Assembly (NCBI GenBank): GCA_937975855.1
Contig: CALJTT010000019.1
Location: 1-42,692, forward strand
Source of the DNA: Minisyncoccota bacterium
Lineage (GTDB): Bacteria > Patescibacteriota > Minisyncoccia > Phycocordibacterales > UBA918
Reading direction: 5' to 3'
Length of the DNA stretch: 42,692 nt
The position numbers were made by a program, and so were the translations under genes. Of this stretch, positions 1-42,692 are shown one piece after another (the first letter of the stretch is position 1; each line of letters begins with the position of its first letter). The notes beneath the pieces are model-generated. The model saw nothing but the letters and a program-made list of their open reading frames with translations. It was not told the DNA's origin and searched no databases.

Positions 1-673
1 TGCCGCCTGCGGCTGGGCGCGAGTCAGGCCAGCGACGTTTGTGAGGGCTTGATGCGGCAAAGCCGCGGTTCATGATTTTGGTGCTGCCGACAATTTTGCC
101 AGGAGTCAGTGGGTCCTCCAGGAAGATCTCGACAGCCTGACCTCCTTGGTGGGTGACGTAAATATCACCGCCGCCATTTATTAAAAACTGTTTTAGACCA
201 AACTGGTCTTTTAGTTGCTCAGTAAGTTTGTCGATGCACCAACCTTTGCCGTAACCGCCGATGTCGATGTTGCCATAGAGTAGCTCGATTTTCTCTTCGT
301 TGATCGACAGGTCGGTTAAGGGGTTACCGGGTTCGAGTCCGGCTGAGCCTTTGTCTATAAATGAATACGCGCCGTCGTAGCCGCGGGCTTCGAGGATGTG
401 TCCGACCATGACGTTGAACACACCACGAGTGTGGCGATATAGCTCGATGCTGTGTCTGAGCAGAGCGCGCGTTTCGGCGCTGGGTGAGGGAAGGATACGA
501 TCGCGGTTGAGTCGACTGAGTTCGCTGTCGGGCAGGAATCGGGAATAGCGTTGTTCAAAGTCAGATACGAACTGGCGGGCAAAATCGAAGATTTTGCCCG
601 CCGTCCGTTCATCAACTTCATCCCACACCTCCACCCACCAATGGGTACCAAGCGCAGGGAAGTCGAACTTCAT
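1..673 (-). CDS. apbE: FAD:protein FMN transferase ApbE (C-terminus outside window)
   Basis: ApbE attaches FMN covalently to Thr or Ser of target proteins on the outer face of the membrane. The reading frame was translated by hand, because the track shows only a shadow ORF here. It opens MKFDFPALGTHWW and contains the family blocks YSRFLPDSELSRLN, DIGGYGKGWCIDKL and LINGGGDIY, then GFAASSPHKR where ApbE proteins usually have an ATSG-type block. About 224 residues are visible and the frame runs off the window edge, so the tail is missing. I see no signal peptide or lipobox, so export is not obvious. It starts 8 nt after the stop of the FMN-binding protein gene, which carries a plausible acceptor site, so enzyme and substrate appear co-transcribed. 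The family assignment is firm. Confidence 0.9.
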   Translation of the reverse strand, partial: MKFDFPALGTHWWVEVWDEVDERTAGKIFDFARQFVSDFEQRYSRFLPDSELSRLNRDRILPSPSAETRALLRHSIELYRHTRGVFNVMVGHILEARGYDGAYSFIDKGSAGLEPGNPLTDLSINEEKIELLYGNIDIGGYGKGWCIDKLTEQLKDQFGLKQFLINGGGDIYVTHQGGQAVEIFLEDPLTPGKIVGSTKIMNRGFAASSPHKRRWPDSRPAAGG

Positions 674-681
674 ACAAGTAA

Positions 682-1182
682 TTAAGACTGCATTTGTGTC
701 CTGATGTCAGCCACTGCGTCGTTGAAAGCGTCTGATGTCAGAGACGCTCCACCAACTCGCGATAGCTCAACCTCGTTGATGTTTTGTCCGATCACTGCTT
801 CTGCGTAGGCATTGTCGAATCCGATATGCGCTGGCGTGCCGGCCGGACCTCCGTCGTACATGACGTTGGCATCCGTGACGATGTTGTTTTCGATTGTTAG
901 AGAAACTTCAATGTCGTGGTTAGTGCGACGCGGTGTTAAATAGTCAGCCTCAGCTTTGTAAATCATGCCAGCTGCTATAGATTCCACGATGTCAGGATCA
1001 GGAATGGCAATTGTATCAACAGGAATTTCTGGTTCTGGGTAAACCTCTGGCGCTTCGACGGTAATTTCGCTTGGCGTTTCTGTAGGAGTGTCGACTACCG
1101 AGGGGGCTTCAACTGGAGTTCTAAATACGAAAAACAGAATCAAACCAACAACTGCTACTATCGCTGCAATAATATATGGCAT
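682..1182 (-). CDS. membrane-anchored FMN-binding domain protein (RnfG/NqrC-type flavin carrier)
   Basis: This 166-residue protein has one N-terminal membrane segment (residues 3-20), a Pro/Glu/Thr-rich linker (about 24-60) and a C-terminal FMN_bind-like domain. The end reads GGASLTS (residues 144-150) followed by DAFNDAV. This matches the SGAT/S-x-TS flavinylation motif recognised by ApbE, with Ser147 in the position usually held by Thr. The likely role is an extracytosolic one-electron flavin carrier. It lies directly upstream of apbE on the same strand and is divergent (53 nt) from an RnfD/NqrB-FNR fusion, which could supply electrons. Ser as acceptor is less common than Thr, so covalent FMN is an inference. 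It could also bind FMN non-covalently. Confidence 0.75.
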   Translation of the reverse strand: MPYIIAAIVAVVGLILFFVFRTPVEAPSVVDTPTETPSEITVEAPEVYPEPEIPVDTIAIPDPDIVESIAAGMIYKAEADYLTPRRTNHDIEVSLTIENNIVTDANVMYDGGPAGTPAHIGFDNAYAEAVIGQNINEVELSRVGGASLTSDAFNDAVADIRTQMQS

Positions 1183-1235
1183 ACAATGTTATTACTTTTA
1201 ACTAAAATCTAAGTGTTTTTATTGTACTACAGATC

Positions 1236-2816
1236 ATGCTCCGCGCACTAGAAAATCAATTTACGAAGTTGCTGCACATCCCCGAAAAAATCGTCGATGG
1301 CATGGGAATGTATCGAGTAGTCTCATTGACACTGATTGTTTTGGTGTTGATAGGTTTTGGGTCAGCGCTGGCTGGCTTACTGGTCTACAGTCCACAAGCT
1401 CAATTAACTTCGCTGTTGATTGTGCTGGCGATCGGACTGGGGCTCAACGCACTACTGGCAGCGATCTGGCGCGTGTCTCCAAACCACGAGTCTGCTTTGA
1501 TTACAGCCCTGATCGTTTTCTTTCTCTGTTCACCCAATGCAGATATCGTCGCTAACTGGGTACTAGCTTCTGCTATTTCTTTAGCCATCATTTCCAAGTA
1601 CCTAATTGTTTATCGCAAACAACACATTCTGAACCCGGCCGCGCTTGGGGCCGTGCTGGTGGCATTGATCGTCACTATTTGGAACATCTCTACCGGCAGC
1701 ACACACAACACTGACTTGTTTGGTTGGTGGGTAGGGAATCCGATACTGTTTTGGCCTGTACTTATTTTTGGAACGCTTATTGTTTTTAAAGTTCGCAAGT
1801 GGACTCCGGTTCTGTGGTTTGTTGGAGTAGGTTTGGCCGTGTTCTTGCTTGAATCTATTCGCTTTGAACAACCTCTACTTGAGTCAGTTGAAATGTACTT
1901 TTTCTCTTTCCCAACATTGTTCCTCGCTTTTGTGATGTTGACCGAGCCTTTCACCATGCCGCCAACCAAAACTACTCAGGCAATGTATGGAGGGTTGGTT
2001 GGAGTACTGTCCAGCACAGCTATTTTCGCGCCATATATCGCGATGACACCGGAACTCGCGTTGGTTGCAGGAAACTGTTTTGCTTATGGATTTCGGTCGC
2101 GACAAAAGCTCATCCTTCCCTTGATTGAAAAGCGAGAGATTGCGACTGGTGTCTGGGAATTTGTTTTCAAGAAGCCAGACTCGTTTACATTCAAGCCAGG
2201 TCAATATTTGGAATGGATGTTGCCGCACAGACCAACCGATAGTCGAGGGTTACGACGCTATTTCACAATCGCTTCTAGCCCGACTGAGTCAGTAATTCGA
2301 ATGGCGTGCAAAATTTTGCCCGATGGAGGAAGTGCGTATAAAAAGAATCTAAAACAATTGGATGAAGGTGAGTTGGTGGTAGCGAGTCAACTTGCTGGCG
2401 ACTTTTTACTGCCAGCTGACGCGGACACTAAACTGGGTATGATCGCCGGTGGGATCGGCGTCACGCCCTTCTCCAGTCATCTGCGATGGATGCAAGACAG
2501 CGGCAAGAAATACGACACTGCTCTTTATTACTGCTGTAACACTATGGCTGACCGTGCCTTCCTGAGTGATTTTAAAGCGATGGATCTGCCACTGCAGATT
2601 GTGCCAGTGCTAGCCAAAGAAGAATCGGCTGATAAAGTTATTGAACACGGGTTTGTGAATGTCGAGATGCTCGATCGGCGGACACCAGACTGGCGTGAAC
2701 GCACTTGGTATTTGTCTGGGCCACCTGGCATGGTGAACGCTTATTACAAACTAATGCGCGACCAAGGTATTCCTAAGAAACAAATAAAGAAGGACTTCTT
2801 CCCAGGGCTTGCTTAA
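1236..2816 (+). CDS. RnfD/NqrB-like membrane protein fused to ferredoxin-NADP reductase module
   Basis: The 526 residues split into two parts. Residues about 25-290 hold many hydrophobic helices of the RnfD/NqrB type, with the LTEPFTMPPTKT block typical of that family. Residues about 295-526 are a ferredoxin reductase-like module: FAD site RRYFTIASS near 338, NAD(P) site GGIGVTPF near 405, nucleotide-binding YLSGPPGM near 491 and the C-terminal KKDFFPGL. I do not see an SGAT flavinylation site in the membrane part. The protein would take electrons from NAD(P)H in the cytosol and pass them across the membrane, probably to the FMN protein encoded divergently. Complete Rnf or Nqr complexes need several more subunits, none of which is visible here. 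Confidence 0.85.
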   Translation: MLRALENQFTKLLHIPEKIVDGMGMYRVVSLTLIVLVLIGFGSALAGLLVYSPQAQLTSLLIVLAIGLGLNALLAAIWRVSPNHESALITALIVFFLCSPNADIVANWVLASAISLAIISKYLIVYRKQHILNPAALGAVLVALIVTIWNISTGSTHNTDLFGWWVGNPILFWPVLIFGTLIVFKVRKWTPVLWFVGVGLAVFLLESIRFEQPLLESVEMYFFSFPTLFLAFVMLTEPFTMPPTKTTQAMYGGLVGVLSSTAIFAPYIAMTPELALVAGNCFAYGFRSRQKLILPLIEKREIATGVWEFVFKKPDSFTFKPGQYLEWMLPHRPTDSRGLRRYFTIASSPTESVIRMACKILPDGGSAYKKNLKQLDEGELVVASQLAGDFLLPADADTKLGMIAGGIGVTPFSSHLRWMQDSGKKYDTALYYCCNTMADRAFLSDFKAMDLPLQIVPVLAKEESADKVIEHGFVNVEMLDRRTPDWRERTWYLSGPPGMVNAYYKLMRDQGIPKKQIKKDFFPGLA

Positions 2817-3485
2817 TCACCAGTTAATTTCTTTGTGCCCATTCAGCTTTAAGTAGTTGTTGCACAGGGAGAAATGTTTACAACCCAAGAACCCTCGATG
2901 GGCGGACAGTGGGGATGGGTGTGTCGCGTTTAATACGAGATGTTTTGAGTCGTCGATAAGGTCGGATTTCTTTCGTGCGTAGGCTCCCCAAAGCAAGAAC
3001 ACTACATGCTCATGCTCGTCTGATATTTTTTTAATAACAGAGTCAGTGAATGTTTCCCATCCGCGCCCCTGATGGCTGCCAGACTGCTTGTGAGCGACTG
3101 TGAGGGTGGAGTTCAGCAATAACACACCTTGCTTGGCCCATGCTGTAAGATCGCCGTTGGTGGCAGGCGCTGCGCCGATGTCGCTTTGGATTTCTTTGTA
3201 TATATTACGCAGGGAAGGGGGAATGCGTACGCCGTCTGGCACTGAGAACGACAGTCCCATGGCCTGTCCATGGCCGTGGTACGGGTCTTGTCCGAGAATC
3301 ACCACTCGAACTTCCTCAAAAGGACAAAGTTTAAAAGCATCAAACACAAGCGCAGCTGGTGGATATATCGGTGGATCTTCAACTAGGTAGTCTGCCTGAA
3401 CCTCGACAGAAAATTGTTTGAAGTAGTCTTTGACCAGCTCTTCCCTTAAGACAGTTTTCCACGATTCGGGTATTTCCGGCAACAT
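2817..3485 (-). CDS. ung: uracil-DNA glycosylase, family 1
   Basis: The enzyme removes uracil from DNA to start base-excision repair. The track ORF is longer (to 3701), but the first 72 residues look non-homologous and overlap the start of the DUF2061 gene. Starting at MLPEIPESW gives 222 residues, the normal UNG size. Visible motifs are GQDPYHG with catalytic Asp67, GVLLLNSTLTV, LLWGAYARKK and the uracil-loop HPSPLSAHRGF. It is convergent with the preceding gene, with no gap after that gene's stop. All catalytic motifs are intact, so it should be active. Confidence 0.96.
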   Translation of the reverse strand: MLPEIPESWKTVLREELVKDYFKQFSVEVQADYLVEDPPIYPPAALVFDAFKLCPFEEVRVVILGQDPYHGHGQAMGLSFSVPDGVRIPPSLRNIYKEIQSDIGAAPATNGDLTAWAKQGVLLLNSTLTVAHKQSGSHQGRGWETFTDSVIKKISDEHEHVVFLLWGAYARKKSDLIDDSKHLVLNATHPSPLSAHRGFLGCKHFSLCNNYLKLNGHKEINW

Positions 3486-3515
3486 TAGGTCGATTATACC
3501 GGTAGACTGTTTACT

Positions 3516-3755
3516 ATGAAAGGTAATGCAAATGCAGTGCGAGAAGCGCGGTGGCGTAGTGTGGCGAAAGCGCTTACTTGGCGGGTGATCGCTACTAGCA
3601 CAACAATGGGGCTTGCTTATATTGCAACTCGCGATCTGAAAATAGTCGGTGCAATTGGTGCCGCTGATGTGGTGATCAAATTGTTCTTTTACTACGTACA
3701 CGAAAGAGCCTGGGGTAGATTTCAGGCTGGTCGCAATATTAACTTCAAGGAGTAG
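3516..3755 (+). CDS. DUF2061 family small membrane protein
   Basis: A 79-residue protein with the DUF2061 pattern: SVAKALTWRVIATSTT, a first membrane segment, then a second ending in FFYYVHERAWGRF. The family has two membrane helices and no assigned biochemical role. It is divergent from ung (30 nt) and converges on the receiver gene at 3765. Confidence 0.85.
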   Translation: MKGNANAVREARWRSVAKALTWRVIATSTTMGLAYIATRDLKIVGAIGAADVVIKLFFYYVHERAWGRFQAGRNINFKE

Positions 3756-3764
3756 CTTTTGTTG

Positions 3765-4157
3765 TTATTTTGCGTGAGCCTCTATTTCTGAGATCAGACT
3801 GTCGAGACTTGTAGTGGCTTTGACCAGGTAATGTTCAGTACCAAGACTTTTTAACTTGTCTGCATTCACGTCCTTTACCTTGTTTGTAAAGATGAAAACG
3901 GGTGTGTCCTTAGTTGTTTCGTTAGTGCGCAGTTCCTTCAGAACATCCTCACCACTTTTACCAGGGAGCATGAGATCAAGGATTATCAGGCCGGGGTCGT
4001 GTTTCAAAGCTTGTTCGACTGCGGTGTCGCCAGTGGTGGCGATCTGCGGGGTAAAGTTGTGTTCAGTCAGTTTCATACAAATGAGCTCGAGGATCATTTG
4101 ATTGTCTTCGACAACGAGGACGATCTTGTTGCTGCCTGTTTGAGATTCGGATTCCAT
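3765..4157 (-). CDS. single-domain response regulator (receiver) 1
   Basis: A 130-residue stand-alone receiver domain without an output domain. The acidic pocket VVEDN, the phosphoacceptor strand LIILDLMLPGKSGE, the switch strand FIFTNK and the Lys of YLVKA are present. It ends the FIST-kinase-receiver-receiver operon. Its sequence closely follows the upstream receiver gene, suggesting duplication. Such receivers act by phospho-dependent protein contact or as phosphate sinks. Confidence 0.92.
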   Translation of the reverse strand: MESESQTGSNKIVLVVEDNQMILELICMKLTEHNFTPQIATTGDTAVEQALKHDPGLIILDLMLPGKSGEDVLKELRTNETTKDTPVFIFTNKVKDVNADKLKSLGTEHYLVKATTSLDSLISEIEAHAK

Positions 4158-4163
4158 ATAGAT

Positions 4164-4577
4164 TTATCTTTGTTGTGCAAGCGTCTCAATTTCGCCCACA
4201 AGTAAATTGAGGTCGGTCTTGGCCTTAACTAAATACTTTGAAGCCCCTAGTGCTAGTAATTTTTCCTCGTTCTCTTCACGATTTTTATTAGTAAAAATTA
4301 TAACGGGAATGTTCTTTAGCGCTTCACTTTTTTTAAGTTCGCTTAGAATTTCTTCGCCACTCTTGCCTGGAAGCATCAAATCCAAAACAATAACGTTTGG
4401 ATCGAACTCCATTATTTTTGGTATAGCCTGGTCGCCGTTTAGTGCGACTTCTGCGTTAATCTTATTATCCTTAAGTTTCATGCTGATCATTTCAATAATC
4501 AGCGCATCATCCTCTACTACAAGAACGGTTCGGATCCTTTTCTCAGGATCGTACGTGTCGTTTAAATTGTTTTCCAT
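4164..4577 (-). CDS. single-domain response regulator (receiver) 2
   Basis: A 137-residue receiver-only protein with LVVEDDA, VIVLDLMLPGKSGE, VIIFTNK and YLVKA, so all phosphorylation-site residues are intact. It lies 6 nt upstream of the second receiver gene and 17 nt downstream of the kinase gene. The DLMLPGKSGE core is identical in the two receivers while the remainder differs. The pair probably shares the kinase but has separate partners. No DNA-binding domain is present on either protein. Confidence 0.92.
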   Translation of the reverse strand: MENNLNDTYDPEKRIRTVLVVEDDALIIEMISMKLKDNKINAEVALNGDQAIPKIMEFDPNVIVLDLMLPGKSGEEILSELKKSEALKNIPVIIFTNKNREENEEKLLALGASKYLVKAKTDLNLLVGEIETLAQQR

Positions 4578-4594
4578 AACAATAAAATATTAGC

Positions 4595-5404
4595 TTAGCA
4601 CGGAAGACTGATCGTAAAAATTGATCCAGTGGGTTCGTTGGGCTTGTAAGAAACCGTACCGCCGTGCGCCTCGATGATTTTGCGGCCGACATACAATCCT
4701 AGGCCAGTACCGTCTGGGTCGACTTGCTCGGCGTTCTCTAAGCGGCTAAATTTTTGGAACATCCTGCCTTGGTCCTCAGCCGGGATGCCGATACCATAGT
4801 CACTCACGTTAATGTTGGCCTGTGCGTCGTCGTATGAAGTGCTGACAATTATGGACGAGCTCTCACCACTGTATTTGATCGCGTTGTCGACCAGGTTATC
4901 GACAACTTGTTTGAGTCGTAGTGAGTCGAATTTTACCGCCTTGGGCGTGTGAGAAAAATTCCGTTCGATAGAAACTTGCTGTTGTTCTTGGATGTGCTCG
5001 TGTTCTTGGATGATGTCTTCGCAAAGCTTCTCGATGTTTCCATTGGCGATGTCCAGAGTGATGGTTCCAAAGTCCATGCGGTTTAATTCAAGTAGCTCCT
5101 CAACAAGTTGAAAAATTCTCTCGACGCTGATTTCAGCGCGACTGACTAAACCTTGTTGTTTTTCGGTTAGGTTGTCCTGATCTTCTTTTAGGTAAGTAAG
5201 CGCCCAACGTGCCGCTGTTATCGGTGTGCGCAGTTGATGGGCAGCGATAGAGACGAATTCGGTCTTTTCATTGTCGAGCGATTTTAGGTCTTCATATGCT
5301 TTTCGCAGCGCAACATCGCGCTTGACGAGCATTTTTGAAGTTTTCTCGAGACTTACAATACTTTTCTCGAGAGTTTCTACGTTAGCGTTTTTGAATAGTC
5401 TCAT
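4595..5404 (-). CDS. soluble sensor histidine kinase
   Basis: A 269-residue kinase without membrane segments. An N-terminal coiled coil (about 8-45) leads into the dimerisation/phosphotransfer helix with FVSIAAHQLRTPI (His56). The ATPase domain follows: N box DNLVDNAIKYS, G1 DYGIGIP, F box MFQKFSR, G2 GTGLGLYVG. The start ATG overlaps the stop of the FIST gene (ATGA), so translation is probably coupled. Having no sensor of its own, it probably receives input from the FIST protein and phosphorylates the two receivers downstream. Confidence 0.94.
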   Translation of the reverse strand: MRLFKNANVETLEKSIVSLEKTSKMLVKRDVALRKAYEDLKSLDNEKTEFVSIAAHQLRTPITAARWALTYLKEDQDNLTEKQQGLVSRAEISVERIFQLVEELLELNRMDFGTITLDIANGNIEKLCEDIIQEHEHIQEQQQVSIERNFSHTPKAVKFDSLRLKQVVDNLVDNAIKYSGESSSIIVSTSYDDAQANINVSDYGIGIPAEDQGRMFQKFSRLENAEQVDPDGTGLGLYVGRKIIEAHGGTVSYKPNEPTGSIFTISLPC

Positions 5405-6606
5405 GTGGTTTCGCTAAATAGAACTGTTACGACAGTTTCGTTGTGAGTGGCAGGGTCGCAGGTTTTTATGTCAACGGCTTTGTCGCGAACTGGTGCTTGT
5501 TCTGCGTAGGTGTAGAATCCGGCCATTGGAGTTTCAGAGCCAACGGCCCTTTGGATTGCTTCAATTTCTAGTTTAGATTCTTCCCGGGTTGCGTACAGTG
5601 TGTCCCTGATGTGACAACTGTAGATGAGTGCTCCGTTTGGTGTGGTGCCTAGTTGCTCAACTGCGTCAGCAGCAGCTACAGCAGCAGCTTCTACAGCTTC
5701 TTCTTTACTGCCGATCATAAGTTGGATAGAAGACCCTTCAGGCACCTCGCCGCCAAAAGTGATCGAACCTTCTGCGTCAACATAAAACGGTGCCCGCAAA
5801 AGCATAGTATTCGAATCTGGGGTCACGATACCGACAGGATAGGAGAGGGCAACTTTTGCCAACGTGACCTCCTTCAACTGTTCCGCTACCTCTTCTCCCA
5901 AGAACTCTTCGTAGAGTGAGATTGCTGGTTTGTCGTCGATAGTGTGCACGACTTGTCCCTCTGCCTTGGTGACAGTGCGGATTCCACTGATCGGATTCCA
6001 GCCGTGTCGCACTCCAACCGACACTGAAATTGGCCCAGAGAACGCCAGCGCCGCAACAGCATTGCTGTGAGTTTCGCCGTTGTAATACTGATAGGTTTGT
6101 TTGTAGTTACCGTCGTCTCCAGCTGAACCGCCGGTTAGAACTGCGTCTGGCAGAGCTGCAGACAAACCTTTCAAGATGCCGTTAGGATTTACCTTTAATC
6201 CGTCAGCGTGTATCGTACAATACTCAATTTTTTTGTCCGTCTGGCCACTTAGCAGATTCCCCAACTCCGTTCCTTTAGCTTCTTCATTGCCTGAAACATC
6301 AGTCACTAATGCAGAATGGCAACCTATCGTGTCAGATGAGAAAACCATCACTGTTACTGAAGGGGCTACACTAGGACCACTCTTACTGATTTCGCCCGCT
6401 GTAGACGCACCCACAAAAGGAATATCCGCTCCCAGTTTTCCTTGTAGTGTGCTGGCCACCTCTGTTTGATCGAAAGTGGACGACGAGAACATGATGGCTC
6501 CGATTATTGGCCTATCACCAATTGTATTTTCAATATCTACCCAAGCGTTTAAAACAGCTTCAGACCCACTCGATCCACTAGCTGCAGCAGTTGCAATTTT
6601 GAACAT
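5401..6606 (-). CDS. FIST domain (FIST_N/FIST_C) sensory protein
   Basis: This 401-residue cytosolic protein has FIST_N and FIST_C character: an N-terminal region with PFVGASTAGEIS near 67-78, a central GGSAGDDG segment and a C-terminal part with NGALIYSCHIR and MAGFYTYAEQAP. FIST proteins bind small ligands, proposed to be amino-acid-like, and feed histidine kinases or diguanylate cyclases. It is first in a four-gene operon and overlaps the kinase start. A perfect 14-bp palindrome lies just upstream. The ligand cannot be told from sequence. Confidence 0.88.
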   Translation of the reverse strand: MFKIATAAASGSSGSEAVLNAWVDIENTIGDRPIIGAIMFSSSTFDQTEVASTLQGKLGADIPFVGASTAGEISKSGPSVAPSVTVMVFSSDTIGCHSALVTDVSGNEEAKGTELGNLLSGQTDKKIEYCTIHADGLKVNPNGILKGLSAALPDAVLTGGSAGDDGNYKQTYQYYNGETHSNAVAALAFSGPISVSVGVRHGWNPISGIRTVTKAEGQVVHTIDDKPAISLYEEFLGEEVAEQLKEVTLAKVALSYPVGIVTPDSNTMLLRAPFYVDAEGSITFGGEVPEGSSIQLMIGSKEEAVEAAAVAAADAVEQLGTTPNGALIYSCHIRDTLYATREESKLEIEAIQRAVGSETPMAGFYTYAEQAPVRDKAVDIKTCDPATHNETVVTVLFSETT

Positions 6607-6615
6607 ATAGTTGAT

Positions 6616-6629
6616 TACAAATATTTGTA
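6616..6629. promoter_or_regulatory. perfect 14-bp palindrome upstream of FIST operon
   Basis: TACAAATATTTGTA is a perfect dyad 10 nt upstream of the FIST start codon. It is a candidate operator or regulator-binding site. It could also be chance in AT-rich spacer DNA, since I found no second copy in the window. Confidence 0.35.
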
Positions 6630-6653
6630 CTTATGTATGTAAAATGTATCACG

Positions 6654-7517
6654 CTACTTTTGACACCCGGGGCAGTAGTGTGTACCGCGACCGGCGCAGC
6701 GAGTTTTTTCTATCGTCGATTCACAGCGGCTGCAAAGCTTTCCTTGTTGTCCAAAGACTTGGAGCTTGTCGCGGAAGTTGCCTGTTTCTCCGCCGGTGTC
6801 TTTAAAGTGTTGAAAGGTTGTACCGCCGACTTTGATGGATTCTTTCATGACGTCGCCGGCCGCCTGACACAAAACCATCGCTTCTGCTCTAGTGACCTTG
6901 CTAGCAATTCGCATTGGCTTGACCTTGGCACGCCACAGCGCCTCGTCGACGTAGATGTTCCCAAGGCCGGCGACAAATTTTTGATCTAGTAGGGCGGCTT
7001 TGATAGGAGTATTTCGTTTGTGTAATTTTTTATAGAACCAATCGCAATCAAAGTTTTTGGCTATCGGCTCTGGCCCGAATCTGGATTTTGCCGCCGCAAC
7101 TCCTGCAGCGTTGGTAAGTTTCAGATATCCAAAAAGCCGCATGTCGTTGAAGTAGAGAGAGGTGCCGTTTTCAAAATAAAATGCCACACGGCTGTGGCGT
7201 TGAGGGAATTCCTCTGATGAGATTGTCGGTACTTCATGCCCGCCAGCCATGATTTCATTTTTGTCGATGAAAAAAAATTGACCGGTCATTTTTAGATGCC
7301 CTAACATAAATAAGTTATCTGTTTCAGAAAATTCAAAAATCATCAACTTGCCAATGCGGTCGATGTCGTGAATTTTTTTGCCAACCAAAATATCTTCGAA
7401 GTCTTCATTATGATCGACGCTTTTCGCATGGAAAACTTCCACTCCCGTGATTTTTTGATCAACGATTTTATTTTTGAGTTGGAGGCGGACGGTTTCCACT
7501 TCAGGTAATTCGGGCAT
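6654..7517 (-). CDS. mutM: formamidopyrimidine-DNA glycosylase
   Basis: The enzyme excises 8-oxoguanine and formamidopyrimidines from DNA. The track ORF begins further upstream, but the mature family start is MPELPEVETVR at 7517, where Pro2 is the catalytic nucleophile; this gives 287 residues. Also visible are the H2TH-region motif KFVAGLGNIYVDEALW and the C-terminal zinc finger CSRCEST...CPGCQ. The extra upstream residues in the track lack homology and cover the DnaA-box-like repeats. Together with ung it gives the left flank two base-excision repair enzymes. Confidence 0.96.
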   Translation of the reverse strand: MPELPEVETVRLQLKNKIVDQKITGVEVFHAKSVDHNEDFEDILVGKKIHDIDRIGKLMIFEFSETDNLFMLGHLKMTGQFFFIDKNEIMAGGHEVPTISSEEFPQRHSRVAFYFENGTSLYFNDMRLFGYLKLTNAAGVAAAKSRFGPEPIAKNFDCDWFYKKLHKRNTPIKAALLDQKFVAGLGNIYVDEALWRAKVKPMRIASKVTRAEAMVLCQAAGDVMKESIKVGGTTFQHFKDTGGETGNFRDKLQVFGQQGKLCSRCESTIEKTRCAGRGTHYCPGCQK

Positions 7518-7523
7518 AAGAAT

Positions 7524-7622
7524 TGTGGTTAAAGGGTGGATAAGTAGGTTATAAGTCTGGGATAACCCTGGGGATTTTTGTGGATAGGATGAGGACAACT
7601 CTCGACCTATATATGTGGATAG
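7524..7622. repeat. cluster of four DnaA-box-like 9-mers
   Basis: Four near matches to TGTGGATAA lie in the same orientation: TGTGGTTAA (7524-7532), GGTGGATAA (7535-7543), TGTGGATAG (7579-7587) and TGTGGATAG (7614-7622). Each differs from the consensus by one base. An AT-rich stretch (7680-7735) follows, and the flanking genes diverge. This may be an origin, a DnaA titration site or DnaA-controlled transcription; see findings. Confidence 0.45.
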
Positions 7623-7725
7623 TCGACTTGACTTGAACGGTCCCTGGCTCACTTGACAGATTGTACCTCGCTGAAAAGAAGTGTCAAAAAACGTTGTTTT
7701 ATAAGGGTTTTATCGCGTTTTGTTT

Positions 7726-7731
7726 TATAAT
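7726..7731 (+). promoter_or_regulatory. -10 element of surface-protein gene
   Basis: A perfect TATAAT sits 11 nt before the ATG of the giant gene, in AT-rich DNA. No convincing -35 is visible at the usual spacing. Initiation here would leave almost no 5' leader. Confidence 0.4.
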
Positions 7732-7742
7732 AGTAAGTACCA

Positions 7743-10700
7743 ATGCGATTGTTGATGGGAACAACCTCGCAGCGGAAGCTGCGTTCATACTGCTCATTTT
7801 GGCTAGTCCTAACGATCTTGATGATCGATTGTTTTGCTCTGTTAGAGCACGGAATTTGGCGCGCTTCTGAGACGCAAGCCGCGACTGGCGACTTCTCGGT
7901 TTTCCGCGAAGCTACCGGAACCGAGGTAATTGCTGGCGCAGGAAACGACGTGACCTGGGACACAACGGTCAGTGCAAACGCCAACATTGCACTGCAGGTA
8001 AACACGTCGGACATTGACCTGGCTGATGGTGGGAAATACTTAGTTTTATATAACGCATGGACGGAACAAGGGGGTGAGGGTGGTGCAAATCGACGATCGC
8101 TAAATTCTTATTTGACTGTGAACGGAACGGCTTCTGCCTATGGCTGGGGAGCGGGATATTTCCGAGACTCAGAAAGCGACCTGACCGCGTACAACTCGGG
8201 CGCTGCGATTCTTGATGTCACTGCTGGCGACGACGTCGCCGTTGTGCTCGACCGGACAGATTCTAACGCTGGTGGAGGTACTGCAATTCGCCCTGGGACA
8301 AACGGCGTCAGTATTCTTAAACTCGACGACACGCTGGACTATTTGCGAGTTAATCAGAGTACCAACAGTGCGGACATCAGTGGTAACACCGCTTTTACAG
8401 CGACCACGTTTGACACAGCTGACGAAGTTGATACCGATTCCTTTGGATTTACCGCTGGCGGTTCGGCGGTTACTCTTAAGGGCGCAATCGACCAGATGTT
8501 CATAGTGACGTTTAATGTCCGGCTAGATTCTGGTTCAACCAATCGTCAAAATTACGAGGCGCGCCTGCTACTTGGCGGCGGGGAGGTTGATGGTACTCGC
8601 ACCACAACCTACTGGGCTGGTAGTAACGGCACGCAAAGTGGCACTTTGCAGTACGTAGGAATTGTTAAAAAGACATCTGCGTCAGACCAGACTCTGACAC
8701 TAGACGTGCGTCGGGAAAGCAGCACCAGCGGCACGACGAACATTGTTGGGGGAGAGACAGCTATGGCTTTGGTCGCTATCCCAGAAACAGCCGAAGTTTT
8801 GTCGGTGACAAACAACGGCACTCAGGCACTTACTTCGGCTCAAAGTGCATTCAACTGGAATCAACAAATTGCTACAGCGCCGACATATTTTACTCATGAC
8901 ACCGTAACGAATAATAATCAGGTGTCTGTTGCACAAGATGGCGACTATCTGTTTTTTGGTAGTACATACACCAGCCGCACCAGTGGAAAGGGGCGTGATG
9001 TACCTCGGATTGAATGGGTGCTTGATAGCACTGTTCAATCGTACGGTGGCCACGGCGCCTATAACCGCGGTAGCCAAGGTGGTACAGCCTACACCGCTGG
9101 TGGAGCTAGTGCGCTGTTGTTTCCGGGTATGACCACGGGCGAAGTGGTCGAGTTGTATCATTCAGACGAAACTACCGGTACACCCGACGCGTCTTTTGCG
9201 GCAAACCGGGTCGCTTTGCAAGGGGTGGAAGTCAGTACACTGGTACCACCGGTGGTTACGGTTGATGTAAACGTGTCGATGAATGGTGCACAGATAGCAA
9301 CGACCGCCCCAGCAATGGCGGATTTGGTAGTCAGCGAGCAGTTGGCGATTGTCGAAAATTCCCTGGCCCGCAACGTGACGAGTGTTCGATTTACAGAGGC
9401 GGGAACAGTGGACGCGACTACTGGTCTAGATAACATCAGATTGTTTTACGAACTGGATACCACGTTTCCATACGACTGTTTAAGCGAATCATACTCTGGG
9501 GCTGAGGCTCAATTTGGTGCTTCCAGCACGTTTAGCGGCGCCAATGGAACGGTTGTGTTTTCTGATAGTGTATCTATTTCTCCGACACAGGCGTTTTGTG
9601 GTTATGTCGTAGCGGATGTGACCGACAGCGCCATTGACTCTGAAACTATCGACTTGTACATGGCTGACCCTAGTCTGGATGTTGTATTGACCGGGTCGCC
9701 TTCGATCGATCCTGTTATACCAATCGGCACAACGTTGACGACTGTTGTCGACACAGAATTAACGCAGACGCACTATCACTGGCGTAACGACGACGGTAAT
9801 GAAGCCGCAGCGACCTCTGCTAGTGGCGGGGCTGAGGACACTGCCGTCAACGACCTGTCTGTTGGTTTGACTAGAAGACTTCGTGTTGCAATCACTGCGC
9901 CTGGCTCTGGCTTTGGGGTAGAACAGTTCCGTCTTGAATATAGCGAAAAGGTTAACTCCTGTGCAGATGTTTCAGCCTGGACTGACGTGGGTGACGTTGG
10001 TGGAGCTTGGGACATGTCGGACTCGACTTTCTTGGCTGAAGGGGCAAATACCACCAACGTGTCGGTGGCGATCGGTGGTGTGTCTGACAGCGCGTTGACT
10101 TTCCTTAGTACAAACGGAGGTGTGCGTGATGCATCGTCTGAGACCGACCCGCTAAACGTAAGTGCCGGAGATTTGGTCGAGCTAGAATACTCTGTCGAAC
10201 CGACTGCTTCGGCTGTGGGTGGGGTGGGATATTGTTTTCGGGTGACTGACGCGGGCGCTGCTTTGCGACAATATGACGTTTACCCCGAAGCTGCTTTACT
10301 GGCCGGTATTGTTGTCGATGGAGTAGGCAATTTTGCAGCGACTGCTGTCTCCGGTACGGACGATGCATACATCGGTGGTTCGTTTTCAGCGGTAAACAAC
10401 AGCGGTAGCTTCACTGTCACGGAGGTCATAGTGACCGAGACAGGCACAGTTGACGCGGCGGCTTACCTTGGCAACCCGCGATTGTTTTACGAAAGCGACA
10501 CCTCTGCACCGCTGGATTGTGCTAGTGAGTCTTACAGTGGAACCGAAAGTCAGGCTGCCGGTAGTGCCTTCCTGGACGCTAACGGCACGACAACCTTCAC
10601 CCTCAGTTCGCCGATTTCGGTAACCGAGGCATTTTGTGCGTACGTTGTGGTGGATATATCTAGCACAACACCAGACGGAGAAACTGTAGCATTTGAGATT

Positions 10701-13700
10701 TCCAACCCAAGTTCCCAGGTGACGATCGTCGGAGCCAGTGTGGGGCCAGGAAGTGTTGTTAGCCCAGCTGGCAGTACGGTGATAAACGCGCCGGCTTTGT
10801 CCCAGGTCAATTATCATTGGCGTACTGATGGTGCAAATGAATCTACTGCGCCGTCTGCCTCGGGCGGGGTGGAAAATACAGGGATCATCGACGTGTTCCA
10901 GGGTACAAATCGACGACTGCGAGTATCTGTCGCCAACGATGGTAGCGCTACAAAGAGCGCTGCCTCGCTTCGGCTCGAGTACGGTAGCAAAGTCACCACC
11001 TGTGCCAACGTTGGAGTTTGGCAACGGGTCGACGATGGTGTTGCTTTTGAAATGGCCTCGACTTCACAGTTGGTCGATGGCAGCGACACAACCAACATTG
11101 CCGTGTCTGGTGGTGGAGTCACTGACTCTGCCGGGACGTTCCTGAGTCCTAACGGTGCTCAGGAAGAGCTGTCTGACCAAGCGGCCTCGTTTGCGCTTTC
11201 CACCACGGAGTTCGTAGAATTGGAATATGCGATTCAGGCGACCGACGCGTCGAGCTTTGGGGCCACGTATTGTTTCCGGTTGACAGACGCTGGTCAGGCG
11301 TTTGGCACGTATGTTAACTATCCTGAATTGACTGTGCAGGAACGGCAGGACTTCTTTGTGCAACGAGGTATAGAAACTGTCAGTGGCACCGGACTGACTT
11401 TGACGGCTGGGATTGACTACACGGCACCCGCTAGTACTGATTCTGCCTTTGTACGCATCACAAACACGCAGCTGACCGGCGCCGGTAGTGACACACTGGG
11501 TGCGACCCAGAACGCAGATGATCTGTATGCCTATATTACTGGCCCGGTTGATTTGACTACCGGATTCACAATCACCAGACCACCAACCGCGGCTGACAAT
11601 ACTCGCGTTTCGTGGGAAATTGTTGAATTTATTGGGATTGCCGGCAGCGATAACGAGTTCATCGTACGTGACGCTGACGAGGTTATTTATGGAGGCGCCA
11701 GCTTGACAGCCTCGGGGTCGACTGTCCCTGGTGTGGTCAATGACGCTGATGTAGTGGTGTTTATTACTGGTCAGTACAATCCAGATGCGGCAAACAAAAA
11801 CTTTAACACCGGTATGTCGATTTCCAGCTGGAACGCAGCAACTGACGTGCCGGTTTTCGACCGAGGTGATGCCGATGGAGTGGCTGCCGGGGTAAGTTAT
11901 GCCGTGGTTGAGTTCACCGGCGCAAACTGGAACGTGCAGCGAGTAGAACATACATACACAGCTGCTGGAACCGTCGAGACCGAAACTATCTCTGCGGTCA
12001 ACGCTTTGACGCGCACCTTTTTGCATACACAAAAATTAGCTGGTGACGAGCTTGATAACGTTGATGAAAACGGTCACGAGGTGTGGCTGTCGAGCATCGG
12101 TGCTGTTTCGTTTTTGCTTGAGCCGGGGTCGAGTGTGCCGGCCGATCAGCGTTCGGTGGCCTGGGTGATTGAGAATACCCAGCTGGGGGCTGGAGCGCTC
12201 AAGGTGTACCGGACGGCTGACACTATCTTGGCGACCAACGTGCAGCCGACGTCATATCTTTATCCGATCGGTGCTACTGTCAGTCCTTCTAATGCGTCTA
12301 TTTGGGCAAACAACCGCAGTAGCGGTTCAGGCAACGCTCACCCTCGAGGTATTTTAGGAGCGCGGATTTTTGACGAAACGCAGTTTGAGCTGTGGAAGAG
12401 TGATGAGCGCGAAGATCAGTCTTTCCGGGTTGAGGTAGTGGAGTGGCCAGTAGCAGAAACGTCAATCCGGCAAACTCACTTTAGGCTTTACGTTGACAAC
12501 GACACGCTGACACCAACGGATCCATGGCCACCGGGGCCGAGTGACCTGGGCGAGAATACAGCCATGACCGACCTGGACGAGCCGTTAGGTCTAGGCGAGC
12601 GAACGCGTATTCGTACCGGATTGTTCATTAACAACGCATCTTTGATTGCCGAGAGCGCGTCGTTCAAGTTGCAATATGGCCGAAGAGTCACAACTTGTTC
12701 AGCAGTATCTGTATGGGGCGATGTCGGATCGCCTGGCAGTTCCGCTATATGGCGTGGCTTTGATGCGTCGCCGGCAGACAATGCTACTTTGCCTAGTGGG
12801 CTGTTGTCTGTGACCAATGAGCTGGGTACCTATGAAGAAGATTCACCATCGGCGTCGAACCCCGCAACGGTTGAAATTGGTGACTATGTCGAGTATGACT
12901 GGAATGTCGAGCACAACGCGGCCTTCCAAAAAAGCAGTTATTGTTTCCGTATGGTGCACAGCGACGGTGAGGAGATTGACGGTTACGACATTTACCCCAT
13001 TATTCGGACCACTGGTTACACGCCTGTGATTGTGAATTGGCGCTGGTACGACGATGAAACAAACGCAACTCCAGCAACTGCTTTGGCAGCCGAACAAACT
13101 GCTCCCGTTGATATTGTTGCAAGTAATACTGTAAAGCTGCGTGTCGCCGTCACCGAAGTCGAGGGTGCACCAGGAGAAGATATAAAATTCAACCTCGAGT
13201 ACTCACAGTGGTCGGATTTCCGTGACGGAGGAACTACGCTAACGTCCACTACTTCTTGTGTTGGTTTGACCCGGACTTGGTGTTACCAAGACGGCGCCGG
13301 GATCGACAACCAAACGTTAGATTCAACTGTCCTGTCAGGCGTTGATGCGTGTGTCAGTGGCGTAGGCGATGGCTGTGGTACGCACAACGAGGCAGAAAGT
13401 TTGATCGGCTTTTACCAACAGCCTGTTTTTACAACTTCTGAACACGAGTTCACTTTGCTACACAATAGCGTCGGGTTTGATCAGGTTTATTATTTCCGAA
13501 TGGTAGACGCCACCAACGGTGTTCCTCTGGTTGCGTCTACTAGCTATCCAAGTCTTACCACCGAGGGTGCCGCTTTGACCTTTTCGATCAGCGGATTGAA
13601 CGCCGGTTCTGTTTACGAGGGTGTTACTCTCGACTCGACAACCACTGCCACAGACGTTGGGTTTGGAACATTACCGTTCAATAGTCAGGTTGAGGCCGGG

Positions 13701-14093
13701 CAGCGACTGACTGTTTATACAAATGGTACAGAGGGGTATCGCGTGTATCTGCAGGCAGATCAACAGCTGACCAGCCAAAATGGCGAGGAACTAAACTCCG
13801 TCACCGGAACAAACGCCGTGCCGTCAGATTGGAACACTGGCTGTGTCGGCGCGGCCAGTAGTTGCTTCGGGTATCACGTAGGGGACAATATTCTGTACGA
13901 CGGTTCGGTCCGGTTTGCGCTGGACGATTCGTACGCGGCCCTCAACACCACAACACCAGTGGAGGTAATGGCCAGTGGAGTTCCGGTAACATTTGATACA
14001 AGTGAGATCATCTACCGTACAGAGGTCAGCGAATCTCAACCAGCGGGAGACTACATAACAACCCTTCGTTATATTGTGGTTCCGGTGTTCTAG
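7743..14093 (+). CDS. giant modular secreted/surface protein (2,116 aa)
   Basis: The N-terminus has a basic start and a hydrophobic segment (about 16-36) that should direct export. Modules repeat. A type-B module (about 505-660 and 850-1015) shares RLFYE-DT, SESYSG and FC-YVV. A type-C module begins YHWR-D near 677 and 1023, with weaker copies at about 1579 and 1765 (NWRWYDDE), and carries RRLRV, LEYS, a Cys pair and YCFR. The C-terminal domain (about 1940-2116) ends in QPAGDYITTLRYIVVPVF, a style I associate with CPR secreted proteins. Paired Cys suggest disulfides outside the cell. No sortase motif or C-terminal membrane anchor is seen. A role in host or surface attachment is inference. Confidence 0.85.
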   Translation: MRLLMGTTSQRKLRSYCSFWLVLTILMIDCFALLEHGIWRASETQAATGDFSVFREATGTEVIAGAGNDVTWDTTVSANANIALQVNTSDIDLADGGKYLVLYNAWTEQGGEGGANRRSLNSYLTVNGTASAYGWGAGYFRDSESDLTAYNSGAAILDVTAGDDVAVVLDRTDSNAGGGTAIRPGTNGVSILKLDDTLDYLRVNQSTNSADISGNTAFTATTFDTADEVDTDSFGFTAGGSAVTLKGAIDQMFIVTFNVRLDSGSTNRQNYEARLLLGGGEVDGTRTTTYWAGSNGTQSGTLQYVGIVKKTSASDQTLTLDVRRESSTSGTTNIVGGETAMALVAIPETAEVLSVTNNGTQALTSAQSAFNWNQQIATAPTYFTHDTVTNNNQVSVAQDGDYLFFGSTYTSRTSGKGRDVPRIEWVLDSTVQSYGGHGAYNRGSQGGTAYTAGGASALLFPGMTTGEVVELYHSDETTGTPDASFAANRVALQGVEVSTLVPPVVTVDVNVSMNGAQIATTAPAMADLVVSEQLAIVENSLARNVTSVRFTEAGTVDATTGLDNIRLFYELDTTFPYDCLSESYSGAEAQFGASSTFSGANGTVVFSDSVSISPTQAFCGYVVADVTDSAIDSETIDLYMADPSLDVVLTGSPSIDPVIPIGTTLTTVVDTELTQTHYHWRNDDGNEAAATSASGGAEDTAVNDLSVGLTRRLRVAITAPGSGFGVEQFRLEYSEKVNSCADVSAWTDVGDVGGAWDMSDSTFLAEGANTTNVSVAIGGVSDSALTFLSTNGGVRDASSETDPLNVSAGDLVELEYSVEPTASAVGGVGYCFRVTDAGAALRQYDVYPEAALLAGIVVDGVGNFAATAVSGTDDAYIGGSFSAVNNSGSFTVTEVIVTETGTVDAAAYLGNPRLFYESDTSAPLDCASESYSGTESQAAGSAFLDANGTTTFTLSSPISVTEAFCAYVVVDISSTTPDGETVAFEISNPSSQVTIVGASVGPGSVVSPAGSTVINAPALSQVNYHWRTDGANESTAPSASGGVENTGIIDVFQGTNRRLRVSVANDGSATKSAASLRLEYGSKVTTCANVGVWQRVDDGVAFEMASTSQLVDGSDTTNIAVSGGGVTDSAGTFLSPNGAQEELSDQAASFALSTTEFVELEYAIQATDASSFGATYCFRLTDAGQAFGTYVNYPELTVQERQDFFVQRGIETVSGTGLTLTAGIDYTAPASTDSAFVRITNTQLTGAGSDTLGATQNADDLYAYITGPVDLTTGFTITRPPTAADNTRVSWEIVEFIGIAGSDNEFIVRDADEVIYGGASLTASGSTVPGVVNDADVVVFITGQYNPDAANKNFNTGMSISSWNAATDVPVFDRGDADGVAAGVSYAVVEFTGANWNVQRVEHTYTAAGTVETETISAVNALTRTFLHTQKLAGDELDNVDENGHEVWLSSIGAVSFLLEPGSSVPADQRSVAWVIENTQLGAGALKVYRTADTILATNVQPTSYLYPIGATVSPSNASIWANNRSSGSGNAHPRGILGARIFDETQFELWKSDEREDQSFRVEVVEWPVAETSIRQTHFRLYVDNDTLTPTDPWPPGPSDLGENTAMTDLDEPLGLGERTRIRTGLFINNASLIAESASFKLQYGRRVTTCSAVSVWGDVGSPGSSAIWRGFDASPADNATLPSGLLSVTNELGTYEEDSPSASNPATVEIGDYVEYDWNVEHNAAFQKSSYCFRMVHSDGEEIDGYDIYPIIRTTGYTPVIVNWRWYDDETNATPATALAAEQTAPVDIVASNTVKLRVAVTEVEGAPGEDIKFNLEYSQWSDFRDGGTTLTSTTSCVGLTRTWCYQDGAGIDNQTLDSTVLSGVDACVSGVGDGCGTHNEAESLIGFYQQPVFTTSEHEFTLLHNSVGFDQVYYFRMVDATNGVPLVASTSYPSLTTEGAALTFSISGLNAGSVYEGVTLDSTTTATDVGFGTLPFNSQVEAGQRLTVYTNGTEGYRVYLQADQQLTSQNGEELNSVTGTNAVPSDWNTGCVGAASSCFGYHVGDNILYDGSVRFALDDSYAALNTTTPVEVMASGVPVTFDTSEIIYRTEVSESQPAGDYITTLRYIVVPVF

Positions 14094-14353
14094 ATATTTT
14101 TCCGAGGCTTGTTCTCGTACACTTTTGGTTTCGGTAAACGTTTGTAGTCCCACTGTTTGGTCGTCTCTCCTTTGGTGTTTATGAGGCTGACACGACTGGG
14201 TCGATTGGCGGCGGCTACCTTTTTTGTGTGTTCCATAGCATCTTGGAAATCGTCCTTAGAAAACTTCTGCAACAGCCGCTCGCCCAAAAGCGTCACTCGA
14301 ACCAAATGTATCGAGGCAAACTCTCTATCTGAACGCAAACGGTATTTGGTCAT
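14090..14353 (-). CDS. small basic hypothetical protein
   Basis: An 87-residue protein rich in Lys and Arg, with no motif I recognise. It starts MTKYRLRSDREF and ends KVYENKPRKNI. Its stop codon overlaps that of the giant gene in convergent orientation. Its start lies 26 nt from the tRNA-Asn promoter, pointing the other way. Charge suggests nucleic-acid contact, but this is weak. Confidence 0.55.
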   Translation of the reverse strand: MTKYRLRSDREFASIHLVRVTLLGERLLQKFSKDDFQDAMEHTKKVAAANRPSRVSLINTKGETTKQWDYKRLPKPKVYENKPRKNI

Positions 14354-14379
14354 ATCGACAATGTATCACAACTTATCTG

Positions 14380-14407
14380 TTGTAACTTGGGAGAAAAAAT
14401 GTAAAAT
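14380..14407 (+). promoter_or_regulatory. promoter of tRNA-Asn transcript
   Basis: TTGTAA (14380-14385) and TAAAAT (14402-14407) are separated by 16 bp. The predicted start near 14414 lies about 120 nt upstream of the mature tRNA. Confidence 0.55.
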
Positions 14408-14461
14408 AGCTCGTACTTGCCTTATCGAGGTAAGAGAGTGTTGGAAGCAATTCCTCCATTC

Positions 14462-14486
14462 CGGCTGTATGCATTCGCATACGCCG
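14462..14486 (+). other. hairpin in tRNA-Asn precursor leader
   Basis: CGGC-T-GTATGC pairs with GCATAC-GCCG across an ATTC loop: 10 bp with one bulged T. A weaker hairpin (CTTGCCT/AGGTAAG) sits near 14416-14434. They may guide processing of the precursor. Confidence 0.45.
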
Positions 14487-14532
14487 TTCATTCGGAGATC
14501 TAATGTAAGTAAACTTCCATTATTCTCCTCAT

Positions 14533-14608
14533 TCCGGCGTAGCTCAGCTGGTAGAGCAGTTGACTGTTAATCAATTTGTCGCAGGTTCGAGTCCTGCCGC
14601 CGGAGCCA
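14533..14608 (+). tRNA. tRNA-Asn (anticodon GUU), CCA encoded
   Basis: The acceptor stem TCCGGCG pairs with CGCCGGA; D-arm AGCTCAGCTGGTAGAGC, anticodon loop CTGTTAA (GUU), T-arm GCAGG-TTCGAGT-CCTGC, discriminator G and encoded CCA are all present. The gene is intact although element A is integrated next to it. The recombinase frame reads antisense through the 3' half. Confidence 0.97.
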
Positions 14609-16111
14609 GTTAGGACTATCAGATAGTTCTAGTACTAAATTGAAGGGAGAAGCTAGGGTAAAACCTAGCTTTTTTCCTTGTACGGTAGGGTTCTGAAGTA
14701 GGTAATTCAAAAATGCACGTTTTGAGGAAGCTTCAGAACTATTTTCAAAGATGGTCTTTGCTCTTCGTGCTACAGATATGACTGTAGCAACTGTTGTTTG
14801 GTAGTTGCTGTCTGCCTTGTTGTGTTCTGCCATCTCAATTTCAAGTGTCTGGATTTGGTCTTGGTACTCTTGATGCTTTTTGTCATAGATGTCCTTAGTA
14901 ATACTCTGGTCTAAAAATGCATCTAGCAAACGGTCCGATTTAGCTTTTAGTTTATCGTAGTCAGCTCGTATACGATTTATCTGAGCTTTATGAAAAACAA
15001 CCTCAGCTTCTGTGTTTTTTCGTAACTCATCAACTAAATCATTCTGCACTTCTTCAGTAATGCTTTCAAAGCGTTCCAGAACGTCATATACGGGCTTCAG
15101 AAGGTCTTTCTCTGGTACGTATATCCTTTTACATATCTTCTTTGCATTAGAGCAGGAATAGTACGTATAGGTCTTACCGCTTGGTTTAACTTTTGTTTCT
15201 CCACTGATGGTGCATCCACAGTTTTCGCACTTCAAAAGACCTTTAAAAATAAAGTCTTTGGACAGAGCTTTGTTTGGTTTTCTTTTCCTGCCAGCACAAA
15301 TTTCCTGACATCTATCAAACAGTTCTTTAGTGATCAGCTTTGGATACCTGTGTGGGTATGGACCATACTTTTTTGATACCGCTACTCCATAGTAAAAGCT
15401 ATCTTTAATGATGTAATCAATATTACTCCTTGATATAACGCCTCCCTTAAGGCTTCTTAATCCGAGTTTTGTAATTTCCTGTCGGGCGGTTTCAAGTGAA
15501 TGGTTACCTGTCGCGTACAGCTCAAATAGCTTTTGGATTAAGTGTCCACGATCTGGGTCAATGATAATATCTTTTCGCAAACGTTTATGTTCGTCTAAGG
15601 CTATGTTTAGGTAACCAAGCCTTACAGTACCTGTCCATTCTCCATTACGACGCTTCTGTTCAAACGCTCTTTTAACATTGTCTCCAATAGCATCTGAATA
15701 GTATTTAGCTAAACCTAAACTCATTCCAAATTGAAACTTTTCAACCGCTGACATCTGATTATTGATAACCTGTCCATCAGATACAAAATGTAGTTCAATT
15801 TCATCAGCTAGTGCCATCTCGTATAAAGTACCAACTCGCTTATCGAAAACGCTACGAGAAAGACGGTCAACTTTATCAAAGCAAACCGCGACCTTTTCTT
15901 TTTTAGCTAGCTTTTGAACAAATTCAAGAAGCTTATCAAACTCATCTCTTTTAGATTTGTAGGCACTTTCATCAAAGCTAAAGGTAGTTGGAACTTCTTC
16001 AAGGTCATTTCGTTTACAGTATTCTGAAATACGTTCTATTTGAGCAGGCAATGAGTTACCAGCATCTTTTTGTTCTTCTGTTGAAACTCTGGATACATTG
16101 ATTGCTTTCAT
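14567..16111 (-). CDS. large serine recombinase of element A
   Basis: The catalytic domain begins MKAINVSRVSTEEQ, with Ser and Arg of the RVST nucleophile motif, and continues with CFDKVDRLSR and ELHFVSDGQ. A recombinase domain, a zinc ribbon (CENCGCTI...CSNAKKICKR) and a long coiled coil (about 370-450) follow. This is the architecture of phage and ICE integrases. The track start is a TTG; the ATG at 16111, 1 nt after the methyltransferase stop, matches the paralogue's start. The last 12 residues (from LRRQDSN) are encoded by the antisense strand of tRNA-Asn, so the gene abuts the integration junction. It is closely related to the recombinase at 23569. Confidence 0.94.
   Translation of the reverse strand: MKAINVSRVSTEEQKDAGNSLPAQIERISEYCKRNDLEEVPTTFSFDESAYKSKRDEFDKLLEFVQKLAKKEKVAVCFDKVDRLSRSVFDKRVGTLYEMALADEIELHFVSDGQVINNQMSAVEKFQFGMSLGLAKYYSDAIGDNVKRAFEQKRRNGEWTGTVRLGYLNIALDEHKRLRKDIIIDPDRGHLIQKLFELYATGNHSLETARQEITKLGLRSLKGGVISRSNIDYIIKDSFYYGVAVSKKYGPYPHRYPKLITKELFDRCQEICAGRKRKPNKALSKDFIFKGLLKCENCGCTISGETKVKPSGKTYTYYSCSNAKKICKRIYVPEKDLLKPVYDVLERFESITEEVQNDLVDELRKNTEAEVVFHKAQINRIRADYDKLKAKSDRLLDAFLDQSITKDIYDKKHQEYQDQIQTLEIEMAEHNKADSNYQTTVATVISVARRAKTIFENSSEASSKRAFLNYLLQNPTVQGKKLGFTLASPFNLVLELSDSPNWLRRQDSNLRQID
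14615..14627. other. palindrome next to tRNA-Asn, candidate attL core
   Basis: ACTATC-A-GATAGT is a perfect inverted repeat centred on one base, 7 nt after the tRNA CCA end and inside the recombinase tail. Serine-recombinase sites are imperfect dyads, so this is a candidate half of the junction. I found no matching copy at the other end. Confidence 0.3.
14650..14675 (+). terminator. rho-independent terminator of tRNA-Asn, embedded in recombinase gene
   Basis: AAGCTAGG and CCTAGCTT pair around a GTAAAA loop, followed by a T run. It lies 42 nt downstream of the tRNA on the tRNA strand. The same DNA, read on the other strand, encodes KLGFTLAS of the recombinase. Confidence 0.75.
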
Positions 16112-16112
16112 A

Positions 16113-17081
16113 TTAGTACTCAAGTGCTTTTGTAATATTTTTTGTCATATGCCACATAACAACAGGGGCGACAGCATTACCAAGTGCACGATAATTCTTA
16201 CCTTTTCCATCCAGTAGTTTGAAGTTTTCAGGGAAAGATTGAATTCTCGCAACTTCTCTTGGTGTAAACATTCGGTACCTATCTTTTTCGAATAGCACAG
16301 GATCTGTACTGTTAAGACTCACTTTAGCTAAATGAGAAGTTACTGTATTGCAAGGCTCATTGATATTTTGGGCTCGTCCCTTGTTCATAGTTTTTGAGTT
16401 TTTTGATTTCTTCATTCCCTCAACCGCTCTTTCACTAAAATAATATTTTTCGTCGATTTCGTCTTCAAGAATATCTTTTATTGGAGTAAGGTTTTCTTTC
16501 AGAGTCCCTGTCGGAAAAGAGAAATTTTCAGAAGCCTTCTTGTCTCTAAAGCCAACTATGAATACACGTTCTCGTTTTTGGGGTACACCAAAGTGAGATG
16601 CATTCATAACTTGATAAGATACGTGGTACCCAGCATTTTCAAACTCCTGCAGTATTAAGGGAAAGGTCTCGCCTTTATTTGCTGAGAGTAAACCTTTTAC
16701 ATTTTCAGCGACAAAAGCTTTCGGTTTTTTGTCCTTCAGTACTCTACACATTTCAAAAAAAAGTTTCCCTTTTTCATCATCGTAACCAAGCCTTTTAGGA
16801 TTTTGAGCTACTACAGAAAAAGACTGACAGGGGAACCCTCCAGTTAATATATCGTGATCAGGAACATCTGAAGAAGCGATATCTCTAATGTCTGCCTGTA
16901 AACACTTGTTTTTAAAGTTTAGGTTGTAAATTTCGCAAACATCCTTATCGAAATCCGTCGCAAATACTGTTTGTGTCTTTAGTCTCGTGTATTTTTTACC
17001 CAGAAATTCAAATCCTCCTTCAGTGCCTAAATCCATTCCACCACAACCAGAAAAAAAAGAAGCTATTTTATAAGTACTCAT
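16113..17081 (-). CDS. C5-cytosine DNA methyltransferase A
   Basis: A 322-residue Dcm-type enzyme: motif I FFSGCGGMDLG, motif IV GGFPCQSFS (catalytic Cys), motif VI ENVKG, motif VIII QKRERVFIVG, IX TPREVARIQSFP, X YRALGNAVAP. All catalytic motifs are intact. It starts 3 nt after the endonuclease stop and stops 1 nt before the recombinase ATG, so it is translated within the HTH-to-recombinase operon. With methyltransferase B it probably protects opposite strands of one site. Confidence 0.95.
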   Translation of the reverse strand: MSTYKIASFFSGCGGMDLGTEGGFEFLGKKYTRLKTQTVFATDFDKDVCEIYNLNFKNKCLQADIRDIASSDVPDHDILTGGFPCQSFSVVAQNPKRLGYDDEKGKLFFEMCRVLKDKKPKAFVAENVKGLLSANKGETFPLILQEFENAGYHVSYQVMNASHFGVPQKRERVFIVGFRDKKASENFSFPTGTLKENLTPIKDILEDEIDEKYYFSERAVEGMKKSKNSKTMNKGRAQNINEPCNTVTSHLAKVSLNSTDPVLFEKDRYRMFTPREVARIQSFPENFKLLDGKGKNYRALGNAVAPVVMWHMTKNITKALEY

Positions 17082-17084
17082 ATT

Positions 17085-18500
17085 CTATATAGCTAAATGT
17101 TCCCAGTAACCCGACTTATCAGAGTACCGAATACTTGCACCATCCCTGGGTGTCATATCTAGTAAATCAGACTTATATTTTCCTACTGGATCGTCAATTA
17201 TAAACAACTTAACTCCACTTGATGAAATCATAAGTCGGTACACGTAGTAGCTTGCTCTTGATGTGTTTGCAGAACTCCACTCACTTGGTGTCATTTGAAA
17301 GGAACGAGAAGCAAGCTTGCCTCTACTAATTGTGGTTTTTACTTCAATGTATCGCCTGATGTCACCTTCACCGTGGTAAGAACTAATGTCGTATCCGACC
17401 GCAAACGTTTCAGGTATTTTTTTGATTAGGTGGAGGAGGTCTTCTCTGTCTAAGGAGGTGAGTCTTGCTTTCTCGTGTTCAATAACTATTGACTCTCCAA
17501 CGTCACCAATCTCTTTAGTTTTTATACCCTTATCTGACTCGATCTTAGTTTGAAGCGTTTCAAGTATAGACTTCAAGAAATCCATATCACCTCCGTCTTC
17601 TGCTTCTTCAAGAATAGATAAGATGTTAGCCTTAAATATAGACGTGTCTAATTGGTCGTTAACATACTTGAACCACTGAGGCTGAGTGTCTGTAACCTGT
17701 TTTAAGCTTGCGATTGTATCGGCTTCGTAGAGTGCTTCATAGGGAGGGAAGCAAGTGTTAAGGGAGTTTATGTAGGCCTGAATAGTTTCAAAGTTTACTG
17801 TATTTGGGTAGTACTGATAGTTTGGGCGTAGGGTTACCAGGTCTGCAAGTTCCATATAATCAAGAATATCGCCTGCATATCTTACAACATCCCCAGACTG
17901 GTCAAATTCAATTTTTTCATCCCGTAAGCTAATTATTAACTTTGCGGTCTCAACGGGCGGTCTTTGGTCTCTTGTAACTCTAAGGTCATTGAATATGCAG
18001 TGTGTAGCTTCTGCCTTTGTCATACCAAACTTCTTTTCACCAAGGATTTTCTGACCTTCCATCATAACAGCCAGCATATATCCTGCTGGTTTAAATTTAA
18101 TGCCAGCTTGAATGTATTCAAAACTTTCGTTGGGTTTTAAGTGGCCTCCTGGATATTGAAAATAATATAGAAAATATCTAAAAAACTCGACCAAGTCTTC
18201 TGACTCGGACAACTTTACCGCCAATCTAGAGGGTTTTGCGATATCCTTGTCGTATTCTACGAGACCAAATAAGGCTGAAATCTCAGTTCTCCAATTATTT
18301 ATTGTTTTTATCTTTTTTGACCCATTTTCTGGGTACTGAGCGATAATATTATTTAGCTTTTCGCTGAACGTTTTAGGGTCAGACGCTTCAAGTCTGGCAA
18401 TTTCGTTTGCCATAAAAAACAGAACGTTTTCAACATCGTTTTTAAAGCGAGGTCTTATGTGGTGAATTCTGAAAAAATGTTCGTCAGGTGTTTTATACAT
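17085..18500 (-). CDS. restriction endonuclease with C-terminal DUF3883 nuclease-like domain
   Basis: The 471-residue protein has a long N-terminal part that I do not recognise, probably target recognition. Its C-terminal domain (about 335-460) carries GDVGESIVIEHEKARL, then VGYDISSYHG and RYIEVKTT. This order (Glu helix, GYD, E-V-K) is the DUF3883 variant of the PD-(D/E)XK nuclease core. Flanking C5-methyltransferases on both sides (5 nt and 3 nt gaps) make a type II-like restriction enzyme the best reading. The recognition site cannot be predicted. Confidence 0.8.
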   Translation of the reverse strand: MYKTPDEHFFRIHHIRPRFKNDVENVLFFMANEIARLEASDPKTFSEKLNNIIAQYPENGSKKIKTINNWRTEISALFGLVEYDKDIAKPSRLAVKLSESEDLVEFFRYFLYYFQYPGGHLKPNESFEYIQAGIKFKPAGYMLAVMMEGQKILGEKKFGMTKAEATHCIFNDLRVTRDQRPPVETAKLIISLRDEKIEFDQSGDVVRYAGDILDYMELADLVTLRPNYQYYPNTVNFETIQAYINSLNTCFPPYEALYEADTIASLKQVTDTQPQWFKYVNDQLDTSIFKANILSILEEAEDGGDMDFLKSILETLQTKIESDKGIKTKEIGDVGESIVIEHEKARLTSLDREDLLHLIKKIPETFAVGYDISSYHGEGDIRRYIEVKTTISRGKLASRSFQMTPSEWSSANTSRASYYVYRLMISSSGVKLFIIDDPVGKYKSDLLDMTPRDGASIRYSDKSGYWEHLAI

Positions 18501-18505
18501 AAATA

Positions 18506-19555
18506 TTATGACAATTGCTTAAGTAAAGCCTGACCAATTTTCTCTGCTAATAACGGAGGTACAGCATTACCAACCTGTTTGTACTGACTCGTCTTTGAGC
18601 CAGTAAAGATAAACCCATCAGGGAAGGATTGAAGTCTTGCAGACTCTCGCACAGTTGGGACTCTGTTGAATTTGTAGTGAAAATGATGTCTGTGCCCAGT
18701 GTCAATAGTTGGACTTTGTTTCTTGCTATTAAACCTGGTCCAGGCAATGTTGACTCTTCTGGTATTTTGAAACTCTTTAGGTAAATCTTTATAGTTTCCA
18801 CCATCAGGGACCATTGATATCAAGTCAACAGTTTTCTGTTCGTGATTTGTAAGCTGATGGTTATGGATTTCAGATTTTGAACTCCTTGCCCAGTTCTGGA
18901 AAGAAGATTTTGCTTTTGTCTTAATTTTAAAACCGTCTTCTAAGTCCTTGTCGGGCAGATCAGATATTGCTTCGGCAACAGTCGTCTTGTCATTTGGTGT
19001 GGTCGGATCAGGAAAGGAAAACTCTTGTTTGCTTTTGAGACCGACGAAAACAACTCGACGTCTATTCTGGGGTACTCCATAATCTGAAGCAAGAAGGATT
19101 TTATATGTAACTTTATAACCCAGCTTTTGAAAATCATTGATTATATTATCTTTGATTTTACCCTGGTCCATTGAAACTAAATTAGGTACGTTCTCAAGGA
19201 CGAAAGCCGAAGGATTAAACTTTTTTACAATCTGAACAAATCCTTTATATAAATTGTTTCGAGGATCGTCTGGATTTCTATGCCCTGAAATTGAAAAGCC
19301 TTGGCACGGGGGACCACCAACAACCACATCAATATCCCCTAATTCTTTTTTTAACTCTTGCAAATTAGGGTTGCCTAGATCAACGTTAAATACTTTTGCA
19401 CCACTGTGATTTTTTTCAAATGTTGCCAATGCATCATTCCAATCATCTATACCAGCAACAATATCAAAGCCTGCCATCTCAAAACCGTATGACATACCGC
19501 CACAGCCAGAGAACAGGTCAAGAACTTTTGGTTTTTTACTTAGTTTTTTTGGCAT
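18506..19555 (-). CDS. C5-cytosine DNA methyltransferase B
   Basis: A 349-residue Dcm-type enzyme with LDLFSGCGGMSYGF, VVGGPPCQGFS, LENVPN, QNRRRVVFVG, ESARLQSFP and QVGNAVPP. It is only distantly similar to methyltransferase A, so the two were not made by a recent duplication. Its ATG lies inside the 3' end of the HTH gene (overlap 19540-19555), which suggests coupled translation. Confidence 0.95.
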   Translation of the reverse strand: MPKKLSKKPKVLDLFSGCGGMSYGFEMAGFDIVAGIDDWNDALATFEKNHSGAKVFNVDLGNPNLQELKKELGDIDVVVGGPPCQGFSISGHRNPDDPRNNLYKGFVQIVKKFNPSAFVLENVPNLVSMDQGKIKDNIINDFQKLGYKVTYKILLASDYGVPQNRRRVVFVGLKSKQEFSFPDPTTPNDKTTVAEAISDLPDKDLEDGFKIKTKAKSSFQNWARSSKSEIHNHQLTNHEQKTVDLISMVPDGGNYKDLPKEFQNTRRVNIAWTRFNSKKQSPTIDTGHRHHFHYKFNRVPTVRESARLQSFPDGFIFTGSKTSQYKQVGNAVPPLLAEKIGQALLKQLS

Positions 19556-19719
19556 TTTTTCAGAAAATCATTAAATTCTTGTTTATCAATACGGTATTCC
19601 TTCCCAATCTTATATGCCTTTAGTCTACCTGAATTGATATAGCGATATATTGTCATAATATTCACATCCAACTTCTCAGCTAAATCTTCAGCTCTGTAAA
19701 ACTCTTTATCGGTATCCAT
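19540..19719 (-). CDS. excisionase-type HTH protein of element A
   Basis: This 59-residue gene is missing from the ORF track. Hand translation gives a protein opening MDTDKEFYRAEDLAEKLDV, with the helix-turn-helix MTIYRYINSGRLKAYKIGKE of the MerR-like/HTH_17 excisionase family. It is a clear paralogue of the protein at 25122 (shared KEFYR, MTIYRYI, AYKIGKE). Such proteins control recombination direction or their own operon. Its 3' end overlaps the methyltransferase B start by 16 nt. Confidence 0.88.
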   Translation of the reverse strand: MDTDKEFYRAEDLAEKLDVNIMTIYRYINSGRLKAYKIGKEYRIDKQEFNDFLKKCQKN

Positions 19720-19734
19720 AAGCTTTATTTAATC

Positions 19735-19762
19735 ATTATACTTTACTATTCTTTACATCCAA
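19735..19762 (-). promoter_or_regulatory. promoter of HTH / R-M / recombinase operon (element A)
   Basis: On the minus strand TTGGAT (19757-19762) and TATAAT (19735-19740) are 16 bp apart, and the HTH ATG lies 15 nt beyond the -10. The promoter overlaps the 3' end of the 119-residue ORF. Confidence 0.5.
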
Positions 19763-20095
19763 ACTATTAACCCCCAGTGTGGCATTGAGAAATAATCTGT
19801 AATACTCCCCCTTCATCGTGATAGTGAGCTTTGGATTATCTCTTGTTATACGTTCGTAGTTGGTGGCTATCCATTCCCATATCCTGAGCTCTTGCTCTGG
19901 ATCAACATCTCTTCGAAAATTTAAAAGAGTGCTTTCTAAGCTAGTCTTGTCTACTTCGGAAAGCTTCTTTTTGTAATTTATAACCCGTTCAATAAAGTTG
20001 TTTGTGAGTTCTTTATGTCGTATTCTCCCAACCTTCAATTTGGTGATGTCTACTTTTTCAAGACTAAACACCTGTTTTTTTCCTGTTTTTTTCAT
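19736..20095 (-). CDS. hypothetical protein of element A (119 aa)
   Basis: A charged, mostly helical 119-residue protein (MKKTGKKQVFSLEKVDI...). I recognise no domain. It lies between the replication gene and the HTH gene in the same direction, 3 nt after a 51-residue ORF. Position suggests an accessory role in replication or maintenance, but nothing in the sequence proves this. Confidence 0.6.
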   Translation of the reverse strand: MKKTGKKQVFSLEKVDITKLKVGRIRHKELTNNFIERVINYKKKLSEVDKTSLESTLLNFRRDVDPEQELRIWEWIATNYERITRDNPKLTITMKGEYYRLFLNATLGVNSLDVKNSKV

Positions 20096-20098
20096 AAT

Positions 20099-20254
20099 TT
20101 ATTTTTTTACTTCACTTTTTAATAATGCTTTTTTGTGTGCCATACCCCTTCTGATACTCTCTGATAGTGAATTTCTGTAATATTTTGAAGTTGCGGAAAT
20201 AATTGAATTAATTAATTCTTCTTTTGCTCCAATCTTCTTTTTATTATTTTTCAT
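20099..20254 (-). CDS. small basic protein of element A (51 aa)
   Basis: Not in the track; hand translation gives 51 residues, opening MKNNKKKIGAKEEL and ending LLKSEVKK. Its ATG lies inside the last codons of the Rep gene (overlap 20244-20254) and its stop is 3 nt before the next ATG. The tight packing supports translation. Highly basic; function unknown. Confidence 0.5.
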   Translation of the reverse strand: MKNNKKKIGAKEELINSIISATSKYYRNSLSESIRRGMAHKKALLKSEVKK

Positions 20255-21374
20255 ATTTTTGTACTTTGTATGGTTTGTAATCTGTTAATTTATTATCAAT
20301 TTGTGTTACCCAATCCCTGAGTTTATTTTCAGTGATAAGCTCACTAGCTTCTCTCATATCTTTAGCTATTCGGTACCAAGTTCTGTCGTGTGAGTGTTTA
20401 GCAATTATTGTTCTTAACTGTCTCATTCCATTCTCATCTCTGGCAAGCTGAAACAGTCCTAGTAAATAGATTGCTTGTTTAGGCTTTAGAGATTTGTCAG
20501 CTAAGAACAAGGTACGTAAAATATCCTTTATGCTTAGTGAGACTGAAAACAGTCCGAGACTCCTTTCCTTTATAAGCTTTTGCCAGTAATCATTAACTAC
20601 TCTTTTACTCAATTCTTCACTGAAAACATCTTTGAATGTAGGATTTTTAGAGTAGCCGAAACTTTCTATGACCTTATTCATTTTCTGTTTGTGATTAAGG
20701 CGTATTTCAAAACGCAGAACCTCATTTAATTCGTTGTTTTTAGTCAGACCACTAAGCAAGTTTCGCTGATATTGAGTTTGGTCTTTATCAATCGCACGTT
20801 TTTTATTTTTAGTTAAGTCAGCCATCTTGTCGTAAATAACCATCTGATGTGCAGTTGTGTGTGCATACAGACTTTGTCCATCATTCATAAAGCGTGTTTT
20901 TGCAAAATCAAAGCTCTTTCGCAGATCTACCTTGTTCATTTCCGAAATTAAGTGAGATGCGGTGTACCCGTCATCTATCTGAATGTTCTTAGAAAAATGA
21001 ATAGAGCTAACGGATGCGTCTTCAATATCTGACTCTTTAAGAACGATACCCATTGTTTGGAGTCTATCTTTCAATGTTTTAACTACTTCAGGAAAATCAA
21101 CATCCTGTAGTTCGTCTAAGTTGTTTAAGTAGATTAGTTTTGGAACTGAAAACTCAATGCGGACATTAGCTTCCTGTCCATAATATTTTCGTTTGTAACC
21201 TGTAAGCCTAGGGAAGTACAGACCACTTTCCAAGTCTCTTCTTGAAGGGTTTTTCACGAACTTATCGTATTGGTCAGTTTTGGAGTGTAAGTCCCACTTC
21301 GGTACACCGTAGGACGACAAATCCAGCACAGTGAGCTTTTCTTTTGGTATCAATAAGCACACGGTATCAATCAT
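20244..21374 (-). CDS. gpII/X-family (phage_CRI-like) replication initiation protein
   Basis: The 376 residues open MIDTVCLLIPKE and include VRIEFSVPKLIYLNNLDEL, then HQMVIYDKMADL. These are the hallmark blocks of the gene II/X replication proteins of filamentous phages and related plasmids, which nick one strand to start rolling-circle replication. The catalytic Tyr cannot be assigned with confidence by eye. No phage assembly ATPase (Zot/pI) or coat gene is visible in element A, so it is more likely an integrative plasmid or satellite than a full inovirus. Confidence 0.72.
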   Translation of the reverse strand: MIDTVCLLIPKEKLTVLDLSSYGVPKWDLHSKTDQYDKFVKNPSRRDLESGLYFPRLTGYKRKYYGQEANVRIEFSVPKLIYLNNLDELQDVDFPEVVKTLKDRLQTMGIVLKESDIEDASVSSIHFSKNIQIDDGYTASHLISEMNKVDLRKSFDFAKTRFMNDGQSLYAHTTAHQMVIYDKMADLTKNKKRAIDKDQTQYQRNLLSGLTKNNELNEVLRFEIRLNHKQKMNKVIESFGYSKNPTFKDVFSEELSKRVVNDYWQKLIKERSLGLFSVSLSIKDILRTLFLADKSLKPKQAIYLLGLFQLARDENGMRQLRTIIAKHSHDRTWYRIAKDMREASELITENKLRDWVTQIDNKLTDYKPYKVQKYEK

Positions 21375-21375
21375 T

Positions 21376-21534
21376 TCACCTGTTTTTTACCTGATAAAGT
21401 GCAGGATTTTGTTTCTTATCCTCTTTGATAAGCCACGCAAAAGCTTCGACCAATTTGTTTCTGTCCTCAAGTGATAAATCACTAACGCTGAGGGCAGTTA
21501 CTTGCTTTTGATTGTTATTAATAATTTCCTGCAT
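21376..21534 (-). CDS. small protein upstream of Rep (52 aa)
   Basis: Absent from the track. It reads MQEIINNNQKQVTALSVSDL... to YQVKNR, and its stop is 1 nt before the Rep ATG (TGAAATG). A short UUCG hairpin with a T run lies just before its start. Possibly a replication regulator such as a copy-control protein, by position only. Confidence 0.55.
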   Translation of the reverse strand: MQEIINNNQKQVTALSVSDLSLEDRNKLVEAFAWLIKEDKKQNPALYQVKNR

Positions 21535-21553
21535 ATAAAAATCCCGAAGGATT
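21535..21553 (-). terminator. short UUCG hairpin with T-run (terminator/attenuator)
   Basis: On the minus strand AATCC-TTCG-GGATT is followed by TTTAT. It lies 45 nt after the regulator gene's stop and immediately before the 52-residue ORF. The stem is only 5 bp, so it may act as an attenuator between regulator and replication genes. Confidence 0.45.
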
Positions 21554-21598
21554 AACTGCAGGATAATTTATTGTTTATTTTGTTTTACTTATAGTGTT

Positions 21599-22660
21599 TT
21601 ATAGTGTGACTACCTTATATCCGTTTCTTATCTTTATTGAGTGAAAATTAATAATAAATAAATCACTAATTCCTTTATTAATTAGTCTTTTATTGAATTG
21701 CATCAGTGCGTCATACATATTTTTATCTGTTCGTGGTTTGCCGTCATTTAGTTCAGAATTATCTCTAATTTCATCATAGAAACATTCATCATAAACATCC
21801 TCTCTTTCAAATATGTATTTAATTATGTAGTAGATATCTTTACCTTTTGTTAGCTTTATTTCATTACCTTTACAAATCAGTTTTGAAGACTCGCTATCAA
21901 ATAAAACAGAGTCTTCTTTCTCGGTAGCCTGTTCTATATCATTGAGTTTAATAAGGTTTTGGAACAGATTTACTGGTTCCAACATCTCCTCTTTTGTAAG
22001 CTCGTTTCTGTCATAAAAACCAATGTAATCAGTTTTACCTCTGTTTGTAAGGGAAATTGAAAAGTCTAGTGTTTCATCAACCTCTAATTCCTTGATTTTC
22101 TCAATTAGTCCATAGGTATCATTCTCATCAATTCTCTCTAGGTATGACTTCTGACTCTTCTTATCCTTTTGAATATGTTTATACAAAACATCAATTTCTG
22201 GAACAGAATTCATTATGTTGGTTTTGACAAAAAAATTATTACCTTTCTCTGTTGTCTTGATGTTATCTAAAAAAACATTAAAGGTGTCATCGGTTTTCGA
22301 CAGCCAGTAATCATATCTCTCATCACCTTCCATTTTTCCTAATTTAAGAAAATTATATGTAACTTCCTTAAAAAGAGCGTCTTCGGGGAACTCTAAAAAC
22401 AGCGTTTCTTTATTTTTTTCTATGAAATTAAGCAAAGGAAATATCTTAAAATGTACATACCCATATAAGGTGTCAGACATAAAAGACTCGATAGAATTAT
22501 CTTCAGCAGACCTTTCCTTGTCTATATTCATCAGGCTTTCAATTTCCACAGCAAGAAGCTTATACTCGTGATATTTTTCATAAAAATCTACATCAAGCGG
22601 TATCTTATGTAGTAGTTCATAAACCAAGCCAATTTTTGAAATAAGTCTTTTTCTGTCCAT
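21599..22660 (-). CDS. putative winged-helix regulator of element A
   Basis: A 353-residue, acidic, AT-rich-coded protein. The N-terminal 250 residues match nothing I know. The last 100 (LICKGNEIKLTKGKDIYYII ... IKIRNGYKVV) have the layout of an OmpR/PhoB-like winged helix: strand pair, helices, then a hairpin ending in GY. It is divergent (39 nt) from the gene at 22700, as expected for a regulator of that intergenic region. The domain call is by pattern only. Confidence 0.5.
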   Translation of the reverse strand: MDRKRLISKIGLVYELLHKIPLDVDFYEKYHEYKLLAVEIESLMNIDKERSAEDNSIESFMSDTLYGYVHFKIFPLLNFIEKNKETLFLEFPEDALFKEVTYNFLKLGKMEGDERYDYWLSKTDDTFNVFLDNIKTTEKGNNFFVKTNIMNSVPEIDVLYKHIQKDKKSQKSYLERIDENDTYGLIEKIKELEVDETLDFSISLTNRGKTDYIGFYDRNELTKEEMLEPVNLFQNLIKLNDIEQATEKEDSVLFDSESSKLICKGNEIKLTKGKDIYYIIKYIFEREDVYDECFYDEIRDNSELNDGKPRTDKNMYDALMQFNKRLINKGISDLFIINFHSIKIRNGYKVVTL

Positions 22661-22699
22661 ATACTTTACTTTAGTTTACATTAGCTTATCATTTAATGT

Positions 22700-23503
22700 A
22701 TGCCAACGTATGCTAAAAGATTTAGGACAGAGCGTTATGATTTTGAAACTCATTTAATTTACGCTGAGTTACTTGAAAGATTGTCTGATGCTGTAACCGT
22801 CTCTACTCAGCAGACCGCCAAGCTAAGTTCGTCAGACGCTGAAAAGCTGAAGGAAAAGATACAGTTAGTAAAATTAACGAAAAAATCAATAGACCAAGAA
22901 TATGAGATTGTTACGTTTGACAAAGAATACTCAACAGCTTCAGTTCTTTGGTTGCCTATAAAGACCTACTATCTTATCTATCACTTGATTTGTATATTGG
23001 AATGTCTACTGACAGGAAATTTGAAACATCTTTCGGGTGGGCATTCTACTTTAGTCAGTGAGTTTGCTAAAAAACTTGAAAAATCTGACCTAGAGTTTTC
23101 CAATACTCAACTAAACCTAGTCTTTGACCAAGACATTCTCAACTTTAAGACTAAGTCTGGCGAGCATCTTCATCACGGTGTTGCTGATGATACCTTGTAT
23201 AAATTACTGATGAAAAAAGTTGCCAAAGAGAAGATTGCGAATTTTAAGATAACGAATGCTTTAGATGCTCGCAAAGGAGCTGACAAAGCAAGGATAGTAA
23301 AGTTCACTAATAGCCTGAAAGTTTCAATCTTTGACTATTTTTACTTGATGAGATTAAGGACTAACTATCGCAACTCTAATTTCATAGATGATCTACCATC
23401 AAAAGATACGAAGGTTTATTTCGAGAAGTACTATTCTGCTTCTTGTAATTTCTACTCAGCAACAACTAAGCTAATCAACCAACTGATGAAGGACTGTAAG
23501 TAG
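22700..23503 (+). CDS. hypothetical protein of element A (267 aa)
   Basis: The only plus-strand gene in element A. The protein is mostly helical, with a Lys/Ser-rich region (about 35-65), a hydrophobic helix YYLIYHLICILECLL (about 90-105) and a helical C-terminus. I recognise no family. It is divergent from the putative regulator and ends at the A/B junction, the usual place for cargo such as defence or toxin genes. Confidence 0.6.
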   Translation: MPTYAKRFRTERYDFETHLIYAELLERLSDAVTVSTQQTAKLSSSDAEKLKEKIQLVKLTKKSIDQEYEIVTFDKEYSTASVLWLPIKTYYLIYHLICILECLLTGNLKHLSGGHSTLVSEFAKKLEKSDLEFSNTQLNLVFDQDILNFKTKSGEHLHHGVADDTLYKLLMKKVAKEKIANFKITNALDARKGADKARIVKFTNSLKVSIFDYFYLMRLRTNYRNSNFIDDLPSKDTKVYFEKYYSASCNFYSATTKLINQLMKDCK

Positions 23504-23613
23504 TAAGTTCTGAACTCAATACATCTAATATTCCACTGAATTGCAATTCTTGTTGCACTTTATGCCAATTAGCAGTTCTGAATTCGTCCACTAGGGGGAG
23601 CAGAACAAGATGT
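23504..23613. other. element A/B junction with near-direct repeats and palindromes
   Basis: AGTTCTGAACTC (23506-23517) and AGTTCTGAATTC (23574-23585) form a near-perfect 12-bp direct repeat. A perfect palindrome GAATTGCAATTC lies between them (23538-23549). The second copy begins an imperfect dyad with arms GTTCTG and CAGAAC (to 23612) inside the recombinase tail. This is a candidate attachment region. Confidence 0.35.
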
Positions 23614-25125
23614 AGAGGTGTCAGAAGGGTCACATTGTGTGGCTTTTTCTGTTTCTGAAGTGAAAGATATGATGCTATCAAAGGGTGAATTGATAGTGAA
23701 GGTAATCTCCTTGTCCTTCAAAACAGCGTTCGAAAGTAGTAGTTTTAGGATCTGATTCTTCTCCTCGTCATTCGCACGCTCGAACAGCTCTCCAGCTCGT
23801 CTGGCAAGTAAACAAACATGTTTAACGGTGACGTGGTAGTTGGTGTCTGCAACAGTATGTTCTGCACGTTTTAAGACAATATTCTCGTGGTCAGTATCAA
23901 GTTGCGCCATTTTCTTTTCGTATACTTCCTGTGTGATACGGTCTTGTAACAGCAGCTCAAGTAGATTGTCTTTCTTTGTCTGGATCACTGTGTGTGAGGC
24001 GTGTAGCTTGCTCAGCTCTTCTTTATGATATCGAGCTTTGTATTCGTGTGTCTCACGCAAATGGTCGACGATGCTTTCTAGTTGCTTGTCAGTTAACTGA
24101 ATGCTCTCAAACAGTGGCTTTAGCTGCTCCATAAGCACCGCCTCTTGCGTATATTCGCGTTTGCAGATCTTTTTACCGTTAGAGCAAGCGTGATAGGGTT
24201 TACCGCGTTTGACTTCTCTGCAGACCGTACAGCCGCAATTAGCACACTTTAACCACCCTACAAAAGGATTTGTTTTCTTTCGTTTGACGTGGCCAGATTG
24301 ATTGTCTTTAGCTTTGAGTACTGCCTGCACATTATCGAATAGCGCCTTACTGATTAAGGGTTGGTAGATGTGGTTAAAATACTGATTGTATTTACGCGTG
24401 TAGGCTCGACCAAAGTAAAAAGTGTTGGTCAAAATTGTGTATACAGCACTGGTATGAAATGGACGCCCGGTCCGAGTCGTGACACCTAGGTTGTTTAAGT
24501 GATCACGGATGGTAGCAATTGAGTGTTGTCCTGAGGCATACATTTCGTAGATTTCTTCCACATAATGTGATGTAAGCGGGTCTGGAACTAAATTCTCACG
24601 TAAACGTTTTTTGACATCTCGCATCACGGAAGTATATCCAAATGGGGCGGGACCAGACCATTCGCCTCGTTGACGCATACCCTCAAGGCCACGTTTGGTA
24701 TTGTCACTAATCGCATTTGAATAGTACTCAGCCAAACTAAGATTAATACCAAATTGAAACTTTGTTGTGGCAGACATATCACTACCTATTGCTTGACCGT
24801 CTGACACAAAATGAAGTTCAATTTTTTCATCACGAGCCATTTCGTTCAGTTTCTTGACTCGATCGTCGAAAGTATTTCGCGATAGTCGATCAACCTTATC
24901 AAAACAAACAGCAATTTTTTCATCATGCTTATTGAGCTGTTCAAGTAGTTGGTCAAATTCATTGCGCTTCTCACCGTAAGCACTTTCATCAAAACTATAT
25001 TCTTCTGCAACGGTAAAACCCTTCCGCTCGCAGTATTTTTTCATGCGATCGATTTGTGCAGGCAGGGAATTGCCAGCATCTTTTTGTTCTTCTGTAGATA
25101 CTCGTGCAAATAGAATAGCTTTCAT
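23569..25125 (-). CDS. large serine recombinase of element B
   Basis: 518 residues, same architecture as the element A enzyme: MKAILFARVSTEEQ catalytic start, CFDKVDRLSR, ELHFVSDGQ, recombinase domain, zinc ribbon CANCGCTV...CSNGKKICKR and coiled coil. The start of the two genes is nearly identical even in DNA. After the shared core it has a Cys/Ser-rich tail (TQCDPSDTSTSCSAPP...) absent from its relative, probably encoded by junction DNA. Its ATG overlaps the stop of the HTH gene (ATGA). Confidence 0.95.
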   Translation of the reverse strand: MKAILFARVSTEEQKDAGNSLPAQIDRMKKYCERKGFTVAEEYSFDESAYGEKRNEFDQLLEQLNKHDEKIAVCFDKVDRLSRNTFDDRVKKLNEMARDEKIELHFVSDGQAIGSDMSATTKFQFGINLSLAEYYSNAISDNTKRGLEGMRQRGEWSGPAPFGYTSVMRDVKKRLRENLVPDPLTSHYVEEIYEMYASGQHSIATIRDHLNNLGVTTRTGRPFHTSAVYTILTNTFYFGRAYTRKYNQYFNHIYQPLISKALFDNVQAVLKAKDNQSGHVKRKKTNPFVGWLKCANCGCTVCREVKRGKPYHACSNGKKICKREYTQEAVLMEQLKPLFESIQLTDKQLESIVDHLRETHEYKARYHKEELSKLHASHTVIQTKKDNLLELLLQDRITQEVYEKKMAQLDTDHENIVLKRAEHTVADTNYHVTVKHVCLLARRAGELFERANDEEKNQILKLLLSNAVLKDKEITFTINSPFDSIISFTSETEKATQCDPSDTSTSCSAPPSGRIQNC

Positions 25126-25304
25126 GATTTAGTTGTTTTTGTAGCCTCTAAGAAGTCCTCAAGGTCGCTGTGTTTAATTCGAAATTCTTTCCCGATCTTA
25201 TAGGCAGGCAACTTACCGGCTTTGATGTACCGATAGATGGTCATGATGTGCACATCTAGCTTATTGGCAACATCATCAACTCGGTAGAATTCTTTTTCTA
25301 ACAT
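25122..25304 (-). CDS. excisionase-type HTH protein of element B
   Basis: A 60-residue MerR-like/HTH_17 protein: KEFYRVDDVANKLDV then MTIYRYIKAGKLPAYKIGKE. It sits directly upstream of the recombinase with a 4-nt overlap, the standard excisionase-integrase pair. It is a paralogue of the gene at 19540. Its promoter puts the -10 only 6 nt from the ATG. Confidence 0.9.
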   Translation of the reverse strand: MLEKEFYRVDDVANKLDVHIMTIYRYIKAGKLPAYKIGKEFRIKHSDLEDFLEATKTTKS

Positions 25305-25310
25305 GACTAT

Positions 25311-25339
25311 ATTTTACTTTGTTAAACTTTTAATTACAA
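25311..25339 (-). promoter_or_regulatory. promoter of HTH-recombinase operon (element B), probably leaderless
   Basis: On the minus strand TTGTAA (25334-25339), a 17-bp spacer and TAAAAT (25311-25316). The ATG at 25304 lies 6 nt past the -10, at the expected transcription start. Confidence 0.65.
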
Positions 25340-25349
25340 ACAGCAAGAG

Positions 25350-27830
25350 TTAAGAAACATCGTCATAAGGTGAAGTCTTTGCATATGCTGTCTGTGCTGT
25401 CTCAGTAGGTAATAATGAGTCTGTTTTAGAATCTGTATCTTTCCAATACATTCCGATATGTTCTGATACAGTGTCAGAGGCATTCGAAGATGTGTGTGCC
25501 TGACATGTTCCGTCACAATCTGCCACAAGCTGGTGTGGCTCACTCTCATCAGACTTTACAATATTGCTGTCTGCGCTGTCTTTAGTTTCTTCTGAAGCTC
25601 GCTTTAATGTAACGGTACGAGTTTTGTTGTTTGGTTTGTGGAAATCTACCCGAATACCTAGTTTCAGTAGACTATTTTCAATATCACGCATTTTTCGCCC
25701 GAGTGATGCTTCATTTTTGGGATAGTTCTCATCGATCACCATTTGTAGGTCATCGTTACGATTACGCGTGCGCAATTCTTCGTATAACTCTGTCATGGTG
25801 CCGCTCCAATGCTCATGGTCTTCCATAAACGCCATGATGAGCCGACCAGTACCAATTCCATAGGCCGCTTCGTACGCCTGCTCCTCGACCGATCGCTTCA
25901 GTGTCGCACGAAAGTGATCGACGTCATACCCAAGGACCTTTGCGACTGCTTGTGCCCAAAGTGCACAACTTTTCATCCGATGTGGCACGTCTTGCGGGAG
26001 TTTGTCCTTCACAGCCATAGCTTTACTCACTGCATCAAAGATCGCTCCGAGCAAGTGCGGCTTATCAAGATTGAAGTCAGTCAGCATCTTCTCTTGGTTG
26101 GCTGATGTCGTGTCAGATAGGCGTCGAGTTTTGAAGGCGATGGTCCGGCTATGCAAGTCACTTTGATGAATCTCGATATTGATGCCGGTAAAGTACATCG
26201 GATTCTTGAAATGCATTTTCACTTTCTCAGTGTTTGAATACAATTTTCGAACCGAAGCACTTCCACCGGTAGCCACGGTGCATAAGAACGCTGACATGTC
26301 ATCATTGATGCGAAATGTGTTGTCGTACGCAAGCATCCATCCCTGGCTTAATACAAGCTGCAAGTCATCAATTTTAGAAATTGGCACAGCCACATCTTCA
26401 ACTACCGGATCGAGCAGCTCTTGTGTAAACCGCAGTAGCGTAGATTTTGCGCTACCAGCAGGACCGTGGATATAGCCAATCATCTGGTCGATGTCGCGAA
26501 CCATTCGTGTTGGCAAGAGTGAAATGTACAACATCTTTGCCTCTTCGCTTTCTAGGTTCATGTATTTGGCGAACTGCTTTAAGTCGCCACCTTCTTTTGG
26601 GGTGACCATTTTAGCCCCATCTCCTTTACGAAACACAAATGGGTACTTATTGTAATCACTCAGACGCCAGCCATCTTTGTCGACCTCAACCACTGTCCCA
26701 ATGTCATTGGCCAGGTCATAAACGAAAGTATCTCGAACCCGCGCTACTCGGTAATGGATAGTGTGCTGAAGACCATCAAAACGCGCTCGAGCTGACAGTG
26801 CCCCTGCAATTTCTTTAAGCAACACTTCACTCACACCACCCAGCTCAGCTTTGTATGCTGTATACCTCACAAAGTCGTCGAAGTAATGGCTAAAGATCGG
26901 CACATTCACGTGAGTCTTTTTGAATGGAATACGAACATAAGCCTCATCGTATTGATCTTTGAAAAATACGACTCCCTCAGCCTTCTCGATCAGTTTCATA
27001 AGTTTGTCAGATTTTGCAGTTCGTTTCTCTTTTGGTTCTTCAAAGTTGCTATTGGTCCATGCACACATGTTTTCTACTTCACGTGTAGGCAGTGATGGCT
27101 CACAGCAATTTTGGTTCCATGTGTTGACTTGTTGTTCAAAATTAGCTGGACCAACTTTGTTCCAGAAATACGCGCAAGCCTTTTTTAAAGATTCGTGACG
27201 AGCTCCTTCAGTTACAGTTTGACTCGGATCAAACGTTGCGCGAGTCTCGCGATGTTCTTTGTTTGGAATTAGTTCTTCTGCAGTAAGAGGGAAGTCAGCC
27301 AATTCCATATCAAAGGGTGAAATGGACCACACATAAGGCCCAGCTTCGTTTTCTGAGGGAGGCAGCACTACGTACCCACCATCACCACGTAGATCAATAT
27401 GCTTTTCAAACTGGCTCGCACTGCTGGTAACTGCAAAGTCTGGATACTTGTAAAAGTAATGCCAGCCACCGCTTCCGGTCTGCGAAGACACTGTTCCTGA
27501 TGGTTTGAATACTCCTTTGGTGTTGTGTTTAGGTCGATCATCATCAATGACGACGACACCCGATAGTTTTCCGGTTACCAGTCCAATACCGTGTGTACTT
27601 TCTGCACCCCACCAACTCTCTAGCTCCTCTGTGGTCGGCAAGCGGCTTTGGTACTCTTTCCAGCTAACGGCTGGTTTCTTGTCTTAGGTAACAGGGATGA
27701 CGCTCCAGCCCATGTCTAGGTACTTTTGCGCATGATCGAGCATCTCGCGTTTGACGTTATGTTCAACTTGATTCTTGTGTAGTAAAATAGCTTCATGATC
27801 GGCGCTCTGCGCCGGTTTGTTCGTTTCCAT
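25350..27830 (-). pseudogene. Prim-Pol / SF3 helicase replication protein interrupted by in-frame TAA
   Basis: The track splits this into a 763-residue ORF with a TTG start and an upstream ORF ending VIPVT. Both are in one frame, 15 codons apart, and together give an intact primase-polymerase start: MLDHAQKYLDMGWSVIPVT, stop, DKKPAVSWKEYQ. The archaeal-type primase blocks VVVIDDD, SGGWHYFY and LRGDGGYVVLPPS follow. The C-terminal half is an SF3-like helicase with Walker A GPAGSAKST and Walker B WMLAYDNTF. The TAA (27684-27686) falls in the first conserved block. The proposed ATG is at 27830. Unless the stop is an assembly error or is read through, the replication gene of element B is dead. 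Confidence 0.8.
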
Positions 27831-27963
27831 GGGGAATGTTTTTGTTATCTTGCAATTCTTCTGATCTAAGTCGCTTGTCGACCACATACAGCAAGTCGAA
27901 TAGTTTGTGCAACTCATCGGTCGGTGCAATACTCTTTGAGTTCTTCTGTAGGTGATTAGTCAT
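27793..27963 (-). CDS. small hypothetical protein at start of Prim-Pol operon (56 aa)
   Basis: MTNHLQKNSKSIAPTDELHK..., a charged 56-residue ORF from the ATG at 27963. Its end overlaps the Prim-Pol start by 38 nt in another frame. It occupies the same place as the 52-residue ORF before Rep in element A. No domain recognised, and coding status is uncertain. Confidence 0.4.
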   Translation of the reverse strand: MTNHLQKNSKSIAPTDELHKLFDLLYVVDKRLRSEELQDNKNIPHGNEQTGAERRS

Positions 27964-27982
27964 GCGACACACCAATCCTATT

Positions 27983-28019
27983 GGCCCATACCGAAATCAC
28001 CTTGAAACAAGGTAGGGCC
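27983..28019 (-). promoter_or_regulatory. leader inverted repeats upstream of Prim-Pol operon
   Basis: A perfect dyad ACCTTG-AAA-CAAGGT (27999-28013) is nested inside GGCCC (27983-27987) and GGGCC (28015-28019). It lies in the predicted 5' leader, between promoter and first ATG. It could be an operator or an RNA hairpin controlling expression. Confidence 0.45.
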
Positions 28020-28041
28020 TAGAATGTCTATATATCAATCG

Positions 28042-28070
28042 TTTATAGTTCCTAAATCGAGGTGTATCAA
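28042..28070 (-). promoter_or_regulatory. promoter of Prim-Pol operon
   Basis: On the minus strand TTGATA (28065-28070), a 17-bp spacer and TATAAA (28042-28047). The -35 overlaps the stop codon of the regulator gene at 28067. The leader to the first ATG is about 70 nt. Confidence 0.6.
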
Positions 28071-28786
28071 CTACGGTCGATGTAAAAATCTTTGTCGTTT
28101 AGCAAAATTTCTTTACCATTGTCAGAAAACATAAAGAGATTTCTACCACTGATATTCAGTCTATCTGAGATAGTGTCATTTATCTTCCTCACCTCTTTCT
28201 TCAGATTATCGGTTGGGTGCTCAGTTTTCTCAGCGATTTTCTCTACCAACACTTTTCTATCTTTGAGTAGAGTATCTACAATCACACGGCGCTTATTTAT
28301 CTGTCCGCGACCTGCATTTATTTTGTACGACATTTTTTCACCATTCTGATGCCGTGAGAATGTATACGTGTCAAATGTATAATTGACGTGAATACGTCCA
28401 GGAGTAGTTTTCTCGTCGATATCTAGCTGGTGTAGATAATCTCTTGCTTTGTCAAGAAAGTGCTTATCTACAGTGACTATGTGGGAAGGTGAGTGCGTTT
28501 TTCCGTATTGCATGTTCTCAACAGCAAGCATGTCAAAATCAGTCTGGTCTACAGCTAGGACACCAGCCGCAGTCGCGAGTAGTGCTGTACACGTTTGAGT
28601 AAAGTCCGACAGATGTTCAGCTTCCTCAAAATTACTCTTATGTAGTTCCTCAATATAAATAGTAATATCCTGCTCCTTCTTCTTAAAATTCTCACTGGGT
28701 GAATACGCACCACGAGCAATCTCGTAATTTTTTAATAGCAGCTCCAATGCAGATCGTTTTTTGTCATTAAAATTTTTCACCCCCAT
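28067..28786 (-). CDS. putative regulator of element B (239 aa)
   Basis: A charged 239-residue protein of no family I can name. The C-terminal third (RRVIVDTLLKDRKVLVEKIAE ... LFMFSDNGKEILLNDKDFYI) looks like a helix-turn-helix with a terminal beta hairpin, similar in layout to the C-terminus of the element A protein at 21599. It occupies the same operon position, before the small ORF and the replication gene. Confidence 0.5.
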   Translation of the reverse strand: MGVKNFNDKKRSALELLLKNYEIARGAYSPSENFKKKEQDITIYIEELHKSNFEEAEHLSDFTQTCTALLATAAGVLAVDQTDFDMLAVENMQYGKTHSPSHIVTVDKHFLDKARDYLHQLDIDEKTTPGRIHVNYTFDTYTFSRHQNGEKMSYKINAGRGQINKRRVIVDTLLKDRKVLVEKIAEKTEHPTDNLKKEVRKINDTISDRLNISGRNLFMFSDNGKEILLNDKDFYIDRS

Positions 28787-28909
28787 GCCCTAAGCGTACT
28801 TACTAATAGTTTACTTTGCAATACAACAACCGTCTGCTACCATTGATTTACAACAAGTCACCTAACCCCACATCGTGAGATCTGGGCATGGTGTGAATAC
28901 GTCGTTAGA

Positions 28910-29022
28910 CACTGCAAAGCAGAAAACCCGTTATCAGGGGTCGCTTTGCAGTGCTATGTCTGGGAAACCTTTCATATGGACTTCGGTCCTACCTGGTAGC
29001 GGGCTTTTTGCGTGCTGCCCGT
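28910..29022 (+). ncRNA. structured non-coding region (candidate RNA or element B end)
   Basis: Three hairpins in a row: CACTGCAAAGC/GCTTTGCAGTG (28910-28920 and 28943-28953) enclosing a CCC/GGG mini-stem; GGAC-TTCG-GTCC (28978-28989), a classic stable tetraloop; and GCGGGC/GCCCGT (28999-29022), followed by an AT-rich stretch. No ORF covers it. It may be a small RNA, a leader of the gene at 29034, or part of the attachment region. It is not a tRNA, as no T-loop is present. Confidence 0.4.
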
Positions 29023-29033
29023 AATAATTATTT

Positions 29034-29438
29034 ATGGACACATACAAAAAGTTTGAAAAGTTTGTACAAGTAGTTGGGGTTGCTGGCTTGGCTGCATTGG
29101 TTCTTTTTGTTGCATCTGGTGGAACTACACTTTCTGTGTTTCTCTTTTTCTCAATCATTTTCTTTTACTTTGGTGCAAATAATCTTGAAAGAATACTCAA
29201 CGGATCCCACGAGAATTACAAAAAAGATAAGGATCGCAAGTCAGCCTTCCTTATTAATGTCCTTCTTTATCTAGCATTGATACATATCGCCACAAGCTTA
29301 ACCACTACCTATCTCGTCGATTACTGCAATGGATTCTTTGAAGATGAAATGCAGTGTGAACTCCGAAAAGCAGAATCAGCAATCCGGTCCAACTATGACA
29401 GCGAATCGTATGAAGATCGAGAATACGGTCTTTGGTAA
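29034..29438 (+). CDS. small membrane protein (134 aa)
   Basis: Three predicted membrane segments: two in residues 13-52 (VVGVAGLAALVLFVA, VFLFFSIIFFYFG) and one near 84-105 (LLYLALIHIATSL). The tail is acidic with two Cys. No family recognised. It is the first gene right of element B and starts 11 nt after the last hairpin of the structured region. Confidence 0.6.
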   Translation: MDTYKKFEKFVQVVGVAGLAALVLFVASGGTTLSVFLFFSIIFFYFGANNLERILNGSHENYKKDKDRKSAFLINVLLYLALIHIATSLTTTYLVDYCNGFFEDEMQCELRKAESAIRSNYDSESYEDREYGLW

Positions 29439-29465
29439 CGGATCGAGACAGAAAAGACAGTATTT

Positions 29466-29474
29466 TGGTATACT
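29466..29474 (+). promoter_or_regulatory. extended -10 promoter of hydrolase operon
   Basis: TGG-TATACT is an extended -10 (TGnTATAAT type) ending 6 nt before the ATG at 29481. This predicts a leaderless message. Confidence 0.5.
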
Positions 29475-29480
29475 TTGGTA

Positions 29481-30062
29481 ATGAAAACAACCTTTATTCT
29501 CCATGGCGGCATGCTCTCATACGAAAATCCGCATAACGATGCCTTCTTCAAAGAATTTACCAAAGATCTGAAAGATGGTGATAAAGTTTTGTTTATTGGA
29601 CTAGCTCGTCGCAATGAAGAAGACCGTCAGCGTATCTACGAACGAGACAAGGGGTACATTTTGGCGCAAACCGATAAAGACATTACGATAGAGGGTGCTG
29701 AACTTGAAACTATTGCTGAGCAAGCCGCCGCAGCAGATGCAATTTTCATTACCGGTGGCGACACTATGGCGATGGTAGATGACTTACGTGGCAATGAAGC
29801 GTTTATCGACGCAATTAAAGGAAAGGTCATTGCTGGCTCGTCAGCGGGCGCATACCTCTTCTCACAATACTACTGGGCATGTTCTGGCAACGCAGTAGAG
29901 CAAGGTCTAGGAGTTATTCCGTATAGAGTGAAGGCTCATTACGGAAATCCTGAATTCAACTCGACTGAGGAAACTTTGCCTATTATCGAGGCGGTACATC
30001 CAGAATATGAATTATTGCTGTTGCCAGAGTGCGAGTGGTTGGTTAAAGAAATTGAATTATGA
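29481..30062 (+). CDS. peptidase S51 (dipeptidase E-like)
   Basis: 193 residues from the ATG at 29481; the track start 6 nt earlier is a TTG. It has AIFITGGDT (87-95) and the nucleophile elbow AGSSAGA with Ser121, as in dipeptidase E and cyanophycinase-type enzymes. It is slightly shorter than typical PepE. Its stop overlaps the next ATG (ATGA). First gene of a six-gene operon of small hydrolases and a sugar kinase, so the substrate may be a scavenged peptide or conjugate. Confidence 0.85.
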   Translation: MKTTFILHGGMLSYENPHNDAFFKEFTKDLKDGDKVLFIGLARRNEEDRQRIYERDKGYILAQTDKDITIEGAELETIAEQAAAADAIFITGGDTMAMVDDLRGNEAFIDAIKGKVIAGSSAGAYLFSQYYWACSGNAVEQGLGVIPYRVKAHYGNPEFNSTEETLPIIEAVHPEYELLLLPECEWLVKEIEL

Positions 30063-30634
30063 ACATAGGAGTCTGGGGAGACAGTATTACACACGACTCA
30101 TGTGACGATGAGGCACTCGGTTGGGTCGGTCGTATTAGAAAAGTGTTACCAACCGACGATTATAACCACATTTATAACTTTGGTATCTGTGGTGATACGT
30201 CAAATGACCTCATTGCTCGGTTTGATTCTGAGTTAGCTGCTATTCATCCTCAGAAAGTCATTTTCGTCATTGGTATCAACGATTCCAAATTTCCAGAGGG
30301 CTCAGACACACACTTAGTGTCGTTAGAGAAATACGAGCAAAACCTTCGTCAGTTTATTGAAAAGACGAAGGGGCACACAGACGCTATCACTATCGTTGGC
30401 GCTACACGGGTAGACGACGAATGGCGATCAGCTCGTGGTAGTCGCTTTATGAACGAAGAAATCGCTAAGTTTAACGAGGTAATGAAGTCGATTGCAGATC
30501 AACAGGGTCTGGACTACATCGACGTGTTTGAAACGCTTGATACAGCTGTCGATCTTGCTGACGGTTTACACCCAAACGCACAAGGCTATCAGAAAATGTT
30601 TGAAGTTATCAAGGCTAACCTAGACTGGGTATGA
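30059..30634 (+). CDS. SGNH/GDSL-family hydrolase
   Basis: 191 residues with block I GVWGDSIT (Ser9), the Gly of block II (NFGICGDTS), block III GIND and block V DGLHPN. This completes the Ser-Gly-Asn-His set of intracellular esterases or lipases. No signal peptide. Both ends overlap neighbouring genes by 4 nt, implying one transcript. Substrate unknown. Confidence 0.9.
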   Translation: MNIGVWGDSITHDSCDDEALGWVGRIRKVLPTDDYNHIYNFGICGDTSNDLIARFDSELAAIHPQKVIFVIGINDSKFPEGSDTHLVSLEKYEQNLRQFIEKTKGHTDAITIVGATRVDDEWRSARGSRFMNEEIAKFNEVMKSIADQQGLDYIDVFETLDTAVDLADGLHPNAQGYQKMFEVIKANLDWV

Positions 30635-31206
30635 AAAACGCCATAATCCTCCACGGCACGTGCGACAAAGAAGAATACTACTCACCAGAGTATCCATCAG
30701 CTAGCAACTTCCACTGGCTTCCATGGCTAGTCAAACAGCTGCTCATCCAAGACATCCATGCTGTGACACCAGAAATGCCACATGGCTATATGCCTAACTA
30801 CGCAGTCTGGAAGCGAGAGTTCGAGCGCTTTGATGTCATCCCTGATACCATTCTGGTTGGACACAGCTGCGGTGGCGGGTTCTTGGTGCGCTGGCTGTCG
30901 GAAAATAAAGACAAGCAGGTTGGCAAGGTGGTACTAGTTGCACCATGGCTTGACCCCAACAAAATCAAGGGAGAAAATAACGACTTCTTTGATTTTGAGA
31001 TGGACGCTGAACTACTCTCGCGAACTCAAGGACTAACCATCTTCAATAGTGATAATGACATGGAGGCGGTACATACGAGTGTGCAGCAAATCATGGATAC
31101 TATCCCAAATATCAAATTAGTGGAGTTTCAGAACAAGGGGCACTTCTGCTTGAGTGATTTGGATAGTGAGGCATTCCCGGAGCTGTTGGAGGAGGTTTTG
31201 AGTTAG
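30631..31206 (+). CDS. RBBP9/YdeN-like alpha/beta hydrolase
   Basis: 191 residues with the serine-hydrolase elbow VGHSCGGG (Ser79), a later NSDNDM acid position and a C-terminal NKGHF His. It is small and lacks a lid, as in the RBBP9/YdeN family. Translationally coupled to the SGNH gene. A cytosolic esterase role is likely. Confidence 0.85.
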   Translation: MKNAIILHGTCDKEEYYSPEYPSASNFHWLPWLVKQLLIQDIHAVTPEMPHGYMPNYAVWKREFERFDVIPDTILVGHSCGGGFLVRWLSENKDKQVGKVVLVAPWLDPNKIKGENNDFFDFEMDAELLSRTQGLTIFNSDNDMEAVHTSVQQIMDTIPNIKLVEFQNKGHFCLSDLDSEAFPELLEEVLS

Positions 31207-31211
31207 AAAAT

Positions 31212-31985
31212 ATGTACATCGTCCTAGACATCGGAGGAACAAATACTCGCATCAGTGCATCAGAATCTCTTGATGATGTTAAGTTTTTTAAGGAGGTCAG
31301 TATTGAAACCAGTCAGGAATACTACGAGGGAGAAAAAAATATCATTAAGGCGATCAAGAACATCACCCCAACGGTCACAGCAATTGGCATCGGTCTCCCG
31401 GGAAGCATTGACTCCCAAGGAGTATTAGACGGTTCAACAAACTTGCCAGACTGGGTTGGCAAGCCTTTGAAGGTTGCTTTAGAACAAGACTTCCACTGTC
31501 CAGTATTCATTAAAAACGATGCAGAGATAGGGGCGCTCGGTGAAGCGTACTACGGTGCTGGAAAAGAAAGCAGCTTTCTATATCTCACATGGGGAACAGG
31601 TGTTGGTGTGGCGCAAATATATTGGCAGTCTGGCGCAGTCTCAGCTAGTCGTCCAGCAAACAGGCAGTCTGTATATGACTTCGAGAAACTAATTGGCGGC
31701 AAGGATATAGAAACTCGGTTTGGTGTGAAGGCAGAAGACTTGAACGACGAACGGTGGGAAATAGTTTTCAAGGATTTAACAGACATAATTCCAGCGTTGG
31801 CAAACGAATACGGATTCTCAAGGGTTGTTCTTGGTGGCGGAATTGCAGTTCAAAAGAAAACACAGTTGGAAGAAGTGCTTGCGGAGTCGTGCGGTGATTT
31901 AGTATCAGTCACTGATTTGGCTGGGCAGGCTGGTTTGTATGGGGCGTTAGGGTTGTGTAAGAATGTACAAGTATGCAATTCCTAA
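31212..31985 (+). CDS. ROK-family sugar kinase
   Basis: 257 residues with phosphate-binding LDIGGTNTR (5-13), GIGLPGSID, the substrate/catalytic FIKNDAEIGALGE and TWGTGVG. It is shorter than usual (about 300) and lacks the zinc-binding CxCGxxGC motif seen in typical bacterial ROK kinases. The equivalent region reads DFEKLIGGKDIE. Likely phosphorylates a hexose or amino sugar. It overlaps the next gene by 13 nt. Confidence 0.88.
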   Translation: MYIVLDIGGTNTRISASESLDDVKFFKEVSIETSQEYYEGEKNIIKAIKNITPTVTAIGIGLPGSIDSQGVLDGSTNLPDWVGKPLKVALEQDFHCPVFIKNDAEIGALGEAYYGAGKESSFLYLTWGTGVGVAQIYWQSGAVSASRPANRQSVYDFEKLIGGKDIETRFGVKAEDLNDERWEIVFKDLTDIIPALANEYGFSRVVLGGGIAVQKKTQLEEVLAESCGDLVSVTDLAGQAGLYGALGLCKNVQVCNS

Positions 31986-32656
31986 TCATTGGACTAGACG
32001 GAACAGACGAAGGCGCAATGGAGCGCCGTCTTGCAGTGCGTGACCAACATATTGCCCTTGGTGACGAACTATTGAAGTCTGGCAACATGTGGTACGGAGC
32101 TGCTTTGTTATATGACGACGGAACAATGAAAGGCTCTGCTCTCATGATGGATTTTGAATCAGAAGTGGCCATGCAGGCGTGGTTAGACAAAGAACCATAC
32201 GTCACAGGAGATGTCTGGCGTGATCTCACAGTTCATAAATGCAACACTCGTGACCCATGGCAGTTTAATCGCCCGAAAGAATGGTTTGAGAGCAGACAAG
32301 ATGTTGAATCACACTCAGCGCTAGATACAGCAAAACTATACTTTGATCTCTCAAATCAGAAGGATTTAGCAGCTATCGAATTACTCCTCACCGACACCAC
32401 AACATACAGCTCACCGAACGTCGGTGTGTTTCTTGGAAAAGACCAAATCATGGAGATGAAGCAAGATTTCTACGGCAGCTTCACCGAGATGAACTGGAAT
32501 GTACACAGCGTTGAAGAAACTAAACCGGGGGTTATTCTCTTTGACTTTACATTCGCCGGCACAAAGACAGATGGAGAGGTTGTTGAGCGGCAAGGGCTGG
32601 AATACGTGATTGTGGTCGACGGAAAGTTGCAACATATTGAGGTTAGGAATAAGTAA
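31973..32656 (+). CDS. YciI-like domain fused to NTF2/SnoaL-like domain
   Basis: Residues 1-95 follow the YciI (YCII) pattern: FLIIGLDGTDEGAMERRLAVRDQHI, then WYGAALLYDDGTMKGS and MQAWLDKEPYVTGDVW. Residues about 110-227 look like an NTF2/SnoaL cone: TAKLYFDLSNQKDLAAIELLL through LEYVIVVDGKLQHIEV. Both are small-ligand pockets, and the fusion is unusual. Catalytic role unknown. Confidence 0.75.
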   Translation: MQFLIIGLDGTDEGAMERRLAVRDQHIALGDELLKSGNMWYGAALLYDDGTMKGSALMMDFESEVAMQAWLDKEPYVTGDVWRDLTVHKCNTRDPWQFNRPKEWFESRQDVESHSALDTAKLYFDLSNQKDLAAIELLLTDTTTYSSPNVGVFLGKDQIMEMKQDFYGSFTEMNWNVHSVEETKPGVILFDFTFAGTKTDGEVVERQGLEYVIVVDGKLQHIEVRNK

Positions 32657-32658
32657 TC

Positions 32659-33237
32659 ATGACCGTTACTGCCGCACTAATCACCCTCAGCGTCGCCCTC
32701 GCCCTCATCTCACCAATCGTATACGCCATCAGCATGGTACAAGGTTGCAGCAAGCCTGCTCGCATGACCAGGTTCATTGTCTGGCTCGCTGCCACCATCA
32801 GTTTCTTTAGTCTCTGGGCAGACGGCAGCACTGTCGCTGTCTGGCTGGCGGGAGTCTTTGCCTTTCGAAACACCTTCCTCTTGCTAATGAGTCTAAAGTA
32901 CGGCGTCGGCGGTGTCACCACCATAGACAAGTATTCGTTTGTTATTGCAATCGCTGGACTCATCGGCTGGCAGCTGGCTGGTGACCCACTGGTGGCGCTC
33001 TTGTTTGCTATAGCAGCTGATTTTGTTGGCTTTGTGCCAGCACTAATCAAAACATACAAAGAGCCATCCAGTGAAGGCCCTTGGTTCTATTATCTTGAAA
33101 GCACGGCAGTACTCCTCAACATCATTGTCATCGGAGCCTGGTCGATTGACCTGTTGTTTCCAGTGCACATCCTGCTGACGAATGTGCTGATGTTGGGGTT
33201 GATTTTTAGGAGAATGAAAAGTTCAGTAAATACTTAG
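32659..33237 (+). CDS. multi-pass membrane protein
   Basis: 192 residues with about six hydrophobic segments and little else. Two similar stretches, PARMTRFIVWLAATIS and DFVGFVPALIKTYKEPSSEG, recall the internal repeat of PQ-loop/SWEET-like transporters, but no PQ pair is seen. Starts 2 nt after the YciI fusion and ends the operon. Confidence 0.6.
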   Translation: MTVTAALITLSVALALISPIVYAISMVQGCSKPARMTRFIVWLAATISFFSLWADGSTVAVWLAGVFAFRNTFLLLMSLKYGVGGVTTIDKYSFVIAIAGLIGWQLAGDPLVALLFAIAADFVGFVPALIKTYKEPSSEGPWFYYLESTAVLLNIIVIGAWSIDLLFPVHILLTNVLMLGLIFRRMKSSVNT

Positions 33238-33262
33238 ATACTGAAGATAGATACCTATACTA

Positions 33263-34378
33263 ATGTTTAGAAAAATTCAAATCAAAATACTGTCATGGAT
33301 GGTAAATTTACTCCAATGGATAGTCGGAAGTAACTTAAATACAGAATCTGACCCGGGGGTAAAATTTCAACTTAGTAAGGAAGAATTTAAGCGTGATTTT
33401 TTACCCATTTACACTCAATTTGGGATAGTGCTAGGTGATGAAACTAAGCTGTTCCAGATTGCTGTACCAATACCGTTTTTTATCCCATTTCCAAATGGAA
33501 GAACGTTAACGTATTCGCATGAAGACTCCTCAATACTAAGTATCATTTTTCGTGATTATGAACGCATGGTTGATATAGATCCTATAGGGTCTATATCGCA
33601 AAAGAATTTAGTCAAGTATTCCTATATTGAGATCTTGTCAGTAAACTCGGACAAATCTTGGGAAGATCAATTAGATAAAGCATTAGAATATGTGAATATC
33701 GCTGTACGTGCATACACAACACTCACCGAGGATTTAACAGTATACCCAGTAAATTTACGCATGCTCGGAGTGTTTGCGTTAGGTAGGACGGTTACATATG
33801 GCACTTGGAGCGAGGAGGTGGCAGTTTATACATTGCCAAATATGAATAAGATTCCACACACCAAGGAGTACATAGCGGAGGAAAACTTTGCTGAAATTTC
33901 TCGTTTGGTAAGTATCGACATAACAGGAATTAACGGTTTTGTAGCAGTGCACGAAGTGCTCAAGGCCTCGCTAAGGGAGTATCAAATAGGTAAATATACT
34001 GAATCAATCCTGCTTCTGAACGTGTTTTTTGAAATGTTCACAAAAGAGATTGTTAAAAATATTTATCTTGAAGAAGGAAGAACTCAAACGGAAACCAATG
34101 CTATTTTAGAGACTGGATATAAAAACTTACGAAATCATCATTTGTTGAAGAAATTAGGAATTAGCGAAAGTCATGAATGGAACCAAAACTATCTAAAATT
34201 CATATACGAGTTGAGAAATAAGATAGCTCACACAGGACATATTCCTACAAGGCAAGAGGCTGATAGGACATTTGTTCATGCAGATATATATAGAAAATTT
34301 CTCTCAAAAAGAATTCACCGAACTCAGTATTTTTATTTAAAAAAATTACTCGCACTCAAACCAAGAAAATTCCGATAA
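33263..34378 (+). CDS. hypothetical protein with C-terminal HEPN-like domain
   Basis: 371 residues. The N-terminal 230 residues are unrecognised. The C-terminal part is helical and contains RNKIAH (Arg318 to His323), the R-x4-H signature of HEPN domains, preceded by long helices (LLNVFFEMFTKEIVKN). HEPN proteins are often RNases in defence or toxin systems, though many are inactive. No partner nucleotidyltransferase is next to it. It is more AT-rich than the purH-like and purB genes that follow. Confidence 0.55.
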   Translation: MFRKIQIKILSWMVNLLQWIVGSNLNTESDPGVKFQLSKEEFKRDFLPIYTQFGIVLGDETKLFQIAVPIPFFIPFPNGRTLTYSHEDSSILSIIFRDYERMVDIDPIGSISQKNLVKYSYIEILSVNSDKSWEDQLDKALEYVNIAVRAYTTLTEDLTVYPVNLRMLGVFALGRTVTYGTWSEEVAVYTLPNMNKIPHTKEYIAEENFAEISRLVSIDITGINGFVAVHEVLKASLREYQIGKYTESILLLNVFFEMFTKEIVKNIYLEEGRTQTETNAILETGYKNLRNHHLLKKLGISESHEWNQNYLKFIYELRNKIAHTGHIPTRQEADRTFVHADIYRKFLSKRIHRTQYFYLKKLLALKPRKFR

Positions 34379-34453
34379 AATCTGAAGAGAAAACGAGCAT
34401 TGCGGCCATGCACAGCTTATCCTAGTTAAACACCTTACTCTAAAGTGGCTTCC

Positions 34454-34533
34454 TTGTATTTCAAACTTATTTCCGGCATAGTGTCTTTGACGAAACTAGA
34501 TCTTCTTTGATCCTTGAACAGAAAGGGTAAATC
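34454..34533 (+). promoter_or_regulatory. promoter and leader of purH-like gene (copy 1)
   Basis: TTGTAT (34454-34459), 17 bp, CATAGT (34477-34482), then a leader of about 50 nt containing GAAACTAGATCTTC and an AAAGGG ribosome-binding site. Near-identical in layout to the purB promoter. Confidence 0.65.
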
Positions 34534-35121
34534 ATGCCAACCGCACTCATTTCCGTCTTCAACAAAGACTGTATCGAAGACTTCGCACAACGCTTGGTCG
34601 CTATGGGATGGAACATTGTTTCATCTGGTGGAACAGCCAGGGCTTTGCAGGAAGCAAACATCCCCGTAACCGACGTCGCCGAGATCACGGGTCAAGCTGC
34701 CGTCTTGGGTCACCGGGTCGTTACCTTGGCTGAAGAAGTTCATGGCGGACTACTCGCCACCGAAGAGCAACGCGCTGAACTTGAAGATCTTGGCTGGCCG
34801 TGGATCGACCTCTGCTGCGTAGACTTCTATCCACTCGGTGAAGCGGTTGACGAACCAAACGCAACAACTGAGTCCGTCATCGAAAATACTGACATCGGTG
34901 GCCCCACTATGGTCAGGTCAGCTGCCAAGGGTAGACGGATCGTGGTGGTTCATCCTGATGATCGTGAACCAGTCTTGAATTGGATCGAAGCTGGTCAACC
35001 CAACGCAGAAGAGACCATCCGACGCTTGGCTGCTAAGGCAGAACTGATTGTGGCGAACTACGTCATGACCTCTGCAGAGTTCCATTTGGGTGAACTCGAC
35101 CCGGCAGACATCTGGACATAG
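34534..35121 (+). CDS. stand-alone PurH-like IMP cyclohydrolase (MGS-fold) domain
   Basis: 195 residues matching the N-terminal domain of PurH: ALISVFNKD, SSGGTARAL, VDFYPL, ENTDIGGPTMVRSAAKG. The AICAR transformylase domain that normally follows (another ~300 residues) is absent. The conserved GRVKTLHPK block is changed to HRVVTLAEEVHGG, losing the Lys. The Tyr, Asp and second Lys positions remain. It precedes purB with its own terminator. It may close the IMP ring or be a repurposed homologue. GC content is higher than in neighbours, which may mean transfer. Confidence 0.75.
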   Translation: MPTALISVFNKDCIEDFAQRLVAMGWNIVSSGGTARALQEANIPVTDVAEITGQAAVLGHRVVTLAEEVHGGLLATEEQRAELEDLGWPWIDLCCVDFYPLGEAVDEPNATTESVIENTDIGGPTMVRSAAKGRRIVVVHPDDREPVLNWIEAGQPNAEETIRRLAAKAELIVANYVMTSAEFHLGELDPADIWT

Positions 35122-35144
35122 CCACATCACTTGAAACATATTGA

Positions 35145-35175
35145 GGGTCCCGTAGAATGCGGGGCCCTTTCTCTT
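35145..35175 (+). terminator. terminator after purH-like gene
   Basis: GGGTCCCG pairs with CGGGGCCC (one G-U) around TAGAATG, followed by TTTCTCTT. Confidence 0.75.
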
Positions 35176-35252
35176 GCATTTAGTTACAGAAACTAGCATA
35201 GTACCCTCAATAGAAACCAGATCTTCAAGATCTTTCACAGAGGAGGTTCGCC
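35174..35252 (+). promoter_or_regulatory. purB: promoter and leader of purB (copy 2)
   Basis: TTGCAT (35174-35179), 17 bp, CATAGT (35197-35202), then a leader with GAAACCAGATCTTC, the dyad GATCTT-C-AAGATC and the strong ribosome-binding site AGGAGG. It mirrors the leader of the upstream gene nearly base for base in places. Confidence 0.7.
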
Positions 35253-36680
35253 ATGTCGCGACCAACAATAACTAACGTTCTGGCAGATCGCTACGCCAGT
35301 ACACCAATGCTCGATATCTGGACCACCGAAGCCAAGATCATCATGGAGCGTGAACTATGGATCGCTGTTTTGGCCGCTCAAATCGAACTAGGTTTGGGTG
35401 ACAAGATCAACGCTGACGCGGTCGAGAAGTACCGGGCCGTCGTTCACAAGGTCGATCTCGAGAGTATTCGGCGACGTGAACTTGTGACTCGGCATGATGT
35501 CAAAGCTCGGATCGAGGAATTCAACGCCCTGGCTGGGTATGAGTACATTCACATGGGCATGACTTCACGCGACCTCACCGAAAACGTCGAACAGATGCAG
35601 GTCCGCAGGTCGATGCTGCTCATCCATAACAAACTGATTGCCGTTATGGCGCGTTTGGCCAAGCATGCGGTCGAGTATCAATCGCTGCCTATGGCCGGTC
35701 GTTCACACAACGTTGCTGCTCAGATGACGACGCTCGGCAAACGCTTTGCGTCTACGACTGAAGAGTTGCAACACGCTTGGTCTCGCCACTGGGAAGCTGC
35801 TGCGAACTATCCGTTGCGTGGTATCAAAGGTCCCATGGGCACTCAGCAGGATATGCTGGAGCTTCTGGGTACAGCCGATGCCGTCTACGAGCTGGAACAA
35901 AAGGTCGCTAAGCACCTTGGTTTCGACAGGACGTTTACCAGCGTTGGGCAAGTTTATCCACGTTCGATGGACTTTGACGTGGTGTCGGCGTTGGTGAACA
36001 TTGGCGCTGTTGCGTCCAGCTTCTCCACAACCCTCCGGCTGATGGCTGGGCAAGAGTTGGTCACCGAAGGCTTCAAAGAAGGTCAGGTAGGTTCCTCAGC
36101 AATGCCACACAAAATGAATGCTCGTTCAAGCGAGCGTATCTGCGGCTTCTACAACCTGCTCTGTGGATACCTCAGAATGATCGAGGGTATCGCTGGCAGC
36201 CAGTGGAACGAAGGTGACGTGAGTTGTTCTGTCGTGCGTCGGGTTGCATTGCAAGATGCGTTCCTGGCGACAGACGGAATGCTCGAAACCTGGCTGACGG
36301 TCCTTGACGAGTTTGGCGCGTATCCGGCCATGATCGATCGTGAGATTGGTCGATATCTGCCGTTTTTGGCAACTACGAAGTTGCTGATGGCGGCGGTGCA
36401 GACTGGCATGGGTCGTGAGGAGGCTCACGAAGTCATCAAAACGCACGCTGTTGCAGCGGCTCTCTCGATGAGGGACGGTGACAGCAACCAGATGTTGTCG
36501 AACCTTGGGCGCGATGACAACTGGCCACTTGATGTTCAGGAAACTGAGCAAGCGATCGGCCAACCGATCGAATTCATCGGTCTGGCTGAAGAACAGGCGA
36601 CAAGGGCGGTTAAGCAGGTCGATAAACTCTGCAAAGCCCACCCTGAATTGGCTGCCTATAAACCAGAGCCGATGCTCTAG
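35253..36680 (+). CDS. purB: adenylosuccinate lyase
   Basis: 475 residues. It has the fumarase/aspartase-superfamily signature GSSAMPHKMN, plus MTSRDLTENVE and AGRSHNVAAQ near the active site. It cleaves adenylosuccinate to AMP and SAICAR to AICAR, releasing fumarate. With few purine genes in sight, a role in AMP formation from IMP (with PurA) is the simpler reading. It shares a near-identical promoter/leader with the PurH-like gene and ends at a strong terminator. Confidence 0.96.
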   Translation: MSRPTITNVLADRYASTPMLDIWTTEAKIIMERELWIAVLAAQIELGLGDKINADAVEKYRAVVHKVDLESIRRRELVTRHDVKARIEEFNALAGYEYIHMGMTSRDLTENVEQMQVRRSMLLIHNKLIAVMARLAKHAVEYQSLPMAGRSHNVAAQMTTLGKRFASTTEELQHAWSRHWEAAANYPLRGIKGPMGTQQDMLELLGTADAVYELEQKVAKHLGFDRTFTSVGQVYPRSMDFDVVSALVNIGAVASSFSTTLRLMAGQELVTEGFKEGQVGSSAMPHKMNARSSERICGFYNLLCGYLRMIEGIAGSQWNEGDVSCSVVRRVALQDAFLATDGMLETWLTVLDEFGAYPAMIDREIGRYLPFLATTKLLMAAVQTGMGREEAHEVIKTHAVAAALSMRDGDSNQMLSNLGRDDNWPLDVQETEQAIGQPIEFIGLAEEQATRAVKQVDKLCKAHPELAAYKPEPML

Positions 36681-36686
36681 AATCTA

Positions 36687-36721
36687 CACCCTCGCCGGGA
36701 AACTGGCGGGGGTGTTCTTTT
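36687..36721 (+). terminator. purB terminator
   Basis: A fully paired 10-bp stem CACCCTCGCC/GGCGGGGGTG (one T-G pair) with loop GGGAAACT, then TTCTTTT. Confidence 0.88.
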
Positions 36722-36750
36722 CAAAAATTTAAAAAATTACTCATACCCGA

Positions 36751-36756
36751 TATAGT
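36751..36756 (+). promoter_or_regulatory. -10 element of structured RNA
   Basis: TATAGT in an AT-rich stretch right after the purB terminator. A weak -35 (TTTAAA, 36728-36733) lies 17 bp upstream. Transcription would start near 36763. Confidence 0.4.
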
Positions 36757-36762
36757 ATCTAC

Positions 36763-37093
36763 GAAAGACATGTTCGAAAGTAACACCCCCCGGACACCCT
36801 AAGACGGCAGAGACAGCAAGTCTGGGACAATTGAGCGTAGTTTATCAAGGGTTTTTTGGAGTAGTTCGTGCGAAAGCTGTCCGATTGGTGGAGCAACAGA
36901 AATATCCCCGCCAGGGGATTTTCTTTTTGCGCAGGCGGAGAAAGTGCTGGGAGCACTTTCGTCAGGACTCGAAAAGCTTTTGAGGTAGATTCGACCAGAG
37001 GGAGAATATATCCAAAAGGTATACGGGTCATGTAATGACCGAGACCTCTGCCGCCGGAGCCCCTAAAATATCCCTAGAAATAGGGGTGTTTTA
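36763..37093 (+). ncRNA. structured RNA of about 300 nt, possibly a divergent RNase P RNA
   Basis: No credible ORF occupies this stretch, yet it has its own promoter-like start and a terminal hairpin. Ends can pair twice: AACACCCC (36782-36789) with GGGGTGTT (37083-37090), and CGGCAGAG (36805-36812) with CTCTGCCG (37046-37053), both 8 bp perfect. Local hairpins include ATCCCC/GGGGAT, AAAGTGCT/AGCACTTT and GGTCAT/ATGACC. GAGCAACAGAAATATCCCCG (36891-36910) followed by CC resembles the conserved GUGCAACAGAAA..ACCGCC of bacterial RNase P RNA, and AAGTCTGGG about 70 nt earlier resembles AAGUCCGGG, at similar spacing. The usual 3' ACAGAA element is not evident, so the identity is tentative. It is not tmRNA: no T-loop. 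Confidence 0.55.
37072..37093 (+). terminator. terminator of structured RNA
   Basis: CCCTA-GAAA-TAGGG followed by GTGTTTTAT. The T-rich side also belongs to the GGGGTGTT closing helix, so the two structures compete. Confidence 0.55.
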
Positions 37094-37098
37094 TACCC

Positions 37099-37128
37099 TT
37101 GAAGAAGAGTTCGAACTTTTGATATACT
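37099..37128 (+). promoter_or_regulatory. leaderless-type promoter of P-loop kinase gene
   Basis: TTGAAG (37099-37104), 18 bp, TATACT (37123-37128). The ATG at 37136 is 7 nt past the -10. Confidence 0.55.
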
Positions 37129-37135
37129 TCAATCC

Positions 37136-37651
37136 ATGAAATTAATTATCATAAACGGCACACCAGCCTCAGGAAAATCAACCCTTGCAAAAAGAATTTG
37201 TGAAGAGGTGCCTCTAACACTGAATGTTGCCGTAGATAACTTGAGGTCATCCATGAGCGATTGGAGGGTGTACAAGGGAGAAAGTCAGACACTCGCATAC
37301 AATCTTGCTCTGGGTGTTGCTGAAACACATCTAAAGTCAGGAAATAGTGTTGTTGTAGATAAGGCGATTGTTGGTGCTGAACACCGGCTAGACCAATTGA
37401 TTGCTTTAGGTAATAAATACGGTGCAGAAATTTACGAATTTATACTGACTGCTGATTGTGATGTAATCGTCCAAAGAGCGACTGACAGAGGTTTTAATCC
37501 AAACGGTCTACTTAATCCTGATAGAGTCGTTGAGTTATGGGAACAGTCTCAAGAGTTGATTAAAAAACGAGATGAAGCGATTCTTGTCGATACAAACGGA
37601 CTTGACGCAGAAGCTGTGTATCTCAAGGTGAAGAACATCATCTTCAAATAA
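37136..37651 (+). CDS. P-loop kinase (AAA_33/zeta-toxin-like ATP-binding protein)
   Basis: 171 residues with the Walker A motif NGTPASGKST near residues 6-15, a VAVDNLR strand and a basic LID-like segment ATDRGFNPNG. Size and layout match small kinases of the AAA_33/chloramphenicol-phosphotransferase/zeta-toxin group, which phosphorylate nucleotides, drugs or sugars. No antitoxin gene is adjacent. Confidence 0.75.
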   Translation: MKLIIINGTPASGKSTLAKRICEEVPLTLNVAVDNLRSSMSDWRVYKGESQTLAYNLALGVAETHLKSGNSVVVDKAIVGAEHRLDQLIALGNKYGAEIYEFILTADCDVIVQRATDRGFNPNGLLNPDRVVELWEQSQELIKKRDEAILVDTNGLDAEAVYLKVKNIIFK

Positions 37652-37688
37652 AAGTTCGAACACCCTTAACCCACTGGAGCAACATACA

Positions 37689-38186
37689 ATGTTAAATCGC
37701 AACAAATCAAAATCTGTTCCAGAATCTGTCAATCGTGAGGGATTGGTCCTTATTGATGGTGCTGAGCAGCGAGTAAATCTTGATGAGATAATGGTTCAGC
37801 TAGGGGTTGAGTGGACAGTCAGATTTCATCAAGAAGATTTTTTGCAGGTAGAACGTATTTTTAGTTCAAATGATGTGTTTACACATTTCAATTTGGGACA
37901 GACAATTCATCGGGTGGGGAAGACATATGCTTTGGTACCGATTGTAAGATCGGATAAAATACCATTGGTAAATTATGCTCAAGCAATTGTAGTAACTTGT
38001 ACAAAGGTCATAATTGAGACTGATTATTCTGCATTCTCTGATAAAGACTATGCGCATTCATTGCCTAATATTCAGTCCAAGTCTGATTTGGAACGTGAAA
38101 TGTGCAAAAGGTATTGTTTGTCCAGGAATTTATCTAAAGCAGAAGTACTTGCTACACCCGTCACTCTCACTGAATTCAGTTGTTAA
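37689..38186 (+). CDS. hypothetical protein (165 aa)
   Basis: A soluble 165-residue protein opening MLNRNKSKSVPESVNREG. There is no signal peptide or membrane segment. No domain recognised. It lies 37 nt after the kinase gene in the same direction and may share its transcript. Confidence 0.55.
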   Translation: MLNRNKSKSVPESVNREGLVLIDGAEQRVNLDEIMVQLGVEWTVRFHQEDFLQVERIFSSNDVFTHFNLGQTIHRVGKTYALVPIVRSDKIPLVNYAQAIVVTCTKVIIETDYSAFSDKDYAHSLPNIQSKSDLEREMCKRYCLSRNLSKAEVLATPVTLTEFSC

Positions 38187-38228
38187 GTTACGAATAGACA
38201 ATCGTGTAGCTACAAATCATAATTTATG

Positions 38229-38234
38229 TATACT
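38229..38234 (+). promoter_or_regulatory. -10 element of 41-aa gene
   Basis: TATACT 8 nt before the ATG at 38243; no clear -35. Consistent with leaderless transcription. Confidence 0.35.
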
Positions 38235-38242
38235 GTTGCCAT

Positions 38243-38368
38243 ATGACAAGAATAATTGCATTGAGCCCAAAAAAGAACACGTCTAAGCGTCCTTATAAAT
38301 CACCAAAACGTTTGGAAGCTAAAAGGGAAATGCTTGCAAAGAAAGCAAGTAAAAGAGGAAAGAAGTAG
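38243..38368 (+). CDS. 41-residue highly basic protein
   Basis: Absent from the track. Hand translation gives MTRIIALSPKKNTSKRPYK...KKASKRGKK, with about 16 Lys/Arg in 41 residues. It has its own -10 and is followed by an 18-bp perfect terminator, making a self-contained unit. The composition suggests RNA or DNA binding (ribosome- or nucleoid-associated). Not assigned to any known family. Confidence 0.6.
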   Translation: MTRIIALSPKKNTSKRPYKSPKRLEAKREMLAKKASKRGKK

Positions 38369-38383
38369 ACTAAATAGAGAGTC

Positions 38384-38421
38384 AAAAAAGAAGAGTCACA
38401 TACATGTGACTCTTCTTTTTT
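38384..38421. terminator. perfect 18-bp bidirectional terminator
   Basis: AAAAAAGAAGAGTCACAT and its exact reverse complement are separated by only AC. A-run and T-run make it competent in both directions. Confidence 0.9.
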
Positions 38422-38480
38422 GTGAGAAACTGTCGAAGGTTCTGCATTAACAGGCTACAATGTGAATACGTTTGTACAAT

Positions 38481-38981
38481 ATGCAATTTACCAAATTCGG
38501 TGTAATCACATATGGATTATTGATGGCGGCAGTTTTGGGTGTCTGTACTGCGGCTATCCATTCTAGAATAGAAACGCCAGTCGCGTCGCAACTAGCTCTT
38601 TCAAACGCACGTTTGTCTGCTGAGCCTTTGGTTCAAACCGAACAAATCAAAGAGGAAATCAAAAAAGTTTTTGCACCACTCGAGCCTGAGATACCGGGTG
38701 TGGTGGAAGCAATGACTAATATCGCTGACTGCGAATCATATGGTGGAAATGACGGCATGTTAATGCATATCGGACCAGACGGTGAGCTGATTGATAACGC
38801 CCACTCGTCAGCAGCTGGGGTATTTCAAGTGCTGCTGTACACTCACCGACCAGATTATGAAGAGTTAGGTCTTGATCCTCGAAGTGTTTTAGATAATATC
38901 CAATTTGCCCGTGTGCTGGTCGAGCGTCGACATAACAGGGGTTTGAATCCGTACGGGGACTGGGAGTGTTCGCCTTACTAA
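38481..38981 (+). CDS. membrane-anchored lytic-transglycosylase-like protein
   Basis: 166 residues from the ATG at 38481; the track start is a TTG. An N-terminal membrane anchor (about 7-27) leads to a lysozyme-like fold: IADCESYGG with likely catalytic Glu85, then SSAAGVFQVLLYTHRPDY, NIQFARVLVERR and a C-terminal NPYGDWECSPY. Such small enzymes cut peptidoglycan during growth or for machinery passing the wall. Two Cys (CES and WEC) may pair outside the cell. Confidence 0.8.
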   Translation: MQFTKFGVITYGLLMAAVLGVCTAAIHSRIETPVASQLALSNARLSAEPLVQTEQIKEEIKKVFAPLEPEIPGVVEAMTNIADCESYGGNDGMLMHIGPDGELIDNAHSSAAGVFQVLLYTHRPDYEELGLDPRSVLDNIQFARVLVERRHNRGLNPYGDWECSPY

Positions 38982-39139
38982 AATATTGATATAGACGAGG
39001 GTTATTTGCCAGCGTGACATTGTCACATATTAATACTCTAAGCGGGCTAGACTGTATCAAAAAGTGTTGTTTTTCAACGTTATTTCGTTGACTTATGGAG
39101 TCTTTCGTGCTAATAATTTGCATCTTAGATAGATGATGT

Positions 39140-39397
39140 ATGTGGTTAGCAAAAAATATTCACCTACCAGTATTAAAAGGTTTGACAGACAACACTCGCT
39201 TTGCAGTAGCGGCAGTTTCAGCGGCGATGATTGTCGGTAGTATTACTATATTCAGTGCCGTCACCCTCTATTTTATTTTTGACTATTTTAGCGACGTGGT
39301 GTTCGAAATAATATTCTTTTTTGTAGTGTTGTCAGTCGGGGTCAATGTCGCGGTCCATGCAGTTATTGCGTCGACTGTTTTATTTTATGGCAAATAA
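39140..39397 (+). CDS. small membrane protein upstream of glycosyltransferase
   Basis: 85 residues with two hydrophobic segments (about 22-47 and 54-80). No family recognised. It overlaps the start of the glycosyltransferase gene by 11 nt, so the two are probably translated together and may form a complex. Confidence 0.6.
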   Translation: MWLAKNIHLPVLKGLTDNTRFAVAAVSAAMIVGSITIFSAVTLYFIFDYFSDVVFEIIFFFVVLSVGVNVAVHAVIASTVLFYGK

Positions 39398-40763
39398 TGC
39401 CCGGCCAAAGAAATCTGCGTTTCCAATCAAGTTAGCTGTTGTGCTGGGTGCTTATGTGTTAACGATTGTCATCGTATCTGCTGCGTTGTTCCTTGAGTCA
39501 ACAAATTTTGACACTTTCCAGCCCTTGAGACTTCTCATAATTGTGTTCGCCAGTACGCTCTTAGCGAAGTATTTTTTCTATATGGCGATAAGCCCTCTAG
39601 AGTCTTTACGGTCTTTTTATGATAAAAAATACTGGCAGAAAGTATATCCGCTTTACAATCCACGTGTTTCAGTAATAGTGCCAGCTTGGAACGAAGAGGT
39701 TGGAATCATCACGACTCTAGATTCTTTGTTTGCTAGTAGTTACGACAATATGGAAGTTATTGTTGTAAACGATGGATCAACCGACGGTTCGGACGAGATG
39801 ATTCGTGACTATGCACAAATTTTGCGATCTGACATAAGAGAATCGGAGAGCGAGAAGAGGTTCACATACCGATTTCAAGAAAATACTGGCAAAGGCGCAG
39901 CTTTAAACAGGGCAATCAGGTTGTCTTCTGGTGAAATTATTATCTCGATTGACGCTGATTGTCAGGTTGAAGAAAATACAATCGCTTCTTTTGTTGATTA
40001 CTTTAGGAATCCAGAAGTTATGGCTGCAGTTGGAAACGTAAAGATTGGTAATACCAAGACATTGATTGGTACCATTCAGAGTTTGGAATTTATGTTCTCC
40101 TTCTATTTTAAGAAGTGTGACTCGTTTTTAAATACAATTTATATTGTGGGTGGAGCCGCAGGCGCGTTTAGGCGTGAAGTGTTTGAAGAGATCGGCCTAT
40201 ATGATACAACAAATATTACCGAAGATATTGAGCTTTCTATGCGTATGCAAAACGCTGGCATGCGGATTGTCTACGCCAGTGAGGCAGTTGTGCATACTGA
40301 AGGAGCTAGTGACTTAAAGGGTCTGAAGAATCAGCGGCTGCGGTGGAAACGTGGCCGCTTCGAGACATTTTGGGCTTACGCCCACATGTTCTTTAGCCCA
40401 AAGACACATCATAATAAAATACTGGGTTTTTTGGTCCTGCCCCTAGCTGTCTTTGCAGAGGTGCAACTTTTGCTTGAGATACCTTTTGTTATCTTTTTGT
40501 ACTTGTATTCTTTTGTTGCGACTGATTTTTCCTCATTTATTTCAGGGATAATTGTTGTGAGTTCAATGTTTTTCTTCCTGATGGTTTTTGAAGATAAGAG
40601 CACTAGACGTTTTAGTTTTTATATATTGGCACCAGTCGGGTGGTGTTTGTTCTACGTGGTGACCTATGTAGAGGTTAGCGCTCTGGTGCGGTCAGTCTCT
40701 GGTCTGTTTTCGGGCGAGCGATTGTACTGGCAACGCTGGGAAAGAACAGGGTTACAGAATTAA
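39387..40763 (+). CDS. processive GT2 family glycosyltransferase (membrane)
   Basis: 458 residues starting at MANNARPKK; the longer track start is inside the previous gene. Two N-terminal membrane helices precede the GT-A domain: VSVIVPAWNEE, VIVVNDGSTDGS, IISIDADCQ, then NITEDIEL and QRLRWKRGR. The D, D-x-D, TED and QxxRW set marks processive enzymes of the cellulose synthase/hyaluronan/poly-N-acetylglucosamine type. At least three C-terminal helices follow. It likely makes or exports a surface polysaccharide. Confidence 0.9.
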   Translation: MANNARPKKSAFPIKLAVVLGAYVLTIVIVSAALFLESTNFDTFQPLRLLIIVFASTLLAKYFFYMAISPLESLRSFYDKKYWQKVYPLYNPRVSVIVPAWNEEVGIITTLDSLFASSYDNMEVIVVNDGSTDGSDEMIRDYAQILRSDIRESESEKRFTYRFQENTGKGAALNRAIRLSSGEIIISIDADCQVEENTIASFVDYFRNPEVMAAVGNVKIGNTKTLIGTIQSLEFMFSFYFKKCDSFLNTIYIVGGAAGAFRREVFEEIGLYDTTNITEDIELSMRMQNAGMRIVYASEAVVHTEGASDLKGLKNQRLRWKRGRFETFWAYAHMFFSPKTHHNKILGFLVLPLAVFAEVQLLLEIPFVIFLYLYSFVATDFSSFISGIIVVSSMFFFLMVFEDKSTRRFSFYILAPVGWCLFYVVTYVEVSALVRSVSGLFSGERLYWQRWERTGLQN

Positions 40764-40799
40764 CTTGCGTTTGGCACTAGTCCAGATTGAAGACAGGTT

Positions 40800-40840
40800 G
40801 GAAACTAAAAAACACCCGGTAGGGTGTTTTTTTAGTTTCC
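40800..40840. terminator. bidirectional terminator between convergent genes
   Basis: GGAAACTAAAAAACACCC and its reverse complement (one extra T) flank a GGTA loop. It serves the glycosyltransferase gene and the convergent secreted-protein gene. Confidence 0.88.
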
Positions 40841-40849
40841 TTGAGTTAT

Positions 40850-41806
40850 TTAGATGTTCAAACCTTTCGCAAATAAATTCCTGATATGCACCATGACCTT
40901 GTCGTTTCGGTCGTACGATCCATCTTCTAATTCCGACATAAAGTATCCGAATGATTGGGTGGTGTTGAACTGCTCGCCAAAGCTTTCGTCCCGCTCCAAG
41001 AGGTCAATTGTCACTATCTGCCCGTTAGGCATCGGCAGTCTCAAGTTTCTAAATAGTGGATTGATAATTCCATCTAATACCTCTGATTTTGCTGAAAGCT
41101 CTCTTTTGGTTAATGTGGTTCCAGCAAGTGACCTATCAACTGGTGTTGTCAGTCGGCCACGTACAACGATTTGTCCAGGGATAAAATCGTGGATGGTCCT
41201 CAGTGCCAAGTTTTCAGTCATGGTCGCGTTTCCTTTGCGCGCGATTGGCATACTTTCACCAAAAGCGGCAGAGTATGCACCACGTAGGTCGCTGTGATAT
41301 TGCGCAGTCAGCACGTTTCTTGCTTGGCTTGGCGTCATCCCGTACGAAAGGTAAGTCAAGTATGTACTTCCATAACGCTTTGCAACCGAAAACATAAAGA
41401 CGTTTTCGCGATTTCGGTGCTCTCCACCGATAGCGATGTTTCTCTTGCCATGGTCGAGTAGGGTACTGAGGTCCAGTTTGCCGTTCTCCCGGTCGACTTC
41501 TGTTGTGCGGTCAACGTCGAATAGGTCGTGTGCAGCCAATTGTAGTAGACCTAGTTGATCTAGCGTGATGGTTCTTTCCTGAACTACTGATGGGCTGTTA
41601 AAGCTAAAATTTTGATTTATTTCAAAAGATCCAAAGTTAGTTGGTTGTGTGAATTCAAAACGCTCAAACATTGCTCTCATGTCTGTCTGGAAAACAGGCA
41701 TGGTCGGAATGTTTAAATGTGCAGCCAGTGCAGAAGCTGGAGTCGCCAGCACCATAGCAGACGCAACTGCTAACGTGCTGAGTTTGTGTGCGGTGTGTTT
41801 TAACAT
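40850..41806 (-). CDS. secreted protein of unknown function
   Basis: 318 residues with a classical signal peptide: MLKHTAHKLSTLAV..., hydrophobic core and ATPASALAA cleavage region near 29. No Cys in the mature part. Segments such as IAIGGEHRNRENVFMFS and LPMPNGQIVTIDLLERDE recur nowhere else here and match no family I know. Probably extracytosolic or cell-surface. Confidence 0.7.
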   Translation of the reverse strand: MLKHTAHKLSTLAVASAMVLATPASALAAHLNIPTMPVFQTDMRAMFERFEFTQPTNFGSFEINQNFSFNSPSVVQERTITLDQLGLLQLAAHDLFDVDRTTEVDRENGKLDLSTLLDHGKRNIAIGGEHRNRENVFMFSVAKRYGSTYLTYLSYGMTPSQARNVLTAQYHSDLRGAYSAAFGESMPIARKGNATMTENLALRTIHDFIPGQIVVRGRLTTPVDRSLAGTTLTKRELSAKSEVLDGIINPLFRNLRLPMPNGQIVTIDLLERDESFGEQFNTTQSFGYFMSELEDGSYDRNDKVMVHIRNLFAKGLNI

Positions 41807-42279
41807 AAAATTAAATTAAGCTTACTCTTACTCTCAAAACGTTTGCTCCTAGTAAATAACTTGTGAAAAAGAATACGTATTTAAATGCTTTTGTCAACCC
41901 TAACGGAACCGTCTGTGCGCTTTGATTGTAAGTTTAAAGGACAGTAAAAGACAATTCCGTCCTTTATAAAAAGGTATTCACAAAACTAAAAATGGTGTTC
42001 CAATTAGGTTTACTTTTCACAACGGAATCCACAGGTTGTTGTTCAGTATGTTAAAGGTAATTTTGATTTTTCCACTAGTCAGAAAGTTACTTCTATTCCG
42101 TTATTTCTAGTTTCGCGCAAAATTGCTTTTTTACCGACGGAGCTTTTACTGGTTAACTAGATGCATGAGCGTATGGATTAGATTTCTGATGGGTAGAGTT
42201 TCTATTTAACAGATTTCTGATTCATGCGCTTATTCGCTTATATGCGTATTATTAATATCTTACTAACAGAAAAGAAAGT
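41807..42279. promoter_or_regulatory. 473-bp AT-rich intergenic region with repeats
   Basis: No ORF is seen. It holds an inverted repeat TAAAGGAC/GTCCTTTA (41935-41942 and 41959-41966) and a direct repeat AGATTTCTGAT (42180-42190 and 42211-42221). Two divergent secreted-protein genes flank it, so it is probably a shared control region. Confidence 0.4.
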
Positions 42280-42692
42280 ATGACAAAAACGGTTTCGTAT
42301 CGTGGTCTGCTGCTCAGTTTGTTGGCACTTGGAGTCGTGGGAATGCTCGCGAACGGTGCAACAATTGCGTTCTATGGGGACGTCGAGCGGTCAACCGGAA
42401 ATACGTTCACAGCGGGTGGAGTGGAGCTGCTCGTAGATAGTGTGTCTCACTACAACAATATGATTTGTACTGATGTAGACGGTGACGGTTTCGGAGACGG
42501 GTGGCAGCCAGAAGATGGCTTTGTGCCAGCAGACGATCATTATCCAGCTCCAGGTTCAGCATGTGATGGAACTTGGGAACTGACAGACTTAGAAGACGGT
42601 GTTCACAAGTTTTTCAACTTTGATGACTTGAAGCCTGGTGACTTTGGAGAAGACACCATCAGCCTACACGTGTTTGACAACCCAGCTTGGGG
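42280..42692 (+). CDS. SipW-tag (TasA/camelysin-like) secreted protein, 3' end outside window
   Basis: The open frame has no stop in the window, so the track omits it. It begins MTKTVSYRGLLLSLLALGVV and continues GATIAFYGDVERSTGNTFTAG, the SipW-type signal tag found before TasA-like matrix proteins and many CPR exported proteins. A short acidic loop DVDGDGFGDG fits a calcium-binding DxDxDG motif. About 137 residues are visible. Probably cell-surface or extracellular fibre material. Confidence 0.8.
   Translation, partial: MTKTVSYRGLLLSLLALGVVGMLANGATIAFYGDVERSTGNTFTAGGVELLVDSVSHYNNMICTDVDGDGFGDGWQPEDGFVPADDHYPAPGSACDGTWELTDLEDGVHKFFNFDDLKPGDFGEDTISLHVFDNPAW

Follow-up and report, generated by a model that had tools for sequence, protein, structure and literature searches.

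The window, by which I mean the whole 42,692-nt stretch of Minisyncoccota DNA analysed here, contains on its minus strand a gapless run of five open reading frames. The first to be read encodes an HTH_17/excisionase-like protein of 59 amino acids (19540..19719; Pfam HTH_17/excise), henceforth HTH. It is followed by a C5-cytosine DNA methyltransferase, M_B (18506..19555; Pfam C5 methylase plus motifs), a BpuJI-type endonuclease, R (17085..18500), a second C5-cytosine DNA methyltransferase, M_A (16113..17081; motifs FSGCG, PCQ, ENV, and QxRxR), and finally REC_A, a large serine recombinase of 514 amino acids (14567..16111) that combines the Pfam families Resolvase, Recombinase, and Zn_ribbon. 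The initial annotation of this DNA saw three restriction-modification (R-M) genes without intergenic space splitting a pair formed by HTH and recombinase, with one methyltransferase beginning inside the HTH gene and the other ending 1 nt before the recombinase. The junctions bear this out in every part: HTH and M_B overlap by 16 nt, 5 nt separate M_B from R, 3 nt separate R from M_A, and a single nucleotide lies between the stop codon of M_A and the ATG of REC_A at 16111 (TAA-T-ATG). Were REC_A instead to start from the in-frame TTG at 16123, it would overlap M_A by 11 nt.

R combines the N-terminal recognition domain of BpuJI (PF11564, E = 2.3e-92; structure 2VLA, E = 1.3e-16) with a NOV_C domain containing a D..EVK motif. 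BpuJI recognizes CCCGT. If the system in the window is BpuJI-like, its asymmetric site would require one m5C methyltransferase per strand, and I infer that M_A and M_B, both of which carry C5 methylase motifs, are that pair. CCCGT is not significantly avoided in the window, where 27 sites are found and 33 are expected from a Markov model.

The operon belongs to a larger unit, element A. REC_A stops (at 14567) within the gene for tRNA-Asn(GTT) (14533..14608, plus strand), its 3' end lying antisense to the 3' half of the tRNA. Comparison of recombinase ends places an attachment core, GGAGC, at the 3' end of the tRNA gene (14602-14606) and a second GGAGC in a far-end arm (23575..23601, plus strand), delimiting about 9.0 kb (14602..23601). 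Read on the recombinase strand, the arm is GCTCC-N5-7-TGGACGARTTCAGAAC, with GCTCC as the core. It occurs once in the window and not once in 100 shuffles, and it recurs in the related loci L059, L068, L108, and L110. In L108 there are three copies (1929, 3378, and about 4265), which suggests scars of earlier insertions at one tRNA. A blastn search for tRNA-like repeats at the far end gave mostly noise, and a core at GGA in the T-arm was dropped, as the acceptor strand would then be element-derived and mismatch the host. Judged from its sequence, element A has what defines an integrative element: its own recombinase, a target gene, and two attachment sites. On the other side of the target tRNA, at 7743-14093, lies an open reading frame of 2116 amino acids that matches nothing in Pfam and may encode a large surface protein.

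Upstream of HTH, also on the minus strand, are A119 (19736..20095), a conserved small protein with homologues in five other loci; A51 (20099..20254), a small ORF with a homologue in L052; Rep376 (20244..21374), a G2P-like replication initiator; A52 (21376..21534), a conserved small ORF preceding it; and A353 (21599..22660), a backbone protein 68.9% identical to its counterpart in L054. The divergent backbone gene A267 (22700..23503, plus strand) encodes a protein 57.9% identical to one in L052. No function is assigned to A119, A353, or A267. Rep376 has homologues in more than 50 loci, and its family profile (A3) matches proteins of L130 (E = 8e-11) and L124 (E = 2.6e-8) that themselves match Phage_CRI, the Pfam family of the G2P N-terminus. 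On this basis element A probably replicates by means of a rolling-circle-type initiator. A tblastn search of plasmid and phage collections found no relatives of Rep376. Its structural model matches PDB folds poorly (TM about 0.2) and two unnamed proteins in a viral fold library somewhat better (E = 5e-10 and 7e-9, TM about 0.49), which I do not take as proof. Scans with Pfam, PHROGs, and NCBIfam found in element A no relaxase family, no virion genes, and neither of the hallmarks of Inoviridae (a Zot-like morphogenesis ATPase and coat proteins). The G2P-like Rep might serve in transfer in place of a relaxase.

The far arm of element A falls inside the 3' end of a second serine recombinase, REC_B (23569..25125, minus strand), and so another element, B, must already have been in place at the same tRNA when A inserted. 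The last codons of REC_B (23569-23601) lie in the arm and have been rewritten by the insertion of A, with the reading frame still intact. The HTH gene of element B (25122..25304, minus strand) abuts REC_B with no cargo between them, its stop codon (25122-25124) overlapping the ATG at 25125 in the sequence ATGA, just as had been noted at the outset. Beyond it is a Prim-Pol replication protein (25350..27641, minus strand). Element B thus has the same HTH-recombinase module with Prim-Pol instead of a G2P-like Rep, a swapped replication module. Its far end was not found, there being no GGAGC between 23601 and 31179.

Relatives and the genes between HTH and recombinase

Relatives were sought in 196 related genomes with the recombinase and in GTDB contigs with a recombinase alignment, which gave 68 loci; the same alignment found none in IMG/VR. 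The family is mostly one of Patescibacteria, in many lineages, with distant kin in Dependentiae, and it inserts at the 3' ends of tRNA genes. In nearly all members the 3' end of the recombinase runs antisense into the 3' end of a tRNA, mostly Asn but also Gln, His, Asp, and Arg. In L064, a group I intron occupies the anticodon region of the target tRNA-Asn (7139-7428; Rfam RF00028, 60.4 bits), and similar sequence, recognized only by eye, lies just past the recombinase in L053, L056, L059, L068, L075, and L097.

Loci were picked by recombinase alone, disregarding cargo, and HTH was then sought upstream. Both genes are present in 41 distinct loci, a count that includes the window and leaves element B aside. 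They enclose one to three genes in 40 of the 41, and only in L074 (and in element B) does HTH directly adjoin the recombinase. With 40 of 41 loci fetched by recombinase similarity showing it, the order of HTH, cargo, and recombinase is not a matter of chance. The enclosed genes always lie on the operon strand and are packed as tightly as in the window: over 110 junctions, taken from the 39 tabulated loci, gaps have a median of 2 nt, and the only three that seem to exceed 30 nt (L055, L099, and L105) are occupied by further ORFs.

As a control, 18 further large serine recombinases from the same order were taken, and for none of them does the 8 kb upstream contain such an HTH. A methyltransferase match accompanies one of the 18, on the opposite strand, as judged by models that were built from slot proteins and could miss distant R-M genes. 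Scans of ten upstream proteins in the control set identified seven as replication initiators or primases and not one as an R-M protein. Other serine recombinases of this order stand beside Viral_Rep, G2P, or Prim-Pol in L118, L119, L122, L124, L125, L130, and L135, which suggests a large group of Rep-recombinase elements. Lone C-terminal recombinase fragments, some beside tRNA genes (L041, L042, L043, L044, L046, and L047), resemble remnants of decayed or displaced elements.

What fills the slot between HTH and recombinase is, in 33 of the 41 loci, identifiable as a modification or restriction enzyme, and types II, IIG, III, I, and IV are all represented. The type II systems resemble BpuJI (the window and L055), HpaII (L060), ThaI (L054), CfrBI (L049), and AlwI (L089), or join an EcoRI methylase to a GmrSD-HNH nuclease (L067) or a methyltransferase to an endonuclease VII-like partner (L063). 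Type III mod-res pairs are found in L051, L052, L070, L080, L082, L105, L110, and L115, type I hsdMSR in L077 and L095, IIG-like fusions in L086 and L111, and a type IV Mrr enzyme in L069. Clustering, motifs, and tallies, rather than individual tables, underlie the assignment of the type III and type I loci and of L064, L086, L108, and L111. Seven loci (L056, L057, L059, L062, L065, L090, and L113) have other or unassigned cargo. With no identifiable R-M genes in these seven and no cargo at all in L074 and element B, R-M is evidently not obligatory. A methyltransferase usually comes first in the slot, but a different gene leads in L050, L079, and L108, which weakens any argument from the order of expression.

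Several slot proteins match no known family. One group of 184 to 223 amino acids recurs at L056:599-1237, L059:9333-10004, L062:9450-10004, and L069:9373-10014. The two members scanned, those of L056 (Pfam) and L069 (PADLOC), gave no match. The member in L069 follows the Mrr enzyme. The group is a candidate for a new kind of defence or restriction protein.

Exchange of cargo behind a conserved promoter

The initial annotation had suggested aligning the HTH-recombinase junction with relatives that lack the cassette. Done with relatives that carry other cargo, the alignment fails precisely at the edges of the flanking genes: when the window is compared with L049, L050, and L051, whose recombinases are 76-77% identical to REC_A, DNA homology is lost at the 3' end of HTH and regained at the start of the recombinase. 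Much the same break separates L049 from L050. The window and L055, on the other hand, have the whole arrangement in common, including all three R-M genes. Recombinase identity reaches 75% or more in 38 pairs (seven of which involve L048 or other partly sampled slots); cargo homology is undetectable in 34 of these, and cargo is at least 50% identical in only one. The converse is seen in L070 and L115, where the type III systems are 74% identical and the recombinases 42%. The cargo evolves independently of the backbone.

The region just 5' of HTH is, by comparison, conserved. In the window it holds a promoter-operator (19735..19763, minus strand), TTTGGA-17-TATAAT with a GTAAAG repeat in the spacer, which scores 29.8 bits against a matrix from which the window was left out. 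The consensus is TTGCWA, a 17-nt spacer TGTAAAG-N3-WGTAAAG in which the repeats are spaced 10 bp, and TATAAT. The selection pattern forced neither TTG nor the final T of TATAAT, and both are conserved nonetheless. The site stands directly 5' of HTH in 26 loci as judged by the matrix (20 by a strict pattern) and in four more lies 268-862 nt upstream, before extra small genes. A subgroup of Levybacteria type (L082, L086, L090, L095, L097, L099, and L113) gave no such site, nor was there any match in 763 kb of shuffled loci. A weaker copy (22658..22686, minus strand, 15.6 bits) heads the train of replication genes in element A.

Between HTH and recombinase, no copy of the promoter-operator exists in the 39 loci scanned. 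A conserved site before HTH and none in the slot together make a single message for HTH, R-M, and recombinase well supported at the level of sequence comparison, and they favor the original view that the R-M genes share the promoter of the recombination genes. The arrangement that would speak against that view is an internal promoter and terminator setting the R-M genes apart, and the same observations argue against the internal promoter. Generic sigma-70-like matches are no more frequent than chance predicts (23 found against 27 expected), and weak promoters within the R-M genes may exist. Terminator-like sites are about twice as frequent as expected, and two of them lie on the operon strand within R.

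What the slot may be for

I propose that element A is a 9-kb integrative element, built of a G2P-like Rep, an HTH regulator or excisionase, and a serine recombinase, in which the position between the latter two is a dedicated, exchangeable slot, filled mostly by complete R-M systems. One conserved promoter 5' of HTH would drive HTH, methyltransferase, nuclease, and recombinase together. The HTH protein most likely binds the GTAAAG repeat and so limits its own operon, and it is a candidate excisionase besides. Upon entry into a naive cell, one without HTH protein, the operon would fire; the methyltransferase, usually first in the slot, would protect the genome before the nuclease appears, and the recombinase would integrate the element. 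Low-level expression would later maintain both modification and restriction, serving as defence against competitors and as a penalty on loss. I give this combination of exchangeable slot, HTH-led message, autoregulation, ordered entry, and loss penalty a probability of about 0.7. Protection, cutting, and mobility appear to be switched on together, and it is plausible that R-M expression is timed to mobility or acts as an addiction. More tentatively, R-M may be a core module of the element rather than cargo, the excisionase-like protein controlling one message for protection, killing, and integration. Were that so, entry and loss of the element would be tied to a methylation race inside the recipient.

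The strongest alternative, which I consider to have not quite an even chance, is that the slot is a plain cargo hotspot. Homologous recombination through the flanking genes, conserved enough to provide the homology, would import useful defence genes, the shared operon would be incidental, and there would be no timing. Defence hotspots beside integrases are known (PMC9122126), and the seven loci with other cargo are what one might expect of such a site. A plain hotspot would not so readily explain why cargo is always on the operon strand, joined by gaps of a few nucleotides and devoid of a promoter copy, or why modification and restriction enzymes prevail over a mixture of defence types.

It is unlikely that HTH is instead the R-M operon's own controller, analogous to a C-protein or to MAD1, with the recombinase a hitchhiker. 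HTH does directly precede the methyltransferases and resembles mad1 (PADLOC, E = 8.6e-12), though its score of 28 bits against the NCBIfam MAD1 model, where the curated cut-off is 80, falls below what marks a MADS defence system (MAD1 above that cut-off plus other mad genes). It matches the excisionase model TIGR01764 above the model's cut-off, its homology tracks the recombinase backbone and not the R-M type, and it stays by the recombinase where R-M is absent, as in element B and L074.

The direction of change remains to be considered. The recombinase tree places REC_B inside the cargo-bearing clade, as sister to L070, a carrier of type III R-M (support 100/97, on a long branch), and so a loss of cargo is more likely for element B. 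In L073, a close relative of L074, a gene abuts the recombinase, and both compact forms are more simply read as having lost their cargo. That an R-M cassette was inserted once into an ancestral compact pair like that of element B, as first supposed, probably has the direction wrong and is the least credible proposal, considering that the compact forms it appeals to (element B and L074) number 2 of 42, that REC_B nests among cargo bearers, and that the closest relatives of element A all have cargo.

R-M systems have long been suspected of being selfish mobile units, and their vehicles are usually unclear. Here different R-M types occupy one operon slot behind one promoter, an arrangement in which the timing of expression and addiction can be tested directly, and new restriction enzymes can be found by reading the genes between HTH and recombinase.

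I found no published description of this element family in the literature covered, which takes in few subscription journals. The window's R-M system shares with the type IIS system BpuJI the N-terminal recognition domain; the likeness covers that domain, the site specificity and the C-terminal nuclease may differ, and the window's genes differ in standing in an operon with HTH and recombinase. In the same phylum, type I R-M has been described on a genomic island of a Patescibacteria MAG (PMC12455944). It is a single island, and the accessible text of that report mentions neither a recombinase nor a slot or operon. Mobile addiction modules (PMC8989522, PMC3031569) resemble element A in that R-M forms a mobile, self-maintaining unit, but in the accessible portions of those papers no operon slot set aside among mobility genes is described. 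The closest parallel is the hotspot between psu and int in P4-like satellites, small integrative elements in which varied defence genes, type II and III R-M among them, are found at one fixed site by the integrase gene (PMC9122126). The P4 cargo, beside cos, occurs in both orientations and was tested with its native promoters. Family scans match no element A protein to a P4-type family. The family of element A stands apart in its serine recombinase, its G2P-like Rep, and its cargo, which consists almost entirely of R-M or restriction genes and keeps a single orientation within the operon of HTH and recombinase.
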